A stretch of DNA of 64,000 nucleotides from Oscillospiraceae bacterium. Lineage in GTDB: Bacteria > Bacillota > Clostridia > Oscillospirales > CAG-272. The notes below the pieces were generated by a model. The model was given only the letters and a program-made list of their open reading frames with translations. It ran no database searches and had not been told where the DNA came from. How positions within the stretch are numbered: the first letter of the stretch is position 1; each line of letters begins with the position of its first letter. This document shows positions 1-64,000 of the stretch, one piece after another. The stretch is taken from the NCBI GenBank assembly GCA_015065385.1, contig SVQK01000120.1, forward strand, positions 1 through 64,000. Direction: 5' to 3'. Both the position numbers and the translations under genes were made by a program.

Positions 1-239
1 GATGCGTTCATGTTCCGGCGGCCGAATCCCATCAGGTCCGGAAAGCCGGGATGCGCGCCGATCGAGGTGCCGTGCCGTTTCGCCAGCGCGACCGCCTTCT
101 GCATGACGAGCGGATCTCCGGCGTGCCATCCGCAGGCGATGTTGACAGAGGACACGAGGGGGATGATCTGATCGTCCTCGCCGATCTTATACGCTCCGAA
201 GCTCTCGCCGAGATCGGAGTTCAAATCTGCAAATACCAT
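1..239 (-). CDS. pxpA: 5-oxoprolinase subunit A (LamB/YcsF family), 3' part beyond the window
   Basis: About the first 79 codons are visible, starting at the ATG at 239 and running off the left edge. The N-terminus carries DLNSDLGE, then [11 protein letters not shown] and GAHPGFPD, the signature blocks of LamB/YcsF proteins. In characterised systems PxpA acts with PxpB and PxpC in ATP-dependent opening of 5-oxoproline to glutamate in the cytoplasm. It is the last visible gene of the minus-strand operon pxpB-pxpC-ycsI-like-pxpA, 15 bp after the previous stop. Family assignment is firm; the truncation is only the window edge. Confidence 0.93.
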
Positions 240-254
240 TGCTCCGTTCCTTTT

Positions 255-1037
255 TCAGTATTTCAGCGCTGTGTTTTTGACGTCGGTGATGAACATATGC
301 CCCGGCGCGTGGGTGATGGCGAAGGGCGGTTTCGCGGCCATCAGAACGGCCTGAGGAGTCACCCCGCAGGGCCAGAACACGGGGATCTCGCCCGGGCGGA
401 TCGTGACGGAGTCGCCGAAATCGGGCCGGTCGATATCCCGGATGCCGATCGCGGCGGGATCGCCCAGATGGATGGGCTTTCCGTGGACCCGCGGCATGGC
501 GGAGGTCACGATGGAGGCGCGGATGGCCTGTTCGGGGGTCATCGGCCTCATGCTCACGACGACGTTTCCGTGGAAGACGCCCGCCGGACGGCACGGGATA
601 TTCGTGACGTACATCGGGACATTCCGGCCCTCCTCGATCTGACGGACGGGAATATCCGCTTCAAGCAGCTCCGCCTCGAAGGAGAAGGAACAGCCGATGA
701 GAAAGCTGACGAGGTCGTCGCGCCAGAGGTGTTCCACGTTCAGGTACTCGCCCGTCATTTCCCCGTACTCGTACACACGGTAGCGGGGAAGATCCCGCGC
801 GATATCCGCCCCGTCCGCGATCTCCGAGGTGAAGCGGCTGTCGCAGACCTCGAGAACGGGACAGGCATAGGGGTTCTTCTGGGCGAAGAGCAGGAAATCG
901 AAAGCGAGGTCGCGCGGAAGAACGACCAGATTGGCCTGAGCGTATCCGGCGCACATCCCGGATGTGTTGGCCGTGATGATTTCCCTGCGGATCAGGGAGC
1001 GCACTTCCGACGGCGGCGCTGTCCGGTAGTCGGTCAC
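255..1037 (-). CDS. Putative hydro-lyase, YcsI/DUF1445 family (D-glutamate cyclase-like)
   Basis: 260 aa, about the usual length for the DUF1445/YcsI family. Visible family features are the N-terminal region with TSGMCAGYAQANLVVLP, a central NIPCRPAGVF block, and the C-terminal FWPCGVTPQ and ITHAPGHMFITD blocks. The likely start is a GTG at 1037 that overlaps the pxpC stop codon as GTGA, implying translational coupling. Members are annotated as hydro-lyases, and some relatives make 5-oxo-D-proline from D-glutamate. Its place between pxpC and pxpA fits 5-oxoproline or D-glutamate metabolism. The specific substrate here is inferred from context. Confidence 0.88.
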   Translation of the reverse strand: MTDYRTAPPSEVRSLIRREIITANTSGMCAGYAQANLVVLPRDLAFDFLLFAQKNPYACPVLEVCDSRFTSEIADGADIARDLPRYRVYEYGEMTGEYLNVEHLWRDDLVSFLIGCSFSFEAELLEADIPVRQIEEGRNVPMYVTNIPCRPAGVFHGNVVVSMRPMTPEQAIRASIVTSAMPRVHGKPIHLGDPAAIGIRDIDRPDFGDSVTIRPGEIPVFWPCGVTPQAVLMAAKPPFAITHAPGHMFITDVKNTALKY

Positions 1038-2017
1038 GGGGTCACCTTCCTTTCTCCGGATGAGACCGGATAAGATCCGTTGAGAAGACGGTACTCTTCC
1101 TCAAACGCTCTGTTTTCCATCGCCAGAATATCCTGAGCCTCCTCCACGGTGACGGCCATGAAGCGGACGGTGCAGCCCGGCCTCATCTGCGCGGCGCGGG
1201 GAAGATCCGCCGTAATGACCGTGGCGATCTTCGCGTAGCCGCCCGTGGTCTGCCGGTCCGCCATGAGGATGATGGGCTGTCCTCCCGTTGGGACCTGAAT
1301 CGCGCCGAAGGCGGTCCCGTCCGAGATGATGTCGCTCGAGGTCTTCGGAACGATGGGTTCGCCCTCGAGCCGGATGCCCATGCGGTCGGTGGCGTTGGTG
1401 ACGGAATAGGGATGGGAGAAGAAGCCGTTCAGCTCCTCTTCGGAGAACATATAATCCTGGGGTCCGGGAACGGCGCGGAGCACGATATGCTTGCCGAAGA
1501 CCGGCTTTGAAATGAGTCTGCGTCTGTCAAGATCCGGAAGATCCGGGACGGGGCTGCGGAGCGGGATCATATCGCCCTGAGCCAGCCGGCGGCCCTGAAA
1601 GCCCCCCATGCCGAAGCGCAGGCCGGTGGAACGGCTTCCCATGACGGCGGGAAGATCGAAGCCGCCCGCAACCGCCAGATAGCACCCCATTCCGTCCGAG
1701 GTGCCGGAAAGCTCCAGCACGTCCCCGGGCTCGACGCGGATCGCGCACCCGTTTTCCACGCCCGCGCCGTTGATCTTCGGCGACATATCCGCCCCGGTCA
1801 GCGCGATCACGCTTGGAGCGCGGAAGTAAGCGGTGATGCCGAGCAGCATCATTTCCACCACGGCCTCGCCCGGATCGTTGCCGACCAGCGCGTTGGCCCT
1901 CTTCATGGACAGCGAATCGCTCGCTCCGGACGGCGCAAAGCCGCTCTCCTGATAGCCGAACCGGCCGAGATCCTGAATCGTGGACAAGAGGCCCGGCCTG
2001 AGGATTTCCATGCTCAT
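1034..2017 (-). CDS. pxpC: 5-oxoprolinase subunit C (biotin-dependent carboxyltransferase-like, AHS2/KipA family)
   Basis: About 327 aa. I choose the ATG at 2017, which overlaps the pxpB stop as ATGA and follows a GGGGGGAG ribosome site; an upstream ATG at 2047 lies inside pxpB. The N-terminus MEILRPGLLSTIQDLGR is the classic AHS2/KipA opening. Later blocks include SGASDSLSMKRANALVGN and PTGGQPIILMADRQTTGGY, both typical of the family. PxpC forms the ATP-dependent 5-oxoprolinase with PxpB and PxpA. In Bacillus the homologue is KipA, partner of the KipI kinase inhibitor, but the presence of pxpA and ycsI-like genes favours the metabolic role. Confidence 0.93.
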   Translation of the reverse strand: MSMEILRPGLLSTIQDLGRFGYQESGFAPSGASDSLSMKRANALVGNDPGEAVVEMMLLGITAYFRAPSVIALTGADMSPKINGAGVENGCAIRVEPGDVLELSGTSDGMGCYLAVAGGFDLPAVMGSRSTGLRFGMGGFQGRRLAQGDMIPLRSPVPDLPDLDRRRLISKPVFGKHIVLRAVPGPQDYMFSEEELNGFFSHPYSVTNATDRMGIRLEGEPIVPKTSSDIISDGTAFGAIQVPTGGQPIILMADRQTTGGYAKIATVITADLPRAAQMRPGCTVRFMAVTVEEAQDILAMENRAFEEEYRLLNGSYPVSSGERKVTP

Positions 2018-2754
2018 CTGCCGCTCCCCCCTTCCAGATACGGGCATTCGTAGACGCCCGCCGTCACGGCTTCCTCGATTTCCCTGTATTCCTCTTCTCC
2101 GACCGGGACAAAGCGGATCCTGTCCCCCGCCCGGTAGAGGATCGGTTCGCTCCGCCGCGGGTCATAGGGACGGACGGGGGTGCGTCCGATCAGGCGCCAG
2201 CCTCCGGGAGAATCCATGGGGTAAAGACCGGTCTGGTTTCCCCCGATGCCGACGGAACCGGCCGGGATGCGCTGACGGGGCTGGGAGAGGCGCGGCGTTT
2301 CGAGAATCGGATCCATGCCGCCGAGATAGGAAAAACCGGGAAGAAATCCCAGCATGTAGATGAGGTAATCGGGAGCGGAGTGACGCCGGATGACCTCCCG
2401 CTCGGAGATCCCCGCGTGCTCCGCGACATAGGACAGATCTTCGCCGTACTCGCCGCCGTAGCAGACGGAGATGAGAAAGGTCTTCGAAGGAGCCGCCGTT
2501 TTCCGGGAACTGCTCTCCGAAATGCGCCGGATCTCACGGCAGAGGTCGTTGTAGCGGATCGTGCCCGGATCGTAGCAGATCAGCAGGGAACAGAAGGTGG
2601 GGATCATATCCGTGATTCCGGGCACACACTCCTCCACGAGAAGAGCGCGGAGGGCGTGAACCATGGCGTTGACCTCGGGATCGATTTTTTTCTCGAATTC
2701 CACGGTCAACGCGGAGTCTCCGACCGGGCGGGTGCGGAAGTCCGTCAAGAGCAT
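2014..2754 (-). CDS. pxpB: 5-oxoprolinase subunit B (AHS1/KipI family)
   Basis: About 246 aa, first gene of the operon. The N-terminal RPVGDSALTVEFE block and the later ICYGGEYGEDL, LGFLPGFSYLGGMD and RIPAGSVGIGGNQTGLYP blocks are diagnostic of allophanate hydrolase subunit 1/PxpB. The start is uncertain: AAGGAG lies at 2763-2758, giving a very short spacer to TTG 2757 or ATG 2754, and TTG 2748 has a better spacing. The stop overlaps pxpC by 4 nt. A sigma-A-like promoter lies just upstream. PxpB works with PxpC on activated 5-oxoproline in the cytoplasm. Confidence 0.92.
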   Translation of the reverse strand: MLLTDFRTRPVGDSALTVEFEKKIDPEVNAMVHALRALLVEECVPGITDMIPTFCSLLICYDPGTIRYNDLCREIRRISESSSRKTAAPSKTFLISVCYGGEYGEDLSYVAEHAGISEREVIRRHSAPDYLIYMLGFLPGFSYLGGMDPILETPRLSQPRQRIPAGSVGIGGNQTGLYPMDSPGGWRLIGRTPVRPYDPRRSEPILYRAGDRIRFVPVGEEEYREIEEAVTAGVYECPYLEGGSGR

Positions 2755-2781
2755 CAACTCCTTAACTCTCAGTTTTCTGAT

Positions 2782-2811
2782 ATTTTAACATTTTCAGACT
2801 CCGCGTGTCAA
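2782..2811 (-). promoter_or_regulatory. Sigma-A-like promoter of the pxpBC operon
   Basis: Read on the minus strand, TTGACA (2811-2806) is followed after 18 bp by TAAAAT (2787-2782). Position and orientation fit transcription of pxpB. It is back to back with the TSUP promoter on the other strand. Confidence 0.75.
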
Positions 2812-2879
2812 TGGAAAAAGTGCATAAACTTACGCGTGAAATTTATATGTATGCACAATTTGACCGGCTGAAAAAACGC

Positions 2880-2908
2880 TTGCAAATCTCAGAAAGATAG
2901 TGTAAAAT
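2880..2908 (+). promoter_or_regulatory. Sigma-A-like promoter of the TSUP permease gene
   Basis: TTGCAA (2880-2885), a 17 bp spacer and TAAAAT (2903-2908), about 25 bp before the start codon. GGAGGT at 2920-2925 is the ribosome site. Confidence 0.75.
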
Positions 2909-2933
2909 GGAAACTGTACGGAGGTGATTGCGT

Positions 2934-3647
2934 ATGACGATCCTTTTTCTCCTGATTCTTTTCGCCGCCTTCACGATTCAGTCTCTGACCGGATTCGGAG
3001 GGCCGCTTTTCGCTATGCCGCTCAGTATTCCCGCCGTGGGGGTGCATCTGGCCAAGCCGGTCATCACACTGTGCGCATGGGCCTCCGCCGCCGTGATCGC
3101 GTGGAAAAACCGGAAGGATATCGTCTGGCGGGAGCTGTTCAAAATGTCCGGAACCATGCTTGTGTTCATGGTCGCCGGGCTGTGGCTGTTCCGGACCGTG
3201 CAGATGCAGTTCCTGCAGGCGATTTACGGCGCGGTCGTCCTGTGCATCGGGCTGAAAAAACTCTTCTTTCCGTCGGAGGAAGCCATGCCGCGCTGGATGG
3301 TGATCCTCTCGATCTGCCTCGCGGGCGTGATGCAGGGGATGTTCGTCTCGGGCGGCAGCTTCCTTGTGATCTATGCGGTCGGCGCGATTCCCGAAAAGCA
3401 GCAGTTCCGCGCTACGCTGAGCGGCGTGTGGGCGTTCGTCAATATCTTCCTGCTGGCGACCTACGTTCTGGACGGCTCCTTTACCGCGGAAGTCGTTCGG
3501 ACCTCTGCTCTCGCGCTGATCCCGCTGTCCGCCGCGGTGGTGTGCGGGAGCCTGCTTGCGGGAAAACTGAATCAGAAAGCCTTTCTGAAAGCCGCCTATA
3601 TTCTGCTCGCGGTTTCCGGTGCGGTCCTTCTGCTGACCAATCTGTGA
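2934..3647 (+). CDS. TSUP family permease (sulfite exporter TauE/SafE-like)
   Basis: About 237 aa. ATG 2934 is preferred over TTG 2928 because GGAGGT at 2920-2925 is 8 nt before it. The protein is almost entirely hydrophobic, with about eight predicted membrane segments. It has the TauE/SafE N-terminal SLTGFGGPLFAMPL block and a second-half counterpart near GVMQGMFVSGGSFLVIYAV, showing the internal two-fold repeat of the family. TSUP members move sulfur-containing or small organic anions across the cytoplasmic membrane. Divergence from the 5-oxoprolinase operon suggests a related substrate such as an organic acid; that is only an inference. Confidence 0.85.
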   Translation: MTILFLLILFAAFTIQSLTGFGGPLFAMPLSIPAVGVHLAKPVITLCAWASAAVIAWKNRKDIVWRELFKMSGTMLVFMVAGLWLFRTVQMQFLQAIYGAVVLCIGLKKLFFPSEEAMPRWMVILSICLAGVMQGMFVSGGSFLVIYAVGAIPEKQQFRATLSGVWAFVNIFLLATYVLDGSFTAEVVRTSALALIPLSAAVVCGSLLAGKLNQKAFLKAAYILLAVSGAVLLLTNL

Positions 3648-4041
3648 CCCGGAGACTGTGTTTTCGGGCCGGAAAAGCTAACCGCGCGCACGGACGGCGG
3701 AGAAATCAAAGGGCTTCTTCGGGCAGCCTGCATTTTTGAAAAATACCCGCTGCTTTTGAATAAAAAACGAATATGACTTGACGGGACGATGTTCCGTGTG
3801 ATATAATACAGGCACATTCATTTCGGGGGCGTCACGAGCTTTTCCTCGGCCGAAGGAAACGCCGAAAGAGCCGACGACGCGGCAGAAAAGGCCGGTCTTT
3901 AGGTCGTCTTACACTCTTTATGACCGTCAGGAGCCCTTGATGGACATAGCTTTCAGGCACAGGATGCCAATTCCGAAACATTCTGTTTGTCAGCGGAGCA
4001 ATAATGAATGACAGGATACGCACGGAAGTGGAGCGGACTTT
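3648..4041 (+). other. Intergenic region with promoter and long structured leader of the opp operon
   Basis: 394 bp without a convincing gene. The first 130 bp show no clear terminator for the TSUP gene. A promoter sits at 3778-3807, so the opp transcript would carry an untranslated leader of roughly 230 nt. In the leader, TTTCCT and AGGAAA flank a CGG/CCG core (about 3841-3859), and outer GCGTC/GACGC arms could enclose it. I could not match the leader to a known riboswitch class. Confidence 0.5.
3778..3807 (+). promoter_or_regulatory. Strong sigma-A-like promoter of the opp operon
   Basis: TTGACG (3778-3783), an 18 bp spacer and a perfect TATAAT (3802-3807). It is the only strong promoter seen before the importer operon and lies about 235 bp before oppB. 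Confidence 0.75.
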
Positions 4042-4959
4042 ATGACAAAGTATATTGTAAAGCGGTTGCTCATAGCAGTTCTTACTGTTTTTATCGTAGC
4101 AACCCTTACATTTTTCCTGATGAACGCGGTGCCCGGCGGGCCGTATGAAGCGGAAAAATCCATCAGCCCGCAGGCAAAGGCGGCGCTGGAGGCCAAATTC
4201 GGGTTGGATCAGCCGTTGTTCAAGCAGTACCTGACCTATTTGAAGAATATTCTTCACGGCGATTTCGGCCCCTCTCTGAAACAGCGCGGCCGGAACGTGA
4301 TCGACATCATCCTGACGAAGTTTCCCGTCTCTGCGAAGGTGGGTATGATTTCCGTTCTGGTCTCGCTTCTGGTGGGAATCCCCGTCGGATGTATCGCCGC
4401 CATGAACCGCGGACGGGTATCCGACAACGCCATCATTGTGATAGCGACCGTCGGGATCGCGGTTCCCAGCTTTGTGGTCTGCTCCCTGTCGATGTATTTC
4501 TTCGGCGTGAAACTGCGCTGGCTGCCCACGGTCGGGCTGATGAGCTGGAAAAACTATATCATGCCCGTTTTCTCTCTGAGTTTTTATCCGACGACCTATA
4601 TCGTCCGTCTCATGCGGTCCGCCATGCTGGATGTGCTGGGGCAGGACTATATGCGCACGGCAAAGGCGAAGGGGGTGTCCCAGAGGGTCAGCCTGTTCAA
4701 GCACGCTCTGCGCAACGCCATTCTTCCGGTGGTGACCTATCTCGGCCCCATGATGGCTTACACGCTGACCGGTTCCTTTATTGTGGAAAAGGTGTTCACG
4801 ATTCCCGGCCTGGGCGGAGAGTTCGTCAGCTCGATTTCAAACCGGGATTACATGATGATCATGGGAACGACCATCTTCCTTGCCGCGTTGATGGTTTTCA
4901 TCAACGTTGTCGTGGATATCGTATATAAATTCATTGATCCCCGGATCAAACTGAAGTGA
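4042..4959 (+). CDS. oppB: Oligopeptide/dipeptide ABC transporter permease, OppB/DppB type
   Basis: 305 aa with the N-terminal membrane helix MTKYIVKRLLIAVLTVFIV typical of OppB/DppB. The periplasm-side loop PGGPYEAEKSIS and helix follow, with about six membrane segments in total. The EAA loop that contacts the ATPase is visible near residues 200-225 (DYMRTAKAKGVSQRV). It ends IDPRIKLK, again typical of the family. It would form the membrane channel with the OppC-type protein encoded 10 bp downstream. The family is certain; whether the substrate is oligopeptide, dipeptide or another solute cannot be told from the permease alone. Confidence 0.92.
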   Translation: MTKYIVKRLLIAVLTVFIVATLTFFLMNAVPGGPYEAEKSISPQAKAALEAKFGLDQPLFKQYLTYLKNILHGDFGPSLKQRGRNVIDIILTKFPVSAKVGMISVLVSLLVGIPVGCIAAMNRGRVSDNAIIVIATVGIAVPSFVVCSLSMYFFGVKLRWLPTVGLMSWKNYIMPVFSLSFYPTTYIVRLMRSAMLDVLGQDYMRTAKAKGVSQRVSLFKHALRNAILPVVTYLGPMMAYTLTGSFIVEKVFTIPGLGGEFVSSISNRDYMMIMGTTIFLAALMVFINVVVDIVYKFIDPRIKLK

Positions 4960-4969
4960 GGGCGGGAAT

Positions 4970-6010
4970 ATGGTCAAAAATCCGTTGTCTTTGCAGCTGA
5001 AAGCCGAGGACTTTCTTCCTGCTACGCAAGAGGAGAAACAGGGACTGATCGTCATGCGCGATTCTGTCAGCTTCTGGAAGGACAGCCTCCGCAGACTGGT
5101 CAGGAACAAGGTCGCCATGGTGAGCCTCGCCGTGATCGTCGTTGTCATGTTCTTCTCCTTCGTTTTACCTTCATTTTATCCCTATTCCTACGAGCAGCAG
5201 CAGAAAGGGGCCGAGAATCTGCGCCCCATGACCTATTCCCAGGCGGAGCAGGATCGGATCGCGGCAGGCGAAAAGGTGACGCCGCACTTTCTCGGAACGG
5301 ACAAGCTGGGGCGGGACTACGCGGTCCGGATCATGGTGGGAAGCCGGATCTCTCTGACCGTCGGGCTTGTAGCCGCCGCCATCATTCTGGTCATCGGCTC
5401 GCTGTACGGAGCCATCGCGGCATTCTTCGGCGGATGGGTCGATATCATCATGATGCGAATCGTGGATATCATCTATACCATTCCCGACGTGCTTCTGATC
5501 GTATTGATCTCCATCGCGCTGAAGGTCCCTCTGAATACCCTTTCCTCCAAGCCGGGCCTTCACTGGATCGGAACGGTGGGATCCAACCTCGTGAGTATCT
5601 TTATCGTATTCGCCCTGCTGTACTGGGTGGGGATGGCCCGCATCGTCCGCAGTCAGGTGCTTGTGCTCCGGGAAAGCGAATATGTGACCGCCGCGCGGGC
5701 GCTGGGAGCCGGAAACGGACGCATCATCCGGAAGCATCTTCTGACGAACTGCATCGGGACGCTGATCGTGACGACAACGCTGCAAATCCCGTCCTCCATT
5801 TTCACAGAAAGTTATCTGTCCTTCCTCGGACTCGGCGTGGCCGCTCCGCTTCCCAGTCTCGGAAGTCTGGCGAGCGCGGCGATCAACGGAATGAATACCT
5901 ATCCCTATCTTCTGATCGCGCCCTCCGTTCTGATCAGTCTGATCATCCTCAGCTTCAATCTCTTCGGAGACGGCCTCCGCGACGCGTTTGACCCCAAATT
6001 GAAGAAGTAA
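4970..6010 (+). CDS. oppC: Oligopeptide/dipeptide ABC transporter permease, OppC/DppC type
   Basis: 346 aa. A hydrophilic N-terminal tail of about 40 residues precedes FWKDSLRRLVRNKVAM and the first membrane helix, as in OppC proteins. HFLGTDKLGRDYAVRIMVGSR is the conserved OppC block after helix 1. The EAA loop (SEYVTAARALGAGNGRII) and the C-terminal SFNLFGDGLRDAFDPKLKK are both diagnostic. It pairs with the OppB-type permease. The operon order is B-C-D-F-A, with the binding protein last. Confidence 0.93.
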   Translation: MVKNPLSLQLKAEDFLPATQEEKQGLIVMRDSVSFWKDSLRRLVRNKVAMVSLAVIVVVMFFSFVLPSFYPYSYEQQQKGAENLRPMTYSQAEQDRIAAGEKVTPHFLGTDKLGRDYAVRIMVGSRISLTVGLVAAAIILVIGSLYGAIAAFFGGWVDIIMMRIVDIIYTIPDVLLIVLISIALKVPLNTLSSKPGLHWIGTVGSNLVSIFIVFALLYWVGMARIVRSQVLVLRESEYVTAARALGAGNGRIIRKHLLTNCIGTLIVTTTLQIPSSIFTESYLSFLGLGVAAPLPSLGSLASAAINGMNTYPYLLIAPSVLISLIILSFNLFGDGLRDAFDPKLKK

Positions 6011-6025
6011 GGGAGGGCGAATCAG

Positions 6026-7033
6026 ATGACGAATCATCTTGTGGATATCAGAAACCTCCGCCTGTCCTTCTTCACGCCCGCGGGGGAGGTGAAGGCGCTG
6101 AACGACGTGTCCCTTTACCTCGACGAAGGGGAAGTGCTGGGCATCGTGGGCGAGTCCGGTTCCGGAAAATCCGTGACCGCCTACAGCATCATGGGACTGA
6201 CCGCGGATCCGGGGCGGATCGTCGGCGGAACGGTGACCTTCAACGGGCATGAGATCGAAAAGCTCGGAGAAAAGGATCTGCGCAAAATCAGGGGCAAAGA
6301 GGTCTCCATCATCTTTCAGGATCCCATGACCTCCCTGAATCCGGTGTACACCATCGGCAATCAGATCGAAGAAGTCATTCTCCTGCATACGAACAAAACC
6401 AGACAGGAAGCCCGCGAGCGCGCGACGGAGCTGCTGCGGCTGGTGGGGATCAACGAGCCGGAAAAGCGCATCCGGCAATACCCGCACGAGCTGTCCGGCG
6501 GAATGAGACAGCGGGTCATGATCGCCATCGCGCTGGCCTGCGAGCCCAAGCTGCTCATCGCCGACGAACCGACGACGGCGCTTGACGTCACGATCCAGGC
6601 GCAGATTCTGGAATTGATCACGGAGCTGAAACAGAAGCTCCGCATGGCCGTGATCCTGATTACCCATGACCTCGGGATCGTGTCCTCCATGTGCGACCGG
6701 ATCGCGGTGATGTACGCGGGCAGGATCGTGGAATGCGGAACCGCGGACGATATCTTTTACGATCCGCAGCACGAATATACCAAGGGACTCTTGCGGAGCG
6801 TCCCGAACATCAACGACAGGGAATCGAAGCGGCTGATCGCAATAGAAGGGACGCCCGTGGATCTTCTGAATCCCCCGGCAGGCTGTCCGTTCGCGCCGCG
6901 CTGCCCTTCCTGCATGAAGATCTGCCTGAGGGAAATGCCGCCCAGTCACAGCCACGGCGGCGTCCACAGCTCCTCCTGCTGGCTCTGTGAAAAGGCGGAA
7001 TTCGAAAACGGAGGAAAGGGGGCGGAGTCATGA
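6026..7033 (+). CDS. oppD: Peptide ABC transporter ATP-binding protein, OppD/DppD type
   Basis: 335 aa. Walker A is GESGSGKS near residues 40-47, the Q-loop is FQDPMTSLNP, the signature is LSGGMRQRV, Walker B is LLIADEPTTALD, and the switch His is in LITHDLG. The C-terminal oligopeptide/dipeptide domain has the Cys-rich segment GCPFAPRCPSCMKIC that binds a 4Fe-4S cluster in several OppD/DppD proteins. It hydrolyses ATP as a heterodimer with the OppF-type partner, whose start codon overlaps this stop by 4 nt. Confidence 0.93.
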   Translation: MTNHLVDIRNLRLSFFTPAGEVKALNDVSLYLDEGEVLGIVGESGSGKSVTAYSIMGLTADPGRIVGGTVTFNGHEIEKLGEKDLRKIRGKEVSIIFQDPMTSLNPVYTIGNQIEEVILLHTNKTRQEARERATELLRLVGINEPEKRIRQYPHELSGGMRQRVMIAIALACEPKLLIADEPTTALDVTIQAQILELITELKQKLRMAVILITHDLGIVSSMCDRIAVMYAGRIVECGTADDIFYDPQHEYTKGLLRSVPNINDRESKRLIAIEGTPVDLLNPPAGCPFAPRCPSCMKICLREMPPSHSHGGVHSSSCWLCEKAEFENGGKGAES

Positions 7034-8094
7034 CACAGACGGACAATCTGGTAGAGGTCCGGAACCTGAAGCAGTATTTTCAGGTCTCCGGCGCCGGGTT
7101 TTTCAAAAAGAACTGGGTCCGCGCGGTAGACGACGTGTCCTTCTCCATCCCCAGAGGCAGAACGCTCGGGCTGGTGGGGGAGTCCGGCTGCGGCAAAACC
7201 ACCACGGGCCGGACGCTGCTGAGACTGTACGAGCCGACCGGAGGCCGCATCGTCTACGACGGCAAAACGATCTTTGACTCCGGGGACGTTCCCCTGTACG
7301 ACGAAAACGGACGTCCGGTCAAAAACGACCGCGGACAGATCCGGCACGGGAAAAAGACGAGCGTCAGCATGCTCCCGTACCGGCGCAGGATGCAAATCGT
7401 CTTTCAGGATCCCTACGCCAGTCTGGATCCCCGGATGACGATCGGCGACATCGTCGGAGAAGCGATCGATATCCACCGGCTGGCTTCTTCAAAGGAGGAA
7501 CGCCGTGAAAAGATCATCCGGATGCTGGAGCGCGTCGGACTGAACTCCGAGCACGCGAACCGATACCCGCACGAGTTTTCCGGCGGACAGCGGCAGAGAG
7601 TGGGCATCGCGCGGGCACTGGCGGTCGATCCCGAATTTATCGTATGCGACGAGCCGATTTCCGCGCTGGACGTGTCCATTCAGGCGCAGGTCATCAACAT
7701 GCTGGAGGATCTGCAGGGAGAATACGGGCTGACGTATCTCTTCATAGCGCACGATCTGTCCGTAGTGAAGCATATCTCTTCCCGGATCGGCGTCATGTAC
7801 CTCGGGAAGCTGGTGGAGATGGGAGAGAGCAGCGAAATCACCTTCCACAGCTGCCATCCCTATACGCGCAGTCTGATCTCCGCCGTTCCGATCGCGGATC
7901 CGAAAATCAGCCGCAGTACGAAGCGGATCGTTCTGGAGGGCGATATCCCCAGTCCGGTGAATCCTCCGTCCGGATGCCGCTTCCGCACGAGGTGTCCCTA
8001 CGCCGACCGTTGCTGCGCGGAGGAGGAGCCGGAATGGAAAGAGGTCTCCCCGGGTCATTTCTGCGCCTGCCACCATCCCGAAAAGGCAGTCTGA
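7030..8094 (+). CDS. oppF: Peptide ABC transporter ATP-binding protein, OppF/DppF type
   Basis: 354 aa, ATGA-overlapped with oppD. Walker A is GESGCGKT, the Q-loop is [13 protein letters not shown], the signature is [15 protein letters not shown], Walker B is [12 protein letters not shown], and the switch region is FIAHDLSVV. An insert of about 30 residues rich in charged residues lies between Walker A and the Q-loop (about residues 85-115), longer than in E. coli OppF. The C-terminal domain has [15 protein letters not shown], a second possible Fe-S or metal motif. It partners the OppD-type ATPase. Confidence 0.92.
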
Positions 8095-8173
8095 TCATTC
8101 GGTATAGAATCCGGTTCTTTTCAAAGCGCAGGAAGCGGATTTTATCATAAATATCCTATTCAGGAGGAAAAGC

Positions 8174-9787
8174 ATGAAAAAACTGGTACCCGTCATTGTC
8201 ATCATCCTGGCTCTCTGCCTGATTCTCCCGGCTTGCGGCAGCGCCAGCGGTGAAAAAATCCTGACCGTTCAGGTAGGGCCGGATCCCGAAACCCTCGATC
8301 CCGCTCTGAACAGCGCGGTGGACGGAGGCAATATGCTTCTTCACACCTTCGAATGTCTGCTCACCGTGGACAAGAACGGAGCCATCGCCCCCGGCTGTGC
8401 CGAGACATGGGAAAGCTCCGACGACGGCCTTGTCTGGACCTTCCATCTCCGCGACGGTCTGAAATGGTCCGACGGATCTCCGTTCAAGGCATCCGACTTT
8501 GTGTACAGCTGGCAGCGCGTGGCCAACCCGGAGACCGCCGCCCCGTACGCCGACACCGTCCTCTGGCCCGTGGCGAATTTTGACGCTGTCTTTGCCGGAG
8601 AAGCGGATCCCTCGACCCTCGGCGTTTCCGCTCCCGACGACAAGACCTTCGTGGTGACCCTCAGCGCAGCCTGCCCTTACTTTGAGAGTCTGGCCGCGTT
8701 CGCCACCCTGAGCCCGGTCAATCCCGCCACCATCGAAGCCAACGGCGACGCGTGGGCCGTCAAGCCGGAGACCTACATTTCCAACGGTCCGTTCATGATC
8801 ACCGAATGGGTCCCCGGAAGCCACATCGTCACCAAGGCAAACCCGAATTACTGGAACAAGAGCGCCATTAAGCTGGATGGTATCAAATGGCTCCTCATGG
8901 AGGATTCCAACGCGTCCTACAGCGCTTACCAGACCGGCGAGACGCTCTTCATCAAGGACGTTCCGACCGAAGAGATCCCGAGCCTGCTCTCAAACCCCGA
9001 ATTCCACATCGATCCCATCATCGGCACATACTATCTGAATCTGAACTGCACGAAGGCTCCCTTTGACAACGCCGACGTCCGGAAAGCGCTGAGCCTTGCG
9101 ATCGACCGCGACTATGTGGCGAATACGATCATGCAGGGCACCTACGTTGCGGCTTACAATTTCATGGGTCCCGGCTGGGCGGATCCCAAGGGCGGCGACT
9201 TCTACGCAAACGCCAACGGCGGCAAGCCCTATATCAGCTCCGACTACGAGGCCAACCTCGCCGAGGCGAAGCAGCTGATGCAGAAGGCCGGCTACAGCGG
9301 AAGCGCGGACAAGCTGGATCTGCAGATCACCTACTCGACGAACGATTCCGGGTATCACAAGGTCGTGGCCGAATACCTGCAGGAAGCGTGGAAGCAGATC
9401 GGCGTCGATCTGAAGGTCGAGATCGTCGAATGGGCTTCCTTCACGCCCATGCGCAGAGCCGGCGACTATATGGCCGCCCGCAACGGCTGGGTCGGAGACT
9501 ACAGCGATCCTTCCAATATGATCGAGCTGCTCTATTCCTCGAACGGCAACAACGACGGCAAGTACAACAACCCCGACTTTGACGCCGCCATCGATGTCTC
9601 CCGCTCCACCATGGATGTGAACAAACGCTCCGACGCCCTGCACAAGGCCGAGGACATTCTGATGGAGACCGCGGGATGTGTTCCCGTCGCGTACTACACG
9701 GACTTCTATCTCCAGAGCGCGAAGATCACCGGCATGTGGCATTCCGCTTACGGCTACTGGTACTTCATGTACGCGGATATCAAGTAA
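8174..9787 (+). CDS. oppA: Peptide-binding lipoprotein of the ABC importer (SBP_bac_5 family)
   Basis: 537 aa behind an AGGAGG ribosome site. The N-terminal signal ends in the lipobox LPAC near residue 19, so it is a lipid-anchored extracellular binding protein. GPDPETLDPALNSAVDGG opens the SBP_bac_5 fold, and GLVWTFHLRDGLKWSDG is the typical family block. Later conserved parts are ISNGPFMITEW, NPNYWNK and VRKALSLAIDR. It delivers ligand to the OppBCDF-type complex encoded immediately upstream. Similarity to OppA of Firmicutes suggests oligopeptides, but the ligand is not determined by sequence alone. Confidence 0.92.
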   Translation: MKKLVPVIVIILALCLILPACGSASGEKILTVQVGPDPETLDPALNSAVDGGNMLLHTFECLLTVDKNGAIAPGCAETWESSDDGLVWTFHLRDGLKWSDGSPFKASDFVYSWQRVANPETAAPYADTVLWPVANFDAVFAGEADPSTLGVSAPDDKTFVVTLSAACPYFESLAAFATLSPVNPATIEANGDAWAVKPETYISNGPFMITEWVPGSHIVTKANPNYWNKSAIKLDGIKWLLMEDSNASYSAYQTGETLFIKDVPTEEIPSLLSNPEFHIDPIIGTYYLNLNCTKAPFDNADVRKALSLAIDRDYVANTIMQGTYVAAYNFMGPGWADPKGGDFYANANGGKPYISSDYEANLAEAKQLMQKAGYSGSADKLDLQITYSTNDSGYHKVVAEYLQEAWKQIGVDLKVEIVEWASFTPMRRAGDYMAARNGWVGDYSDPSNMIELLYSSNGNNDGKYNNPDFDAAIDVSRSTMDVNKRSDALHKAEDILMETAGCVPVAYYTDFYLQSAKITGMWHSAYGYWYFMYADIK

Positions 9788-9862
9788 GAGGATTCCGGAA
9801 CAATACGCCGCATAAACAAATCCGAATTCCGGTCTTTAAGGAATAACAATTGAATTTGCCGC

Positions 9863-9915
9863 CGGCATAGCAGGGAGTTTTGGTTTTACTCCGGCTGTGC
9901 CGACGGTTTTTGTTT
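9863..9915 (+). terminator. Intrinsic terminator of the opp operon
   Basis: CGGCATAGC (9863-9871) pairs with GCTGTGCCG (9894-9902), with an inner GGAGT/ACTCC stem, followed after a few bases by a T-rich tract at 9907-9915. It lies about 75 bp after the oppA stop. Confidence 0.75.
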
Positions 9916-10026
9916 ACCATAGGGGAGACGGAAAGCAAGAGGTCTGCCCCGGCAGAGCACCGGCGGAACGGCGGATTTGAAGGCCGGGAAACCGGGACGA
10001 CGGAAGACAGAAGTCGGGATGATCGT

Positions 10027-10902
10027 TCAGTTTGTTTGATTTTTGGGATACAGGATTTCAAGTGACTGTGCAATCTTTTTCAAATCTTCCCGAATCGCAT
10101 CCGCTTCTTCCCGCGAGTGCGCATTGACAGTCAGATCATACAGGACCGACTCATATCCGTAATAAAGATGGATCCCGATGGTATCATCGCTCACAGCTTC
10201 CCCTATGACATAAGGAATCCCGGACGGAGCCGTGCATTCCTCTGCGGACAGCGAAGCCGGATCCGAAAGCAGCGCCGTATAGGAACCGAAATCGGTTGTA
10301 TCTTCCCTGTACTTTGCGAAGATATTGAAGTCTCCGTTCCAGATTCGTTCCGTTTCTTCTCCGCTGTCACGGTATCGGACAAGGGACAGGACCGACCACA
10401 TCAGACAAGGACTTCGCCTTCCGTTTTCTTCGACGGTGGAAACAATCGCGTCGATCGGACCTCTCTGAACCAGTTCTCCCCGCTCGTTCTCCATCCACGC
10501 CCCGGAACGCTCGGGCGTTATCAGTCTGCTTGCGGCAAACGGAAGGCCGAAGAATTCCTGCCATTCCTGCACGGAATCAAAGTTCAGAAAGGCTTTGAAA
10601 TCACGTTCGGGATCAACGGAGTCAAGAACGATGCCGACAGATTCGTTCGGCATCACGACTGTCCCCTGATTCAGGGTAAGCCTCAACCCGTTACCGACAG
10701 TTTGAACATCGGGCTTGTTCCAGAACAGGCCTGCCGCCGCCATGGCTGTACCGCATATCAAAACGGCTGCGGCTGCAATCAACACAGCCAAATGTCTTTT
10801 CCTCAGCCCGGGTTTCAGCGAGCTGGTTGAACTTTTTTCAGCGTTCAAAATCAAGTCGTCGGAGACGAACTCCATTGCGTCCAGCAGTTTATCGCCGCTC
10901 AT
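10027..10902 (-). CDS. Membrane protein encoded with a sigma factor, probable anti-sigma factor
   Basis: 291 aa. A cytoplasmic N-terminus of about 35 residues leads into one membrane segment (HLAVLIAAAAVLICGTAMAAAG, near residues 37-58, described here in part). A large extracytoplasmic domain of about 230 residues follows. I recognise no named domain in it. The start overlaps the stop of the upstream sigma factor gene (ATGA). Gene order and topology resemble sigma/anti-sigma pairs, where the short cytoplasmic part would hold the sigma factor; this role is inferred from context only. Confidence 0.65.
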   Translation of the reverse strand: MSGDKLLDAMEFVSDDLILNAEKSSTSSLKPGLRKRHLAVLIAAAAVLICGTAMAAAGLFWNKPDVQTVGNGLRLTLNQGTVVMPNESVGIVLDSVDPERDFKAFLNFDSVQEWQEFFGLPFAASRLITPERSGAWMENERGELVQRGPIDAIVSTVEENGRRSPCLMWSVLSLVRYRDSGEETERIWNGDFNIFAKYREDTTDFGSYTALLSDPASLSAEECTAPSGIPYVIGEAVSDDTIGIHLYYGYESVLYDLTVNAHSREEADAIREDLKKIAQSLEILYPKNQTN

Positions 10903-11459
10903 TCGATATAGCCCTCCTTTTTCAGGTATGTCTTCAACTCGTTTCGGCAGCGCAGCAAGGTCATTTTGACCTTGCTCACGCCGATCCCAAGGGTGGACGC
11001 AATGCGGTCCACAGAATCAAGATACCAGTAACGCCGCATGAAGATCGTTTGCTTTTCTTCACTCAGCGAATGCAGGTACCGGGAAATTGCTTCCCCCAAT
11101 TCTTTCGCCTCAAGCTGATCCGAAGCATTATCCCGCGCCGGGATGCACGCCTCCATTTCCGCCGTCAGCTCCGTAAGGACCGCGCTGCGCTTCAGGCTGC
11201 TTCTTTTCCTGCATACATCGAGCGAAATATGCCTGATGATCCGCGCCAGAAACGGATAGAAATAGGTGGACGGATTTTGCGGCGGGATGGTATTCCACGC
11301 CTCGAGATAGGTGTCGTTTTCGCATTCTTCGGCGGTGAGCGCGTCTTCCGTGATCCCGAAGGCAATATTGCGGAGCCGCTTCCCGTATTTCAGGGAAGTC
11401 TGCTCGATCGCTGATTCGTCCCGTGAAAAAAACAGGGACACGATTTTTTCATCGTCCAA
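10899..11459 (-). CDS. ECF-like RNA polymerase sigma factor
   Basis: 186 aa. A sigma-70 region 2 is visible at about residues 20-85 (YGKRLRNIAFGI, then AEECENDTYLEAWNTIPP and the ISLDVCRKR end). A region 4 helix-turn-helix lies at about 120-180 (LSEEKQTIFMRRYWYLDSVDRIASTLG, then VSKVKMTLLRCRNELKTYL; both shortened here). The likely start is TTG 11459, 8 nt after AAGGAGG. It is translationally coupled to the downstream membrane protein, which fits control by a cognate anti-sigma factor. The signal sensed is unknown. Confidence 0.85.
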   Translation of the reverse strand: MDDEKIVSLFFSRDESAIEQTSLKYGKRLRNIAFGITEDALTAEECENDTYLEAWNTIPPQNPSTYFYPFLARIIRHISLDVCRKRSSLKRSAVLTELTAEMEACIPARDNASDQLEAKELGEAISRYLHSLSEEKQTIFMRRYWYLDSVDRIASTLGIGVSKVKMTLLRCRNELKTYLKKEGYIE

Positions 11460-11541
11460 ATTGTTATCCTCCTTCCGCCGGTGTATCGAACGCCTTCACT
11501 CTCTATAGCGCATTCAAACGGCTCAGGTCACAGGATTTCGG

Positions 11542-11576
11542 AAAAAATAAAAAAACTGTTTTCTCAAGAAACGGTT
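11542..11576 (-). terminator. Second intrinsic terminator, minus strand
   Basis: On the minus strand AACCGTTTC and GAAAACAGTT flank a TTGA loop (11576-11554), with one G-U pair and one bulge, followed by a T-rich run at 11553-11542. Confidence 0.6.
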
Positions 11577-11623
11577 TTCGCCGCGGATCGTGATCACGCA
11601 TCGAATCCTTTTTCAACTCGAAT

Positions 11624-11656
11624 AAAAAAGGATGGGCTCATACCGCGAACCCATCC
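11624..11656 (-). terminator. Intrinsic terminator after the lipoprotein gene
   Basis: On the minus strand GGATGGG (11656-11650) and CCCATCC (11636-11630) form a perfect 7 bp stem, followed by TTTTTT at 11629-11624. Confidence 0.8.
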
Positions 11657-11783
11657 CGTATTCCCAGCCGGCAGATTCCCCGGCGTCCCGCTTCCGTTTC
11701 TCCGGCTCCCTCCTCAAAGAATTCAATCACAGAGTCTGCATGAATATTCGTTTTTTCAGTCTCCGTATCGATCCATCGCTTTC

Positions 11784-12281
11784 CTATTGCGGAACAGACG
11801 CGGCCGTCATGTCTTCGCAGAACTTCCGGAAATCATACTGCGCGTCGAGATCTCGGAACGCAAACACCTGTTTCGTCCCTTTGTCGCCGTCCCAGTAGAT
11901 GTAGAGCCACGGTCCGCTGCCGCCCGTGCTCGTCTCTTCCTTCCGCTCCGTCACCGTGCCGCCTTCGATGCACTTGCAGAACTGCGTCCACTCGTCCGGG
12001 GACAGTTCCTTCCTCCCGGAGATCGTCACGTCGTTCTCCGTCAGCGGCCAGTGATCGCCCTCGCGTTTTTCGTGATAGAAGGTGTGGACGCCGTCCTCCG
12101 TGACCACGCGGTAACGCTGAAAGAAGGGTGGATTCGTGCTTGTGGATACTGTATAGTAGAAGTCGCTGATCTGTTCGAGCTTTATGCCGTCTCCCACCGT
12201 CAGCGGGCCTCCGCAAGCGACAAGGAAGACGATGAGGAGAACAGCGGGGAGGAGTATAAACAGGATATTCATCTTTTTCAC
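11784..12281 (-). CDS. Putative lipoprotein of unknown function
   Basis: 165 aa, probable GTG start at 12281 (M1 is a GTG codon, with GGA about 10 nt upstream). The N-terminal signal sequence ends at the lipobox LVAC near residue 22, predicting lipid attachment outside the membrane. The mature part is hydrophilic, with aromatic-rich segments such as GSGPWLYIYWDGDKGT, and I recognise no family. It lies 31 bp after the small membrane protein gene at 12313-12528 and is probably co-transcribed with it. A clear terminator follows. Confidence 0.75.
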   Translation of the reverse strand: MKKMNILFILLPAVLLIVFLVACGGPLTVGDGIKLEQISDFYYTVSTSTNPPFFQRYRVVTEDGVHTFYHEKREGDHWPLTENDVTISGRKELSPDEWTQFCKCIEGGTVTERKEETSTGGSGPWLYIYWDGDKGTKQVFAFRDLDAQYDFRKFCEDMTAASVPQ

Positions 12282-12312
12282 GGTAATCCGTCCTTTCCCA
12301 CGGGCAGGGTGA

Positions 12313-12528
12313 TCAATGATTTCGTTTGTTTTTCATCTTACCATACCATGCCCTGATTTTCTTGCGGCAGAAAAAGAGTACGATAACGGCGGTCGCAACA
12401 AACAGGAAGAAAATGACCTCGCTCCAGGGACGGTTTGAAGCCCATTCCATTCCCGCGATCTTGCACCCGGCATATACATAGCACATGATGCAGAATGCCC
12501 ATAGATAGATCCACAGTCTGTCGTCCAT
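12313..12528 (-). CDS. Small membrane protein of unknown function
   Basis: 71 aa with a good ribosome site (GGAGGT, spacer of about 6) before the ATG at 12528. Two hydrophobic segments are visible (about residues 5-24 and 36-55), followed by a basic tail (FCRKKIRAWYGKMKNKRNH). That predicts two membrane helices with the C-terminus in the cytoplasm. No family is recognised. It would be transcribed just before the lipoprotein gene. Confidence 0.65.
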   Translation of the reverse strand: MDDRLWIYLWAFCIMCYVYAGCKIAGMEWASNRPWSEVIFFLFVATAVIVLFFCRKKIRAWYGKMKNKRNH

Positions 12529-12610
12529 TTTTACCTCCGGGATTGCGTCGTTTTCGGCAGGGAAGCGAAAGATCCGTACGCCCTCTGCCCCTGTGTCTGA
12601 TTTCCGTGTT

Positions 12611-13609
12611 TCAGCTTTCGTACTCCGGAGTCATGACCCGTCTACCGGTTTCGAAGGATTCGATCGCGGCGTGTGCCAGCTTCAGCGCCCGAAGCCCCTT
12701 TTCAGCGGGGACGGGCGGCTTTCGTCCTTCGAGGAGCGCGGGAATCAGGGCGTCCAGATGGCGGTCGAGATTGCGGTTGAAGCTCCGTTCGTCGTCCCGG
12801 AAGAACGCGGGATTCCAGACCTCCGCCCGGCGGGAATCCGCGGACTGAAAGCTGTATCCGTTCACGGAATCTTCCATGAGGATGCGCCCCCTCGTGCCGT
12901 TGATCTCGACGAAATGGGACAGCTTGTAGTATTCCGACGAATCGAACGTGCCGAGGAACGACCCGACGCCTCCCCCCGCGAACCGGAGCGATAGGGAGAA
13001 GGTCGAAAAGCTCCCTTTGCCGGTCATGTCCGTCATTTCCGCCTGCACCGACGCGATGGGACCGCAGAGCGATTCGAGCAGATCCAGACCGTGGCACTGC
13101 GCCTCGATCAGGTTCAGATAGGGGTGGTTCAGCGGACCGGATCCGTGCCCGAACCGCCACAGCGCGAACACGACGCCGCCGAGCCGTCCTTTTTCGATGT
13201 CCTCCCGCGCCATTTGAGCGGGGATGCTGTAGCGGTGGTTGAAATCGATGGCAAAGAAGAGCTTCTTCTTCCGGGCCTCCGCCACCATCGTCTCCGCCTC
13301 GTCGAGCCGATAGGCAAGCGGCTTTTCGACGAGCAGCGGAATGCCCGCGCGGATCACCTCCATGGTGGGCTCGAACGTCCCCTGACCCGGCATGCAGACG
13401 GAAACGAAATCGGGCTTTTCTTTCTCTATCATCTCCGTGATGTTCAGGTAATACGGCACGCCGAATTCCTCGGCCCGACGCCGGGTGCGCTCTTCCGTCC
13501 GCCCGTTGACGGAGGTGAGAACGGTATCGCGCCGCGAGGAAAACGCCCGCGCATGCTGATACCCCCATCCGCCCGCGCCGATCACGGCGACTCGCAAAGG
13601 TTTGTTCAT
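12611..13609 (-). CDS. Gfo/Idh/MocA family NAD(P)-dependent oxidoreductase
   Basis: About 332 aa. ATG 13609 is preferred because GGGGGGAGAGG lies just before it; a GTG at 13657 overlaps the upstream stop but has no ribosome site. The Rossmann start RVAVIGAGGWGYQHARAF and the VEKPLAYRLDEAE motif (conserved EKP) are diagnostic, and a DFNHRYS segment precedes the C-terminal substrate domain. Members oxidise or reduce sugars, inositols and their derivatives in the cytoplasm. Location at the end of a GH4/SDR/ManD/GH31 gene block suggests a sugar or sugar-acid substrate. The exact substrate is unknown. Confidence 0.87.
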   Translation of the reverse strand: MNKPLRVAVIGAGGWGYQHARAFSSRRDTVLTSVNGRTEERTRRRAEEFGVPYYLNITEMIEKEKPDFVSVCMPGQGTFEPTMEVIRAGIPLLVEKPLAYRLDEAETMVAEARKKKLFFAIDFNHRYSIPAQMAREDIEKGRLGGVVFALWRFGHGSGPLNHPYLNLIEAQCHGLDLLESLCGPIASVQAEMTDMTGKGSFSTFSLSLRFAGGGVGSFLGTFDSSEYYKLSHFVEINGTRGRILMEDSVNGYSFQSADSRRAEVWNPAFFRDDERSFNRNLDRHLDALIPALLEGRKPPVPAEKGLRALKLAHAAIESFETGRRVMTPEYES

Positions 13610-13653
13610 TCCTCTCCCCCCTGTTCGTGTCTTTGTTGTCGTCTCTTCTGCGG

Positions 13654-15825
13654 TCACTCTGCGCGCACGGACCCTCCTCCGAAGCCGAACGGCAGTTCGA
13701 CGGTGATGAGGCCGTCGGAATACACCGCGGACAGCGGGGAACCGGCCGAAGCGTCAGAAACCGTCAGCTTGTCCTGCGTGTGGATGCGCAGGGTGAGCTT
13801 CTTTGAAAGATACTCGTCCGCGACACCGCCGGGATCGCGCGGGGAGACCGTCAGCATGCAGACGCCGTCCTTTGTCGAGCCGGTGACACGGGTGCGCGCC
13901 GTCGTGCCGCTGCGGTAAGCTAAGGTCTCGCCGTCGTCCTCGTACAGGGTGAACTCTCCGGACGTTCCCTCGCGCGGATACCAGTCGAGATAGATCGTCT
14001 CGGGGATGCGCTCCATGATAGCGGGCTGGGGATCCATGCGCCCGAGGATCGCCCCAGCCTTCACGAGCAGCGCGCCGCCCCGTCCCTCGGGAGGCGTGTA
14101 GTCCAGCACACCGCCGCCCTTGTACTCCTCCCCGGTCCAGAAGTCGATCCAGAGGCCGTCCGGGAGCGGGAAGCGCATTTCAAAGGCGCCGACCAGCAGA
14201 GAGTCGCCGAGGAAGTAGAGGGTCATCGCGTCGTCGTAGCGGTCCGTGTCCTCGTAGATCAAAGACAGCGGCCTTGCCATCGGAAGCCCCGTCTCCCACG
14301 CGGCATAGGCGGCGGCGTAGAGCGTCGGGAACAGCGACGAGCGGAGGTTGGAATAAAACCGGATCGCCTCCTCGAGCGACGGGCGCAGGAACCATGGATA
14401 ACGCCAGTAAGCCCAGTCGTTGTACTGCGCCCACGGCATCAAAAAGCCGCAGTGGATCCCTTCGACGGAGGTCACCATCATGTCGCAGGTGGAGTTGGAG
14501 TGACCGGTCATGGAGAAGTTGAGCAGGGAAGTCATGGACTTCGGCCCGCCGCCTGTGTCGCCCGCCCACGTCGCGGCATAGCCCGGAGTGCCGGCGTACA
14601 TCGCCGCGGTGTAGATCATCGAACGGCGGCCCGTGTAGTCTTCAAACCCCTCCGCCATCTGCCGGGCATAGAGGACGGGATAGAGGTTGTGTACCTCGGC
14701 GTCGAGGTATTTCCCGGCCCACAGGCGGTCGGGATGGGCGCTGACCTGGTTGGAGCCGTCCAGCTTGAAGGCCGCCGCGCCGTTGTCCACGAACTTTTTC
14801 AGGTGCTCGAACCAGTCCTCGCCGTGCTTTGTGATCCTGTCCATATAGACGTCGTCGTCCAGATGCTCGTCGATGATCTCGGCGTCCGTGAAGTCGGCGA
14901 GATCCGTGCGCAGGGTGACCTTGTTCCCGACGTCGCGCTCCTCCTTGAGCAGGAGGTCGTAATCCATGCAGAGCCAGAGGGAGAAGCGGAAGGACATTTC
15001 GCGCAGAGGGTAGAAGAAGGTGCTGGAATCGCTGATGTTGGCGGGCTTCCAGTAGGGCAGGGGGAACTTCTCGGGGTTCCATTTCTTGTCCACGGAATAG
15101 TCGTAGTTCTGCGCCATCCAGGAGGGCTCGAGCCCCACGGTGTCGCAGGGAATCCCCTCCTTGCGGAACGTGCGGCAGTCCCACAGCATCGAGCGGATAT
15201 CGGTTTCCATGTTCAGCACATACAGGAACCCGTAGGCAAACTTCGGGAGCACCTGAGGGCGTCCGGTCAGCTTCGTATAGGCGGCGATGCAGGATTTCAT
15301 CGATCCGCAGGCGAACAGGTAAAGATCGAGGTGGCCGTCCGATACAGTGACGCGCAGCCGGTCGGGGTCGCTGTCGCCGATATCGAAGCGGTGGCGGTAG
15401 GTGGTGTTGACGAAGACCGCCCATCCCTCGGAGGACACAAGAAACGGGATCGGGCCGTAGGAGACCACGTTGCGGATCCACATGTCGGCGGTGTGTCCGC
15501 GCTTCTGGATGCAGTCCCGGGTCTCGTCTCCCAGCCCGTAGAATCGCTCGGACTTTTCCAGCGGCTGATCCAGCGTATAGCCTCGGCAGGCGTTCCCATC
15601 CTGCAAAGTGAAGGTCAGCGTCCGCCGCCCGCCGGAGAGGGTCAGGGTGTCGCCGTCCGCGGTGAGGCGGAGTCCCCTGTCGGTCACGGCGGCGTCGGAG
15701 ATTTCCGCGGCTTCCGGTTCATGGATCAGTCCGTAGCGGGACAGGAGCGTATCGGTAAAGACGCCGTCGGCACAGGCGCGGACGCGGAATACGCCGTTTC
15801 CAAAGGCGCGCAGCTCAAATTTCAT
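13654..15825 (-). CDS. Glycoside hydrolase family 31 (alpha-glucosidase/alpha-xylosidase-like)
   Basis: 723 aa with no signal peptide, so probably cytoplasmic. An N-terminal beta-sandwich is followed by GLGDETRDCIQKRGH, then the TIM barrel. Catalytic hallmarks are FKLDGSNQVSAHPD (the Asp acts as nucleophile in GH31) and AATWAGDTGGG (the Asp is the acid/base). The C-terminal part PREGTSGEFTLYEDDGETLAYRSG is the usual GH31 beta-domain. It removes alpha-linked glucose, xylose or related residues. The gene has GGGAGG before ATG 15825 and lies between a nucleotidyltransferase gene and the oxidoreductase gene. Confidence 0.9.
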   Translation of the reverse strand: MKFELRAFGNGVFRVRACADGVFTDTLLSRYGLIHEPEAAEISDAAVTDRGLRLTADGDTLTLSGGRRTLTFTLQDGNACRGYTLDQPLEKSERFYGLGDETRDCIQKRGHTADMWIRNVVSYGPIPFLVSSEGWAVFVNTTYRHRFDIGDSDPDRLRVTVSDGHLDLYLFACGSMKSCIAAYTKLTGRPQVLPKFAYGFLYVLNMETDIRSMLWDCRTFRKEGIPCDTVGLEPSWMAQNYDYSVDKKWNPEKFPLPYWKPANISDSSTFFYPLREMSFRFSLWLCMDYDLLLKEERDVGNKVTLRTDLADFTDAEIIDEHLDDDVYMDRITKHGEDWFEHLKKFVDNGAAAFKLDGSNQVSAHPDRLWAGKYLDAEVHNLYPVLYARQMAEGFEDYTGRRSMIYTAAMYAGTPGYAATWAGDTGGGPKSMTSLLNFSMTGHSNSTCDMMVTSVEGIHCGFLMPWAQYNDWAYWRYPWFLRPSLEEAIRFYSNLRSSLFPTLYAAAYAAWETGLPMARPLSLIYEDTDRYDDAMTLYFLGDSLLVGAFEMRFPLPDGLWIDFWTGEEYKGGGVLDYTPPEGRGGALLVKAGAILGRMDPQPAIMERIPETIYLDWYPREGTSGEFTLYEDDGETLAYRSGTTARTRVTGSTKDGVCMLTVSPRDPGGVADEYLSKKLTLRIHTQDKLTVSDASAGSPLSAVYSDGLITVELPFGFGGGSVRAE

Positions 15826-15966
15826 GGCAGTATCCTCCCTGTATCAGATGAACGGAGGCAGAGCGGATCGGCGGATCGGGAATTCACATCATGCTGTAAG
15901 GATCCGTCCGTGAGCGCGCAGGCAGCGGCAGACCGCGCCGCGAAGTCCGTTCCATGCCTCTTTTCT

Positions 15967-17064
15967 TTATTGGTCCGATCCCGCATCCGGCGCCCGGAGA
16001 TAGTCCCGGACGAACGCGTCGGTATCCTCATACTCCCGGAGCTTCACGCCCGCGCTCCGGCATTCCTCCCGGTACCGGCATAGGAGCGCGTCGAAGCCCG
16101 CCTCCGTTTTTCGAAGATCATCCGGATCGTAGACCGCCATTATGTCGTATTCCCCGATCCGGTATTCGCCGCCGACCTCCTCCGTCAGCATCCACCCGAA
16201 CGACTCCAAGCTTTCGAGGGCGAGGTGTCTGTCCCCCGTTTCGGCCGCAAGGTGCATTTTCCCGCGCCAGTTGGAATACATTTCCTCCCAGGTTCCGGCC
16301 AAATCCTCCGGATCGGGCGCCATTTTCGGGGCGGCAAACGATTCCCCGGTCTTCCGGAACACGGCTGTGACCGCTTTCAAAAGCTCCGCCGACGCTTTTC
16401 GGACGGCTTCCGTATCCCGGGCCGCGGCGACTTCCTCGATCAGAGCGCAGAGGTTGTCCGGCTTTCTCTCAAGGGCCTCGAGCTCCTCATACCGCGCCTT
16501 GACCCCCAGCCGATAATACCGCTTGTTCAGCATGGTCAGGCCGTCTTCGACCGAAGAGATCATCCCGGTGCTCCACCGGCGGACGTTGGAGAGGGAATCG
16601 GCGGAATATGCCATCGCAAAGCAGTGCTCCGCTTCACTCAGGTATTTTTTCGCCTTCTCGAAATCCTCCGCCCCGAAGGGAGAGGACAGCCTTGTGCGAG
16701 CCTCTGCGCGGATTTCGCCGAGCGTGTCGTCTGCCTCTTTTCCCGCGCTCCAGACGATCCTTGCGTCCATCAGCTTGGCGATGTGGGGATTCTCATACCG
16801 CGCCATCTGTCTTAATCTGTCCCAGCTCATGCAGTAGAGGTCGTGCGCCGCCTGCATATCCTTCTGCACGAAGGCCGCGGCCAGACAGTCCCCCGCACCG
16901 TCGTTCACCACGATCAAAAGATCCAGATCGGATCGGGCGTGTGCCTGTCCCGTGGCAAAGGAGCCGTTTACGCCGACCAGAGCCAGGGAGCCCGGGCAAT
17001 CCCGCTGTGCCTTCTCGATCACGGCGCGGATGATCTTCCGGTTCCGCTCCTTTTGTGTTTCCAT
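15967..17064 (-). CDS. Nucleotidyltransferase-domain protein (Pol beta superfamily)
   Basis: 365 aa. Residues about 25-55 read LVGVNGSFATGQAHARSDLDLLIVV, matching the minimal nucleotidyltransferase pattern GS-x(n)-G-x(n)-SDxD, where the aspartates bind metal. The rest is helical with no family I can name. Such proteins resemble aminoglycoside or kanamycin nucleotidyltransferases, and the toxin/antitoxin MNT group, in fold only. It lies between the ManD-like and GH31 genes with about 50 bp to ManD and a GGAG ribosome site. Its role in a sugar-catabolic block is unclear. Confidence 0.75.
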   Translation of the reverse strand: METQKERNRKIIRAVIEKAQRDCPGSLALVGVNGSFATGQAHARSDLDLLIVVNDGAGDCLAAAFVQKDMQAAHDLYCMSWDRLRQMARYENPHIAKLMDARIVWSAGKEADDTLGEIRAEARTRLSSPFGAEDFEKAKKYLSEAEHCFAMAYSADSLSNVRRWSTGMISSVEDGLTMLNKRYYRLGVKARYEELEALERKPDNLCALIEEVAAARDTEAVRKASAELLKAVTAVFRKTGESFAAPKMAPDPEDLAGTWEEMYSNWRGKMHLAAETGDRHLALESLESFGWMLTEEVGGEYRIGEYDIMAVYDPDDLRKTEAGFDALLCRYREECRSAGVKLREYEDTDAFVRDYLRAPDAGSDQ

Positions 17065-17113
17065 ACCGTTTCATCTCCTTCCTCGCGGTCGATCCCGCAA
17101 CCGGAGCCAGCCT

Positions 17114-18322
17114 TCAAGCTTTCACGGAGGTTCCGTCGGGAAGACGGGCCAGCAGCCAGCGGGGCTGAGCGGAATTGCAGGGGTATTTCCTGGCCTTCTC
17201 GATGTCCACTTCCATGCCCCATCCGGGCTTGTCGTTGGCCCACGCGAAGCCGTCCCTGATTTCGGCGCAGCCCTCGAATACCTCCCGCACCCGGGGATCC
17301 GTTTCCATGCCGCACCACTCCTGAATCCCGAAATTCACCGTGGTCAAGTCGAGATGCACGTTGGCCATGTGTCCGATGGGGGAGACGTCTCCCGGTCCGT
17401 GCCACGCGGTCTTCACGCCGAAGGGCTCGCAGTACGCCGCCAGTTTCCGCGCAGGGGTGACGCCGCCGATCTGGGAGACGTGGCAGCGGATAAAGTCGAT
17501 CCAGCGGTTTTCGACGAGCGGCTGCCATTCCATCGGATTGTTGAAGAGTTCACCCATGGCGAGAGGCGTCGCAGAGGCTTCCCGGAGCTTTTCGAACCAT
17601 GCGCCCTGCTCGGGGGCCAGCGCGTCCTCCAGAAAGAAGGGACGGTACTGTTCCAGCCGCTTTGCCAGCCACACCGCGTCGATGGGATCCAGCCGCTCGT
17701 GTACGTCGTGGCACAGCTCGATCTCATCGCCGAACTTCGCGCGCACATGCTCGAAGAGCGCGGGGACTGAGCGCAGATACTTCTTCGCGTCAAAATACGC
17801 GCCGTCCGGGGAACCTTCGGGCGTTTTCAAAAAAGACTGCCTTCCGCCGTAACCGCCGTACTGGATGCGGAGGTATTGGTATCCCTGCTCGAGAAAGGCA
17901 GCAACCGTCTCATCGACCCGTCCGAAATCGTCCCCGCCCGCATGACGGTAGACCGGGACCGCCTGACGGACCTTTCCTCCCCAAAGCTGCCACACCGGCA
18001 TCCCCGCCGCCTTGCCCGCGATATCCCACAAGGCCATGTCGCAACCGGAGATCGCGTTGTTGAGCACGGGCCCGTTGCGCCAGTAGGAGGAATTCATCAT
18101 GACGGACCACGCGTCGTTGACAGCCAGCGCGTTCCGGCCCCGGAGGAGCGGATCCATATACTCCTCAATGGCGGTTACGACGGCTTTGTGCCTCTGCGTG
18201 AACGTCGCGCAGCCGTACCCGTAAAGACCCGGCTGATTCGTGTCGATCCGCACGACGATCAGGTTGGAGCCCTGGGGCGCGGTTTCGATGGCGGTCACCT
18301 TTGTGATCCTGATTTCAGACAT
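17114..18322 (-). CDS. Enolase-superfamily sugar-acid dehydratase (ManD/RspA-like)
   Basis: 402 aa, the usual ManD/RspA length. The N-terminal TAPQGSNLIVVRIDTNQPGL and YGYGCATFTQR blocks are specific to this group. Metal ligands are visible in ELCHDVHERL (Asp), FFLEDALAPEQ (Glu) and MGELFNNPMEW (Glu); a catalytic His lies in WHGPGDVSPIGH. Characterised relatives dehydrate D-mannonate or D-gluconate, while others are nearly inactive, so the substrate is not assured. The ATG at 18322 overlaps the end of the SDR gene. Together with SDR and oxidoreductase genes it points to uronate or aldonate use. Confidence 0.88.
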   Translation of the reverse strand: MSEIRITKVTAIETAPQGSNLIVVRIDTNQPGLYGYGCATFTQRHKAVVTAIEEYMDPLLRGRNALAVNDAWSVMMNSSYWRNGPVLNNAISGCDMALWDIAGKAAGMPVWQLWGGKVRQAVPVYRHAGGDDFGRVDETVAAFLEQGYQYLRIQYGGYGGRQSFLKTPEGSPDGAYFDAKKYLRSVPALFEHVRAKFGDEIELCHDVHERLDPIDAVWLAKRLEQYRPFFLEDALAPEQGAWFEKLREASATPLAMGELFNNPMEWQPLVENRWIDFIRCHVSQIGGVTPARKLAAYCEPFGVKTAWHGPGDVSPIGHMANVHLDLTTVNFGIQEWCGMETDPRVREVFEGCAEIRDGFAWANDKPGWGMEVDIEKARKYPCNSAQPRWLLARLPDGTSVKA

Positions 18323-19151
18323 CGTCTTTTTCCTCCCGTTCCATCATGATCCTGTAGCTGTTCTCCACAAAGCCCGTTTCCACCGGATATGCCTGCGCCC
18401 ATCCCTCGGGGACGCCCGGCAAGGCGAATCCGCCGTCGATCCGCAGGGTCTCGCCTGTGATGTAGGACGCGCCGTCGCCGAGGAGAAAGAGCGCGGCCTC
18501 TGCGATATCCTCCTCTTCGCCGTGCCTCCCCAGAGGAACCATTCCGGAATAAGGATATTTCCGCTTGGTGTCGTCCCCGTGGTGAACGTTGATGGCGCCC
18601 GGCGCGATGCAGTTCACGCGGATCCTGTAGGGAGACAGCTCCAGCGCCAGAGATTTCGCGGACCGCTCGACCGCCGCCTTCATGCCGCCGTAGCAGAAAT
18701 CCGTCGTCGTGACCATCTGCCCGTGGACGGAGGTGATGAAGAGGATGCTCCCCGGGATCTTGTCGCGGATCATCCACCGGGCTGCCGCTCCCGCGCAGAG
18801 CATCTGTCCGGTGTAAAGCTGGGCTGCCATGCCGTTTATATCTTCCGCTGTGGCGTTGAGAATGCTGAACCGTCTGTCGCGGGCGGCGTTGCAGACGATG
18901 GCGTCGAGTCGTCCGAAATCCGCATGAACCCGGTTGACCAGCGCCGCGGGCGAATCGGGATCCCCCATTTCCGCCTGATAATAACGCGAGGACGCGCCGG
19001 TATCCTCGATCTGCTTTTTCACCGTCCGGGCGCCTTCTTCGTTGTTCCGATAGCTGAACGCCACGTCCCAGCCGTGCTCCGCCATGGTGAGCGCGATCCC
19101 CATGCCGATCCCGTGGGAGGCTCCCGTAACCAGTACGACCTTTCTGTCCAT
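18315..19151 (-). CDS. SDR family NAD(P)-dependent oxidoreductase
   Basis: 278 aa, classical SDR size. The cofactor motif is VTGASHGIGMGIAL (TGxxxGxG) near residues 8-21. VCNAARDR is a variant of the NNAG motif. The catalytic Ser is in FITSVHGQ and the YxxxK pair in CYGGMKAAVE. VNCIAPGAINV and the C-terminal TGETLRIDGGFALPG complete the pattern. SDRs in sugar-acid clusters often interconvert hexuronates and aldonates, and the adjacent ManD-like gene (8 nt overlap) supports that. The substrate is inferred. Confidence 0.88.
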   Translation of the reverse strand: MDRKVVLVTGASHGIGMGIALTMAEHGWDVAFSYRNNEEGARTVKKQIEDTGASSRYYQAEMGDPDSPAALVNRVHADFGRLDAIVCNAARDRRFSILNATAEDINGMAAQLYTGQMLCAGAAARWMIRDKIPGSILFITSVHGQMVTTTDFCYGGMKAAVERSAKSLALELSPYRIRVNCIAPGAINVHHGDDTKRKYPYSGMVPLGRHGEEEDIAEAALFLLGDGASYITGETLRIDGGFALPGVPEGWAQAYPVETGFVENSYRIMMEREEKDDV

Positions 19152-19224
19152 CGAATCTGCCTCCTGTCTTTGTCTGCAAGAGCCGCCGGTTTTCCCTGAA
19201 CCGGATCCGTCCTCCGCCTCTGTC

Positions 19225-20562
19225 TCAGCAGAACGCGGTCCAGCCCGGCAGCCAATCGCGGTTTGCCTCGAACAGGCGTGAAACCATCTCCTGAATCTCC
19301 GCCATGGAGCAGACGGCGGCTGTCAGCGGATCGTAGAGGCAGGCCCAGTAGATCTTCTGCGGATCGCGTTCCAGACCTCCCGCAACGGCAAGCTCCTCGC
19401 ACGCGGCGGAAATGCCGTTCAGCGCGGCCAGCTGGGGAGGAAGCGCGCCCACATGGATCGGCTCAAGCCCCCGCTCCGACGCCAGTACCGGAACCTCCAC
19501 GCAGCATCCCGCGGGCAGGTTGTCGATGAGCCCGAAGTTGCGCACGTTGCCGTTGAAGTGGAACATGGCGTGATCTCCGAACACCGCGTTGAAAATGTAC
19601 GCCGCGTATTCCTCGCCTCTCGCCAGAGAGAAGCCCTCGAGGTCGAATTTGCCGAATTCCCGGATGTGCCGCTCCTCCGTCGTCTCGTCCTTCGAAGCCT
19701 CGCGTCTTGCCAGCGCATCGTGCCCGGGATTCCAGTTGGTCCCGTGGGTGCAGTATTTTTCGATCAGATCCGGACGCTTGCGGAACCACCAGTTGTATTC
19801 GCTGTTGTGGCCGCTGGATTCCGTGGGGTAGTAGCCGAGATGCAGGAACATCTCGTTGCGGACCTGCTCCCGGTCGTAGATCTCCCGATGCTCAGTGACG
19901 GCCTTGCGGATCAGGGGGATGGCGTCGGTTCCGTTCCAGTCGAATTTCAGATAGTGCGCCTGATGGTTGAGGCCGGCGCAGAGATAGGTGACCTGGTTCT
20001 TCGGCGCGCCGATGAAGTCGCAGAGCATGGCCGCCGTCCCCTGTACTGAGTGGCAGAGGCCGCTGATGGTCACGGTGTCCGTGGAGCCCTGGAGCGCGCG
20101 GCACAGCATCGCCATGGGATTGGTGTAGTTGAGCCAGAGCGCGTCCGGACACAGCGCTTCGATGTCGCGGAGAATGTCCAGCATGGGGTACAGGGTCCTG
20201 AGAAAGCGGAAGACGGCGGAGGGGCCGCGGGTGTCGCCGATGTTGATGGAGCAGCCGTAGGCTTCGGGAATGGCAATGTCGTGGTAGAAGTCCATGTTTG
20301 TCCCGCAGCAGATGGTCGTCACAACGCCGTCCGCGCCGGGCAGAACCTTCTTCCGGTCCGTCACGGCGGAGACCTTCGCCGGATAGCCGCCCTTTTCCAC
20401 GATGCCGTCCACTGCCTTTTTCGACAGGGCAAGGTTTGTCTCGTTGATGTCCACAAGCGCGATTTCCGCATCCCGAAACGCTTCGAACGTCAGCAAATCC
20501 CGGACGAGATTCCGCGTGAAGACGAGGGAACCGGATCCGATGAAAACGATTTTCTTTGCCAT
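19225..20562 (-). CDS. Glycoside hydrolase family 4 (alpha-galactosidase/glucosidase/glucuronidase-like)
   Basis: About 445 aa from ATG 20562, which has AAAGGAG before it; an upstream ATG at 20610 lacks a site. GSGSLVFTRNLVRDLL near the N-terminus is the GH4 NAD-binding motif. NYTNPMAML, GLCHSVQGT (metal-binding Cys) and LNHQAHYLKF (metal-binding His) follow. GH4 enzymes use NAD+ and a divalent metal in a redox-elimination mechanism and act in the cytoplasm on alpha-galactosides, alpha-glucosides or glucuronides. MelA-like features dominate, but a glucuronidase would fit the ManD and SDR neighbours. Confidence 0.9.
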   Translation of the reverse strand: MAKKIVFIGSGSLVFTRNLVRDLLTFEAFRDAEIALVDINETNLALSKKAVDGIVEKGGYPAKVSAVTDRKKVLPGADGVVTTICCGTNMDFYHDIAIPEAYGCSINIGDTRGPSAVFRFLRTLYPMLDILRDIEALCPDALWLNYTNPMAMLCRALQGSTDTVTISGLCHSVQGTAAMLCDFIGAPKNQVTYLCAGLNHQAHYLKFDWNGTDAIPLIRKAVTEHREIYDREQVRNEMFLHLGYYPTESSGHNSEYNWWFRKRPDLIEKYCTHGTNWNPGHDALARREASKDETTEERHIREFGKFDLEGFSLARGEEYAAYIFNAVFGDHAMFHFNGNVRNFGLIDNLPAGCCVEVPVLASERGLEPIHVGALPPQLAALNGISAACEELAVAGGLERDPQKIYWACLYDPLTAAVCSMAEIQEMVSRLFEANRDWLPGWTAFC

Positions 20563-20707
20563 GACAGTTTCTCCTTTCGGCGTATGGCTGTTTTTTGAGA
20601 CAGCGGACAAAAGCGGGTTTTCGGACGTTCAGCTGCCGGAGCGCTCGGGCAGAGGAGCTTTTGGAACACTCCCCCTGAAATCAGGATTGTTTTTCAGACA
20701 GGACGGA

Positions 20708-22507
20708 TTATCCCACGCCCCGCGTCACCCAGAATTCGTAGTTCTCGCCGTCCCCCGGAATGACGGGATCGATCGGGGTCTTCAAGCCCTCGTCCGCGAA
20801 GAAGCCGTACTCGTCGAAGTAGCCGACCGTGAACGCCCACAGAGCGGGGACTTCATACTGAACTTCCCCCGCGTCTTCGTAGTGGACGAAAATGTCGCGG
20901 GTTTCGCCAAACGCGTCATCGAGGATCCCGGCGAATTCGACTTCTCCGCCGCGTTCCACCTGAACGCTTGATCCGTCGAGGCCGTAGAGGATCTCGTCGA
21001 TGAGGAGCGTTTCCTTGTCAACCTTGTATTCGACGTAGTCCTCCTCGCCGCCTTCGTAGTCGTACTGGAAGCGGAAGGTGTACCCGTCCGGGGTCTCTTT
21101 CGCGTCGCCGATCGTGCCGAACGCTCCGAACTGAAGCACCTCGGTGAGGTACAGGTCGTTCGCATAGTGTTCTCCGTCCGCGTTTCTGTCGGTAAAGAGG
21201 TATTCGTCCGTATCGTCGGATTCGGGGAACTCCGCGTAAAGCGTTCCGTTTCCTTCAAAATCGACCTCGAAGCGGAAGTCGTCGAACTGTCCGGAGGCAT
21301 AGCTGATCACCTCTCCCTCGATCTCCCCGCTCACCACGTCCGCGTGCGCGATCCCGTTCCCGCGGTGGTAGAAGGAGGTCGTCTGCATGCTCCCCTCGCC
21401 GTAAGTCGTGAGGATCACCGTGCCGTATTCCTTCGTGAGGTTGGTGATGCGGTTGCGCTCGGTGAGCTCTTCGAGGGTGAACGGAAGACCTTCGATCGCC
21501 GTGCCCTCTCCGCCGTCCGCGCCGGATGCCGGGAGATTGGCCGCGTCCCGCGCGAGTACGGTGACGTTTCCGCTGTTCGCCTCGATGAGGACCGTTCCGT
21601 CTTCCTCGATCGCGTCGGCGGATCGGAGATAGATGCCTTCGTCCGGGAGGCACCGGAGCTGCCAGAGTTCGGGGAAGGGGAATTCCTCGATCCGTTCGCC
21701 GCCCTCGGTCAGAATGTCGATCGTCACGGTGCGGGTACCTTCCCAGTCCTCCAGTATGTCGGAGTAGATTCTCCCGCCGTCGTATTCGACCTCAAAGCCG
21801 CCGTAGTACCGCGAATCGCCGTCATAATACTCCCACGCGAAGCTCTGCACAAAGAGGGTACCCTTGTTGACGACGGCGGTGTTGACGCAGGGCGTCGTCC
21901 GGCCGTCCTCGAATTCGAGCTCCTCGACAAGACGGACGGTGTAATTGTTGTCATCCTCTTCCGTAATGACGATATTCTCCGTGAGCGCGGATGGGAAATA
22001 GGAGTTGATGGAATTGTCGATCCACCCGTCGAAGTCCTCGGCTTCGCGCGTGACCCATTTGGAGGCGGTGGTCCAGTCGTCCGGGTAGACGTAAAAGTCG
22101 AATCCGCGGAAACTCCCCCCTATGGAGACGTCGTCCCCGGTTTTGTATTCGCTGACACAGACGCGGTCGCCGTCCATTTTCCAGAAGCATTCCGTTGACT
22201 CGCCTCCGTCATAGGACCGCCGGACTGTGACGGTGTCGTTCCATTCGAGAAGCGTGGAGATCGAATTCTCTTCAAAAAGCTGATCGAGCGTGAAGTTGAC
22301 CGGGATCGGCTCTTCTCCCGTGTTTCCGTTGTCCGGGCCGGAGAGGGTGTTTCCTCCGTCGGACGTTCCGTTGTCAATGGAAGTCACCGGATCGGGCGTC
22401 TGAGGCTCGTTCACAGGATCGATTTTCTGGATATGGATACAGCCTGTGAGCGCCGCCGTCAGGAACACGGCGAGCAGAGCGGCCATCCGTCGAACTGTTC
22501 TTCTCAT
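20708..22507 (-). CDS. Large putative lipoprotein, unknown function
   Basis: 599 aa with a ribosome site (GGAGG) before ATG 22507. The N-terminal signal ends at lipobox LTGC near residue 23. A Pro/Thr/Gly-rich linker (about residues 30-65) follows. The mature protein is rich in Asp, Glu, Gly and Tyr, and appears to hold two related halves, each with a short LDQLFEENSIST- or TLEELTERNRITNL-like helix followed by beta-rich sequence. This suggests an internal duplication. No family is recognised. It is a surface protein by topology, and the acidic composition could favour calcium binding, but that is speculation. Confidence 0.75.
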   Translation of the reverse strand: MRRTVRRMAALLAVFLTAALTGCIHIQKIDPVNEPQTPDPVTSIDNGTSDGGNTLSGPDNGNTGEEPIPVNFTLDQLFEENSISTLLEWNDTVTVRRSYDGGESTECFWKMDGDRVCVSEYKTGDDVSIGGSFRGFDFYVYPDDWTTASKWVTREAEDFDGWIDNSINSYFPSALTENIVITEEDDNNYTVRLVEELEFEDGRTTPCVNTAVVNKGTLFVQSFAWEYYDGDSRYYGGFEVEYDGGRIYSDILEDWEGTRTVTIDILTEGGERIEEFPFPELWQLRCLPDEGIYLRSADAIEEDGTVLIEANSGNVTVLARDAANLPASGADGGEGTAIEGLPFTLEELTERNRITNLTKEYGTVILTTYGEGSMQTTSFYHRGNGIAHADVVSGEIEGEVISYASGQFDDFRFEVDFEGNGTLYAEFPESDDTDEYLFTDRNADGEHYANDLYLTEVLQFGAFGTIGDAKETPDGYTFRFQYDYEGGEEDYVEYKVDKETLLIDEILYGLDGSSVQVERGGEVEFAGILDDAFGETRDIFVHYEDAGEVQYEVPALWAFTVGYFDEYGFFADEGLKTPIDPVIPGDGENYEFWVTRGVG

Positions 22508-22592
22508 GTTGTCGCCTCCGTAAAGTTATTTCTGAATATACTTAGGGCATCTCATGCGGCGCGTGGGACGCACGGGATCCCATCGTGAAGAT

Positions 22593-23360
22593 TTACCGAT
22601 CAAAATCAAGCCCGGCCTTCTTTGCCTGTTCGTGCTGTCTGTTTCTCGGGATCAGATACTCCCTTCCGTCCTTGATCAGGCGCGCGCCGGTCTGGTGGTA
22701 AGAGAAGGCGACGCCGTTTTCCGCGCACTGAGATCGGAGATTCAAAACCCACGAGAAATCGCACGGGCGGGCATCCGGGCCGGACTCGCCGCCCGCGGAT
22801 ACGGATCCGATCGATCCGGCGGATAAATAAGGTCCCAGATCAACCTGCTCCAACATCGGCTCGACCATAATCGAACGGTGCCGGAGCGGGAGCGCAAGAT
22901 AGACGGGAAGACGCTTGTCCGCCATGGCTTGATTCTCGCAGGTGACGGCGATGGAGACGTGCTCCCATCCGTCGTTCCAGCCGGGCGGGAGGTGGTTTTC
23001 GATCCGCTCAGGCCTTTTTGTGATCATGAAGAAGGTGCAGTCTGAACGGGTCCTCATCATCTCCCATGCCTCCGGCCGCCACGGATCTGCCGCGGGGTGG
23101 AAGAAATCGGAGGAGAAGCAGGTATAGAACCGGGATCCCCCCGGGATCTTGTAAGCCCCGGAGCGGAGCCGGCGGACGGGCAGGGTGAAGCTGTTGGTCT
23201 TGGTTACAACGGTCGGGTCGCGGCCGACGCTCTCATCCCTGCGGAACATATAGCAGTGCTGACAGCCGGCGGAGACCTTCGTGCATCCGTGCCAAAGGTT
23301 CCAGGAAACGGATTCGGGCGGGCGCGGATCGGGCGACGCGAACAGTTCCAGCTGCTCCAT
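22593..23360 (-). CDS. DUF5131 family protein (phage Gp37/Gp68-like)
   Basis: About 255 aa from ATG 23360, with GAGGT upstream; the longer reading to 23393 is less likely. The N-terminal WNLWHGCTKVSAGCQHCYM holds the C-x5-GCxxCY motif typical of Gp37/Gp68 proteins, which resembles radical-SAM cluster motifs. FYTCFSSDFFHPAADPWR and FFMITKRPERI are further family blocks. Relatives occur on phages, plasmids and chromosomes without a settled function. It has its own promoter at 23447-23475 on the minus strand and no obvious phage neighbours here. Confidence 0.85.
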   Translation of the reverse strand: MEQLELFASPDPRPPESVSWNLWHGCTKVSAGCQHCYMFRRDESVGRDPTVVTKTNSFTLPVRRLRSGAYKIPGGSRFYTCFSSDFFHPAADPWRPEAWEMMRTRSDCTFFMITKRPERIENHLPPGWNDGWEHVSIAVTCENQAMADKRLPVYLALPLRHRSIMVEPMLEQVDLGPYLSAGSIGSVSAGGESGPDARPCDFSWVLNLRSQCAENGVAFSYHQTGARLIKDGREYLIPRNRQHEQAKKAGLDFDR

Positions 23361-23446
23361 AAGCATACCTCGGCGGGAATACTGCCTCTGCATGACAGGA
23401 AACGGAATCTGCTGCGCGCAACAGAAACCGGAGATTCTCTGACTTC

Positions 23447-23475
23447 ATTATACACGAAGGCAGCTATCATTTCAA
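23447..23475 (-). promoter_or_regulatory. Sigma-A-like promoter of the DUF5131 gene
   Basis: On the minus strand TTGAAA (23475-23470), a 17 bp spacer and a perfect TATAAT (23452-23447). Confidence 0.75.
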
Positions 23476-23555
23476 CAGGATGGAAAAAATAACTCAACAA
23501 ATCTGTGAAAAGGGGGACGGGCCGACGGCGCAAACGATAACGCGCGGAAAGACAG

Positions 23556-23597
23556 CAAAAAAAGAATGCGGCAGCGATCTCATGATCTTACCGCATT
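23556..23597 (-). terminator. Intrinsic terminator after the PI-PLC-like gene
   Basis: On the minus strand AATGCGG (23597-23591) pairs with CCGCATT (23571-23565), with an inner GATC/GATC stem, followed by a T run at 23563-23557. It starts about 25 bp after the stop codon. Confidence 0.8.
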
Positions 23598-23622
23598 TGA
23601 TAACCGCTCCCCCCGTTTCCGT

Positions 23623-24768
23623 TCATCCCCGCAGTCTGACCGTGTATCCGCCAAAATCCCATACAGGCTCGTCCCTTCTGACATCCCGGGGAGGGTAATC
23701 GGTCGTGACGATCTGTGCGCCGCATCGGTCGGCGGAGGCGTAACGCGCGCCGCTGTACTCCGGATAATCGTCCGCCCGGGTCCGGACCATCAGACGGAGC
23801 TCTTCGACAACTTCGGCATGATGATTCGCCGCGCTTTCGGGATTGTTGTCGAGAATGAAGGAGGCGTACTCCTCGCGGATCCCGTCATAGCGCAGACAGG
23901 GGAACATCGCCTGCGTCCGGATGCTCCGGTCCATGCCGATGTAGCCGTCCGTCGCCGGACACGGGTGCAGGACAAACAAGATCCGCCCGAGGCAATCTTC
24001 GAGCAGCGGCCAGCCGTCGTCCGCGCGCAGTTCGGCAAAGGAAGCATAGGACCCGAGTACCTCGCCGGGCGCAAGCAGGCGTTCTTTCAGCGATTCCCGG
24101 ATCACACCGTCGAACTCCGCGGCGCATTCCGCGTCGAAGGATTTCATCCCTCCGAGAGGAACCTTGATCGTCTTGGGCTCGATCAGGATGATCAGGGGCA
24201 GGTGGCGGGGATTGTGCTCCGACCAGAGCTTCAATTCTTCCAGCGCCTTCTCAAAATCCTGACAGGAAGACCGGTTATCCAGCAGGTAATGGGTCACGAT
24301 GAAGGACAGTCCGCCTTCCTTCTCCACAGCCTCCACATCCAGTTCCAGACTGCGGATCCCGTGTTCCAGCTGCTCTGTCAGCCCGTCCATCTCAAACGCG
24401 GAAAGGCGGCTGTCCACCGGAACACGCGGCAGGATGCTCACCGCTTTCAGAAGTAACCGGTACGGCAGGGCGGCGCGGGGCTGATAACTGTTGTGCGTCG
24501 CAAGGAAGGAAACTTCGTTCAGCCGGATCCCGCCGGACAGCTCCGCGGAAAGATCGAAAGCGGCGTGAACATCCTCGCCGACAGGCGCGTAGGACGGATA
24601 GAATTCCCCGGTCAGCCAAGCGAGCTTTTTATCCTGCGCGGCGGCGTTCCTTCGGTATTGCAGAAGCCCCGCGACAAAGGCGGATGCCGCCAGAATGAGA
24701 TAGACGGCGACGACGGCGAGGAGAAGAAACAGGATACTTTTCGACAGGAAAACGGCAGTGCGGCGCAT
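23623..24768 (-). CDS. Membrane-anchored phosphatidylinositol-specific phospholipase C-like protein
   Basis: 381 aa. An N-terminal membrane segment (about residues 10-35) is followed by an extracytoplasmic domain. NEVSFLATHNSYQ holds the first catalytic His of PI-PLC X domains, and LEHGIRSLELDVEAVEK provides the acidic ligands. FIVTHYLL holds a second His, and LIILIEPK the next barrel strand. The arrangement matches the Ca2+-dependent PI-PLC group rather than Bacillus PlcA. Likely substrates are phosphoinositides or glycerophosphodiester-type lipids outside the cell, by family. It lies 33 bp after the TrkA-C protein gene and shares its promoter. Confidence 0.8.
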   Translation of the reverse strand: MRRTAVFLSKSILFLLLAVVAVYLILAASAFVAGLLQYRRNAAAQDKKLAWLTGEFYPSYAPVGEDVHAAFDLSAELSGGIRLNEVSFLATHNSYQPRAALPYRLLLKAVSILPRVPVDSRLSAFEMDGLTEQLEHGIRSLELDVEAVEKEGGLSFIVTHYLLDNRSSCQDFEKALEELKLWSEHNPRHLPLIILIEPKTIKVPLGGMKSFDAECAAEFDGVIRESLKERLLAPGEVLGSYASFAELRADDGWPLLEDCLGRILFVLHPCPATDGYIGMDRSIRTQAMFPCLRYDGIREEYASFILDNNPESAANHHAEVVEELRLMVRTRADDYPEYSGARYASADRCGAQIVTTDYPPRDVRRDEPVWDFGGYTVRLRG

Positions 24769-24801
24769 AACTCCTCCATCGATCGGACTGCGGGACAGCG
24801 T

Positions 24802-25512
24802 TCAGTCGTCCGAAAACTGTTCCTTTGCTTCGAAAACTCTGCAAATAACATGGTATTCGCCGAAAACGGTGAGCTTGTCCCCCGTTTGAAATACCGTCTC
24901 CGCTCCGGCGGGCTCCGTTTTGCCGTTCCGCTCCGTCAGCATGACCAGAATGCGGCGTTCCGATTTCAGGTCGATGTCTTTCAGCGGTTTCCCGGCGAAC
25001 GCCTCCGGCACCGTGTTGAGCGTTACGACGGCGATGGAGTCCGTGCCGAGATAATCGATCAGGAGAACGGAGTTGGTCTTATCCCGGCGCAGGATCCGGG
25101 AAAACAGCCGCTCCACAAGTCTTTCGCAGGACGCCCGCACCCGCCGGATCCGCCCCAGCAGAAAAACCGCGGCGACGGCGACGAGCGGGATCAGGAGGGC
25201 GGCAAAATAGTGCTCCATCTGAACCAGTTTCAGGGAGAGGAACAGATTGACAAACGCGGAAACGATGGTGATGTTGAACACATAGCCGAACAGCATGGTG
25301 ATCCTTGCCAGCCGCCGTCTGGAGCGGGAGGACAGGATCATCTCGCTCTCCCGTGTGGTAAAGCCGCATCCGGTCAGGAGGGAAATGACCTGAAAGCGGG
25401 CCCGTTCGTCCGGGAGGCCCGTGAATCGGAACAGCACCGTGAATACTTCCGAAATCACCCAGTAGATCAGAATCATCAGGGCGAAAAGAGAACTTGCCAC
25501 ATATAAGCTCAT
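24802..25512 (-). CDS. Membrane protein with a C-terminal TrkA-C (RCK_C) domain
   Basis: About 236 aa, assuming the ATG at 25512; the longer reading upstream crosses the promoter and is unlikely. Two hydrophobic segments are visible (about residues 5-27 and 75-130, the latter in two parts). A cytoplasmic tail begins with VLLIDYLGTDSIAVVTL and ends in an RCK_C-like fold (FQTGDKLTVFGEYHVICRVFE). RCK_C domains bind small ligands and gate potassium channels or other carriers. There is no channel pore motif here. Function is not known; it is co-transcribed with the PI-PLC-like gene. Confidence 0.7.
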   Translation of the reverse strand: MSLYVASSLFALMILIYWVISEVFTVLFRFTGLPDERARFQVISLLTGCGFTTRESEMILSSRSRRRLARITMLFGYVFNITIVSAFVNLFLSLKLVQMEHYFAALLIPLVAVAAVFLLGRIRRVRASCERLVERLFSRILRRDKTNSVLLIDYLGTDSIAVVTLNTVPEAFAGKPLKDIDLKSERRILVMLTERNGKTEPAGAETVFQTGDKLTVFGEYHVICRVFEAKEQFSDD

Positions 25513-25549
25513 GGTATTGAAGACCGGCCTCTGCGAATGTTTTGCCTTG

Positions 25550-25578
25550 ATTATACAGCATAGCGGTCCGGCTGTCAA
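25550..25578 (-). promoter_or_regulatory. Strong sigma-A promoter of the TrkA-C/PI-PLC operon
   Basis: On the minus strand a consensus TTGACA (25578-25573), 17 bp spacer and consensus TATAAT (25555-25550), 37 bp before ATG 25512. This supports the shorter start. Confidence 0.85.
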
Positions 25579-25606
25579 GAAGCCGCTCCGTTTCCGTATC
25601 GGCGCG

Positions 25607-27538
25607 TCATTCCCGTATGGTGAGCGTGCTGCCGTCCGAGAGGGTGACCGTAAATTCTTCGGAGTCCGCGGCGGAGGACGCTTCGACGGATCGTACAAGC
25701 GGCGCTCCTCCCTGATACGGACAGAGAACGGTCACGACCCGGCAGGATCCGTCAAACCGGAACGTATTCAGGACCGTCGGAATGGGGGTATGCTCCACGT
25801 CGCCGATGCCGAACTTCGGGAGCCAGCCTTGAAATTCGGGCGTTTTGACCCCGCGCACGATCCCGATGCCGCCGAAGGAAGACGCGACTGTCAGTCCGAC
25901 GCCGTCCGGGAAGGTGTTGTGCGCGGCGCGTCCGACCATCTCCGTCGGATTGTCGTAAAGGTGCCAGATCAGCTCGCAGTTGTGCGCACCGTCGGCTTCA
26001 AACCGGTCAACCGCGGCGAACATCGGAGGCAGGCCGGGCTCATGCTTCAAAAAGATCAGCTTTCTCGTGTGCCGGACATTGATCTTTCCGGGGCCGTATC
26101 CCTCGCCGTAGGAGGCTTCCGCCGTCTCGCGCGCGTCTTCGATGGCAAAGCGGACGTCGGCCTTTTTTTCTATATCCTCCGGCAGCCAGCGGTATCCGTC
26201 GCGGCGGTTCTGGTCGAAGCCGTCGATGCGCGCCGTGTTGTGACCGCGGGTGGAGAGAACATAGCGGCGCATTTCGGAGGTATCGTAGTCGAAGGTGCCG
26301 GCTTCCGGCATCAGCTCGTGACCGAACGCCCAGAGCTGGACGCTGAGCTTGTCCTCGTGCTGGTGCGCCTTTCCGAAGGGGGACGCGTCCATATAAGCCC
26401 ACAAGGCGTCCTTCTCCCACGAGGAGCGGAAAATCACCATGCCGCTGTATTCCAGAAGGAGCGAGTTCCATTCCGGGGGCTCTCCTTCCGCGCGGTCGGA
26501 GGCGAAATAGCGGTATTCGGCTTTGTCCGGCAGATAGAGAAGCGCTTCCTTCAGAATCTGCGCCGCGTTCTCCCTTCCGCTGTCGTTGACTGCCGGGGTG
26601 CGGAAATCGGGGGCGGCGATCTTCGGATAGACCGAAAACATCCGCTCGAGTCCTTTGAGCAGATAATCCGGCACTTCGCTTCCGTGCAGGCGGATCAGAT
26701 CGACCACGTCCTCGTAATTGCCGACGCAGACCTGATGATACCCCGGCGTCAGCTCGTATTGCATCCCGTCGGGATAGATCTGCGCCGTGATCTCGCCCTC
26801 GAGCCGTTTGTGCACATAAGCCAGCCATTCCGCGCTCTCCTTCAGGAAGGGGAAAAACAGGGCGATCTGGCAGAGCCCCGCCATCTCCATGATCAGCCAG
26901 TTGTGGGAGGTGCAAAAGTTCCGCAGCCGCCAGCCGTGCTCCCAGACCGACTTGCAGAAGACCGTCAGCACCTCGTCGTCGATCGCAAAGAGAAAGGCGT
27001 GGATCGCATAAGTCCAACGCTTCATGCGCAGTCCCGCTTCGATGGTGCGCCAGCAGATCGTGGCGAATCCGCTTTCGTTTTCGGGAACCTGCGCCTGAAC
27101 GGCCCAGCTCATGAACTGTTTCGACCACTCCGCGGGGATGGATTCGTCTCCCGTCAGAAGATAGTTTTCCGCCATCGCCAGCCATTCCAAATGACGATTC
27201 AGCTGCCATGGCCATTCGCAGTAGTTGTTGTAGGTCGGATTCGCGCACCAGTCGATGACCTCTCCGAAGGTGTAGGGAACCCGGCAGGACACGAAGGTGT
27301 GCTCCATCGCCCGCCGGGACGCTTCGGCGATTTCTGCGGCGTGAGGGGCGAGCCGTTCTTTTTCTCCGCGAAGGTACTCCTCCGGACGGAGCGTTCTGCG
27401 GACGTATGCGGCAAAAAGGCGTTTCGCTTCGTCCATACGGCCCGCTTCGGCAAGAGGCGCGAGCTGCCCGAGTTCGGGAACGGTCCGATCGAGACATTCG
27501 GTGAAGAACTTCAAATCGGTGAGCCGGGTGTTTTCCAT
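25607..27538 (-). CDS. Heparinase II/III family polysaccharide lyase
   Basis: 643 aa from ATG 27538, preceded by AGGAGG. No signal peptide, so it would act in the cytoplasm on imported oligosaccharides. The alpha-toroid N-terminal domain includes WCANPTYNNYCEWPW and SHNWLIMEMAGL. The C-terminal heparinase II/III domain has FGKAHQHEDKLSVQLWAFG, EAGTFDYD and STRGHNTARIDG, which include the conserved His, Tyr and Asn positions. The family cleaves uronate-containing glycans by beta-elimination. The reading frame continues without a stop into the upstream 4Fe-4S coding sequence. Confidence 0.88.
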   Translation of the reverse strand: MENTRLTDLKFFTECLDRTVPELGQLAPLAEAGRMDEAKRLFAAYVRRTLRPEEYLRGEKERLAPHAAEIAEASRRAMEHTFVSCRVPYTFGEVIDWCANPTYNNYCEWPWQLNRHLEWLAMAENYLLTGDESIPAEWSKQFMSWAVQAQVPENESGFATICWRTIEAGLRMKRWTYAIHAFLFAIDDEVLTVFCKSVWEHGWRLRNFCTSHNWLIMEMAGLCQIALFFPFLKESAEWLAYVHKRLEGEITAQIYPDGMQYELTPGYHQVCVGNYEDVVDLIRLHGSEVPDYLLKGLERMFSVYPKIAAPDFRTPAVNDSGRENAAQILKEALLYLPDKAEYRYFASDRAEGEPPEWNSLLLEYSGMVIFRSSWEKDALWAYMDASPFGKAHQHEDKLSVQLWAFGHELMPEAGTFDYDTSEMRRYVLSTRGHNTARIDGFDQNRRDGYRWLPEDIEKKADVRFAIEDARETAEASYGEGYGPGKINVRHTRKLIFLKHEPGLPPMFAAVDRFEADGAHNCELIWHLYDNPTEMVGRAAHNTFPDGVGLTVASSFGGIGIVRGVKTPEFQGWLPKFGIGDVEHTPIPTVLNTFRFDGSCRVVTVLCPYQGGAPLVRSVEASSAADSEEFTVTLSDGSTLTIRE

Positions 27539-28419
27539 GGAATCCTCCTCGCTTTCTCTGTCTGTCGGTTCGGTGAGAGCGTCAGTGGACGGGATGCGCG
27601 CTTCGCAGGGTACGCCGGTCTGGCACAGTCCGCAGCCGTATCGGGGGGCGAGGGCGATGCCGGACGCGTTCAGACAGTCCAGACATTTTTGGTGATCCTT
27701 TCCCGTCTCCGGATCGATAGCCCCGACGGGACAGCGGCGCGCGCAGGCTCCGCACCTGACGCAGTACTCGTAAATGCCGGTGTAGGGACGGGATCCGGTT
27801 CGAAGGCCGCGCTGACGACGATGCTTCCGAACCGTCCCGCCACGCCCTTTTCTGTGATCAGCCCCTTTGACAGGCCGAAGGTCCCCAGTCCGCAGACATA
27901 GGCGGCGTGCCGTTCCGACCATCTGCTGCCGAAGGTGGTCTCCGTGATCTCCGGATAGCCCGTGATCCCCTGTCCGGCGAACAGCTTCTGCCATCGGGGA
28001 TCGGAGGAAGGGACGCAGGCTGAAAAGCCGTTCTCCCGGAACACGTCCGCGGCGGCGTTCATCACAGCGGCGATATACGCCTGTCCCTCGATCCTGGCGC
28101 AGGCCCAGAGCTCGGAGGCATACTGCCGCGCGCTTCTGTTGCTCTCCCGGACCTCTTCGCTCGCGGGAAAGAAGAAGGATATGACCGTCTCCGCGTTCGG
28201 AAGCCATTCCCGAGGGCTCATGTGCCACGGTCCGACGACGCCGGGCTTCTTGTATTCCTCGAACAGGGGATCGTCCGCGCTGCCGAAGCCGATCAGGGGC
28301 GCGTCGTACAGCCGTATGCCCGCGCATTCCTGCCCGATCCCCCGCTCTTCGGAGAGGATGTTCCCCGGAACGCTCTTCCACAGAGTCCTGCCGATTTCAT
28401 ATACGTCCGCTTTTTCCAT
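27539..28419 (-). pseudogene. 4Fe-4S protein (epoxyqueuosine reductase-like) broken by a frameshift
   Basis: The first part reads from ATG 28419 (GGGGGGAAAACG before it) through GRFGSIVVSAAFEP, then loses frame near 27785-27795. That frame ends at 27670 in unrelated sequence. The other frame carries the missing half: YCVRCGACARRCPVGAI, then CLDC and YGCGLCQTGVPCEARIP, a two-cluster ferredoxin-type domain. One added base within GGATCCCGTCCC would restore an unbroken protein. The second frame has no stop before the heparinase start, so repair would give a fusion. It may be a true mutation or a sequencing/assembly error. Its role beside a polysaccharide lyase is unknown. Confidence 0.75.
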
Positions 28420-28538
28420 CGTTTTCCCCCCAAACCCGGATTGTTTCCCCCTGCCGATGCCGCCCGGTCTGCCGGAAATCGGCGCCGGTTTTCTCGCATT
28501 CTTTCTGTTGGATTCGCGCATCTGCCTGCTCTTGACGC

Positions 28539-28568
28539 ATTATATCATACCGGGACAGGCAGTGTCAA
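28539..28568 (-). promoter_or_regulatory. Promoter of the 4Fe-4S/heparinase operon
   Basis: On the minus strand TTGACA (28568-28563), an 18 bp spacer and TATAAT (28544-28539), about 120 bp before ATG 28419. Confidence 0.75.
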
Positions 28569-28637
28569 TAAGGGGACCGCGCCTGAGGCAAGGCCGCATA
28601 CCGGCGGCAGGGCGCTGATCCGCTCCGTCTTCCGGTT

Positions 28638-30356
28638 TTACGGCCTTTGTACGGTTTGGCAGGGGATCCTTTCGTCGATCAGGACGGGGCGCTCGCCGGA
28701 TGCGATCAGCGCTTCAAACTCCGGCCGGTCCCGCTCGATCACGCTGAAATCAAAAACATAGCGGGCGTTCGCGGATCCTTCCCGGTAGACTTCCGCCGTT
28801 GTCCCGTCTTTATAGACCTCCTCGATGACGGCGACGGGCTGCTCCTCGACCGGCGGCTCTTCCGGCGGGACCGTAAGCTCCGGTTCGTTCAGACGCGCAA
28901 GCTCCTCCGCGTTCAGTCCGAAGGCATAGGCGGCCTCCGCGATGCTCCACGTTCCGATCCTTTGTCCGTCATGGCCGAGCTGTTCTTCGAACCGTTCCGT
29001 TCCGATTTCGTCCCGCAGCCGGTTTTTCATCATGCGGAGGGCGGCCCGCGCGTTCATGACGGATTCCTGCCCGGTGAGCTCCAGCCCGTCAAAATAGGCG
29101 TAAACCGAAGCCTCGTCCCCGCCGTACAGGACGTCGATCATCTCCGCCGGATAGTCCCACGCGTAATAGATCTCGCTGTAATAGAGGTCTTCGAAGACGG
29201 CCCGGTCAATGCCGAAATACCGGATAAACTCATAGAGATTGAGATACCGCTCCCGATCCTCTTCCGGATGCTCTTCCGCCGTTTTCTCCATTTCCTCGAT
29301 CCAGACGCTCATCTCCTCTCCGACATAGGACATCAGCGGCCCGGGGATCGTCAGAAACACCTCAGGGTACCGGGACCCCGGCCATCCTCTGCCGCCCGTG
29401 CCGAACAGCGTCTGAGCGTCCGCGTCATATAGAACATAATAGGATACAGGCTCGGGGTCCGTGAGACAGCGCGTCATATCTTCGAGCGTTACGATGCCGC
29501 TTTCGTCGCAGTAACGGATCACCGTGTCGATATGCTCCTGCACGGTCTGTGCCGGGATGTGTTCAAACAGCGTTCCCTCCTTGCGCATCGTCATGATCTC
29601 GCTCCACGAATACACCTTGCCGTCTGAAAGCAGGGCGGAGGGCTGTTTCAGCGCGCGGATCGCCTCGTCTTCCGGCCAGTAAAACCGGTCAATCATCTCA
29701 TCCGTACACGCGATAACGCCTCCCTCGGCCTTTCGCGCCGCAAGAATCGCCTGAAAGTCTTCTTTCCGGATGTTCAGCTCCCGCGCGATCCGATAGAGCG
29801 GGGGAAGAGGCTCGCCCTCGCTCTCGTTCTTTTCATAAACCGCCATGACTTCCCCGGGGTCGAACGGCAGTTCCGCGTCCGGCGCCCGGCCCGTCAGCCA
29901 GCCGATTGCGGCCGCGCCTTCCTGCCACTTCATGAGAAAGTCGCGCCGGATATCGCAGAGCTGTCCGTGCTCGATGAGAGCCGCCGTCACCTGATCGAGC
30001 CGCAGAATCAATTCCTCCTCGGTGAGCGGTTCGTCCTGAATACCGTTGACCGGTGCGCTGTCCTGTGTCGGGAGAGCTTCGGTTTCCGCATAATCTGCTA
30101 TCGGGGTTTTTGTGACAGCCCCCCAAAGTATGGGCAGTCCAAGTGCAGCGACGCCGGCCGTGAGAAAGGCTGCCGCGAGGAGAGCCAGCGCCTTGAACGG
30201 GACGTTCTTTCCGTCTTTTTGCCGCCGGATCCGCCTCAGCACCCGTCTTTCGAGAGAGGGGGGAACCGGCGATCTCTTTCCTGCCTCCGTCAGGTTTTCT
30301 TCCCTGAACCGCAGGGCGGCGGCTCTCAGCAGTTCGGTTTCCGTCATTTTCATCAT
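28638..30356 (-). CDS. Large membrane protein encoded with an ECF sigma factor, probable anti-sigma factor
   Basis: 572 aa. The cytoplasmic N-terminus (about residues 1-50, with LLRAAALRFREENLTEA and SLERRVLRRIRRQKDGK) precedes one membrane segment (about 55-80). A very large extracytoplasmic part follows. Near residues 485-510, RIGTWSIAEAAYAFGLNAEE looks like a LysM-type motif, which would suggest peptidoglycan contact; this is tentative. The ATG overlaps the sigma factor stop (ATGA). By gene order it is probably the regulator of the sigma factor. No catalytic motif is visible. Confidence 0.65.
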   Translation of the reverse strand: MMKMTETELLRAAALRFREENLTEAGKRSPVPPSLERRVLRRIRRQKDGKNVPFKALALLAAAFLTAGVAALGLPILWGAVTKTPIADYAETEALPTQDSAPVNGIQDEPLTEEELILRLDQVTAALIEHGQLCDIRRDFLMKWQEGAAAIGWLTGRAPDAELPFDPGEVMAVYEKNESEGEPLPPLYRIARELNIRKEDFQAILAARKAEGGVIACTDEMIDRFYWPEDEAIRALKQPSALLSDGKVYSWSEIMTMRKEGTLFEHIPAQTVQEHIDTVIRYCDESGIVTLEDMTRCLTDPEPVSYYVLYDADAQTLFGTGGRGWPGSRYPEVFLTIPGPLMSYVGEEMSVWIEEMEKTAEEHPEEDRERYLNLYEFIRYFGIDRAVFEDLYYSEIYYAWDYPAEMIDVLYGGDEASVYAYFDGLELTGQESVMNARAALRMMKNRLRDEIGTERFEEQLGHDGQRIGTWSIAEAAYAFGLNAEELARLNEPELTVPPEEPPVEEQPVAVIEEVYKDGTTAEVYREGSANARYVFDFSVIERDRPEFEALIASGERPVLIDERIPCQTVQRP

Positions 30357-30916
30357 CGCACACCTCCCAGCAGTTCCCTGAGTTTTTTCCGGGCTCGGAA
30401 CAGCCTGCCCTTTACCTGACTGACCGGGATTCCGAGAATCTCTGAGATTTCCTCATAGCTGTAGCCCTCAAGGTAGAACAGCGTCACCGCGTCCTTCGTT
30501 ATCCGGGGAAGCGAGGACAGGGCGTTCTGAACCGTCTTTTGAAGCTCCTGCGCCGCGACGATCTCCTCCGGCAGAAGCGAATCATCCTCCGGTTCGGGCG
30601 CGTCCTCGGGCATCAGGATTTCGTGACCGCTCCGGCGTTTTCTGCGGCGGTACGCGTCGATGGCCGTATTCCGCGCGACGGCTCGGATGTAGATCACGAT
30701 CTGGTTTTTCACCGAATCGTCGTCCCGGTCTCTGAATTTCTCGAGGTGGGACATGATCCGCATGACCGTTTCCTCGACCGCGTCCTCCGCGTCTTCCCGG
30801 TTTCCGAGCACGTCCAGCGCGACCGCGTACATCATTTCGCCGTACCGCTCCCAGAGGTCGAGAACAAGATTCCTCTCCTCTGTGTCAAGCTCCGCGAGTA
30901 TGGTCAGGATCAGCAT
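30353..30916 (-). CDS. ECF-family RNA polymerase sigma factor
   Basis: About 187 aa from ATG 30916, preceded by AAAGGAGGCGG; a longer reading to 30961 lacks a site. Region 2 spans about residues 20-90 (LDVLGNREDAEDAVEETVMRI, shortened to its core here, and YIRAVARNTAIDAYRRRK). Region 4 spans about 120-180 (LEGYSYEEISEILGIPVSQVK and GRLFRARKKLRELL, in part). The linker is acidic (PEDAPEPEDDS). It directs RNA polymerase to its own promoter class when released by the membrane partner encoded downstream. Confidence 0.9.
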   Translation of the reverse strand: MLILTILAELDTEERNLVLDLWERYGEMMYAVALDVLGNREDAEDAVEETVMRIMSHLEKFRDRDDDSVKNQIVIYIRAVARNTAIDAYRRRKRRSGHEILMPEDAPEPEDDSLLPEEIVAAQELQKTVQNALSSLPRITKDAVTLFYLEGYSYEEISEILGIPVSQVKGRLFRARKKLRELLGGVR

Positions 30917-31014
30917 GGTCCGCCTCCTTTCTCTGGTCTCACTCTCCATAACGAACGACACGGCGGAAAAGTTCGCTTTTCAGATCGGTTTTTTCCGATA
31001 TTTACGTTGGCTCG

Positions 31015-31043
31015 ATTATACCATGCGGGCCGGAAGAAGTCCA
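31015..31043 (-). promoter_or_regulatory. Candidate promoter of the second ECF sigma operon
   Basis: On the minus strand TGGACT (31043-31038), 17 bp spacer and perfect TATAAT (31020-31015). The -35 is imperfect. Confidence 0.55.
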
Positions 31044-31111
31044 GAATCCCCCGAGAATTCTCCGTCCGACGGCCCGCTGCCGCGCAATACGGTCCGATTT
31101 TCTTTTTTCCC

Positions 31112-31140
31112 TTGCAAAAACCGGCCTCATATTGTATAAT
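31112..31140 (+). promoter_or_regulatory. Promoter of the NHLM-type export operon
   Basis: TTGCAA (31112-31117), 17 bp spacer and perfect TATAAT (31135-31140). Confidence 0.8.
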
Positions 31141-31330
31141 AAAATATAAACGCGGCAACGCCGGGGCCGCCGGGGTGGGGATGAACGGATCGTTTCCATC
31201 CCAACGACGCAGGCGCGGGGGCAGAGAAACCGATCCCGCGGCGTACCGGTTTTGGCGCACATTCGGCAGTCCGGCGCGCGTTTTCCCGTATTGCCGTCAA
31301 GACAGTGTGATTCATTTGAGGAGGCCGGAA

Positions 31331-31750
31331 ATGGAAGAACATAAAACGGTATTCCGCAAAAAGGCCATGGACAGCATCTCTTCCCCGGAGCAGCTGACGG
31401 ACTATCTGCGCGTTACAAATCCGGGAATCTGGGCGGTGCTGGCGGCGGTCCTTCTGTTCCTTGCCGGCCTGTTTTCATGGGCCGTGATCGGAACGCTGGA
31501 AACGTCGGCTCCCGCGAAAATCGTGGTGGAGAACCACATGGCGCAGATCGTTCCGACCGAGTCTGGGACGCTCGGCGAGGGGATGCCGCTCCGGATCGCC
31601 GGACAGGAGTTTGCTATCGCCTCCGTCGGTGTTGACGAATACGGCAGAGTGTTCGGCACGGCGGAGCTCCCGCTTCCGGACGGCGTCTACGACGGGGTGG
31701 TCGTGACGGAACGGACGCGGCCCATCGATTTTCTGTTCGAAAGCAGGTGA
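31331..31750 (+). CDS. Short HlyD-like secretion protein of an NHLM-type peptide export system
   Basis: 139 aa, ATG 31331 with GAGGAGG a few bases upstream. The cytoplasmic N-terminus (SISSPEQLTDYLRVTNPGIW) is followed by one membrane helix (about residues 35-57). A short extracytoplasmic beta-rich domain follows (ENHMAQIVPTESGTLGEGMP). The opening is like NHLM/NHLP bacteriocin secretion proteins of the HlyD type, but the long coiled-coil hairpin of typical HlyD proteins is missing. Identification rests mainly on the two following ABC genes. GTG of the next gene overlaps its stop. Confidence 0.72.
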   Translation: MEEHKTVFRKKAMDSISSPEQLTDYLRVTNPGIWAVLAAVLLFLAGLFSWAVIGTLETSAPAKIVVENHMAQIVPTESGTLGEGMPLRIAGQEFAIASVGVDEYGRVFGTAELPLPDGVYDGVVVTERTRPIDFLFESR

Positions 31751-33936
31751 GCGGGACCGTGGCTGTGAGAAAAATCAAGCCGACGCTCAAAAAAGGCGTC
31801 GCAAAAGTCCCGGTCGTCATGCAGCTGGAAGCGCTGGAATGCGGAGCGGCGTCTCTCTGCATGGTCATGGCGTACTACGGGAAATGGGTTCCGCTCGAAC
31901 AGGCGCGGCTCGACTGCGGGGTCTCCCGGGACGGGTCGAAGGCGAAAAACATCTACCTCGCGGCGGAGCGTTACGGCTTCGACGTCAAAGCGTTCCGCAT
32001 GAGTCCGGAGGCGCTCCGGGAGTCGGGGCAGTTTCCCTGCATCATCCACTGGAACATGAACCACTTCGTTGTGCTGGACGGATTCCGGGGGAAGACGGTC
32101 TATCTGAACGATCCTGCCCGGGGAACGGTGAAGGTAAGCTGGGATGAGTTTGACCGCTCCTTCACCGGCGTCGTCCTCATCCCGACCCCGTCCGACCGGT
32201 TCGAACCCGGAGGCGAGCGGCGGAGCACGGTCACCTTCGCCCGGAAGCGTCTGATCGGAGCGGGCGCGGCGGTCGTGTTCGTGATGCTGACCACGGCGAT
32301 CTCCTACCTCTTCGGCATCGCTAATTCCGTCACCTCCCGGATCTTTATGGACCGGCTGCTGACCGGGATCAATCCGGAATGGCTTCTGCCGTTCATCTCC
32401 GTTCTGATCCTTCTGGCCGCGGTTCAGCTGATCGTGGAGTGGATCCGGACGATCTATTCCCTGAAAATCAACGGCAAGATGGCGGTCATCGGAAGCACGT
32501 CCTATATGTGGAAAGTGCTCCGGCTGCCGATGGAGTTTTTCTCCCAGCGGCTTGCGGGCGATATCCAGTCCCGTGAGGGCGCGAACGCCTCCATTGCGGG
32601 CACGCTGGTGAACACCTTCGCGCCGATTCTGCTCAATACGGTCATGATGGTCTTCTATCTCGTGCTGATGCTGAGACAGAGTCCGATGCTTACGCTGATC
32701 GGCCTTGTGACGCTTCTTCTGAATATCCTCATGTCCCGCGTGATCTCCGCCCGCCGCGTCAACATCACCCGGGTGCAGATGCGGGACGCCGGAAAGCTGG
32801 AAGCGGCCACCGTCACCGGGATCGGAATGATCGAGACCATCAAGTCGAGCGGCGCGGAGAACGGCTTTTTCGGAAGATGGGCGGGTTATCAGGCGTCCGT
32901 GAACGCGCAGAACGTCAAGACGGCGCGCACGAATCAGTTCCTCGGCATGATCCCGGCCTTCTTCTCGACGCTGGCAAATTACGCCGTGCTGGTGGCGGGC
33001 GTCTGGCTGACCATGCAGGGGCGGTTCAGCCTCGGCGCGGTCCTGATGTTTCAGGGATTCCTCGGCTCCTTCATGTCCCCGGCCATGACGCTGGTCAGCG
33101 CGGGTCAGACCATTCAGGAAATGCGCACGCAGATGGAGCGCGTCGAGGACGTGATGGAGTATCCGGAGGACGTGAACGTCGAAAACCGGGATGCCGAAAT
33201 CACGGATCTTTCCAAGCTGAAAGGGAACGTGGAACTGAAAAACGTCACGTTCGGGTATTCCCGTCTGGAAGAGCCGCTGATCCGGGATTTTTCCCTGAGC
33301 CTCAAAACCGGGCAGCGCGTGGCTCTCGTCGGCGCGTCCGGATGCGGCAAGTCCACGGTCTCCAAGCTCGTCTCGGGCCTCTATCAGCCGTGGAGCGGGG
33401 AGATCCTCTTCGACGGGAAACCGCGGAAGGCCTATCCCCGCGAGGTCATGACCGGCTCTCTCGCCGTCGTCGATCAGGATATCGTCCTCTTTGAAGACAC
33501 GATCGCAAACAACATCAAGATGTGGGACGACTCCATCGAGGATTTTGAAATGATTCTCGCGGCACGGGACGCGCAGCTTCACGACGACATCGTGCAGCTT
33601 CCCGGCGGATACCGGCACAGGCTGACGAGCGGCGGCAAGAATTTCTCGGGCGGTCAGCGTCAGCGGATGGAGATCGCGCGGGTGCTCGCGCAGGATCCGA
33701 CGATCATCATTCTGGACGAAGCCACCTCCGCCCTTGACGCGAAGACCGAGTACGAGGTCGTGAACGCCATCCGGGACCGCGGCATCACCTGCATCGTCAT
33801 CGCGCACCGCCTTTCCACCGTCCGGGACTGCGACGAGATCATCGTCCTCGATCACGGGCGCGTGGCGGAGCGGGGAACGCACGAGCAGCTGATGAAGCTG
33901 GGCGGCATGTACGCGGAGCTTGTATCGAACGAATGA
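31747..33936 (+). CDS. Peptidase-containing ABC transporter (C39 peptidase + membrane + ATPase), NHLM type
   Basis: 729 aa, probable GTG start at 31747 overlapping the previous stop. N-terminal C39 peptidase: catalytic Cys in LEALECGAASLCMV, His in WNMNHFVVLDG and Asp in YLNDPARG. Six membrane segments follow (about residues 170-450). The ATPase has Walker A GASGCGKS, signature FSGGQRQRM, Walker B IIILDEATSALD and switch His in IAHRLST. By family it cleaves a double-glycine-type leader from a peptide precursor and exports the product. It probably acts with the other two products of the operon. Confidence 0.9.
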   Translation: MSGTVAVRKIKPTLKKGVAKVPVVMQLEALECGAASLCMVMAYYGKWVPLEQARLDCGVSRDGSKAKNIYLAAERYGFDVKAFRMSPEALRESGQFPCIIHWNMNHFVVLDGFRGKTVYLNDPARGTVKVSWDEFDRSFTGVVLIPTPSDRFEPGGERRSTVTFARKRLIGAGAAVVFVMLTTAISYLFGIANSVTSRIFMDRLLTGINPEWLLPFISVLILLAAVQLIVEWIRTIYSLKINGKMAVIGSTSYMWKVLRLPMEFFSQRLAGDIQSREGANASIAGTLVNTFAPILLNTVMMVFYLVLMLRQSPMLTLIGLVTLLLNILMSRVISARRVNITRVQMRDAGKLEAATVTGIGMIETIKSSGAENGFFGRWAGYQASVNAQNVKTARTNQFLGMIPAFFSTLANYAVLVAGVWLTMQGRFSLGAVLMFQGFLGSFMSPAMTLVSAGQTIQEMRTQMERVEDVMEYPEDVNVENRDAEITDLSKLKGNVELKNVTFGYSRLEEPLIRDFSLSLKTGQRVALVGASGCGKSTVSKLVSGLYQPWSGEILFDGKPRKAYPREVMTGSLAVVDQDIVLFEDTIANNIKMWDDSIEDFEMILAARDAQLHDDIVQLPGGYRHRLTSGGKNFSGGQRQRMEIARVLAQDPTIIILDEATSALDAKTEYEVVNAIRDRGITCIVIAHRLSTVRDCDEIIVLDHGRVAERGTHEQLMKLGGMYAELVSNE

Positions 33937-33948
33937 GGAGGAAACTGC

Positions 33949-36165
33949 ATGGGCTGGTTTGAGAATCAGATCGATCAGAGACGGAAGTCGGACGATCAGC
34001 TCCTCGAGGATTCGTTCGTCAAGGTCGCGGGCGTCGTGCTCGGGCGGCGTACGGCGGAGAAGATCGGAGACGCGCGGATCGTCACGAAAAACGCCATCGA
34101 TGAGATCTTAAAATACTACCATTACAAGTCGGTCGAGCTGCCGGACAGCATCCGCGACACCGAAGCGCAGCTCGACTTCTGCCTCAGACCCCACGGCATG
34201 ATGCACCGCACCGTCGAGCTGACGGAGGGATGGTACAAGGATTCCTTCGGCCCGATCCTCGCGTGCACGAAGGGGGAAAATCAGGCCGTCGCGCTTCTTC
34301 CCGGGACCGTCAGCGGGTATTCCTTCCGGGATCCGGCGACAGGGGAACGCGTAAAGCTGAACGCGAAGACCGCCGCGCTGTTCGAGAGAGAGGCCGTGTG
34401 CTTTTACCGCCCCCTCCCGCAGAAAAAGCTCGGGATCCCGGATCTTCTCTTTTACATGAAGCGCTGCATCTCCAGCGGAGACCTGATCCTTCTGGCAGCG
34501 GCGACGCTTGCGGTGACGACCGTCGGGCTGGTCATGCCGCGGATCACAAAGACCCTGACCGGGCCGATCCTTTCCGCCGGAAAAGCAGATGCCCTCATCG
34601 GGATCGCGGTCGCCATGGTCTGCATCTCGCTCTCCTCCCAGCTGTTCAGCAGCGTGAAGGGGATGCTTCAGGCCCGGATGAACGCCAAAATGAGCCTCGG
34701 CGTTCAGGCGGCCATGATGATGCGGCTTCTGAACCTCCCGGCGAGCTTCTTCCGCAAATACAGTCCGGGAGAGCTGAAAAGCCGCTCCATGTCGGTGAGC
34801 CAGCTCTGTTCTCTCCTTTTGGAAGTCATTCTCGGCGCGGGGCTGACGTCCGTCACGTCCCTTCTGTATGTGGGGCAGATCTTCCGCTTCGCGCCCACGC
34901 TCGTTTTGCCGTCCCTCTGCATCATCCTTGTGACCGTCGGCTTTTCCGCCCTGACCACCTTTGCGCAGATCCGCGTCAACAAGATGCACATGGAGCACAG
35001 CGCGAAGGAATCCGGCATGAGCTACAGCCTCATCACCGGGGTACAGAAGATCAAGCTCGCGGGAGCGGAGAAGCGTGTCTTCGCCAAGTGGCTGGATCTC
35101 TACGCGGAAGGCGCGGAGCTGACCTACAATCCCCCCGCGTTCCTCAAGCTCAATCCCGTCTTCTCCACGGCCATCAGCGCGGCGTCCAATATCGTCATGG
35201 TCCTTTTAGCGGTGAAAAGCGGGATCGGACAGTCGTCCTACTTTGCTTTCACGGCGGCCTACGGGATGCTGATGGGCGCGTTTATGTCCGTTTCGGGCAC
35301 GGCTTTGTCCGCGGCGCAGATCCGGCCCATTCTTGAGATGGCGGAGCCCTTTCTGAAAACCGAACCGGAGACCGCGGAGGACAAGGAGATCGTCACCGGC
35401 TTATCCGGGAGCGTGGAAATCGACCATGTGTCCTTCCGGTATTCCGCGGACGGCCCGTACATTCTGAACGATCTCTCCCTGAAAATCCGATCCGGGGAGT
35501 ACGTCGCCGTCGTCGGAAAGACCGGATGCGGCAAATCCACGCTGGTGCGGCTGCTTCTGGGGTTCGAGAAGCCGGAAACGGGCGCGGTCTTCTACGACGG
35601 AAAGAACATCGAAACGCTCGATCTGCCCTCCCTGCGGAGGAAGATCGGGACGGTCATGCAGGACGCCGGTCTGTTTCAGGGGGATATCTATTCCAACATC
35701 GTCATCACGGCCCCGGAGCTGACCCTCGACGAGGCGTGGGAAGCCGCGGAAAAAGCGGGGATCGCGGACGATATCCGGGCCATGCCGATGGGAATGAGCA
35801 CGTTCGTCTCCGAAGGGCAGGGGGGCATTTCCGGCGGACAGCGGCAGCGGCTCATGATCGCCCGCGCCATCGCTCCGAAGCCGAAATTCCTAATCTTCGA
35901 CGAGGCGACCTCCGCCCTCGACAACCGGACGCAGAAGCAGGTCTCGGAGGCGCTGGACAAAATGGGCTGCACGCGCCTTGTCATCGCGCACAGGCTGTCC
36001 ACCATCCGGCACTGCGACCGCATCCTTGTGCTCGACGGCGGCCGGATCATCGAAGACGGCACCTACGACGAACTGATCGAACAGAACGGATTCTTCGCGG
36101 AACTGGTCGAGCGGCAGAGGCTGAATACGGACGAAGCGAACGCGGCGCGCATTCAGGGACAATAA
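33949..36165 (+). CDS. NHLM-type ABC transporter without peptidase domain
   Basis: 738 aa. The N-terminal ~220 residues (starting MGWFENQIDQRRKSDDQLLE) are not a C39 peptidase and have the layout of the second ABC subunit in NHLM bacteriocin systems. Membrane segments lie at about 180-440. The ATPase has Walker A GKTGCGKS, signature ISGGQRQRL, Walker B FLIFDEATSALD and HRLST switch. It may form a heterodimer with the upstream C39 transporter. A strong terminator follows 25 bp after the stop, ending the operon. Confidence 0.87.
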   Translation: MGWFENQIDQRRKSDDQLLEDSFVKVAGVVLGRRTAEKIGDARIVTKNAIDEILKYYHYKSVELPDSIRDTEAQLDFCLRPHGMMHRTVELTEGWYKDSFGPILACTKGENQAVALLPGTVSGYSFRDPATGERVKLNAKTAALFEREAVCFYRPLPQKKLGIPDLLFYMKRCISSGDLILLAAATLAVTTVGLVMPRITKTLTGPILSAGKADALIGIAVAMVCISLSSQLFSSVKGMLQARMNAKMSLGVQAAMMMRLLNLPASFFRKYSPGELKSRSMSVSQLCSLLLEVILGAGLTSVTSLLYVGQIFRFAPTLVLPSLCIILVTVGFSALTTFAQIRVNKMHMEHSAKESGMSYSLITGVQKIKLAGAEKRVFAKWLDLYAEGAELTYNPPAFLKLNPVFSTAISAASNIVMVLLAVKSGIGQSSYFAFTAAYGMLMGAFMSVSGTALSAAQIRPILEMAEPFLKTEPETAEDKEIVTGLSGSVEIDHVSFRYSADGPYILNDLSLKIRSGEYVAVVGKTGCGKSTLVRLLLGFEKPETGAVFYDGKNIETLDLPSLRRKIGTVMQDAGLFQGDIYSNIVITAPELTLDEAWEAAEKAGIADDIRAMPMGMSTFVSEGQGGISGGQRQRLMIARAIAPKPKFLIFDEATSALDNRTQKQVSEALDKMGCTRLVIAHRLSTIRHCDRILVLDGGRIIEDGTYDELIEQNGFFAELVERQRLNTDEANAARIQGQ

Positions 36166-36189
36166 AAGCGTTCAAACAGAATCCATCCG

Positions 36190-36235
36190 CCGTCCTTCCG
36201 GAAGAGGCGCTCTTCCCGGAGGACGGTTTTTTCTT
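36190..36235 (+). terminator. Intrinsic terminator of the export operon
   Basis: CCGTCC (36190-36195) pairs with GGACGG (36221-36226), continued inside by GAAGAG/CTCTTC, followed by TTTTTTC at 36227. Confidence 0.9.
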
Positions 36236-36690
36236 TCCGCGCGCCCCCCTTTCCCGGCTTTTCAGAACGAATACTGTTTCGCTTCTAAACGGTATGATCG
36301 TGCACAGAACAGCTCTGACAAGTTTTGCCTGTACAAACCCACGATGGCCCCCTTGCCCAATGCGCGACTGAAGCTCTTCGACCTCCGGCTGCACAAGCAG
36401 AGACCGCTGAAAGTTCGCCAAAGGCGAATTTCTGAAGTTCGCCAAAGGCGAAACTTCGCGCGAGGACAGTGGGACACACTGTGGAATTTCGATTCAGATA
36501 TGAGCTGTCAGGTTATGCTCCTCGGCCAAGGAAACCCCCGCACGGGGGGAAACCTGCGGCCCGAGCTGGTGTCCGCGATCGAAGATCGCAGCCCGTGCCT
36601 CCCGCCCTGAGCAGGGCATCCAATTCCAGAAACGCGCAGCGTTTCTTTCCTTTATGTCCATTTAGAAGGGATTAAGTATAAATAATTCCA
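36236..36690. other. Non-coding region rich in hairpins and short repeats
   Basis: About 450 bp with no believable gene. It contains two copies of a palindromic repeat (36411-36452), then a series of GC-rich inverted repeats between 36521 and 36640: CCCCCGCACGGGGG, GCGATCGAAGATCGC, GCCCTGAGCAGGGC and AAACGCGCAGCGTTT. The short reading frames through it are low in real protein features. It looks like an intergenic repeat element, not a gene. The two-component promoter follows at 36695. Confidence 0.55.
36411..36452. repeat. Two tandem copies of a palindromic repeat
   Basis: AAGTTCGCCAAAGGCGAA occurs at 36411-36428 and again at 36435-36452 (period 24). Each copy is a hairpin, TTCGCC-AAA-GGCGAA. 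Confidence 0.85.
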
Positions 36691-36694
36691 AAAA

Positions 36695-36738
36695 CTATCA
36701 TTTGTGATAGGGACAACGGCGGGTTTTTGTGTTACAAT
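36695..36738 (+). promoter_or_regulatory. Palindromic operator and promoter of the two-component operon
   Basis: CTATCA-TTTG-TGATAG is at 36695-36710. Its last base begins a poor -35 (GGGACA, 36710-36715), followed after 17 bp by TACAAT (36733-36738). The same geometry recurs at 40277-40320. A weak -35 next to a palindrome suggests an activator-dependent promoter. Confidence 0.75.
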
Positions 36739-36773
36739 ACAGGTGAAAAAATCAAAGAGGGGAGGTCGTGGCG

Positions 36774-38366
36774 GTGAAGTCGTCCATTGTCAATACACAG
36801 GTCTATCTGACTGTCACGGTCTGTCTTTTCCTCTGCGGCTTCCTTCATGTCGCGCTGTATCGGGTGTGCCTTGCGGACGGTTTTTCCCAGTTCTTCTGCG
36901 GGGTCTGCGTGACGATGTGGATGCTGACGGTCCAGCGCCGGATCACGGATGCCTCGCTCCGCCGCCTGATGTACGCGCTCTCCGCTGCCCTGCTGGTTCT
37001 GTTTCTGCTTCAGCTCTGCCGGTATGATCTGCTTACGGACGCCGAGCCCTACGATCACCTCCTGTGGTATGCCTTCTACGTTCCGAACTGCGCCCTGCCC
37101 GTGATCTGCTGGATGATCGCCCTCCGGATCATGCGCCGGAACGACAGAAAACACACCGTTCTGGTCGCCGCCGTCCTGATCTGCGCCCTGCTCCTCTGCG
37201 CGCTGATCCTGACAAACGATTTCCACCGCCTCGCCTTTCGTTTTCCCGACGACGTTCATACGGATTCACCCCTCATGCGGCGCGGCCCGGTCTACTTTCT
37301 CTTCCTTGCCTTTACCGTCGCCGCGCTCGGCATGTCCTACGGCTTGATCCTGTTCAAGTACTTCCGCCATGTGTCGCGCAGGCTGCATCTCTCCCCCGTG
37401 ATCCCGATCGTTTTGGGGGGAGCCTATCATATCCTGTATTTCTTCCGGCTGGATCCCCGGATCGGAGGGATTCCGCTGTGGAATTACGAAGAGGTGTACG
37501 CGTGGACGCTGATCGCCTGTCTGGAAGCCTGCATCGTGAACGGGATGATTCCGGCCAATACGGGCTATGAAAAGCTGTTTGCCATGACGGAGGTCCCGGC
37601 GGCCATCACGAACGCGGCGGGGAAGCTGGTCTATCAGACGGCGGCGGCGGAGCTGCCCTTCCGTGATACGGACGATCAGCGCATCCGGCGGTATTCCATA
37701 TCCGGCGGGACCATCACATGGGTGGAGGATCTCTCCGAAGTGCGGGATCTGAACCGCCGTCTGGAAGAGGTCAGCGAACAGATGGAGGCCCGGAACTCCG
37801 TCCTCGCCGCCGAGGGGCAGATCCGCAGGGAACGGGCGGAGGTCGAGACGCGGAACCGGCTGTATGACCGGATCAGCGAGGGAGTCAGGGGCCAGCTCGA
37901 AAAAACGGAAGCGCTGTTCGAGGACGGCTCCGACGCGGCTCTTGCGCGGATCGCGGGACTGACGGCCTATGTGAAGCGGAGGAGCAATCTCGAACTGGCG
38001 GTAACGGACGGGACGCTCCGCGCGGAAGATCTGGCCGCCGCCCTCGCGGAATCCCTGGATTATCTGAAGCTGTGCGGCGTCGGGACGAGTCTGGTCTCCT
38101 TCACGGAAGGTCCCTATCCCGCCGGGCAGATCATTTCCCTGTACGAGCAGTTCGAGCTGGTCGCGGAGTCCAACCCGACCGACCTGAACTCCCTGAACGC
38201 GGTCCTGCGGTCGGAAAACGGAAGACTGTCGCTCCGCCTCCGCATCTCCTCGGACGGGTTCACCTTCCACCCGAAGGAGCGGTTCCGTGGCACGGTGTCC
38301 ATGGACCGGGACGGGGAAGACCTGCTTCTGACCATCACCTGCGCGGAAGGAGGGGACGGCGTATGA
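36774..38366 (+). CDS. 7TM membrane sensor, histidine-kinase-like but without clear ATPase domain
   Basis: About 530 aa; GTG 36774 is 8 nt after GGAGGT, better placed than GTG 36768. Seven or so hydrophobic segments lie in residues 1-245, as in the HisKA_7TM N-terminal domain. A PAS-like stretch (EVPAAITNAAGKLVYQ), a coiled coil (about 325-370) and a helical part with ETRNRLYDRISEGVRG follow. I see no phosphoacceptor His in that segment and no N- or G-box, so it is probably a pseudo-kinase or sensor. It is ATGA-coupled to the kinase gene. Confidence 0.78.
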   Translation: MKSSIVNTQVYLTVTVCLFLCGFLHVALYRVCLADGFSQFFCGVCVTMWMLTVQRRITDASLRRLMYALSAALLVLFLLQLCRYDLLTDAEPYDHLLWYAFYVPNCALPVICWMIALRIMRRNDRKHTVLVAAVLICALLLCALILTNDFHRLAFRFPDDVHTDSPLMRRGPVYFLFLAFTVAALGMSYGLILFKYFRHVSRRLHLSPVIPIVLGGAYHILYFFRLDPRIGGIPLWNYEEVYAWTLIACLEACIVNGMIPANTGYEKLFAMTEVPAAITNAAGKLVYQTAAAELPFRDTDDQRIRRYSISGGTITWVEDLSEVRDLNRRLEEVSEQMEARNSVLAAEGQIRRERAEVETRNRLYDRISEGVRGQLEKTEALFEDGSDAALARIAGLTAYVKRRSNLELAVTDGTLRAEDLAAALAESLDYLKLCGVGTSLVSFTEGPYPAGQIISLYEQFELVAESNPTDLNSLNAVLRSENGRLSLRLRISSDGFTFHPKERFRGTVSMDRDGEDLLLTITCAEGGDGV

Positions 38367-39622
38367 CGGAGCTGCTGATCCGCGCCGGAATCGGCGTATG
38401 GGGCGCGTGCCTGTTCGGAGGAGCCTTCGCCCTGACCGGCCTGTACGTCCGCCAGAGGAGGGCGGGAGGACTCTTCCTCTCCCTGCCGATCGCGCTGACG
38501 GCTTTCCTCACGTTTCAGTACGCCTCCGTCATGAACGGCCCGCAGTTCTATCACGAGCCCGTGCTGGATTTCATGCGGAAGGCGGACGGCGTTCCTCTCT
38601 CGGCCAGAATCGCGTTTCTGCTCCTTCTCACGGGAATCGAGATCCTCATGTCGGAGGAGATCCGGGGGTACGGAAAGCGGCGCATCACGCCCACGTCCGT
38701 CAAGGAGGCGATGGACGCGCTCCCGCTCGGACTCTGCTTCTATTCCGACGAGGGGAGAATTTATCTCGGGAACGAGGCCGCGCGCGAGTTCTGCCGGGCC
38801 GTGTCGGGGGAAAATCTTTTGAACGGCAAGGCCTTCGCCGACGTCCTCTTCGCCGGGACGCTGAGCGAGGGCTGGAAACGGAGCGTGATTCGCGGCAGCA
38901 CGATCCTCCTTCTTCCGGGAGGGCTTGCGCTCCAGCCCGAGGTGAAGAAGCTCTCCCCGGGTCTGTGGCTGCTGACCATCGCCGATATCACGCAGCCGTA
39001 CAGCAGGATCGAAGAGCTGAAGCGGTCCACCAGAGAGGTTGCGGCGCTGAACCGGCGTCTGGAGGCCTACAACCGGGAGATCGTCGCGCTGACCGTGGAC
39101 AACGAGATCCTCGCGGCGAAGGTGAAGATCCATGATGAGCTCGGCGCGGATCTCTTGACCATCCGCCGGTACCTCTTGAACGGGGAAGGGGACAGAAGCG
39201 ACATCGCCGAACGCCTCAAGAGGAACATTTCCTTCCTGAAAGCGCCGCCCGAGGACGTGCCGGACGAGTACGGGCGGATCATGAAAACGGCGGAGGACAT
39301 CGGCGTGCGGGTGGAGCTTCACGGCAGCCTGCCCGAAGAGGAACCGAACAAGCATGTTCTCGCCACCGCCATACACGAATGCCTGACCAATACGATCCGT
39401 CACGCGCACGGAGACAGGCTGACCGTGCGGATCGGGGAAGAGGGGGACTTCATTTCGGCCTTCTTCACGAACAACGGCGATCCGCCGAAGGGACCCGTCC
39501 GCGCGTCGGGCGGGCTCGAGTCCCTGAAAACGCTGGCGGAAAAGGCGGGGGGCGGCATGACGATCCGGGTCGTCCCGCGCTTTTCGGTGGAAATCCGGCT
39601 TCCGAAAGGAGGGAGAACATGA
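38363..39622 (+). CDS. Sensor histidine kinase
   Basis: 419 aa; ATG 38363 overlaps the previous stop. Three or so membrane segments lie in residues 1-100. A PAS-like domain starts near VKEAMDALPLGLCFYSDEG, then a coiled coil. The phosphoacceptor region is VKIHDELGADLLTIRRYL (His in the HDxxG context). The N-box is HECLTNTIRHAHGD; the G-box is less clear, with NNGDPPKGPVRASGGLESLK. It should phosphorylate the LuxR-type regulator encoded next, again with a 4 nt overlap. The signal is probably sensed with the 7TM protein. Confidence 0.87.
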   Translation: MTELLIRAGIGVWGACLFGGAFALTGLYVRQRRAGGLFLSLPIALTAFLTFQYASVMNGPQFYHEPVLDFMRKADGVPLSARIAFLLLLTGIEILMSEEIRGYGKRRITPTSVKEAMDALPLGLCFYSDEGRIYLGNEAAREFCRAVSGENLLNGKAFADVLFAGTLSEGWKRSVIRGSTILLLPGGLALQPEVKKLSPGLWLLTIADITQPYSRIEELKRSTREVAALNRRLEAYNREIVALTVDNEILAAKVKIHDELGADLLTIRRYLLNGEGDRSDIAERLKRNISFLKAPPEDVPDEYGRIMKTAEDIGVRVELHGSLPEEEPNKHVLATAIHECLTNTIRHAHGDRLTVRIGEEGDFISAFFTNNGDPPKGPVRASGGLESLKTLAEKAGGGMTIRVVPRFSVEIRLPKGGRT

Positions 39623-40257
39623 GGTACAGAGTTCTGATCGTGGACGATCAGACCGTGTCGAGACAGCTTTTCGAACGGATCATCCGCGATTCCGACCGGT
39701 ACGAGACGGCGGCGTCCATCGACAGCGCGGGCATGGCGGACGCCTACTGCGCAAGGGAGAAGATCGATCTTGTCCTGATGGACATCGTGATGAAGGACGG
39801 CTCGGACGGGCTGGAAGCGGCGGCGCATATCCGCAAATCGTACCCGAACATCCGGATTTTGATGGTCACCTCCATGTTTGACGCGGCCCTTCTGAAAACG
39901 GCGCGCGAGGCGGGGGCGGATTCCTTCTGGTACAAGGAGGTTCAGGACAGGCCCATGCTCGAGGTGATGGACCGCACGATGGCGGGGGAGCGGGTCTGGC
40001 CGGACGAGGCCCCGGTGACGCCCATCGGGAACGCCGCGAGTTCGGAGCTCACGGAAAGAGAGATCGACGTTCTGCGCTGTCTGGCGGAGGGCCTGTCCGA
40101 CAGGGAGTGCGCGGAAAAGCTCGTCGTCAGCGTCGCCGCGGTCCGGTATCACATCGGGAACCTCTTCGAAAAGACCGGCTTCTCCTCCCGGACGGAGCTG
40201 GTCGTGGCGGCAGTCCGCAGCGGCCTGATCATTCCCGGCGGTAAACGGTGGAATTAG
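39619..40257 (+). CDS. Response regulator, NarL/LuxR family
   Basis: 212 aa; ATG 39619 follows AAAGGAGGG. The receiver has the acidic pair D9-D10 in LIVDDQ, the phosphoacceptor Asp 55 in LVLMDIVMKDG, a conserved Ser/Thr in MVTSMF and Lys in FWYKE. The C-terminal LuxR helix-turn-helix is LTEREIDVLRCLAEGLSDRE followed by VSVAAVRYHIGNLFEKTG. It most likely binds the palindrome found upstream of its own operon and of the SLH gene at 40397; that is inferred. Confidence 0.92.
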   Translation: MRYRVLIVDDQTVSRQLFERIIRDSDRYETAASIDSAGMADAYCAREKIDLVLMDIVMKDGSDGLEAAAHIRKSYPNIRILMVTSMFDAALLKTAREAGADSFWYKEVQDRPMLEVMDRTMAGERVWPDEAPVTPIGNAASSELTEREIDVLRCLAEGLSDRECAEKLVVSVAAVRYHIGNLFEKTGFSSRTELVVAAVRSGLIIPGGKRWN

Positions 40258-40276
40258 TCCGTTCTACAAGAAAAGA

Positions 40277-40320
40277 CTATCATTTTCGATAGGGAAATTT
40301 TGTGAATTTTATGCTAAAAT
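40277..40320 (+). promoter_or_regulatory. Palindromic operator and promoter of the first SLH protein gene
   Basis: CTATCATTTTCGATAG (40277-40292), then GGGAAA as weak -35 (40292-40297), 17 bp and TAAAAT (40315-40320) with an upstream TG (extended -10). The distance from palindrome start to -10 is 38 bp, exactly as at 36695-36738. Confidence 0.75.
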
Positions 40321-40396
40321 GAGAATCAGAGGGAGTGTCCCCTCCGATAAACGCGAGACGATATGAACAACCTGATTCCGGAAGGAGGATTTCCAG

Positions 40397-42583
40397 ATGA
40401 CACGACGCATTTTCATCCTTGTGCTGGCCCTTGTCCTGACCGCGGGACTGTTTCCCGTCAGCGCGCTTGCGGCGGATCTGCCGTTCATTGACGTTTCTCC
40501 CGAGGCATGGTACTACGGCGACGTCAAGACCGCCGTGGACACGGGCCTCGTGAACGGCAAGACGCCGACGACCTACTGCCCGGACGACCAGCTCACTTAC
40601 GCGGAAGCCGTCAAGCTCGCCGCGTGCATGCACCAGAAGAACGAGACGGGCACGGTGTCCCTCGTGAACGGGGATCCGTGGTACCAGAGCTATGTGGACT
40701 ACGCGAAGATGAAGAACATCATCGCCAAGGACTACGAGTGGAGCGCGAAGGCCACCCGCGCCGGTTACATGGCGATCTTCGCCCACGCTCTGCCGGACTC
40801 CTCGCTCGCCAAGATCAACGAGGTCCCGGACGGCTCCATCCCCGACGTTCCCATGACCCGCGCGGAGGCCGCCGAGATCTACAAGCTCTACCGCGCCGGG
40901 ATCCTGCAGGGGAGCGACGACAAGTTCAGCTGCAAGCCGGACGACAACATCAAGCGGAGCGAAGTCGCGGCGATCCTCACCCGCATGATGTTCACGGCCA
41001 ACCGGAAGAGTTTTACGACCGTGAAAGCCGAGACTCCGAAGACCGACCCGCTGAAAATCGTGAAATCCCCGCAGAACGCCGCCCTGAAAGCCGCGGAGGA
41101 AACGCTTTCGTTCACGGTTGAGATCTCGGGAGGCAAGGCTCCCTACCTTTACAAGTGGTTCGTCGAAAAGGAGACCGGGACCACCTACTCGCAGGAATCC
41201 TCCGAGAAAAAGACCAGCACCTGCAGCGTTCCGTTCGGCAAGGATTCTTTCAGTTTCACGAAGTACGTCCGCGTCTATGCGGAGGTGACGGACGCGGAGG
41301 GTAAGAAGGTCACGTCCGAGAAGGCCGAGGTCACGCCCTTCACCGAAGCGGTTCCCGCGCTGAAAATCACGAAGCAGCCGCAGAACGTCACGGCTCCGGA
41401 AGGCGCGATCGTGTCCTTCAATATCGAGGTTTCCGGCGGCAAGGCCCCGTACAAGTACGACTGGCAGGGCACGCACACCAGTCCGTCCTACTCCGACTAC
41501 AACAACTGGGGCAGCTTCCACTCCTCCCTGAACGGAAAACCCACCGTCAGCTTTGAGGCGGACTGGTACACGTTTGAAGACGAAAGCCAGATCTACCGCT
41601 GCATCGTCACCGACGCGCTGGGCACTCAGATCATTTCGGATACCTTCAAGATTTATCGGTCTAACGACCTGAAAATCACGACGCAGCCGAAGACGGTCAC
41701 CGTGGCGATGGATGATTACGCTGTCTTTACCGTGGCGGTTTCCGGCGGCAAGGCTCCGTACAAGTACGACTGGCAGAGCATCGACTATACCGGATCGTCG
41801 TCGCACGATACCTGGTCTTCGTTTAATGCAAGTCTGAACGGCTCGCCCACCCTGACCTTCGACGCGGAATGGTACACCTTTGATTTTGCAATCCGCTGTG
41901 TCATAACGGACGCCAACGGAAAACAGGTCATAAGCGAGCTTGCCTATCTGGTTGAAGCGGTAACTTCCCAGCTAAAGATCGTCTCGCAGCCCGAAAGCAA
42001 AACCGGACCGGAAGGTACATGGGTAAACTTCTCGGTCACGGTATCCGGAGGAAAAGCACCGTATTCCTACTATTGGGAGGCAACAGAGGGATCCTCCGAG
42101 TACTCCAACATGACATGTGCAACTGTCAAAGGTGAATACACCGCAACATTGCAGGTTCTGATCAAAAAAGGCTACTACCCCTTGGACGAAAATATCCGCT
42201 GCGTGATTACCGACGCAAACGGAACTAAAGTTACTTCCAATGTGGTGACAGCTAAACTTTTAGGCAACAGTGGCAATGACCAGTATATCGTAAAGCAGCC
42301 GGGCGATTATTGGATGGGGGGCTCGCAGGATGATGCGACCTTCACGATCGAAATTCACGGTCTCTCTGCTCCCTATACCTACGACTGGTACTACGGCCGA
42401 CCGGGGGACTACAGGTTGTTTGCTTCGACATTCACGACTTCCGACTACAATACTGTCACCTATACATTTTCAGATTACGATTTCGAAGGTCTGCAAGCCA
42501 CCGATATCGATATATACTGTGTTGTAACGGATGACTGGGGGGCAACGGCTAAATCGAATATCTGCCATCTCTATAAGTATTGA
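40397..42583 (+). CDS. SLH-domain surface protein with Ig-like repeats
   Basis: 728 aa with a signal peptide ending near LFPVSALAA (about residue 25). SLH motifs occupy about residues 28-200 (FIDVSPEAWYYGDVKTAVDTG, in part, and PMTRAEAAEIYKL). Five repeats of about 100 residues follow, starting near 215, 322, 426, 525 and 632, each with LKI-x-QP and SGGKAPY-x-YxW. This repeat resembles bacterial Ig/PKD-like modules. SLH domains hold proteins on the cell wall. The last two repeats use more AT-rich codons than the first three. Expression is probably controlled by the two-component system next to it. Confidence 0.85.
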   Translation: MTRRIFILVLALVLTAGLFPVSALAADLPFIDVSPEAWYYGDVKTAVDTGLVNGKTPTTYCPDDQLTYAEAVKLAACMHQKNETGTVSLVNGDPWYQSYVDYAKMKNIIAKDYEWSAKATRAGYMAIFAHALPDSSLAKINEVPDGSIPDVPMTRAEAAEIYKLYRAGILQGSDDKFSCKPDDNIKRSEVAAILTRMMFTANRKSFTTVKAETPKTDPLKIVKSPQNAALKAAEETLSFTVEISGGKAPYLYKWFVEKETGTTYSQESSEKKTSTCSVPFGKDSFSFTKYVRVYAEVTDAEGKKVTSEKAEVTPFTEAVPALKITKQPQNVTAPEGAIVSFNIEVSGGKAPYKYDWQGTHTSPSYSDYNNWGSFHSSLNGKPTVSFEADWYTFEDESQIYRCIVTDALGTQIISDTFKIYRSNDLKITTQPKTVTVAMDDYAVFTVAVSGGKAPYKYDWQSIDYTGSSSHDTWSSFNASLNGSPTLTFDAEWYTFDFAIRCVITDANGKQVISELAYLVEAVTSQLKIVSQPESKTGPEGTWVNFSVTVSGGKAPYSYYWEATEGSSEYSNMTCATVKGEYTATLQVLIKKGYYPLDENIRCVITDANGTKVTSNVVTAKLLGNSGNDQYIVKQPGDYWMGGSQDDATFTIEIHGLSAPYTYDWYYGRPGDYRLFASTFTTSDYNTVTYTFSDYDFEGLQATDIDIYCVVTDDWGATAKSNICHLYKY

Positions 42584-42689
42584 CAGCGTTTTCCCAAGCA
42601 GCTCGGAAGATTACAAAACAACTCGAGTGCACAACCGTTTCAAACATTCACCCGCAAGCGTTATTCTGATTCACACAAGGAGGCACATC

Positions 42690-43274
42690 ATGGGATTTTT
42701 GTCGAACCTGTTCGGCGGTAAAAAGCCGAAGGAAACCTGCCCGATCTGCGGTCAGCCGATGGGCTTCTTCTCGAAGACCGAGCTCACGGACGGGGCGATC
42801 TGCGATTCCTGCGTCGCCCGCGCGCAATCCCTGATCGGCAACAGACTGATCGCCGAAATGTCCATCGACGCGGTGAAATCCGTCATCGCCGAAGAGGAAG
42901 AGGTGAACGCCAAGCTTGTGGCCGCGTTCGGGAGCGAGTATCCGAACCTCTTCAAGACGGAATTCGCCCATCCGATCTCTCCGAAGGCGACGGACGTCGG
43001 CATCGCCCGCGCCAAGCTCATGAAAAACGCTGTCGCCGCGAAGGGAACCGTCGTGTCCGGCTCCTTCGACAAGGGAACGGTCACCGTGATCCGCCACGGA
43101 ACGACCTTCGAGGCGGAACTCTGCGAGACCGCGCCCTTCACCGAAGGGGAGGACGTGGAATCGACGCTCGCCGCCCACCTCTACAAGGGAGCGGTCGGAG
43201 CCGGGAAAACCGCGTGGTTGATCCTGAACGGAGAATCCGGCGTCACGTCCGGCGACCTCATCGGGACGAAATAA
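42690..43274 (+). CDS. Zinc-ribbon protein (DUF4428-like N-terminus), unknown function
   Basis: 194 aa from ATG 42690, preceded by AAGGAGG; an upstream reading overlaps the SLH gene and is not needed. KETCPICGQPMGFFSKTELTD and ICDSCVAR place four Cys in a CxxC...CxxC zinc ribbon, with the spacing of DUF4428 domains. The C-terminal half is a beta-rich domain without a name I recognise. It has no signal peptide, so it is probably cytoplasmic despite SLH neighbours on both sides. Confidence 0.72.
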   Translation: MGFLSNLFGGKKPKETCPICGQPMGFFSKTELTDGAICDSCVARAQSLIGNRLIAEMSIDAVKSVIAEEEEVNAKLVAAFGSEYPNLFKTEFAHPISPKATDVGIARAKLMKNAVAAKGTVVSGSFDKGTVTVIRHGTTFEAELCETAPFTEGEDVESTLAAHLYKGAVGAGKTAWLILNGESGVTSGDLIGTK

Positions 43275-43351
43275 GATCCGCGGGCGCGGGAGAGGTCCGC
43301 TCCTTCCGCGCCGGGCAGGAACATTTGGAAAATCCAACGGAGGATTCTATT

Positions 43352-45238
43352 ATGAAGAAACACTTCCGACAGTCGGCGGCCTTCGCGCTCGTCCTTCTGT
43401 TCGCCGTGATCTTCCTCGCGCACGCGATGTCCGTTCCCGTCTTCGCGGGCGACGGCTACAAGGTGACGATCACGCTGGGAAAAGGATTGACTCTGGAAAG
43501 CGGCACACTGGAGCAGGAAGTTGCGTACGGCAGCGAGATGGTGCCCTGCGTCATCAAGGCGGACGAGGGATACGGATTTCCCGCCGACTATAAGCCGATG
43601 GGAAAACTGCTCGGTTTGAAATTCGAGATCGACGACGATAACGGAACGATTACGATTTCCGGCAAGCAGGGGGCGACGACCGCGGGGGATATTGCGCTCG
43701 AACTGCCCGACGCTGTGCCTTGGTACTCCGTCCGGTTCGAGTTCGGCGAAGGACTCTACCGCGAGCTCGACGACGGGATAAAGGTATATAAGCCCGAGGA
43801 AGTCAAGACGAACCCCGGCATCGAATGGGTGAGAAAGTATTTCGTTTCGACGGGGTACTATATCCCCAAGGATTACCATGCGGACAAGCAGTACGGCTTT
43901 ACTGTGACCGTGGATGAGTACAGCCGTGTCTGGGTGAAAGGCGCCTTCGATCCCGGAGACGCGCAGCCCGGCAGCGTCTGTGTGGTGAAGATCCCCGGAG
44001 CCGAAAAATACGCTTCGGATGCGAAAATCCACCTCATCATCAAGCCCGGCTTGTTCATCGATGGCGAAACCGTCGAGCAGGATGTGGTTCCCGGTGAGGC
44101 GATGGTGCCCGTCACGTTCAAAACCACCCCCGGATTCCAGTTCCCGCAGAACTGGGTCCACGATCCCGCCTACGGACTGAGCTATGACTGCGGCAAAACA
44201 GAACTGACGATTTCCGGCATTCCGCAGCCCGTCGAAGGAGAACTGACGATCACCATCCAGCTGCCGACCGGAGAGCTCAAAGTCGAATACGGCCCGACGG
44301 AGCAGAACGTCATGTGGCATGCGGTCGATCCGCTGAACGTCACGGCGACGATCGTTTATTCGGACGATCCCACACAGTACGAGGTGGTGAAGGCCGAGGT
44401 CACGAGCGTATTCATCCCGCCGAACAGCATTCAGTACACAGCCACGGCGAAGGATTCGAATGACAACGTTTATACGAATACATGGACCGTTCAGATCCCG
44501 ATCAGTCAGGTCTACACCCCTGGCACGCAGATCCTGATCCCGGCTCCGATCAATCAGGGAAGACCTGCCCGTGACGTCAGACCTCCGGTGAACGCGGCTC
44601 CCGAACAGCCCGCGCCCGCCGCGCCCGCCGCTCCTTCCGCACCTGCCGCACCCGCCGCACCCGCGGAGAACGAAACGCCCGCGCTCCCGTTCACCGATGT
44701 CGCCGCCGCGAATCCCTACCTTAGGGGCATCACCTATGTCTATCAGTCCGGCATCATGAACGGCATCCTTCCGACGGAGTTCAATCCCTACGGAACGCTC
44801 ACCCGCGCGATGTTCGTGACGATCCTCGGACGGCTGGACGGCGTGGATACCGCGCTCTACACCTCCTCGACCTTCACGGACTGCGACGCCCTCGGCACAT
44901 GGGATTACGCTCCCTATGTCGAGTGGGCGGCTCAGAAGGGCATCGTCCTCGGCTACGGCGACGGGACATTCGGCCCGATGGATCCCGTGACCAACGAGCA
45001 GGCCGTTCTGATGCTGAAACGCTATGCGAAGACCCTCGGAGCTGACGGCGATACCGAACTGCCCGCCCCCGATTACCCGGAGGGAACGAAGATTTCCCCG
45101 TGGGCTGCGGATGCGGTCGCGTGGGCGTTCAACAACGCCGTCTATCCGACCGAAACGGACGCCGCTCCGACCATGCCCGCCGAACGCGGCTGGATGGCGC
45201 AGGCGATCTATAACTTTGTCGGGTATCTCATCCGCTGA
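43352..45238 (+). CDS. SLH-domain surface protein with C-terminal SLH motifs
   Basis: 628 aa from ATG 43352 (AACGGAGG before it). The signal peptide ends near SVPVFAG (about residue 33). Beta-rich domains fill residues 35-400. A low-complexity Ala/Pro linker lies near 425-445 (EQPAPAAPAAPSAPAAP). Three C-terminal SLH motifs follow: FTDVAAANPYLRGITYVYQ, FTDCDALGTWDYAPYVEWA and a weaker last one. The anchor is opposite in orientation to the first SLH protein. It ends at a good terminator. Confidence 0.83.
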   Translation: MKKHFRQSAAFALVLLFAVIFLAHAMSVPVFAGDGYKVTITLGKGLTLESGTLEQEVAYGSEMVPCVIKADEGYGFPADYKPMGKLLGLKFEIDDDNGTITISGKQGATTAGDIALELPDAVPWYSVRFEFGEGLYRELDDGIKVYKPEEVKTNPGIEWVRKYFVSTGYYIPKDYHADKQYGFTVTVDEYSRVWVKGAFDPGDAQPGSVCVVKIPGAEKYASDAKIHLIIKPGLFIDGETVEQDVVPGEAMVPVTFKTTPGFQFPQNWVHDPAYGLSYDCGKTELTISGIPQPVEGELTITIQLPTGELKVEYGPTEQNVMWHAVDPLNVTATIVYSDDPTQYEVVKAEVTSVFIPPNSIQYTATAKDSNDNVYTNTWTVQIPISQVYTPGTQILIPAPINQGRPARDVRPPVNAAPEQPAPAAPAAPSAPAAPAAPAENETPALPFTDVAAANPYLRGITYVYQSGIMNGILPTEFNPYGTLTRAMFVTILGRLDGVDTALYTSSTFTDCDALGTWDYAPYVEWAAQKGIVLGYGDGTFGPMDPVTNEQAVLMLKRYAKTLGADGDTELPAPDYPEGTKISPWAADAVAWAFNNAVYPTETDAAPTMPAERGWMAQAIYNFVGYLIR

Positions 45239-45284
45239 CACGCGGGAATAAGAGAGGCCGGACAACTCCTGCGCCAAACAAACA

Positions 45285-45320
45285 GGCCGTCCTTCAGAGC
45301 ATTTCTGAGGGACGGCTTTA
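45285..45320 (+). terminator. Intrinsic terminator after the second SLH gene
   Basis: GCCGTCC (45286-45292) pairs with GGACGGC (45310-45316), with an inner TCAGA/TCTGA stem, followed by TTTA. Confidence 0.75.
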
Positions 45321-45340
45321 TCCTATGAAGGACGTCAGTC

Positions 45341-46210
45341 ATGAGGTGGAACATGAAAACACGGTTTTGCGTCATTCTGTGGACAATCGCTCTTCTTCTC
45401 GCGGGATGCGTCCGCATCGAGCCGATCCCAGCCCAGACGGGGGATCCCGAACAGGAGGAGAGCGCGCTGTCCGTTCTCTGTACGGGCGTGTATGAAGATA
45501 CCGCTCCCGACGGAACAGCGGAGATCGCGCGGTTTTACGCGGTGGGGGACGTTCTTCTCTGCGAGGTGGACGAGGTTCACGCCGCCTACTACGCCGAGGA
45601 GATCCGCCCGGAGGATCCGTCCCTGCTGCTTGCTCCGGTGTCGTCCCTTCCGGCGGAGGGCATCCCGGTCACGGTGAGGCGGTTCTCTGGGTTCTCAAAT
45701 CTCGGTGAGTACTGGGACGAGGCCGCGGCGTACCGGATGGAATTCACCCCTGACGGCGTGGTCTTTCACGCGCAGGACGGCGGGGAGGACTATGCACGGA
45801 CAAGGAGCGGGGCAGAGGACTCCGGAATCATCGGACAAAAGCGGGAAGAGCTCCGGTCACTGCTCGGCACGGAGCCCGGTCCGGATCCCGCGCCGCCCGT
45901 CGGTTCGTGGGTCAGCGGAGCGCGTACGCTCGTTCTGCGGGAGGACGGCGGGATCCTGTACAGCTTTCGGGAAGAGGGCCATCCCGTCCGGGTCTATGCC
46001 GGCGCGTACGGGATCGGTCCGGACGGACGACTTGTCTGCCTGACAAAGCGGATCGGATGGGCGGAAATGCCGTTTGAAGGGAGCTATCGCTGGGCTTTGG
46101 AAGACGGGAACGCGCTCGTGCTCCGGTCCGACGAGGCTCAGGATCCCATCCTCGCGGAGTCCGAGATCCGCTTCACCTCCGCAGAGGTTCTGACGGAAGG
46201 CGCGTTCTGA
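45341..46210 (+). CDS. Putative lipoprotein of unknown function
   Basis: 289 aa. The signal ends at lipobox LAGC near residue 23. The start may be ATG 45341 or ATG 45353; the latter has GAGGTG 5 nt before it. The mature protein is acidic and shows two halves; the second includes VGSWVSGARTLVLREDGG and a WALEDGNALVLRSD segment, a beta-rich pattern seen in small lipoprotein domains. No family is recognised. It converges on the phosphatase gene with only 18 bp between stops. Confidence 0.7.
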   Translation: MRWNMKTRFCVILWTIALLLAGCVRIEPIPAQTGDPEQEESALSVLCTGVYEDTAPDGTAEIARFYAVGDVLLCEVDEVHAAYYAEEIRPEDPSLLLAPVSSLPAEGIPVTVRRFSGFSNLGEYWDEAAAYRMEFTPDGVVFHAQDGGEDYARTRSGAEDSGIIGQKREELRSLLGTEPGPDPAPPVGSWVSGARTLVLREDGGILYSFREEGHPVRVYAGAYGIGPDGRLVCLTKRIGWAEMPFEGSYRWALEDGNALVLRSDEAQDPILAESEIRFTSAEVLTEGAF

Positions 46211-46228
46211 GGAGGACGGAGGAAGAGG

Positions 46229-47842
46229 TCAGCCCTCGCTCTCCCCCGTCTCTCCCGTAAAGTGCATGCCCAGCATGGTGATGTCGTCGAACTGCGGCGC
46301 GCTGCCCACAAAGGCGTCGAGATCCTGCCGTACGTTGCGCAGAAGCGTATTCACGTCTGCGTCCGGATCGCGGTTCAGGGCGTTGAGCATCCGGTCGGTT
46401 CCGAACAGCTCGTTCTCGGCGTTGGTGGCTTCCGGTACGCCGTCGGTATAGACGAACAGGCTGTCTCCGGGATACAGCTCGAATTCGTGCTCCCGGAACC
46501 GCATTCCCTCCATGGCGGCCACGGCGGGAGAATGGCGGTACACCACCAGCTCGTACTGTCCGCCCGCGCGCCGGATGGCAGGATGCTCGTGCCCGGCGTT
46601 GGCGGCCAGTCCGCGGCCCGTCTTGACGTTCAGAATGGCAAGCCAGACCGTGACGAACAGTTCCGCTTCGTTGCCCTCGCAGAGCTGGTCGTTCACGAAC
46701 CGAAGGATCTCGGCAGGCCCTCCGCCCATCTGCGCGCGGTTCTTGATCAGGGTCTTTGCGATCACCATGAACAGCGCGGCGGGTACGCCCTTGCCGGATA
46801 CGTCCGCCATAACGAGGCCGAGATGGTCGTGGTCGATCAGGAAAAAGTCGTAGAAGTCGCCGCCCACTTCCTTTGCGGGGGTCATGGTGGCGTAGATGTC
46901 GAATTCTTTCCGGTCGGGAAACGCCGGGAAGATCCGCGGCAGCATATCCGCCTGAATCTGCGTGGCCACGTTCAGCTCCGCGCCGATCCGCTCCTTCTCC
47001 GCCGTGATGGTCCGGATGTTGTCGATGTACTTGACGATATCGTTTTCCATCAGGCGGATGGAAACCGCGAGATCCTCGATCTCATCCTTTGTCCGGATAT
47101 CCTCGAGCCGCGTGGACGTCACCGTGTCGTTCCGCGCGAATTCCGAGACGTTCTTCCGGATCCGCATCAGAGGTCCGATGAAATACCGGCGCATGAAGAA
47201 CCAGTAGATGACGCTGAACACCGCGAGGATCCCGAGGGAGAAGAGGATCATTTTCAGGATATAGCCCCGCAGCGTGGACAGGATCACCTTCATCCACACG
47301 TCAACGAACAGAAGCGCGACGATATTTCCCTCGCTGTCGATCACGGGCAGCATGCTCGAGGTCAGATAGCCGTATCGCGGCGAGTGTCGAACCATGTAGT
47401 TGTCGGGCTTCGTCCCCTTCGTGTAGCACTCCCACACCTCGTCGAAATAGGACGAGACCGGGTCGGTATCCCCGAGGGGAACGCCGGAGGAGTCGAAGAC
47501 GTACCGCACGGTCTGATCCTCATAGACGGTCACGATGTAGATATACGCGGCTTCGGAGGCCACCTCCACGTTCTTGATGTACTCCGCCGTCTCAGCGTAC
47601 TCCTCGTCCTCGGTCCACGTCGAGGCGTACTGTCCGACCTTGTCGTGGTCGATGTGGTCAAGAATGATGTTTGCGATCACATAGCCGTTGTCGTTGTACA
47701 GCTTCCGGATCGTGTTGCTGTACTGGAAATAGCCGCTGAGGGTGGAGACCGCGCAGATCAGGACGGTCATCAGAACAATGCTCAGAAGGATCTTTTTGCC
47801 GACGCCGAAGCGGATCTCTTCCGACTTTTCCTCGTTATTCAC
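46229..47842 (-). CDS. Membrane SpoIIE-family PP2C phosphatase
   Basis: About 537 aa. GTG 47842 is preferred because AAAAGGAGG lies 9 nt before it, and it overlaps the GNAT stop; ATG 47863 is upstream. There is a membrane segment at about 20-40, an extracytoplasmic sensor region (about 45-185) and a second membrane segment (195-220), then a HAMP-like stretch. The PP2C domain has GGDFYDF, VMADVSGKGVPAALFM, NAGHEHP, YTDGVPEA and DDITML, so all metal-binding aspartates are present. It would dephosphorylate a STAS-type antagonist, by family. It ends the MATE-RsbW/GNAT/SpoIIE operon. Confidence 0.9.
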   Translation of the reverse strand: MNNEEKSEEIRFGVGKKILLSIVLMTVLICAVSTLSGYFQYSNTIRKLYNDNGYVIANIILDHIDHDKVGQYASTWTEDEEYAETAEYIKNVEVASEAAYIYIVTVYEDQTVRYVFDSSGVPLGDTDPVSSYFDEVWECYTKGTKPDNYMVRHSPRYGYLTSSMLPVIDSEGNIVALLFVDVWMKVILSTLRGYILKMILFSLGILAVFSVIYWFFMRRYFIGPLMRIRKNVSEFARNDTVTSTRLEDIRTKDEIEDLAVSIRLMENDIVKYIDNIRTITAEKERIGAELNVATQIQADMLPRIFPAFPDRKEFDIYATMTPAKEVGGDFYDFFLIDHDHLGLVMADVSGKGVPAALFMVIAKTLIKNRAQMGGGPAEILRFVNDQLCEGNEAELFVTVWLAILNVKTGRGLAANAGHEHPAIRRAGGQYELVVYRHSPAVAAMEGMRFREHEFELYPGDSLFVYTDGVPEATNAENELFGTDRMLNALNRDPDADVNTLLRNVRQDLDAFVGSAPQFDDITMLGMHFTGETGESEG

Positions 47843-48431
47843 CGCGCTTGTCCTCCTTTTCATCCAGTTTTTTCATGTAGAACACCGCGTCGCAGATGCA
47901 GTGGTTCTTTTGGCAGTAGGGGCAGTAAAGAAGCATGTCCACCCACGGGCGGCTGATTTCCGCGACCGCCTCGAAGCCATTGTCCCGGAAGATATGCCTC
48001 ATCGGGACCTCGCGTCCCAGCGGGCGGAGCGCCGTCGCCAGAATCAGCTTGGCCCCGCGTTCCCTGAGCACCGGCTCCAGATCCCGGATGAACGACGAGC
48101 AGATCCCGAGCTTCTGATAGTCCTTCTCCGTGCTGGCCGTCTTGTAGACTCCGACAGGCGTGTCCGGTGGGTATTCCGCCAGAGCGTCCGGCTTTTCCGT
48201 CACATGCAGGAGCGGGAGCGCCTCTTCCAGCGCGGAGATGAACCCGTAAAAGAACGAGACGACGGCGCCGTCCCTGTCCGCGTCGGTCACAACGTAGAAC
48301 AGATGCCGGTCCCCGTGCAGCAGCGCCTCCAGCTCGTCCAGGGAGTAGTAGTCCGCCGCGATGTATTCGTCGATCAGACGCTTGACCGCGGTCAGATCCC
48401 GGGCCTCGGCGTTCCTGACTTCAAGCTTCAT
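47835..48431 (-). CDS. GNAT-fold acetyltransferase-like protein with Cys-rich tail
   Basis: 198 aa, ATG 48431 with GGAGG before it; it overlaps the MATE gene by 11 nt. Residues about 1-60 and 85-150 fit the GNAT fold, with a motif A of the QxxGxx kind (DYQKLGICSSFI). The C-terminus has CPYCQKNHCICDA, four Cys and a His in a possible metal site not expected in GNATs. Substrate unknown. Being between two partner-switching-type genes suggests it modifies or senses something in that pathway. Confidence 0.75.
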   Translation of the reverse strand: MKLEVRNAEARDLTAVKRLIDEYIAADYYSLDELEALLHGDRHLFYVVTDADRDGAVVSFFYGFISALEEALPLLHVTEKPDALAEYPPDTPVGVYKTASTEKDYQKLGICSSFIRDLEPVLRERGAKLILATALRPLGREVPMRHIFRDNGFEAVAEISRPWVDMLLYCPYCQKNHCICDAVFYMKKLDEKEDKRGE

Positions 48432-50238
48432 TCTTATGATCCTCCTTCAGGATGATTTGCAGCGTGTTGACGCCGAACGCGCTCTGGTAATTGACCATTT
48501 CCACCATCTTTTTGATCATCCGGACGCCCATGTACATATCGTCCGAATCGCCTCCCACACCCGGCGAAAAGCAGAACGGGTTGAACGGGATCCCGCTGTA
48601 GCGGATGCGGATTCCCCGCACGCCGTTGACGGAATACGCTCTCAGGTCGAACCGGAGATTCTGCCCGCCCTGCGACGCGTTGACCTCGCGGATCAGCGTC
48701 ATCACTTCCTCCATGCTCATTTCGAGCCGCATCGTCTCTTTGCGATCCATGCCGTTTGCGGAACAGAAGCCGCTGATGCGTTCGCTCGCGCTGACGATTT
48801 CATCGACGTTCGCGTCCACGGAGAAATTCAGCACCTTGCCGCTCTTTTCGTTGGCGAGATCGGTCATCAGATAGCGGGAATCCTGAGCGTGCCGCCGGTG
48901 GCGCAGAACCGCCGCGCCCCACCACACAAGGACGGTTCCCAGCTCCGAGAAGAGCAGGAACGAGAAGGTCGAGAACTTCGCGGCGATGGCCAGCCAGAGG
49001 GTGACGCAGGTCATGACGATCACGCGGAAGAAGATCAGCGCGTTCGCCCATCCGTTCCGTCCGGACATGTTGTAAAAAGTGGTCAGGATCTGTAAAAACA
49101 GCGCCGGGAAAACGGAGAGCGCCATCCACATCAGCGGGACGAAGATCGATCCGGAGAGGCCGTACATCCGGGGGATCAGAGGTGACAGCGCGGCGCACAG
49201 CCCGAGAAAGACACACCCGGAAACGCAGCCGATCTTCCATTCCTCGCGGAGCAGCAGACGGCAGCTTCCGTTGTCGCGCTCCCCGCTGAACACGCCCAGC
49301 ATCGCGCCTCCCGCGACCGGTACGCCCAGCGTGACGCACTCTCCGAAGCCCCAGATCCCGTTGACCGCGGTAAAGACCGCCACCAGTCCCGCGCCGCCGC
49401 TCGCCAGCAGCATGGAGTTGACGATCAGCAGCCGCACGGTCGAGCAGAGGTTGCTGAACGCGGACGGAAAGCCCGCCGCCGCGATAGCCAGCCACTTGTC
49501 CCGGGTGCGGACCGTCTCCGCCCGCCAGCTGTACGGGCTGTCCTTCGAAAAGAGGCGGATCATCCCGTAGAGGCAGGCCAGCGCCGTTGCGATCACGCTC
49601 GCCAGTCCCGCCCCGAAGACGCTCATATCCAGCTCGTACACGAACAGAATATCCAGCACGATGTTGGTCACGGTCATGCCGCCCATCATGACGGTCACGT
49701 CCGTGTTTTTCCCGTCCAGACGCAGATACCAGAACGGGATGTAGATGAGGATCTTGGGCAGCGCGCCGATCACCGTGATCACCACATACTGCATCACATA
49801 GCCCCGGGCAGCTTCGTCGGCGCAGAGGAACGAGACCAGCGGCTGCCGGAAGAGCAGGGCCAGCGCGGTGACGAACGCCGAAGCCAGCACCGAGACGTTC
49901 AGCCCGGTCCGGAAAAAGGAGTCCCTCGTCTCCGCGTCTCCGATGCCGATTGCCCGGGCGGCGGGGATCTCGGTACCGGCGGCAAGGAACGACCCTATGA
50001 CGCACAGAGCCAGATACACCGGCAGGCTCAGATTGATCGCCGCAAGCGCTTCGGGGCCGATCCGCCTGCCCACGAGGATGCCGTCCACAAACACGTTGAT
50101 GTTGACGCTCAGAATCGAGAGCATCCCTGTGATGACGGCTTTGCGGTAGGTATCCCGTATAAACGCGGCGTTCTGCGTCAAACCGCCGTCCGTTTGATTT
50201 TCCTGATTGACTTTATTCGCCATACAGCTTCTTTCCAT
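48421..50238 (-). CDS. MATE family transporter fused to a C-terminal RsbW-like ATPase domain
   Basis: 605 aa. Residues about 25-450 are a MATE exporter with twelve hydrophobic segments (VDGILVGRRIGPEALAAINL is the typical first-lobe motif). The remaining ~145 residues form an HATPase_c_2/RsbW-like domain beginning near KVLNFSVDANVDEIVSASE. In it the N-box position reads MEEVMTLIREV, with Thr where Asn is expected, and the G1 box reads YSGIPFNPF without the Asp; the end is MGVRMIKKMVEM. Start may be ATG 50238 or 50223. Promoter 50340-50368. Substrate of the MATE part is unknown. Confidence 0.85.
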   Translation of the reverse strand: MERSCMANKVNQENQTDGGLTQNAAFIRDTYRKAVITGMLSILSVNINVFVDGILVGRRIGPEALAAINLSLPVYLALCVIGSFLAAGTEIPAARAIGIGDAETRDSFFRTGLNVSVLASAFVTALALLFRQPLVSFLCADEAARGYVMQYVVITVIGALPKILIYIPFWYLRLDGKNTDVTVMMGGMTVTNIVLDILFVYELDMSVFGAGLASVIATALACLYGMIRLFSKDSPYSWRAETVRTRDKWLAIAAAGFPSAFSNLCSTVRLLIVNSMLLASGGAGLVAVFTAVNGIWGFGECVTLGVPVAGGAMLGVFSGERDNGSCRLLLREEWKIGCVSGCVFLGLCAALSPLIPRMYGLSGSIFVPLMWMALSVFPALFLQILTTFYNMSGRNGWANALIFFRVIVMTCVTLWLAIAAKFSTFSFLLFSELGTVLVWWGAAVLRHRRHAQDSRYLMTDLANEKSGKVLNFSVDANVDEIVSASERISGFCSANGMDRKETMRLEMSMEEVMTLIREVNASQGGQNLRFDLRAYSVNGVRGIRIRYSGIPFNPFCFSPGVGGDSDDMYMGVRMIKKMVEMVNYQSAFGVNTLQIILKEDHKNEA

Positions 50239-50339
50239 ACTATATTCGCTCGAAAGAACCGTCCCGCGCCGTCTCCGCTCCGATTCGGGAAGGGCAGGGA
50301 ACGGTGCGTTCTCTCGTGACGTTTTCCGTGTGCATCCCG

Positions 50340-50368
50340 ATTATACCATGTTTTCGCGTCGGATTCAA
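50340..50368 (-). promoter_or_regulatory. Promoter of the MATE-RsbW operon
   Basis: On the minus strand TTGAAT (50368-50363), 17 bp and perfect TATAAT (50345-50340), about 100 bp before the start codon. Confidence 0.8.
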
Positions 50369-50420
50369 CCTTTTCCGACAAGTTGCGCGCAAAGTCGCGG
50401 GAGGCGCGTTCCCCCATCCC

Positions 50421-52790
50421 TTACTGCTCGAATATGGCTGTTTTATACTCCTTCCACAGTGAGCCGGGCTCGGGCCACCTTGCTTTGTCCGCAAGCCGGT
50501 ACACCATGAAGTCTTCCCCGCGGGAGCCGAAGACCGTGTCCCCCGCCGTCGTCGGAGCGTCGCCGAGGAACTTCGCGGAGGTGATGCCGTCCGTCCCCTC
50601 AAAGGCGTTCGAGCGGATCGTCGTGACGGACGCCGGGACCGTCAGCTCGCCCGTGAAGCCCGAACAGCCGGAGAAGGCGCGGACGCCGAGGGTGGTGACG
50701 GTATCGGGGAGCGTCAGAGGACCGGTGAGACCGGAGCAATTGTAGAAGGTGTAGCCCTCGATCGCGGACAAATTATCAGGGAGCGTCAGCGTCCCCGTAA
50801 AGCCCGTGCAGTTCTCAAAGGCGCGGGTGCCGATGGAGGTCACGTTCTTGCCGATGGTCAGGTCCCCGGTAAAGCCCGTGCAGCCGGAGAAGGCGTATTC
50901 GCCGATGGAGGTCACACCGTCGCCAAGGATGAGGTTGCCGGTGAAGCCGGTGCAGTCTTTGAAGGCGTTCTTGCCAATTAAGGCATTACATATTTCTAAA
51001 TCTCCTGAAAAACTACTGCACCCGGAAAAAGTGCTTGTACCGATGTTATATACACCGTCACCGATGATAAGGTTGCCAGAGAATCCTGTACAGTTGGTGA
51101 AAGCATAATCGTTAATATTCGTTCTGGCATCGTCCCAATGTGATTTGTTGCCGGGTATCGTCAAATCTCCAGTGAAGCCTGTGCAACCGTAAAATGCATA
51201 AATATCAATACAAGTTACAGTATCTGGAATCGACAGACTGCCAGTGAATCCGGTGCAACCATAAAATGAGTATCCGTCTATGTGCGTCATGCTGTCCGGA
51301 ATCAACAGATTACCAGTGAATCCGGTGCAACCGTAAAATGCAAATTGTGAAATCGAGGTCACACTATCAGGAATCTTCAAATTGCCAGTGAAACCACTGC
51401 AATCGTAAAATGCATACTGTCTGATCGAAGTTATACTGTCCGGAATAGTAAGATATCCTGTAAAACCACTGCATCCATAAAATACGGATGCCTCGATCGA
51501 AGTCATACTGTCAGGTATTGTCAGGCTCCCTGAGAATCCACTGCAACTGGAAAACACCCCTTCTTCGATTGTTGTTACACAGTCCGGAATTATTAGTTCT
51601 CCTGTGAAACCACTACAACCGGCAAAAGACTCATGCTTGATTGTAGTTACTGTGTTCGGAATAGTCAAGTTTCCTGTAAATTCAAAGCAACCGTAAAAAG
51701 CATATGCACCGATCGAATTGACACCCTCTTGAAGTCTTAGTGAACTCAATGAATGCTTTGCCCATGGAGCAGTGCTTCTGTCTCTATAAGAATGATTGCC
51801 TATAGCAGCGTATTCATGACTATAATCCCACATCTCCCCCGTCCCGCTGATCTCCAGCAGTCCGCTCTCATACACCGTCCACGTCAGATCATCCCCGCAC
51901 TTTCCCGACGCGACAGCTTTCCCTTCGCTCCCGGGAGTGTCGGAAAGCACGGCTAGCCGGTACTCGTGCCATGTGCCGCTGTACGCGCTGTAGGACGGAT
52001 CCGCGGTGAAGCTCTCGGCGAATTCTTCTCTGCACTGCACGGTGAAGCCCGTCCCCAGCTCGCCGAAGACTGACGCGCCGGCCGCGGGAGCCTTTCCTTC
52101 AAACGCCGCGCCCGTGATCCCGCAGCCGGAAAACGCCCGCTTGCCGATCTGTCCGACGCCCGCCGGGATCATCAGGGGGCCGCTCAGATTCGGGCAGTCC
52201 GCGAAGGCGTAGGCCCCGACGGTCGTGAGGCTCGCGGGCAGGGTCAGCTCTCCCCGCAGTCCGGCGCACCCGTCGAACGCGCTGTCACCGACGGTCAGAA
52301 GAGACGACGGCAGAGTCAGCTGACCGGACAGGGAAGAACACCCCGCAAAGGCGAAATTGCCGATCGAGGACACTCCTTCGCCGATGGAGAGCGCGGTGAA
52401 GTCCGATTCGGCCCAAGGCGCGGAGGAGGCTGTCGAGAAGTCCCACATCGGGCCGGTCCCTTCGATCACCAGCGTCCCGCCGTCCAGCCGCCACGTCAGC
52501 GCGTCCCCGCATTTTGCGGATCCCGGGGTCTCGTCCGCGGCGAACCACTTCCGGCAGTCCTCCCACCCCGCGAGGAAGCGGGAGAGGATCAGCCGGTCTT
52601 TTCCCGAGACGGAGCCGTCTCCGTCGATATCGCCGATCAGCCTGCCGTCCGCGTCCCGTTTCGTCGGGAGGAAAGACGCTTCGTCCGCCGCCGCGACGCG
52701 GTAGGACAGCGCCGGGACCGCCACGAGCAGGGCGGCAAGGCTGAAGAGGATGAGGCGGATTTTTCTCATGAAATTCTGATCTTTTGCCAT
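50421..52790 (-). CDS. BspA-type leucine-rich-repeat surface protein with N-terminal half dockerin
   Basis: 789 aa with a signal peptide ending near SYRVAAA (about residue 33). Residues about 50-75 read GDIDGDGSVSGKDRLILSRF, one calcium-binding half of a type I dockerin. A GDALTWRLDGGTLVIEGTG-type domain occurs twice, then about 20 LRR_5 repeats (core GCSGFTGNLTIPDSVT-like). BspA-like proteins bind host or matrix surfaces. The central part (about 50990-51840) is markedly more AT-rich than the flanks. Its own promoter is at 52826-52854. Confidence 0.86.
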   Translation of the reverse strand: MAKDQNFMRKIRLILFSLAALLVAVPALSYRVAAADEASFLPTKRDADGRLIGDIDGDGSVSGKDRLILSRFLAGWEDCRKWFAADETPGSAKCGDALTWRLDGGTLVIEGTGPMWDFSTASSAPWAESDFTALSIGEGVSSIGNFAFAGCSSLSGQLTLPSSLLTVGDSAFDGCAGLRGELTLPASLTTVGAYAFADCPNLSGPLMIPAGVGQIGKRAFSGCGITGAAFEGKAPAAGASVFGELGTGFTVQCREEFAESFTADPSYSAYSGTWHEYRLAVLSDTPGSEGKAVASGKCGDDLTWTVYESGLLEISGTGEMWDYSHEYAAIGNHSYRDRSTAPWAKHSLSSLRLQEGVNSIGAYAFYGCFEFTGNLTIPNTVTTIKHESFAGCSGFTGELIIPDCVTTIEEGVFSSCSGFSGSLTIPDSMTSIEASVFYGCSGFTGYLTIPDSITSIRQYAFYDCSGFTGNLKIPDSVTSISQFAFYGCTGFTGNLLIPDSMTHIDGYSFYGCTGFTGSLSIPDTVTCIDIYAFYGCTGFTGDLTIPGNKSHWDDARTNINDYAFTNCTGFSGNLIIGDGVYNIGTSTFSGCSSFSGDLEICNALIGKNAFKDCTGFTGNLILGDGVTSIGEYAFSGCTGFTGDLTIGKNVTSIGTRAFENCTGFTGTLTLPDNLSAIEGYTFYNCSGLTGPLTLPDTVTTLGVRAFSGCSGFTGELTVPASVTTIRSNAFEGTDGITSAKFLGDAPTTAGDTVFGSRGEDFMVYRLADKARWPEPGSLWKEYKTAIFEQ

Positions 52791-52825
52791 AGCCGGATTC
52801 TCCGTTTATTTTGATTGTGTGACTC

Positions 52826-52854
52826 ATTATAACATGCTGCCGGCGGTTTTTCAA
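52826..52854 (-). promoter_or_regulatory. Promoter of the LRR gene at 50421-52790
   Basis: On the minus strand TTGAAA (52854-52849), 17 bp and TATAAT (52831-52826), 35 bp before the start codon. Confidence 0.75.
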
Positions 52855-52909
52855 CGGTCTTGCCCGTTTTTCCGCCTCCGGCCTTCGGAACCGATCTTGC
52901 CGCGCGGTG

Positions 52910-52938
52910 TTGACAGGAAAAAAACGGGATGCTATAAT
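52910..52938 (+). promoter_or_regulatory. Consensus promoter of the CotH gene
   Basis: TTGACA (52910-52915), 17 bp spacer and TATAAT (52933-52938), both perfect. Confidence 0.88.
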
Positions 52939-52985
52939 AAACAAAACCTCACGCGGCATCCCACGTCCCGGATCGAAAAACTGCT

Positions 52986-55460
52986 ATGGATAAACTGATT
53001 TCCGCAAACAAACTCAGAAAAACCTTCGTTTCGCTCTGTTCGCTTCTTCTTGCCGCCTGCATTCTGCTTGGAACCGGCTGCGAGGGCAGGACGACCGGAG
53101 CACCTCTTCCGGAGGACACCGGCTCAAAGCCCCCCGCGGACGCCTCGCCCGATCCGGAACCGGAAGCCCTGACTGTGCCCGACGCGGATCCGGAGGAATA
53201 CGGGGATCTGGTTATCTCGAAGGTCTACGGAACCGGCGGCCCTTCCTCCCCGTGCGGACATGCCTTTGTCGAGCTGACGAATACGGGATCCGCCCCCCTT
53301 CCTCTCGGCCCCCTCGCGCTCTACTGCGCGGTCGGAAAAGCGTCCGGCTATGCGTCCTATCCCCTCCCGGACATCACGCTCGAGGGCGGGGAATCCTGCC
53401 TGATCCGGGGCGCGGCCTCGCCGGAATATGACGCGTCCAACGAAGTCCTCCGCATAGAATCCTGTGACGCGGAGTGCGCGCTCGCCCTGAACAGCAGGGA
53501 AATCCGGCTCGTCCTTGCCGTGAGAGGACAGACGTTCGAGAGCGAGGCGGGACCGGAAGAACTCCCCGGCGTGATTTCCTATTTCGGAGCGACGGAGGCG
53601 TATTTCTTCGACACGGGGTTTGTCTCCGGCTTCACCGACCGGACGATGGCTGTGCGCACTGCCATGAAACAGGACAGCGGCTACTTTTTGCAGGATCTGA
53701 CCGACTCCACGACGGAAAAGCTGAATCAGATCGCCCCTGTCTCGAAGGACGGGACGCGCGCCGCAGTCGTCCGCTCGATGCTCGACGAGGTGAAGTTTTC
53801 GCACCCCGCCGGGTTTTACGACGCCCCGATCGAACTTGCGCTGACCGCCCCCGCCGGATACGATGCCGTGTATTATACGACGGACGGCTCGGATCCCGCC
53901 TCCTCCGTCACAAGGAAGAAATACGAAAAGCCCATCCCGCTGTCCGATACGACTGAGACCGCCTTCGGGCGCACCTACGCGTCCGGGCTGAATTTTGTCG
54001 GACAGATCGCCTCGAATGCCAAAAAAATGATCGGCGCGCATGTGATCAAGGCCTGCGCGGCAAAGGGGAAAAGTACCTCCGGCGTCTATACGAACACCTA
54101 CTTTATCAGCGCGAAGATGCGGGAATACGGCGTTTCCGTCCTGTCCGCGTCCATGCCGATCAGGCAGATGTTCGGCACGCCCGGCTTCTATCACAACTTC
54201 AACCCGTCCTCGAACGATCCCAACACGCGCGGCAAGGCGTTTTTGGAGGTGTTCGACAAAGACGGAGTCCGCCGCGGGTATTCCAACGTCGAGCTTGCGG
54301 CGAGCGGCCACGGTTCGTCCGGCACAGGCATGCGCTCCATGAAGGTGTTCTGCAAAGCCTCGGACAACACGGCGGACGGAACGGATCCCGCGCTCCACTT
54401 CGACCTGTTCGGCGGGTACGCGAAGAACGCCAAGGGGCAGAGCATCACCTCGTTCTCCCGTCTGGTTCTGCGCAATTCCGGCAACGACTGCGGCTCCTCC
54501 TACATCCGCGACGCGTACATGCAGCGGCTCAGCGAAGGCATGGCGGCCGATACCATGGCATACGCGCCCGTCCTTGTGTTCGTCAACGGCGATTTCTGGG
54601 GGATCTACAACGCCCGCGAACGGTACAGCGGCGAGTATGTCGAATCCCATTACGGAATCGACAAGGACAACGTCGCGCTGATCGAAAGCGATTATTCGAA
54701 GGTGCACACCGACCAGAACGCGAAGTTCATCGTCAGCTCCGGCAGCCCCGACGACGCGGACGAGTTCAACGATCTGGTGAAATTCATCCGGAAAAACAAG
54801 CTGGACAAGAAAGAAAACTTCGCCTATGTGGAGAGCAGGCTGGATCTCGACTCCCTGATCGATCTGTTTGTCTCCCGGCTCTATTTCAGCGCGATCGATT
54901 TCCCCGGGAACAACATCAAGCTGTGGAGAAACCGCGCGCCGAACGATTTGCCCGGAGCGGACCCGTCGGGCGCGGACAACCGCTGGCATTTCGTCCTTTT
55001 GGATATGGACATGGGCCTTTCGTTCTATAAAGACGCGAACAGCACGACGGAAACGTCCAACTATTTCAGCTGGCTCCGCTCCGACGGCACGGTTGCGAGC
55101 ACCATCATCCACAAGCTGCTGGCGAACGAGGGCTTCAAGAACCGGTTTCTGGCGCGCTTCTATCAGGTTCTGAACGAGATCTACGTCCCCGACCGGATGG
55201 AAGAGGTCCTTGACGGGATCACGGCGGAACGGGCTCCCATCGAAAAACTGCAGTCGATGCGATGGGGCGCGGATCTGAACAAGTACAACAAAGCGATTTC
55301 CGATATCCGTCAGTTCGTCCAGCGACGGAACAAGTACGCCCTGCGCTTCCTCTGCTCCTTCTTCGACGTGACGGAGGACGAGATCGCACAGATTTGTGCC
55401 AGAGTGAAGGCGGAGGAGAAACGGCGCGGAATGCCGGTCGTTCCCGCCGATCCCCGTTGA
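52986..55460 (+). CDS. CotH-kinase-family lipoprotein with lamin-tail and chitobiase-like domains
   Basis: 824 aa. The signal ends at lipobox GTGC near residue 35. A lamin-tail-type domain (about 75-190; HAFVELTNTGSAPLPLG) and a chitobiase-C/CHB_HEX-type segment (about 270-320; YDAVYYTTDGSDP) come first. The CotH domain (about 380-760) has GDFWGIYNARERYSGEYVES and WHFVLLDMDMGLSF, the kinase-like motifs. CotH proteins are phosphotransferases acting on secreted proteins. Located between two dockerin-LRR genes, it may modify surface proteins; the link is inferred from position. Confidence 0.88.
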   Translation: MDKLISANKLRKTFVSLCSLLLAACILLGTGCEGRTTGAPLPEDTGSKPPADASPDPEPEALTVPDADPEEYGDLVISKVYGTGGPSSPCGHAFVELTNTGSAPLPLGPLALYCAVGKASGYASYPLPDITLEGGESCLIRGAASPEYDASNEVLRIESCDAECALALNSREIRLVLAVRGQTFESEAGPEELPGVISYFGATEAYFFDTGFVSGFTDRTMAVRTAMKQDSGYFLQDLTDSTTEKLNQIAPVSKDGTRAAVVRSMLDEVKFSHPAGFYDAPIELALTAPAGYDAVYYTTDGSDPASSVTRKKYEKPIPLSDTTETAFGRTYASGLNFVGQIASNAKKMIGAHVIKACAAKGKSTSGVYTNTYFISAKMREYGVSVLSASMPIRQMFGTPGFYHNFNPSSNDPNTRGKAFLEVFDKDGVRRGYSNVELAASGHGSSGTGMRSMKVFCKASDNTADGTDPALHFDLFGGYAKNAKGQSITSFSRLVLRNSGNDCGSSYIRDAYMQRLSEGMAADTMAYAPVLVFVNGDFWGIYNARERYSGEYVESHYGIDKDNVALIESDYSKVHTDQNAKFIVSSGSPDDADEFNDLVKFIRKNKLDKKENFAYVESRLDLDSLIDLFVSRLYFSAIDFPGNNIKLWRNRAPNDLPGADPSGADNRWHFVLLDMDMGLSFYKDANSTTETSNYFSWLRSDGTVASTIIHKLLANEGFKNRFLARFYQVLNEIYVPDRMEEVLDGITAERAPIEKLQSMRWGADLNKYNKAISDIRQFVQRRNKYALRFLCSFFDVTEDEIAQICARVKAEEKRRGMPVVPADPR

Positions 55461-55485
55461 CAGGTACGCGGGAATCTGATACAAT
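55457..55485 (+). promoter_or_regulatory. Promoter of the URO-D family gene, overlapping the CotH stop
   Basis: TTGACA (55457-55462) overlaps the CotH TGA stop; 17 bp later is TACAAT (55480-55485). Confidence 0.75.
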
Positions 55486-55551
55486 ACAATCAACGAAATC
55501 TTTGAAACCGATCCGGCCGCGCAGAGATGCCGGGCGAAAGGGGAAACTGAC

Positions 55552-56565
55552 ATGCTGACAAGAGAAGAAGTACGCGCCGCCATCCGATTCGGAACGCCTC
55601 CGCGCCCGCCCCGCGCCTTTACGAAATGGTGGGGCGAGGGCCTCGGGGAACAGTACGGCAGCCGACTCTCCCGCTTCGACCGATATGAGGAGGACGTGGT
55701 CGTCGTTCCGTTCCCCTGCCCGTCCTTCGCCAAGCGGGACGACGGGTTTTACTGGCGGCTCCCGCAGGTCGATCGCTCCCGGAAGGCCGGCCTTGACGCT
55801 CAGTCGTACCTTCCCGACTGGGAGGACCTTCCCGCGCTTTTAGAGGAACTTCCGGACACCGACGCGCCGGGCCTGTTCGACGACGCGGCGAGAGTAGCGG
55901 AGCAGGCGCACAGGGAGGGGAAGTATGTCCTGATCCACCACTGGTCGCTGATGTACGAACGGATCTGGAACTTCCGCGGAATGGAAACCTTGATGATGGA
56001 TTATTTCGACTATCCGGACGAGGTCCACGCGCTGCACAGGGCCAACGCGGAGGTGGAAATGAAACTGTTCGAGCGCGCCCTGCGGGAGGTCGGGCCGGAC
56101 GGATACATGATCAGCGACGATCTCGGCACGCAGAAATCCCTGATGATGAGCCCGCCGACGTTCCGGGAGTTCATCAAGCCGTACTACCGGGAGATGTGGG
56201 GCAGGATCCGGGAGGCCGACGTGGACGTCTGGCTCCACACCTGCGGGAATATCTCAGAGATCGTCGGGGATCTCATCGAGTGCGGCCTCTCCGTGCTCCA
56301 CCCCATTCAGAAGCACACGATGGACTGGAATGAAATCGCGGCGGCGTGGAAGGGAAAGATCGCGTTCTGGGTCGGCATGGACGTGCAGGACACCCTGATC
56401 AACGGAACGCCCGAGGACGTCCGGCGGGAGGTGCGCCTCATGCGCGATACCTTCGACTCCCCTGCGGGCGGGTTCCTCTACGCCGCGGGAAACGGCATCG
56501 TGCGCGGGACGCCGCTCGAAAACATCGAAGCGTTTCTGAACGAGTGCCTTGTCTACAGGAACTGA
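55552..56565 (+). CDS. Uroporphyrinogen decarboxylase-fold protein (URO-D superfamily)
   Basis: 337 aa, ATG 55552 after AAAGGGG. The URO-D barrel is recognised from DGYMISDDLGTQKSLMMSP, VDVWLHTCGNISEIVGDL and AGGFLYAAGNGIVRGTP. The HTCGN Cys/His region is the metal-binding kind seen in corrinoid-dependent methyltransferases of this superfamily. True HemE motifs such as the N-terminal PVWMMRQAGR are absent, so it is not heme biosynthesis. No corrinoid protein gene is near. Methyl transfer or decarboxylation of an unknown substrate. Confidence 0.82.
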   Translation: MLTREEVRAAIRFGTPPRPPRAFTKWWGEGLGEQYGSRLSRFDRYEEDVVVVPFPCPSFAKRDDGFYWRLPQVDRSRKAGLDAQSYLPDWEDLPALLEELPDTDAPGLFDDAARVAEQAHREGKYVLIHHWSLMYERIWNFRGMETLMMDYFDYPDEVHALHRANAEVEMKLFERALREVGPDGYMISDDLGTQKSLMMSPPTFREFIKPYYREMWGRIREADVDVWLHTCGNISEIVGDLIECGLSVLHPIQKHTMDWNEIAAAWKGKIAFWVGMDVQDTLINGTPEDVRREVRLMRDTFDSPAGGFLYAAGNGIVRGTPLENIEAFLNECLVYRN

Positions 56566-56957
56566 ACCCGGCGCAAATACAGCCTCTTTGCTTTCCGGCG
56601 GCGCAGTCTTCATGATTAAGAGAATCCTTGATGAACCGGCACATTATCTTCGATGAGCATGTCCTCGGACGAAGTCGGGAGTATTGGAGGCGAGGCTTTG
56701 TCTGGCAGCGGATCTTTGACGAAACCGAGGACTCCCGCCCGGCTTTGTTCCGGTGAACAATTCCCTTCATTGTCTGAAAGAATGATTCAATTGATCAAAA
56801 TCCTGAACAGACATATAGACACTCCTTACGATGCATGCTGCAATAAAGTCGTGCATACGTCTGTCCGGTGCAGACAGTATTTATCTCCCTCTCTTGCTGA
56901 GGAACATCAGGTGGTTTGTTTCTTATGATTTGTCGTCAAATCTGAAAGGGGTACAAG
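56566..56957 (+). other. Intergenic region before the second dockerin-LRR gene
   Basis: 392 bp, more AT-rich than the surroundings. Short reading frames on both strands show no family features. It holds one candidate promoter (56791-56819). No clear terminator for the URO-D gene is seen. Confidence 0.5.
56791..56819 (+). promoter_or_regulatory. Candidate promoter of the second dockerin-LRR gene
   Basis: TTGATC (56791-56796), 17 bp and TATAGA (56814-56819). Both boxes are imperfect and the distance to the start is 139 bp. Confidence 0.45.
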
Positions 56958-59486
56958 GTGAAAAAAGGTGTTTTTTTGGTGGTTCTGCTGCTGGCATTTG
57001 CCATGGTGATTCTTCCTGCCATGGCGACTGAGGATCACGGGGGAGTTCTGGGTTCCGGAACGTGCGGGGAAGCACTCACATGGGTGCTTTATGAGGACGG
57101 GCATCTTGTGGTCGAAGGATCTGGGGAGATGCGGGGCTCTGCATGGTATTCTCTGCGGGAGTCCATTCGTTCCGTCAGTCTGCCGGAGGGGCTTACAAGT
57201 ATCGGTGATTATGCGTTTTATGAATGCAAAAACATGGTTTCAGATCTTGAAATCCCGGACAGCGTCACGACGATCGGATACGGAGCGTTCTATAAGTGCG
57301 GCTGTTCCGGTATTCTGACGCTTCCCAAAAAACTGACGACGATCGGTGATTTTGCGTTTTCTGAAGTCCGGTTTGACGGAAACCTGACGATTCCGGATGG
57401 TGTCGTATCGATTGGCAAATCAGCTTTCAGTAAGACCGGATTTACAGGAACTCTTGAACTCCCGGACAGCGTCACGACAATTGGCGATTATGCTTTTTTT
57501 GGAGTTCCGTTTACAGGAAGTCTGACGATTCCGCACTATGTTACCGAAATCGGTAGTTCAGCTTTTTGTCAGACTGGATTTACAGGAACACTAACGATTC
57601 CGGACAGCGTCACGACAATTGGTAATCATGCGTTTTATCTGTGCGGTTTTACTGGGAGCCTCACGATCCCGGGCAGCGTTGAATCGATCGGGGAAGAGGC
57701 GTTCGCAGCATGTGTGCATATGTCGGGGCTTCTCACTGTAGAAGCCGGTGTCGGGCAGATCGGCAGTTTTGCGTTCGACAGTACCGAGTTTGAGTCCGTC
57801 CTGTTTGTCGGAGATGCTCCGGAGACTGGTGACCACATTTTGGGATATCGTGGGGAACAGTTTCGTGTGTTCTATTATGGATACTGCGAGGGATGGACCT
57901 CTGAGACATGGAATGGTTACGCTTCGAAAGATATTTCCCCGGAGATTATTGATTCAGGCAACTGCGGGGAACACCTTTCATGGGTTCTGAATAATCGCGG
58001 TGAGTTGGTGATCACGGGAAGCGGCGCGATGGAAGACTACGAATTATTGTTCGGTATCGGGTACGGGTATGAAGTCAACCGTATTACGGAGATCCACGCT
58101 CAATCCACGTCGCCGTGGCAATGCTACAGAACGTTGATCCGTTCCATCGTTCTGCCTGACGGGCTGACCGGAATCGGGAACGCCGCGTTTGTGAATTGCA
58201 GATATACGGAAGGGGAGCTGGTTCTTCCGGAAGGATTGGTAACGATCGGGGAATGTGCGTTCCTCGGGTGTTCGGGTTTTACGGGAACGCTCAGGTTTCC
58301 GAATACTGTTGAATGGATCGGTGGACGAGCCTTTTTCGGATGTACCGGTTTTGGCGGGACGCTGATCCTGCCGGATTTCAGTGGGACGCAGGTAGAATAC
58401 CATTCTGTGGGAGATAATGCATTTGCGTTTACACGTTTTGAAGGTACGGTTCGGATTCCGAAGGAACTGATCAATATCTTTCCCTCCGTGTTTACACACT
58501 GTGAAAGGCTCACCGCTTTTGAAGCGGAGGAAGGGTACGGATGGAGCTTTACCGTCGGAGGCATCCTTTATCATTATATCATTTCGTGGGATTTTAGTAT
58601 AAGACTGACAATCAACCAGATTCCCGCAGGCTGGAGCGGCACTGTCCGATTTCCGGAAAGACTATGGAGAATCGATTCGTATGCTGCTGCCGGCTGCACG
58701 CAACTCACGGGTACGCTAAAGCTTCCGGACTCCGTCGAGGAGATCATGGATGGCGCGTTCAGCGACTGCGGGCTCAGTCATATCATTATCCCCGCATCAG
58801 TGCGTTCCATATCTGACGGTGTTTTTTCGAAATCCTATCTGCTTCGTTCTGTTGTATTTGAGGGAGATGTTCCCGACATGGGTCCTAATCGGGCATACTA
58901 TACTTTTCAGGATACCGGACGAGATGTCGGCGGCGTGAAGATCATCTGTTATGCCTCTCACGCAAAGAGCTTTACGGAGAGCGATCTGTATGACGCAGGA
59001 GAGGGAACTTGGTGCGGCTGTCCGCTTATCGTCCTTGACGACGCGGACAGGATCGTTTTATCCACGGATTCCGACTGCTTCTTTGCGGTAAACGGTACCG
59101 TTCTGACGGGAATTCCCGGATCGACGAGCTATGAAGCGTTCATGTCCAATTTTGAGAACAAATCGCTTTGCGTGTGCGATCGGAGCGGACGGGTGCTGGA
59201 TGAGGAGTATTCCGGAACGATCGGAACAGGATTCAAAGTAGTTGCCCTTGATGAAACTGGAAACGTGACGGATGAGGCAACAGTTGTGGTTGCCGGAGAT
59301 CTAAACGGTGACGGAAAGGTCAGCGCCGTTGACAGGCTCCTTCTCGCGCGGGTCCTGGCAAAATGGGATGGCTATCTGGATCCGGAGGCGGATATGCGCG
59401 CTGCCGATCTTGACAGAGACGGAAATGTCACCGCAGCCGACCGAATGATTTTGACAAAGATGATCAACGGAAAAAAAGGGATGTAG
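56958..59486 (+). CDS. BspA-type leucine-rich-repeat protein with C-terminal dockerin
   Basis: 842 aa, GTG start at 56958. The signal peptide ends near LPAMA (about residue 22). A CGEALTWVLYEDGHLVVEGSG domain is followed by LRR_5 repeats, then a second such domain (CGEHLSWVLNNRGELVITG) and more LRRs. The C-terminus is a full type I dockerin with two calcium loops: GDLNGDGKVSAVDRLLLAR and DLDRDGNVTAADRMILTK. Dockerins bind cohesins on scaffoldins; none is seen in this window. Base composition is lower in GC than most neighbours. Confidence 0.88.
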   Translation: MKKGVFLVVLLLAFAMVILPAMATEDHGGVLGSGTCGEALTWVLYEDGHLVVEGSGEMRGSAWYSLRESIRSVSLPEGLTSIGDYAFYECKNMVSDLEIPDSVTTIGYGAFYKCGCSGILTLPKKLTTIGDFAFSEVRFDGNLTIPDGVVSIGKSAFSKTGFTGTLELPDSVTTIGDYAFFGVPFTGSLTIPHYVTEIGSSAFCQTGFTGTLTIPDSVTTIGNHAFYLCGFTGSLTIPGSVESIGEEAFAACVHMSGLLTVEAGVGQIGSFAFDSTEFESVLFVGDAPETGDHILGYRGEQFRVFYYGYCEGWTSETWNGYASKDISPEIIDSGNCGEHLSWVLNNRGELVITGSGAMEDYELLFGIGYGYEVNRITEIHAQSTSPWQCYRTLIRSIVLPDGLTGIGNAAFVNCRYTEGELVLPEGLVTIGECAFLGCSGFTGTLRFPNTVEWIGGRAFFGCTGFGGTLILPDFSGTQVEYHSVGDNAFAFTRFEGTVRIPKELINIFPSVFTHCERLTAFEAEEGYGWSFTVGGILYHYIISWDFSIRLTINQIPAGWSGTVRFPERLWRIDSYAAAGCTQLTGTLKLPDSVEEIMDGAFSDCGLSHIIIPASVRSISDGVFSKSYLLRSVVFEGDVPDMGPNRAYYTFQDTGRDVGGVKIICYASHAKSFTESDLYDAGEGTWCGCPLIVLDDADRIVLSTDSDCFFAVNGTVLTGIPGSTSYEAFMSNFENKSLCVCDRSGRVLDEEYSGTIGTGFKVVALDETGNVTDEATVVVAGDLNGDGKVSAVDRLLLARVLAKWDGYLDPEADMRAADLDRDGNVTAADRMILTKMINGKKGM

Positions 59487-59591
59487 AAATACAGCCGGAA
59501 TCGCTTGCTGCAGTTTTCCCCTATATCGGATCGTACGAAACCGCGTGCTGATGAGCTCAGCCGACATTCGGAAATAACTCATTTTCCTTCT

Positions 59592-59637
59592 CAAAAACGA
59601 CCGGACAGCGCATGAACTGTGCTGCCCGGTTTGTTCG
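59592..59637. terminator. Bidirectional intrinsic terminator
   Basis: CCGGACAGC (59601-59609) and GCTGCCCGG (59621-59629) form a stem; on the minus strand it is fully paired with one G-U, followed by TCGTTTTT. It separates the convergent LRR and ABC exporter genes. Confidence 0.75.
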
Positions 59638-59683
59638 TTCTATCGGTTTTATTTCTCCTCCGCGGGCATCCGTGCGGATCATG

Positions 59684-61474
59684 TCATGACACCAGCGATT
59701 CCGGAGCGACGTATTTCTCGCCGGTGTTCGCCCGGAACTGCAGGCTGTAGAGATCCTTGTACATCCCGCCCTTTTCCATGAGTTCTTCGTGCGAGCCCTG
59801 TTCCACGATCTTCCCGCCGGAGATCACCGCGATCTCGTCCGCGTTTTTGATCGTCGAGAGCCGGTGCGCCACGACCAGCGTCGTCCGTCCGCGGCAGAGC
59901 TCGTCGAGGGATTGCTGGATCAGGATCTCCGTCGTGTTGTCCAGCGCCGAGGTCGCCTCGTCGAGGATCAGAATGGGCGGATTTTTCAGAAAGACCCGCG
60001 CGATGGAGAGCCGCTGCTTCTGGCCGCCGGACAGCCGCACACCGCGCTCGCCGATTTCCGTCGCGTATCCGTGCTCGAGGGACATGATGTAGTCGTGGAT
60101 ATTGGCCCGTTTCGCCGCCTCGATCACTTCCTCGTCCGTGGCGTCGAGCCGTCCGTATAGGATGTTGTCCTTGATCGACGCGTTGAAGAGGTAGATATCC
60201 TGCTGGACAATCCCGATGTTCCGCCGGAGGGATTCCATCGTCACGTCGTGGATCTCCCGGCCGTCGATGAGGATCTCGCCCTTGAGGAAGTCGTAGAAGT
60301 GGGGGATCAGGTGGCAGATCGTGGTCTTTCCGCCGCCGGAAGGTCCCACCAGCGCGAAGGTCTTGCCCTTCGGAATGTCGAGCGATACGTCCGTCAGCAC
60401 CTCGCGCGGGGTCTCGCCCTCGATTTTCTTGCCGTCCTTGTCGTAGACATCGTAGTGATAGGTCAGGTGGCGCAGCTCGATGTGTCCGTCCACATGGCCG
60501 ATATCCCGCGCGGCGGGCGCGTCCTTTTCCGGCTCTTCGTCAATGATCTCGAGGAACCGCTCAAACCCCGTGACGCCGTTCTGGTACTGCTCCATGAAGT
60601 TGATGAGCGTCATGACCGGGTTGATGAACATGTTTACGGACACGATGAACGCGGAGTAGTCTCCGAAGGAGATCTTCCCGTCGTACAGGAAGAGACCGCC
60701 CGCGATCAGGATGATGACGTTGAAAATATCCGTGACGAAGGACGTGCCGGAGTGGAACTGACCCATGGCCTTGTAGGAGTCCCGCCGGGCTTCGATGAAC
60801 TCCGTATTGCCCTGCTCGAACTTTTCCGCCTCCTTGTCCGCGTTGGTGTAAGCCTTCGTGACCCGGATGCCGGCGATGGAGGATTCGAGGGCAGCGTTGA
60901 TGACGGCGAGGGACTTTCTCGTCTCCGTGAACGCCGCGCGCATTTTCTTCCGCAGAACGCCCGAGATGATGACGAGGAAGGGAACCGCCGCGAAGATGAT
61001 GAGCGTCAGCCAGATATTGATCGTCGAAAGATAGATGAAAGCCACCACGATGGAGATGGACGAGATGATGATGTTCTCCGGCCCGTGGTGCGCGAGCTCG
61101 GAAATGTCCATCAGGTCGTTCGTCATGCGGGACATGATTTTGCCGGTCTCGTGGTTGTCGTAGTAGCTGTAGGGCAGCTTTTCGAGATGGCTGAACATAT
61201 CCCGGCGCATCTGGGCCTGCATGTGGACGCCCACCATGTGCCCCTGATACTGGATGAAGAAGTTGAGCAGCATCCGGACGGCGTAGAGGCCGAGCAGCAT
61301 CAGCCCGAACCAGACGATGAGGCGGTATTTGCGGTTCGGGATCAGGTCGTTGAGCATCGCGCGCGTGATCATGGGATACACGACGCCGATCAGCGCGACG
61401 AGCAGGGACGCCAGCATGTCGAGCGCGAACATGACCCGGTGAGGCCGGTAGTAGGAGATGAATCGTTTCAGCAT
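59684..61474 (-). CDS. ABC exporter, half-transporter (MsbA/BmrA type)
   Basis: About 596 aa from ATG 61474, preceded by GGAGGGAG; ATG 61495 is less well placed. Six membrane segments (residues 10-310), then the ATPase: Walker A GPSGGGKT, signature LSGGQKQRL, Walker B ILILDEATSALD (catalytic Glu present) and HRLST switch. Both sites of a dimer would be active, so a homodimer is likely. It is a multidrug- or lipid-exporter type with unknown substrate. Divergent from the ABC pair that follows. Confidence 0.9.
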   Translation of the reverse strand: MLKRFISYYRPHRVMFALDMLASLLVALIGVVYPMITRAMLNDLIPNRKYRLIVWFGLMLLGLYAVRMLLNFFIQYQGHMVGVHMQAQMRRDMFSHLEKLPYSYYDNHETGKIMSRMTNDLMDISELAHHGPENIIISSISIVVAFIYLSTINIWLTLIIFAAVPFLVIISGVLRKKMRAAFTETRKSLAVINAALESSIAGIRVTKAYTNADKEAEKFEQGNTEFIEARRDSYKAMGQFHSGTSFVTDIFNVIILIAGGLFLYDGKISFGDYSAFIVSVNMFINPVMTLINFMEQYQNGVTGFERFLEIIDEEPEKDAPAARDIGHVDGHIELRHLTYHYDVYDKDGKKIEGETPREVLTDVSLDIPKGKTFALVGPSGGGKTTICHLIPHFYDFLKGEILIDGREIHDVTMESLRRNIGIVQQDIYLFNASIKDNILYGRLDATDEEVIEAAKRANIHDYIMSLEHGYATEIGERGVRLSGGQKQRLSIARVFLKNPPILILDEATSALDNTTEILIQQSLDELCRGRTTLVVAHRLSTIKNADEIAVISGGKIVEQGSHEELMEKGGMYKDLYSLQFRANTGEKYVAPESLVS

Positions 61475-61507
61475 GGGGATCTCCCTCCGTTTCATTCGAT
61501 CCTCATC

Positions 61508-61536
61508 ATTATATCGGATTTTTACAAAAAAGTCAA
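61508..61536 (-). promoter_or_regulatory. Promoter of the minus-strand ABC exporter gene
   Basis: On the minus strand TTGACT (61536-61531), 17 bp and perfect TATAAT (61513-61508). Confidence 0.8.
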
Positions 61537-61613
61537 TATTTGAAATAATAAATTCCGAAAAAACCGGGGGATAACGGAGGAATGTCCGCGCGGTCCCTTT
61601 TTCCTAAAAAACC

Positions 61614-61642
61614 TTGATTTCCGTTCAGAAATATGGTAGAAT
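61614..61642 (+). promoter_or_regulatory. Promoter of the plus-strand ABC exporter pair
   Basis: TTGATT (61614-61619), 17 bp and TAGAAT (61637-61642). Confidence 0.7.
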
Positions 61643-61682
61643 GAACCGGTTTGTGTCAGAACGGAACCCCTGACGGAAGGAA

Positions 61683-63488
61683 GTGATTTTCTTGCTGTTC
61701 GGCAAACACATCAACCGGTACTATCTGCGGTACGGCTGGGCCCTGCTTCTCGGCGTCGCGGCGCTGGTGCTTGTGGACTATTTTCAGCTGAAAATGCCCG
61801 AGCTGTACCGGATGACGGTCAACGGCCTGAACGACGGAGCCGTCCCCATGAAGAACGGAACCGTGATGCCCTTCGATATGGATTTCCTGCTCGACGAGAT
61901 CTGCCGCCCGATGTTCGGCATCCTCTTTGCGATGGTGATCGGACGGTTCCTCTGGCGGGTGTGCTTTTTCGGAACCGCCGTCGCCGTGGAAACCGATCTG
62001 CGGGGCCGGATGTTCGACCGCTGCAAGGATCTCTCCCGTCCTTTTTACGAGCGCGAGAAGGTGGGCAACCTCATGTCCCTCTTCACCAATGACCTCGAGA
62101 CGGTGCAGGACTGCTTCGGCGGCGGGATCCTGATGCTGGCGGACGCCGTCCTGCTCGGGCTTCTCGCCCTGTACAAGATGTCGCGCATGAGCCTCTCCCT
62201 CACGCTCTTTTCCATGCTTCCCATGATCCTGCTCTTCTTCATGGGCTGGCTCGTCGGAAAGTCCATGCGCAAAAAATGGCAGATCCGTCAGGAGGCGTTC
62301 TCCGACCTCTCAGACTTCTCGCAGGAGAGCTTTTCCGGGATCGCCGTCATCAAGGCATTCGTCCGGGAGGCGAAGGAGCTTCTGGCGTTCCGGAAGCTGA
62401 ACCTGCAGAACGAGGAGGCCAACGTCGAGTACACAAAGATCTCCACCCTGTTCCAGATTTCCGTGACCCTGTTTGTGGAATCCATCATCTGCGTCATTCT
62501 CGGCTACGGCGGCTGGCTGGTTCATGAGAAGGTCTTCGACGCCGGACAGCTCGTGGAGTTCATCGGCTATTTCACCGCGGTGGTCTGGCCCGTCATGGCG
62601 GTCTCCCAGCTGATCGAGATGCAGTCCAGAGGCCGCGCGTCCCTTACCCGGATTTCGGATCTTCTCGACACCGAGCCCGAAGTGCGCGACCGGGAAGAGG
62701 CGGCGGCAAACGAAGATCTCGTCCTCACCGGCGACATCGAGTTCCGCGGCCTGAACTTCCGCTATCCCGGCGCGGAGTACAACGCCCTGAGCGACGTGGA
62801 TCTGCACATCAGAGCCGGGGAGAACATCGGCGTGATCGGCCGCACGGGATCCGGCAAGACCACCCTCGTGGATCTGATCCTGCGCACCTACAACGTGGAG
62901 GACGGGACCCTCTTCGTGGACGGACACGATGTCAACACCGTTCCGATCCGCACCCTCCGGAAGTACGCCGCCTATGTGCCGCAGGACAACTTCCTCTTTT
63001 CCGACACCATCGCCCGCAACATTGCCTTTGCCTCCGACTCGGACGATCCGGAGAAGATCGAGGCTGCCGCGCGGCTCTCCGACGTTCACGACAACATCGC
63101 GGCCTTTCCGGAGCAGTACGCAACGGTGCTGGGCGAGCGCGGCGTGACGGTCTCCGGCGGCCAGAAGCAGCGCATTTCCATCGCCCGCGCGCTCATGAAG
63201 GAGGCCCCGATCCTGATTCTGGACGACTCGGTCTCCGCCGTGGATACGGGCACGGAGAAGACCATTCTTGAAAATCTCCGCCGCACGAGGAAGGGAAAAA
63301 CGACCATCCTCATCGCCCACCGCATCTCCACCGTGGAGAGCATGGACCGGATCGTGCTGCTTGACGAAGGCCGCGTGCTGGCGGTCGGATCCCACGCCGA
63401 GCTCATCGAGACCTGCCCCGAATATAAGAGCATGGTCGAGCTGCAGAAGATGCAGAGCATGAGCGAAGAGAAACGGAAGGAGAACTGA
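61683..63488 (+). CDS. ABC exporter subunit with degenerate Walker B (heterodimer type)
   Basis: 601 aa from GTG 61683; TTG 61692 is better spaced from GGAAGGA and cannot be excluded. Six membrane segments (residues 15-310), Walker A GRTGSGKT, signature VSGGQKQRIS, Walker B LILDDSVSAVD with Asp instead of the catalytic Glu, and HRIST switch. That substitution is typical of the degenerate subunit in heterodimeric exporters such as TM287/288 or BmrCD. The next gene begins 2 bp after its stop and should encode the partner. Confidence 0.88.
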   Translation: MIFLLFGKHINRYYLRYGWALLLGVAALVLVDYFQLKMPELYRMTVNGLNDGAVPMKNGTVMPFDMDFLLDEICRPMFGILFAMVIGRFLWRVCFFGTAVAVETDLRGRMFDRCKDLSRPFYEREKVGNLMSLFTNDLETVQDCFGGGILMLADAVLLGLLALYKMSRMSLSLTLFSMLPMILLFFMGWLVGKSMRKKWQIRQEAFSDLSDFSQESFSGIAVIKAFVREAKELLAFRKLNLQNEEANVEYTKISTLFQISVTLFVESIICVILGYGGWLVHEKVFDAGQLVEFIGYFTAVVWPVMAVSQLIEMQSRGRASLTRISDLLDTEPEVRDREEAAANEDLVLTGDIEFRGLNFRYPGAEYNALSDVDLHIRAGENIGVIGRTGSGKTTLVDLILRTYNVEDGTLFVDGHDVNTVPIRTLRKYAAYVPQDNFLFSDTIARNIAFASDSDDPEKIEAAARLSDVHDNIAAFPEQYATVLGERGVTVSGGQKQRISIARALMKEAPILILDDSVSAVDTGTEKTILENLRRTRKGKTTILIAHRISTVESMDRIVLLDEGRVLAVGSHAELIETCPEYKSMVELQKMQSMSEEKRKEN

Positions 63489-63490
63489 CA

Positions 63491-64000
63491 TGAGGGAATA
63501 TCTGCCGCTTCTCGTCATCGGCGCGGTCCTCGGCGTCCTCTCCGCCGTCTTCTTCTCCGCCTACCTCGTGATCCGGAAGCAGAAGGAGGCGATCGGCTTC
63601 GACCGGAACATGAAGGATTCCGAGATCGTCCGCCGCCTCGTGAAATACGCGAAGCCCCATATCCGCGCCTTCCTGCTTGTCGGGCTGGTCATGCTCTTCT
63701 CCATCGCCTACGACGTGATCTCCCCCCTGATCGTCGGGCGGATCGAGGAGATGCTCAAAGAGGACTTCGCCATGCCGGTGCTTCTCCGCTGGGTTGCCGT
63801 TTACGCGGGAATCCTGCTCGTGTCCCTCGTCTGCTCCTATGTTCAGGCGATCGTGCTGCAGCGCACTGGACAGAAGATCCTCTCCGCCCTCCGCCTCGAG
63901 CTCTTCGACCACATCGAGCATCTGTCCCACGCCCAGCTCAACGCGATCCCCGTCGGCAAGCTCGTGACCCGCGTGACCAACGACACCGGCGCGATCTCCA
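63491..64000 (+). CDS. ABC exporter subunit, N-terminal part (cut by window edge)
   Basis: 170 codons visible from ATG 63491. Two or three membrane segments are seen after the N-terminal helix, with VRRLVKYAKPHIRAFLLVGL and RLELFDHIEHLSHAQLNAIP, then VGKLVTRVTNDTGAIS, the usual ABC type-1 membrane domain. The ATPase lies beyond the edge. Partner of the previous subunit by position. Confidence 0.85.

Follow-up and report, generated by a model that had tools for sequence, protein, structure and literature searches.

The window, the whole stretch of 64,000 nucleotides analysed here, encodes a MATE transporter that carries an RsbW-like domain at its C-terminus, together with a GNAT-like protein and a SpoIIE phosphatase. 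RsbW-type domains usually turn gene regulators on and off. In this protein the domain is conserved without its key enzyme residues, and this suggests a pump as the present target of the switch. The features on which the argument rests are as follows.

46229..50238, minus strand: operon of three ORFs, neighbours overlapping (ORFs at coordinates named beforehand)
50340..50368, minus strand: promoter-like TTGAAT-17-TATAAT before the operon (consensus match only, 10/12)
48421..50238, minus strand: MATE transporter with C-terminal RsbW-like domain, 605 aa (ORF, Pfam, AlphaFold model, Foldseek)
48892..50181, minus strand: MATE part, residues ~20-449 (model and alignment to PfMATE chains)
50083-50085, minus strand: Asp52 codon (aligned with Asp41 of PfMATE chains)
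49651-49653, minus strand: Asp196 codon (aligned with Asp184 of PfMATE chains)
48439..48843, minus strand: RsbW/SpoIIAB-type pseudo-HATPase tail, residues ~466-600 (HATPase_c_2 below cut-off, family profile, fold match)
48682..48711, minus strand: degenerate N-box EEVMTLIREV, residues 510-519 (Leu515 at Asn, Val519 at His)
48598..48600, minus strand: degenerate G1 position, Tyr547 at Asp (alignment)
47835..48431, minus strand: GNAT-like protein, 198 aa (weak Pfam match)
46229..47863, minus strand: SpoIIE phosphatase, 544 aa (Pfam)
46259..46831, minus strand: SpoIIE/PP2C catalytic domain (Pfam, E 9.8e-44)

A sequence-only reading had described three overlapping minus-strand genes behind a single promoter, and the ORFs were found where it had placed them. 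Three promoter-like sites occur in 5 kb compared with 0.9 expected from shuffles, so the evidence for the promoter is modest. An alternative GTG start at 47842, preceded by AAGGAGG (by eye), may be the true start of the SpoIIE protein. The same reading held that the window contains neither a sigma factor gene nor a STAS gene. The first statement is incorrect: an ECF sigma factor is encoded at 30353-30961, adjoining a weak anti-sigma match; as a candidate member of the operon it was rejected, being ~15 kb distant, and no sigma factor was recognised within the operon. The second statement holds, that is, all five STAS matches in the source genome (PF01740, E ≤0.01) are on other contigs.

In the 605-residue protein the MatE model scores over the Pfam cut-off (5e-18), and the AlphaFold model of the fusion (pLDDT 92.2) has a MATE fold, matched by Foldseek to PfMATE (3wbn, TMt 0.86). 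The protein shares with PfMATE and DinF-BH both the fold and the two aligned aspartates (Asp52 and Asp196 in the window protein); it differs from them in an extra cytoplasmic C-terminal tail of ~150 residues, in agreement with the unusual length remarked on earlier. A chance fusion or frameshift was rejected: the frame is open throughout, and a 75-80% identical protein is encoded by three other genomes.

The tail alone does not reach the HATPase_c_2 cut-off in Pfam (E 0.0011; 19.4 bits against 27.4), a threshold that an intact fusion from another locus (L056) passes with 47.6 bits. When the tail is modelled alone (pLDDT 90.5), however, 17 PDB matches are obtained at E ≤0.001, from RsbV/RsbW, UsfX-RsfB, SpoIIAB and a sigF/anti-sigma entry; the best is the RsbV/RsbW complex, and SiaB-SiaC is among the weaker matches (E ~0.01). 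A PDB sequence search with the window tail alone gave nothing useful; the profile of the fusion family finds RsbW (6m36, E 5.2e-6). The proposed likeness of the C-terminus to RsbW/HATPase_c_2, which the lack of a HATPase fold would have contradicted, therefore stands on the predicted fold, with the Pfam score below cut-off.

The term 'degenerate' is also apt: Leu515 occupies the position of the N-box Asn, Val519 that of the His, and Tyr547 that of the G1 Asp; Glu510 and Glu511 of the N-box are retained, and the G1 region reads RYSG where most family members have RDN or RDD. Because the N-box Asn and G1 Asp are absent, we do not class the window tail as a kinase, and the idea that the tail itself phosphorylates a partner is not supported for the window clade. 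Among four genomes dN/dS is 0.135-0.225 for the tail and 0.137-0.209 for the MATE part; restricted to pairs that include the window copy, the tail gives 0.135-0.173, and the GNAT-like and SpoIIE proteins give 0.109-0.378. Between G016 and G145 the GNAT-like proteins reach 0.535. On the dN/dS values simple decay of the tail was rejected; judged by residue loss together with purifying selection, it is a conserved pseudo-ATPase and not a decaying remnant.

The third gene was correctly named as a SpoIIE phosphatase: its catalytic domain is above the Pfam cut-off, and the motifs GGDFYD, DG and DD are present. Hydrophobic stretches (by eye) and a HAMP match below cut-off (15.2 bits) indicate that the phosphatase is probably membrane-bound; its match to the SiaA model, at 56.6 bits, is far under the cut-off of 700. 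The assignment of the middle gene to an acetyltransferase is borne out in part: a GNAT-like protein is in place, but its Acetyltransf_1 match is weak (E 0.059; 14.1 bits, cut-off 20.7). In a second clade the protein in this position (L228) scores above the cut-off of two acetyltransferase models. The window protein has a C-terminal CPYC..CIC motif that is kept in the four close relatives, and perhaps it acetylates cargo or a partner.

The gene order recurs in related genomes, the absence of which would have told against a functional association: STAS / MATE-HATPase / GNAT / SpoIIE / HATPase in G016, the same order with the SpoIIE and terminal HATPase fused in G145, MATE-HATPase / GNAT / SpoIIE / HATPase in G002, and a version with one inserted gene in G1010. 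The STAS proteins encoded directly upstream in G016 (YISSAGLRVL) and G145 (YVSSAGLRVL) have the conserved serine. In G002, G016 and G145 the transporter tails have lost the Asn and Asp, and the RsbW-like kinase that directly follows SpoIIE, or is fused to it, keeps the N-box and GGLG motif. The window operon has neither a STAS gene nor an intact kinase; elsewhere in the source genome, two STAS proteins are 62% identical to the STAS of the G016 operon and three kinases are 51-63% identical to the operon kinases of the relatives. We infer that the window operon belongs, in reduced form, to a family of partner-switching modules. A protein of ~200 residues that precedes STAS on source-genome contigs C29 and C41 (L098 6208-6822, L097 293-859) resembled, by eye, a further degenerate HATPase; Pfam found no HATPase match in it, and this candidate was rejected.

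MATE-HATPase fusions constitute a family, with 121 ORFs in the loci examined. A phylum sample located them in 10 other genomes (12 loci); they are found in gut and rumen Clostridia and in many Clostridia records, including Ruminococcus sp. FC2018 (L182), which is not labelled metagenome-derived. Genome context was counted for the 61 fusion loci that have full flanks and were not picked through SpoIIE (L225-L244, fetched for their SpoIIE match, were excluded); the control set was 20 regions, 19 with a detected non-fused MATE, 18 of these with full flanks (L304 was misplaced). STAS or SpoIIE is encoded within 5 kb in 44 of the 61 fusion loci and in none of the 18 ordinary MATE loci (Fisher p 1.6e-8, the loci not being independent). 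Among loci with short flanks, also not picked through SpoIIE, 17/43 fusion loci and 0/6 further non-fused MATE ORFs have STAS or SpoIIE in the available sequence. Together with the STAS and intact kinase genes in the relatives' operons, these counts uphold the proposed tie between the transporter and partner switching.

Loss of the ATP site is not general: both residues are kept in 59 of the 80 members of set A3, and across 109 fusion ORFs, near-identical copies included, the N-box Asn is kept in 93 and the G1 Asp in 104. SpoIIE is within 5 kb in 10/11 fusions with degenerate tails (L284 is counted here for a gap, not a substitution, at the Asn column) and in 9/30 intact fusions; the shares for STAS are 6/11 and 16/30 and, identically, 6/11 and 16/30 for another HATPase.

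The mechanism that we place first, at somewhat less than an even chance, is partner switching with the transporter as output. The membrane component would be the MATE with its RsbW-like tail; an intact RsbW-like kinase would phosphorylate the STAS protein (operon-encoded in the relatives, supplied in trans for the window copy), and the SpoIIE phosphatase, responding to a signal, would dephosphorylate it. STAS in its unphosphorylated state would then dock on the dead kinase tail and set transporter activity; the switch would thus control transport instead of a sigma factor. STAS-type switches with non-sigma targets are described in portions of PMC8457831. Several observations count against this mechanism: the window operon has no STAS gene or intact kinase, neither STAS nor SpoIIE is within 5 kb in 17/61 fusion loci, most members of set A3 keep both ATP-site residues, and a transporter with a dead tail would be expected to depend on a kinase encoded separately, yet the HATPase count finds another HATPase near only 6/11 degenerate fusions, the same share as near intact ones. 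STAS binding, the direction of the signal, transport and the role of the GNAT-like protein are all inferred.

The main rival, unlikely but the strongest of the alternatives, reverses the direction: the MATE senses substrate or flux, its tail, acting like RsbT (an RsbW-like kinase homologue), binds and activates or restrains SpoIIE, and the signal exits via STAS to a target elsewhere. Degenerate tails correlate with neighbouring SpoIIE and not with STAS, so an RsbT-like role fits this pattern as well as or better than docking of STAS. RsbT activates RsbU by binding to the N-terminal domain and linker of RsbU, according to passages of PMC12143880, and transporter-sensor fusions are known: passages of PMC7918813 describe CbrA and other SSS-transporter sensor kinases, in which a transporter is joined to a histidine-kinase-like ATPase domain, and report that SSS, HATPase_c and PP2C_SIG domains occur together in proteins of Actinobacteria. 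The window system differs from CbrA in its transporter family, the lack of HisKA, the degenerate ATP site of the clade and the separate STAS. Against a sensor role, the phosphatase seems to possess a membrane/sensor part itself, and loss of the catalytic residues excludes phosphorylation signalling by the window tail itself.

It is improbable that the intact fusions are membrane-bound STAS kinases gated by transport, with the window clade a derived form that keeps its tail only for assembly or localisation. The retention of Asn and Asp in most fusions and the STAS genes that abut several intact ones (e.g., L149 and L155) agree with this explanation; however, the window-clade tail is about as constrained as the transporter part, and 16 of the 30 intact full-flank fusions have another HATPase nearby. 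Least probable is that the window copy is a remnant, its STAS and kinase lost and its MATE an ordinary efflux pump: the window copy is the only one of the four close relatives' with no kinase next to SpoIIE, and STAS is missing beside both the window and G002 copies, but all three ORFs are open, the window-pair dN/dS values are low, and STAS and kinase homologues are present elsewhere in the genome.

The relatives' clusters, like RsbU/RsbV/RsbW and SpoIIE/SpoIIAA/SpoIIAB, join a SpoIIE-type phosphatase, STAS and an RsbW-type kinase, and RsbW and SpoIIAB entries are matched by the predicted tail fold; the differences are that no sigma factor is recognised in the window operon and that one RsbW-like domain has become part of a transporter and, in this clade, has lost ATP-site residues. 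SiaABCD of Pseudomonas aeruginosa, as described in parts of PMC7647112 and PMC8457831, is similar in that its switch protein has a non-sigma target; that target is a diguanylate cyclase, whereas in the window system it would be a transporter joined to a kinase-like domain. In SLC26/SulP transporters (PMC8256260, in part) it is the STAS member of the STAS/kinase pair that forms the C-terminus; the window transporter, a MATE, carries the RsbW-like member instead. A literature search returned no title on a MATE-HATPase fusion among the matches listed, which is weak evidence of absence, and the available portion of the text of PMC2887384 contains no SpoIIE, anti-sigma, MATE, efflux, NHLM or histidine kinase.

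Sigma factors and diguanylate cyclases are among the published outputs of STAS partner switching (passages of PMC8457831 and PMC8256260); with a transporter fused to the kinase-like partner, export across the membrane would itself become a direct output (or input) of the switch. Tentatively, and with more doubt than belief, we propose a class of signal-gated exporters in which a MATE is under STAS switching via a fused RsbW domain, with a pseudo-kinase receptor in at least two lineages and the module in some genomes controlling export associated with peptide (RiPP) clusters of the NHLP type. The relatives' operons provide a ready set of partners for laboratory testing, and the window protein would exemplify, in nature, how an RsbW domain can become a receptor through loss of its ATP site.

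The window operon consists of three overlapping minus-strand genes preceded by one promoter-like site. In order, they encode:

MATE protein: 605 residues, minus strand; MatE above the Pfam cut-off
GNAT-like protein: 198 residues, minus strand; acetyltransferase match of 14.1 bits, below the cut-off of 20.7
SpoIIE phosphatase: 544 residues, minus strand; SpoIIE above the Pfam cut-off

The sequence-only reading had likened the C-terminal tail of the MATE protein to an RsbW domain. In Pfam, HATPase_c_2 matches this tail at 19.4 bits (cut-off 27.4), and a HAMP match in the operon is likewise under its cut-off (15.2 bits against 25); at the level of the fold, the RsbW likeness is borne out. The tail modeled alone has a pLDDT of 90.5, and all 17 of its PDB matches (E ≤0.001) come from RsbV/RsbW, UsfX-RsfB, SpoIIAB, and a sigF/anti-sigma entry; by sequence, a search with the family profile recovers RsbW (5.2e-6) and SpoIIAB (about 6e-4). 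The AlphaFold model of the whole MATE-HATPase protein, built with 80 family members as the alignment, has a pLDDT of 92.2 and a pTM of 0.91, with PfMATE (3wbn) as its top Foldseek match (TMt 0.86). Asp52 and Asp196 of the window protein line up with two aspartates in the PfMATE-type chain, Asp41 and Asp184 (positions counted along the alignment); Asp occupies these columns in 76/80 and 64/80 members, respectively.

Most fusions keep these ATP-site residues in the tail: of 109 fusion ORFs, 93 retain the N-box Asn and 104 the G1 Asp, a count that takes in near-identical copies and loci chosen via SpoIIE. In the window protein and its closest relatives (genomes G002, G016, and G145), these positions are occupied by Leu and Tyr. 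For these four proteins, pairwise dN/dS (NG86) is 0.135–0.225 in the tail (residues 470–600) and 0.137–0.209 in the transporter part, values that are approximate because dS is 0.60–1.05. In the tree of 80 members (FastTree, midpoint-rooted), the four sit in an eight-member group (support 0.99) in which every tail is degenerate; the others are L276, L279, L280, and L282, from genomes of other families (G348, G722, G558, and G580, respectively). Asn or Asp is also missing in groups of 9, 3, and 1 members, for a total of 21/80 (including L284, which has a gap at the Asn column).

A search of genome contigs with four intact fusion members as queries found 178 relatives in 218 candidate stretches, of which 80 were retained. 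The titles of these 80 records all name Clostridia, groups within Clostridia, or Bacillota, and many name rumen or gut samples; the record of one, Ruminococcus sp. FC2018, carries no metagenome label. In a phylum sample, a match runs through the tail in at least 10/397 other genomes among the matches listed, a lower bound given that mostly three candidates were scored per genome. A SpoIIE ORF is present in all 12 loci of these 10 genomes, in 11 within 5 kb.

Gene context was counted at separate fusion loci that have 5 kb or more of flank on each side, none chosen via SpoIIE. Of these, 44/61 (7/10 first-found relatives, 29/43 from genome contigs, 8/8 from the phylum sample) have a STAS or SpoIIE ORF no more than 5 kb away, vs 0/18 ordinary MATE loci (Fisher p 1.6e-8, a guide only because the loci are related); 17/61 fusion loci have neither. 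Partner-switching clusters also contain STAS joined to an APH-like phosphotransferase domain (L052 7816–9405, L057 1814–2989, L110 4747–5919); the L052 protein additionally has an intact HATPase_c_2 domain.

Gene orders in relatives of the window operon are as follows:

G016: STAS, MATE-HATPase, GNAT, SpoIIE, HATPase
G145: STAS, MATE-HATPase, GNAT, SpoIIE+HATPase (single ORF)
G002: MATE-HATPase, GNAT, SpoIIE, HATPase (no adjacent STAS found)
G1010: MATE-HATPase, methyltransferase-like ORF (by eye), GNAT, SpoIIE+HATPase
L228 6420–7310 and relatives: LPG_synthase_C protein before the transporter, second degenerate clade

The kinases adjoining SpoIIE in G002, G016, and G145 have canonical N-box and glycine motifs. 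At E ≤1e-15, the operon GNAT family was found in 2/394 genomes of the order, the window's own and G1010, whose fusion tail retains both Asn and Asp. In the second clade (L053, L226–L232), a different GNAT-type protein follows MATE-HATPase in 8/8 loci and an LPG_synthase_C-protein homologue precedes it in 7/8 (named by Pfam on L228 only).

The window copy lacks the STAS and kinase genes. Misassembly of the operon (source assembly of 128 contigs, 94% complete) is argued against because close relatives have it. At other places the same genome has five STAS hits, of which two share 62% identity with the STAS of the G016 operon; kinases on three contigs (C125, C30, and C29) that are 51–63% identical to operon kinases of relatives; and, on the window's contig, another fusion, this one with its tail intact (C117:86517–88268). 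An unassigned ~200-residue protein precedes own-genome STAS genes (L098 6208–6822, L097 293–859); it looks like a degenerate HATPase by eye and has no HATPase match in Pfam.

Two readings lead. In the first, an intact kinase would phosphorylate and SpoIIE would dephosphorylate a STAS protein that would dock on the transporter's dead tail, so setting transport. We favor this reading, at somewhat short of an even chance, because one operon splits into an intact kinase and a dead tail and because STAS-type switches with non-sigma targets are already in print (PMC8457831). In the second, which we consider rather unlikely, the pump would signal to SpoIIE via an RsbT-like tail. For this, SpoIIE is near 10/11 degenerate vs 9/30 intact tails (p 9e-4), STAS is not tied to degeneracy (6/11 degenerate vs 16/30 intact), and an additional HATPase is no commoner with degenerate tails (6/11 vs 16/30 intact); also, RsbU is activated when RsbT binds its N-terminal part and linker (PMC12143880).

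On the opposite strand, ~10 kb from the operon, is a further gene pair that might bear on the transporter's cargo:

Window 31747–36165, plus strand: NHLP-type peptide export ABC gene pair; TIGR03796 917.7 bits (cut-off 853.3), TIGR03797 721.8 bits (cut-off 709.4)

By eye, no precursor peptide was recognized among the small ORFs on both sides. In G016, G145, and G579 (another family), homologues of these ABC genes precede STAS and MATE-HATPase and share their strand; G168 (L230) and G278 (L232) each have one such gene ahead of STAS, and the contig end of L191 bears a fragment. Between the ABC genes and STAS/MATE-HATPase, G145 encodes a radical SAM/SPASM protein, and G016 and G145 have a small leader-like ORF (by eye); that of G016 matched no Pfam/NCBIfam model at the thresholds used. 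A special link to the fusion is argued against because the remaining fusion loci have no ABC match at ≥45% identity and L305, a G002 locus with an ordinary MATE, likewise has a homologous gene; the association is suggestive, in some lineages only.

The window also contains an ECF sigma factor (30353–30961) adjoining a protein of 572 residues whose anti-sigma match is weak (together 28638–30961, minus strand); a HisKA_7TM protein that matches neither a kinase nor an ATPase domain and, after it, a LuxR-type response regulator (36768–40257, plus strand); BspA-type LRR_5 repeat proteins (50421–52790 and 56958–59486, the second of which also has a dockerin domain); and a CotH kinase protein (52986–55460).

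We found no paper on the MATE-HATPase fusion in a literature search of partial coverage that included few subscription journals. The parts are known; in their combination and in the pseudo-kinase tail, the system looks like a new form of partner switching.
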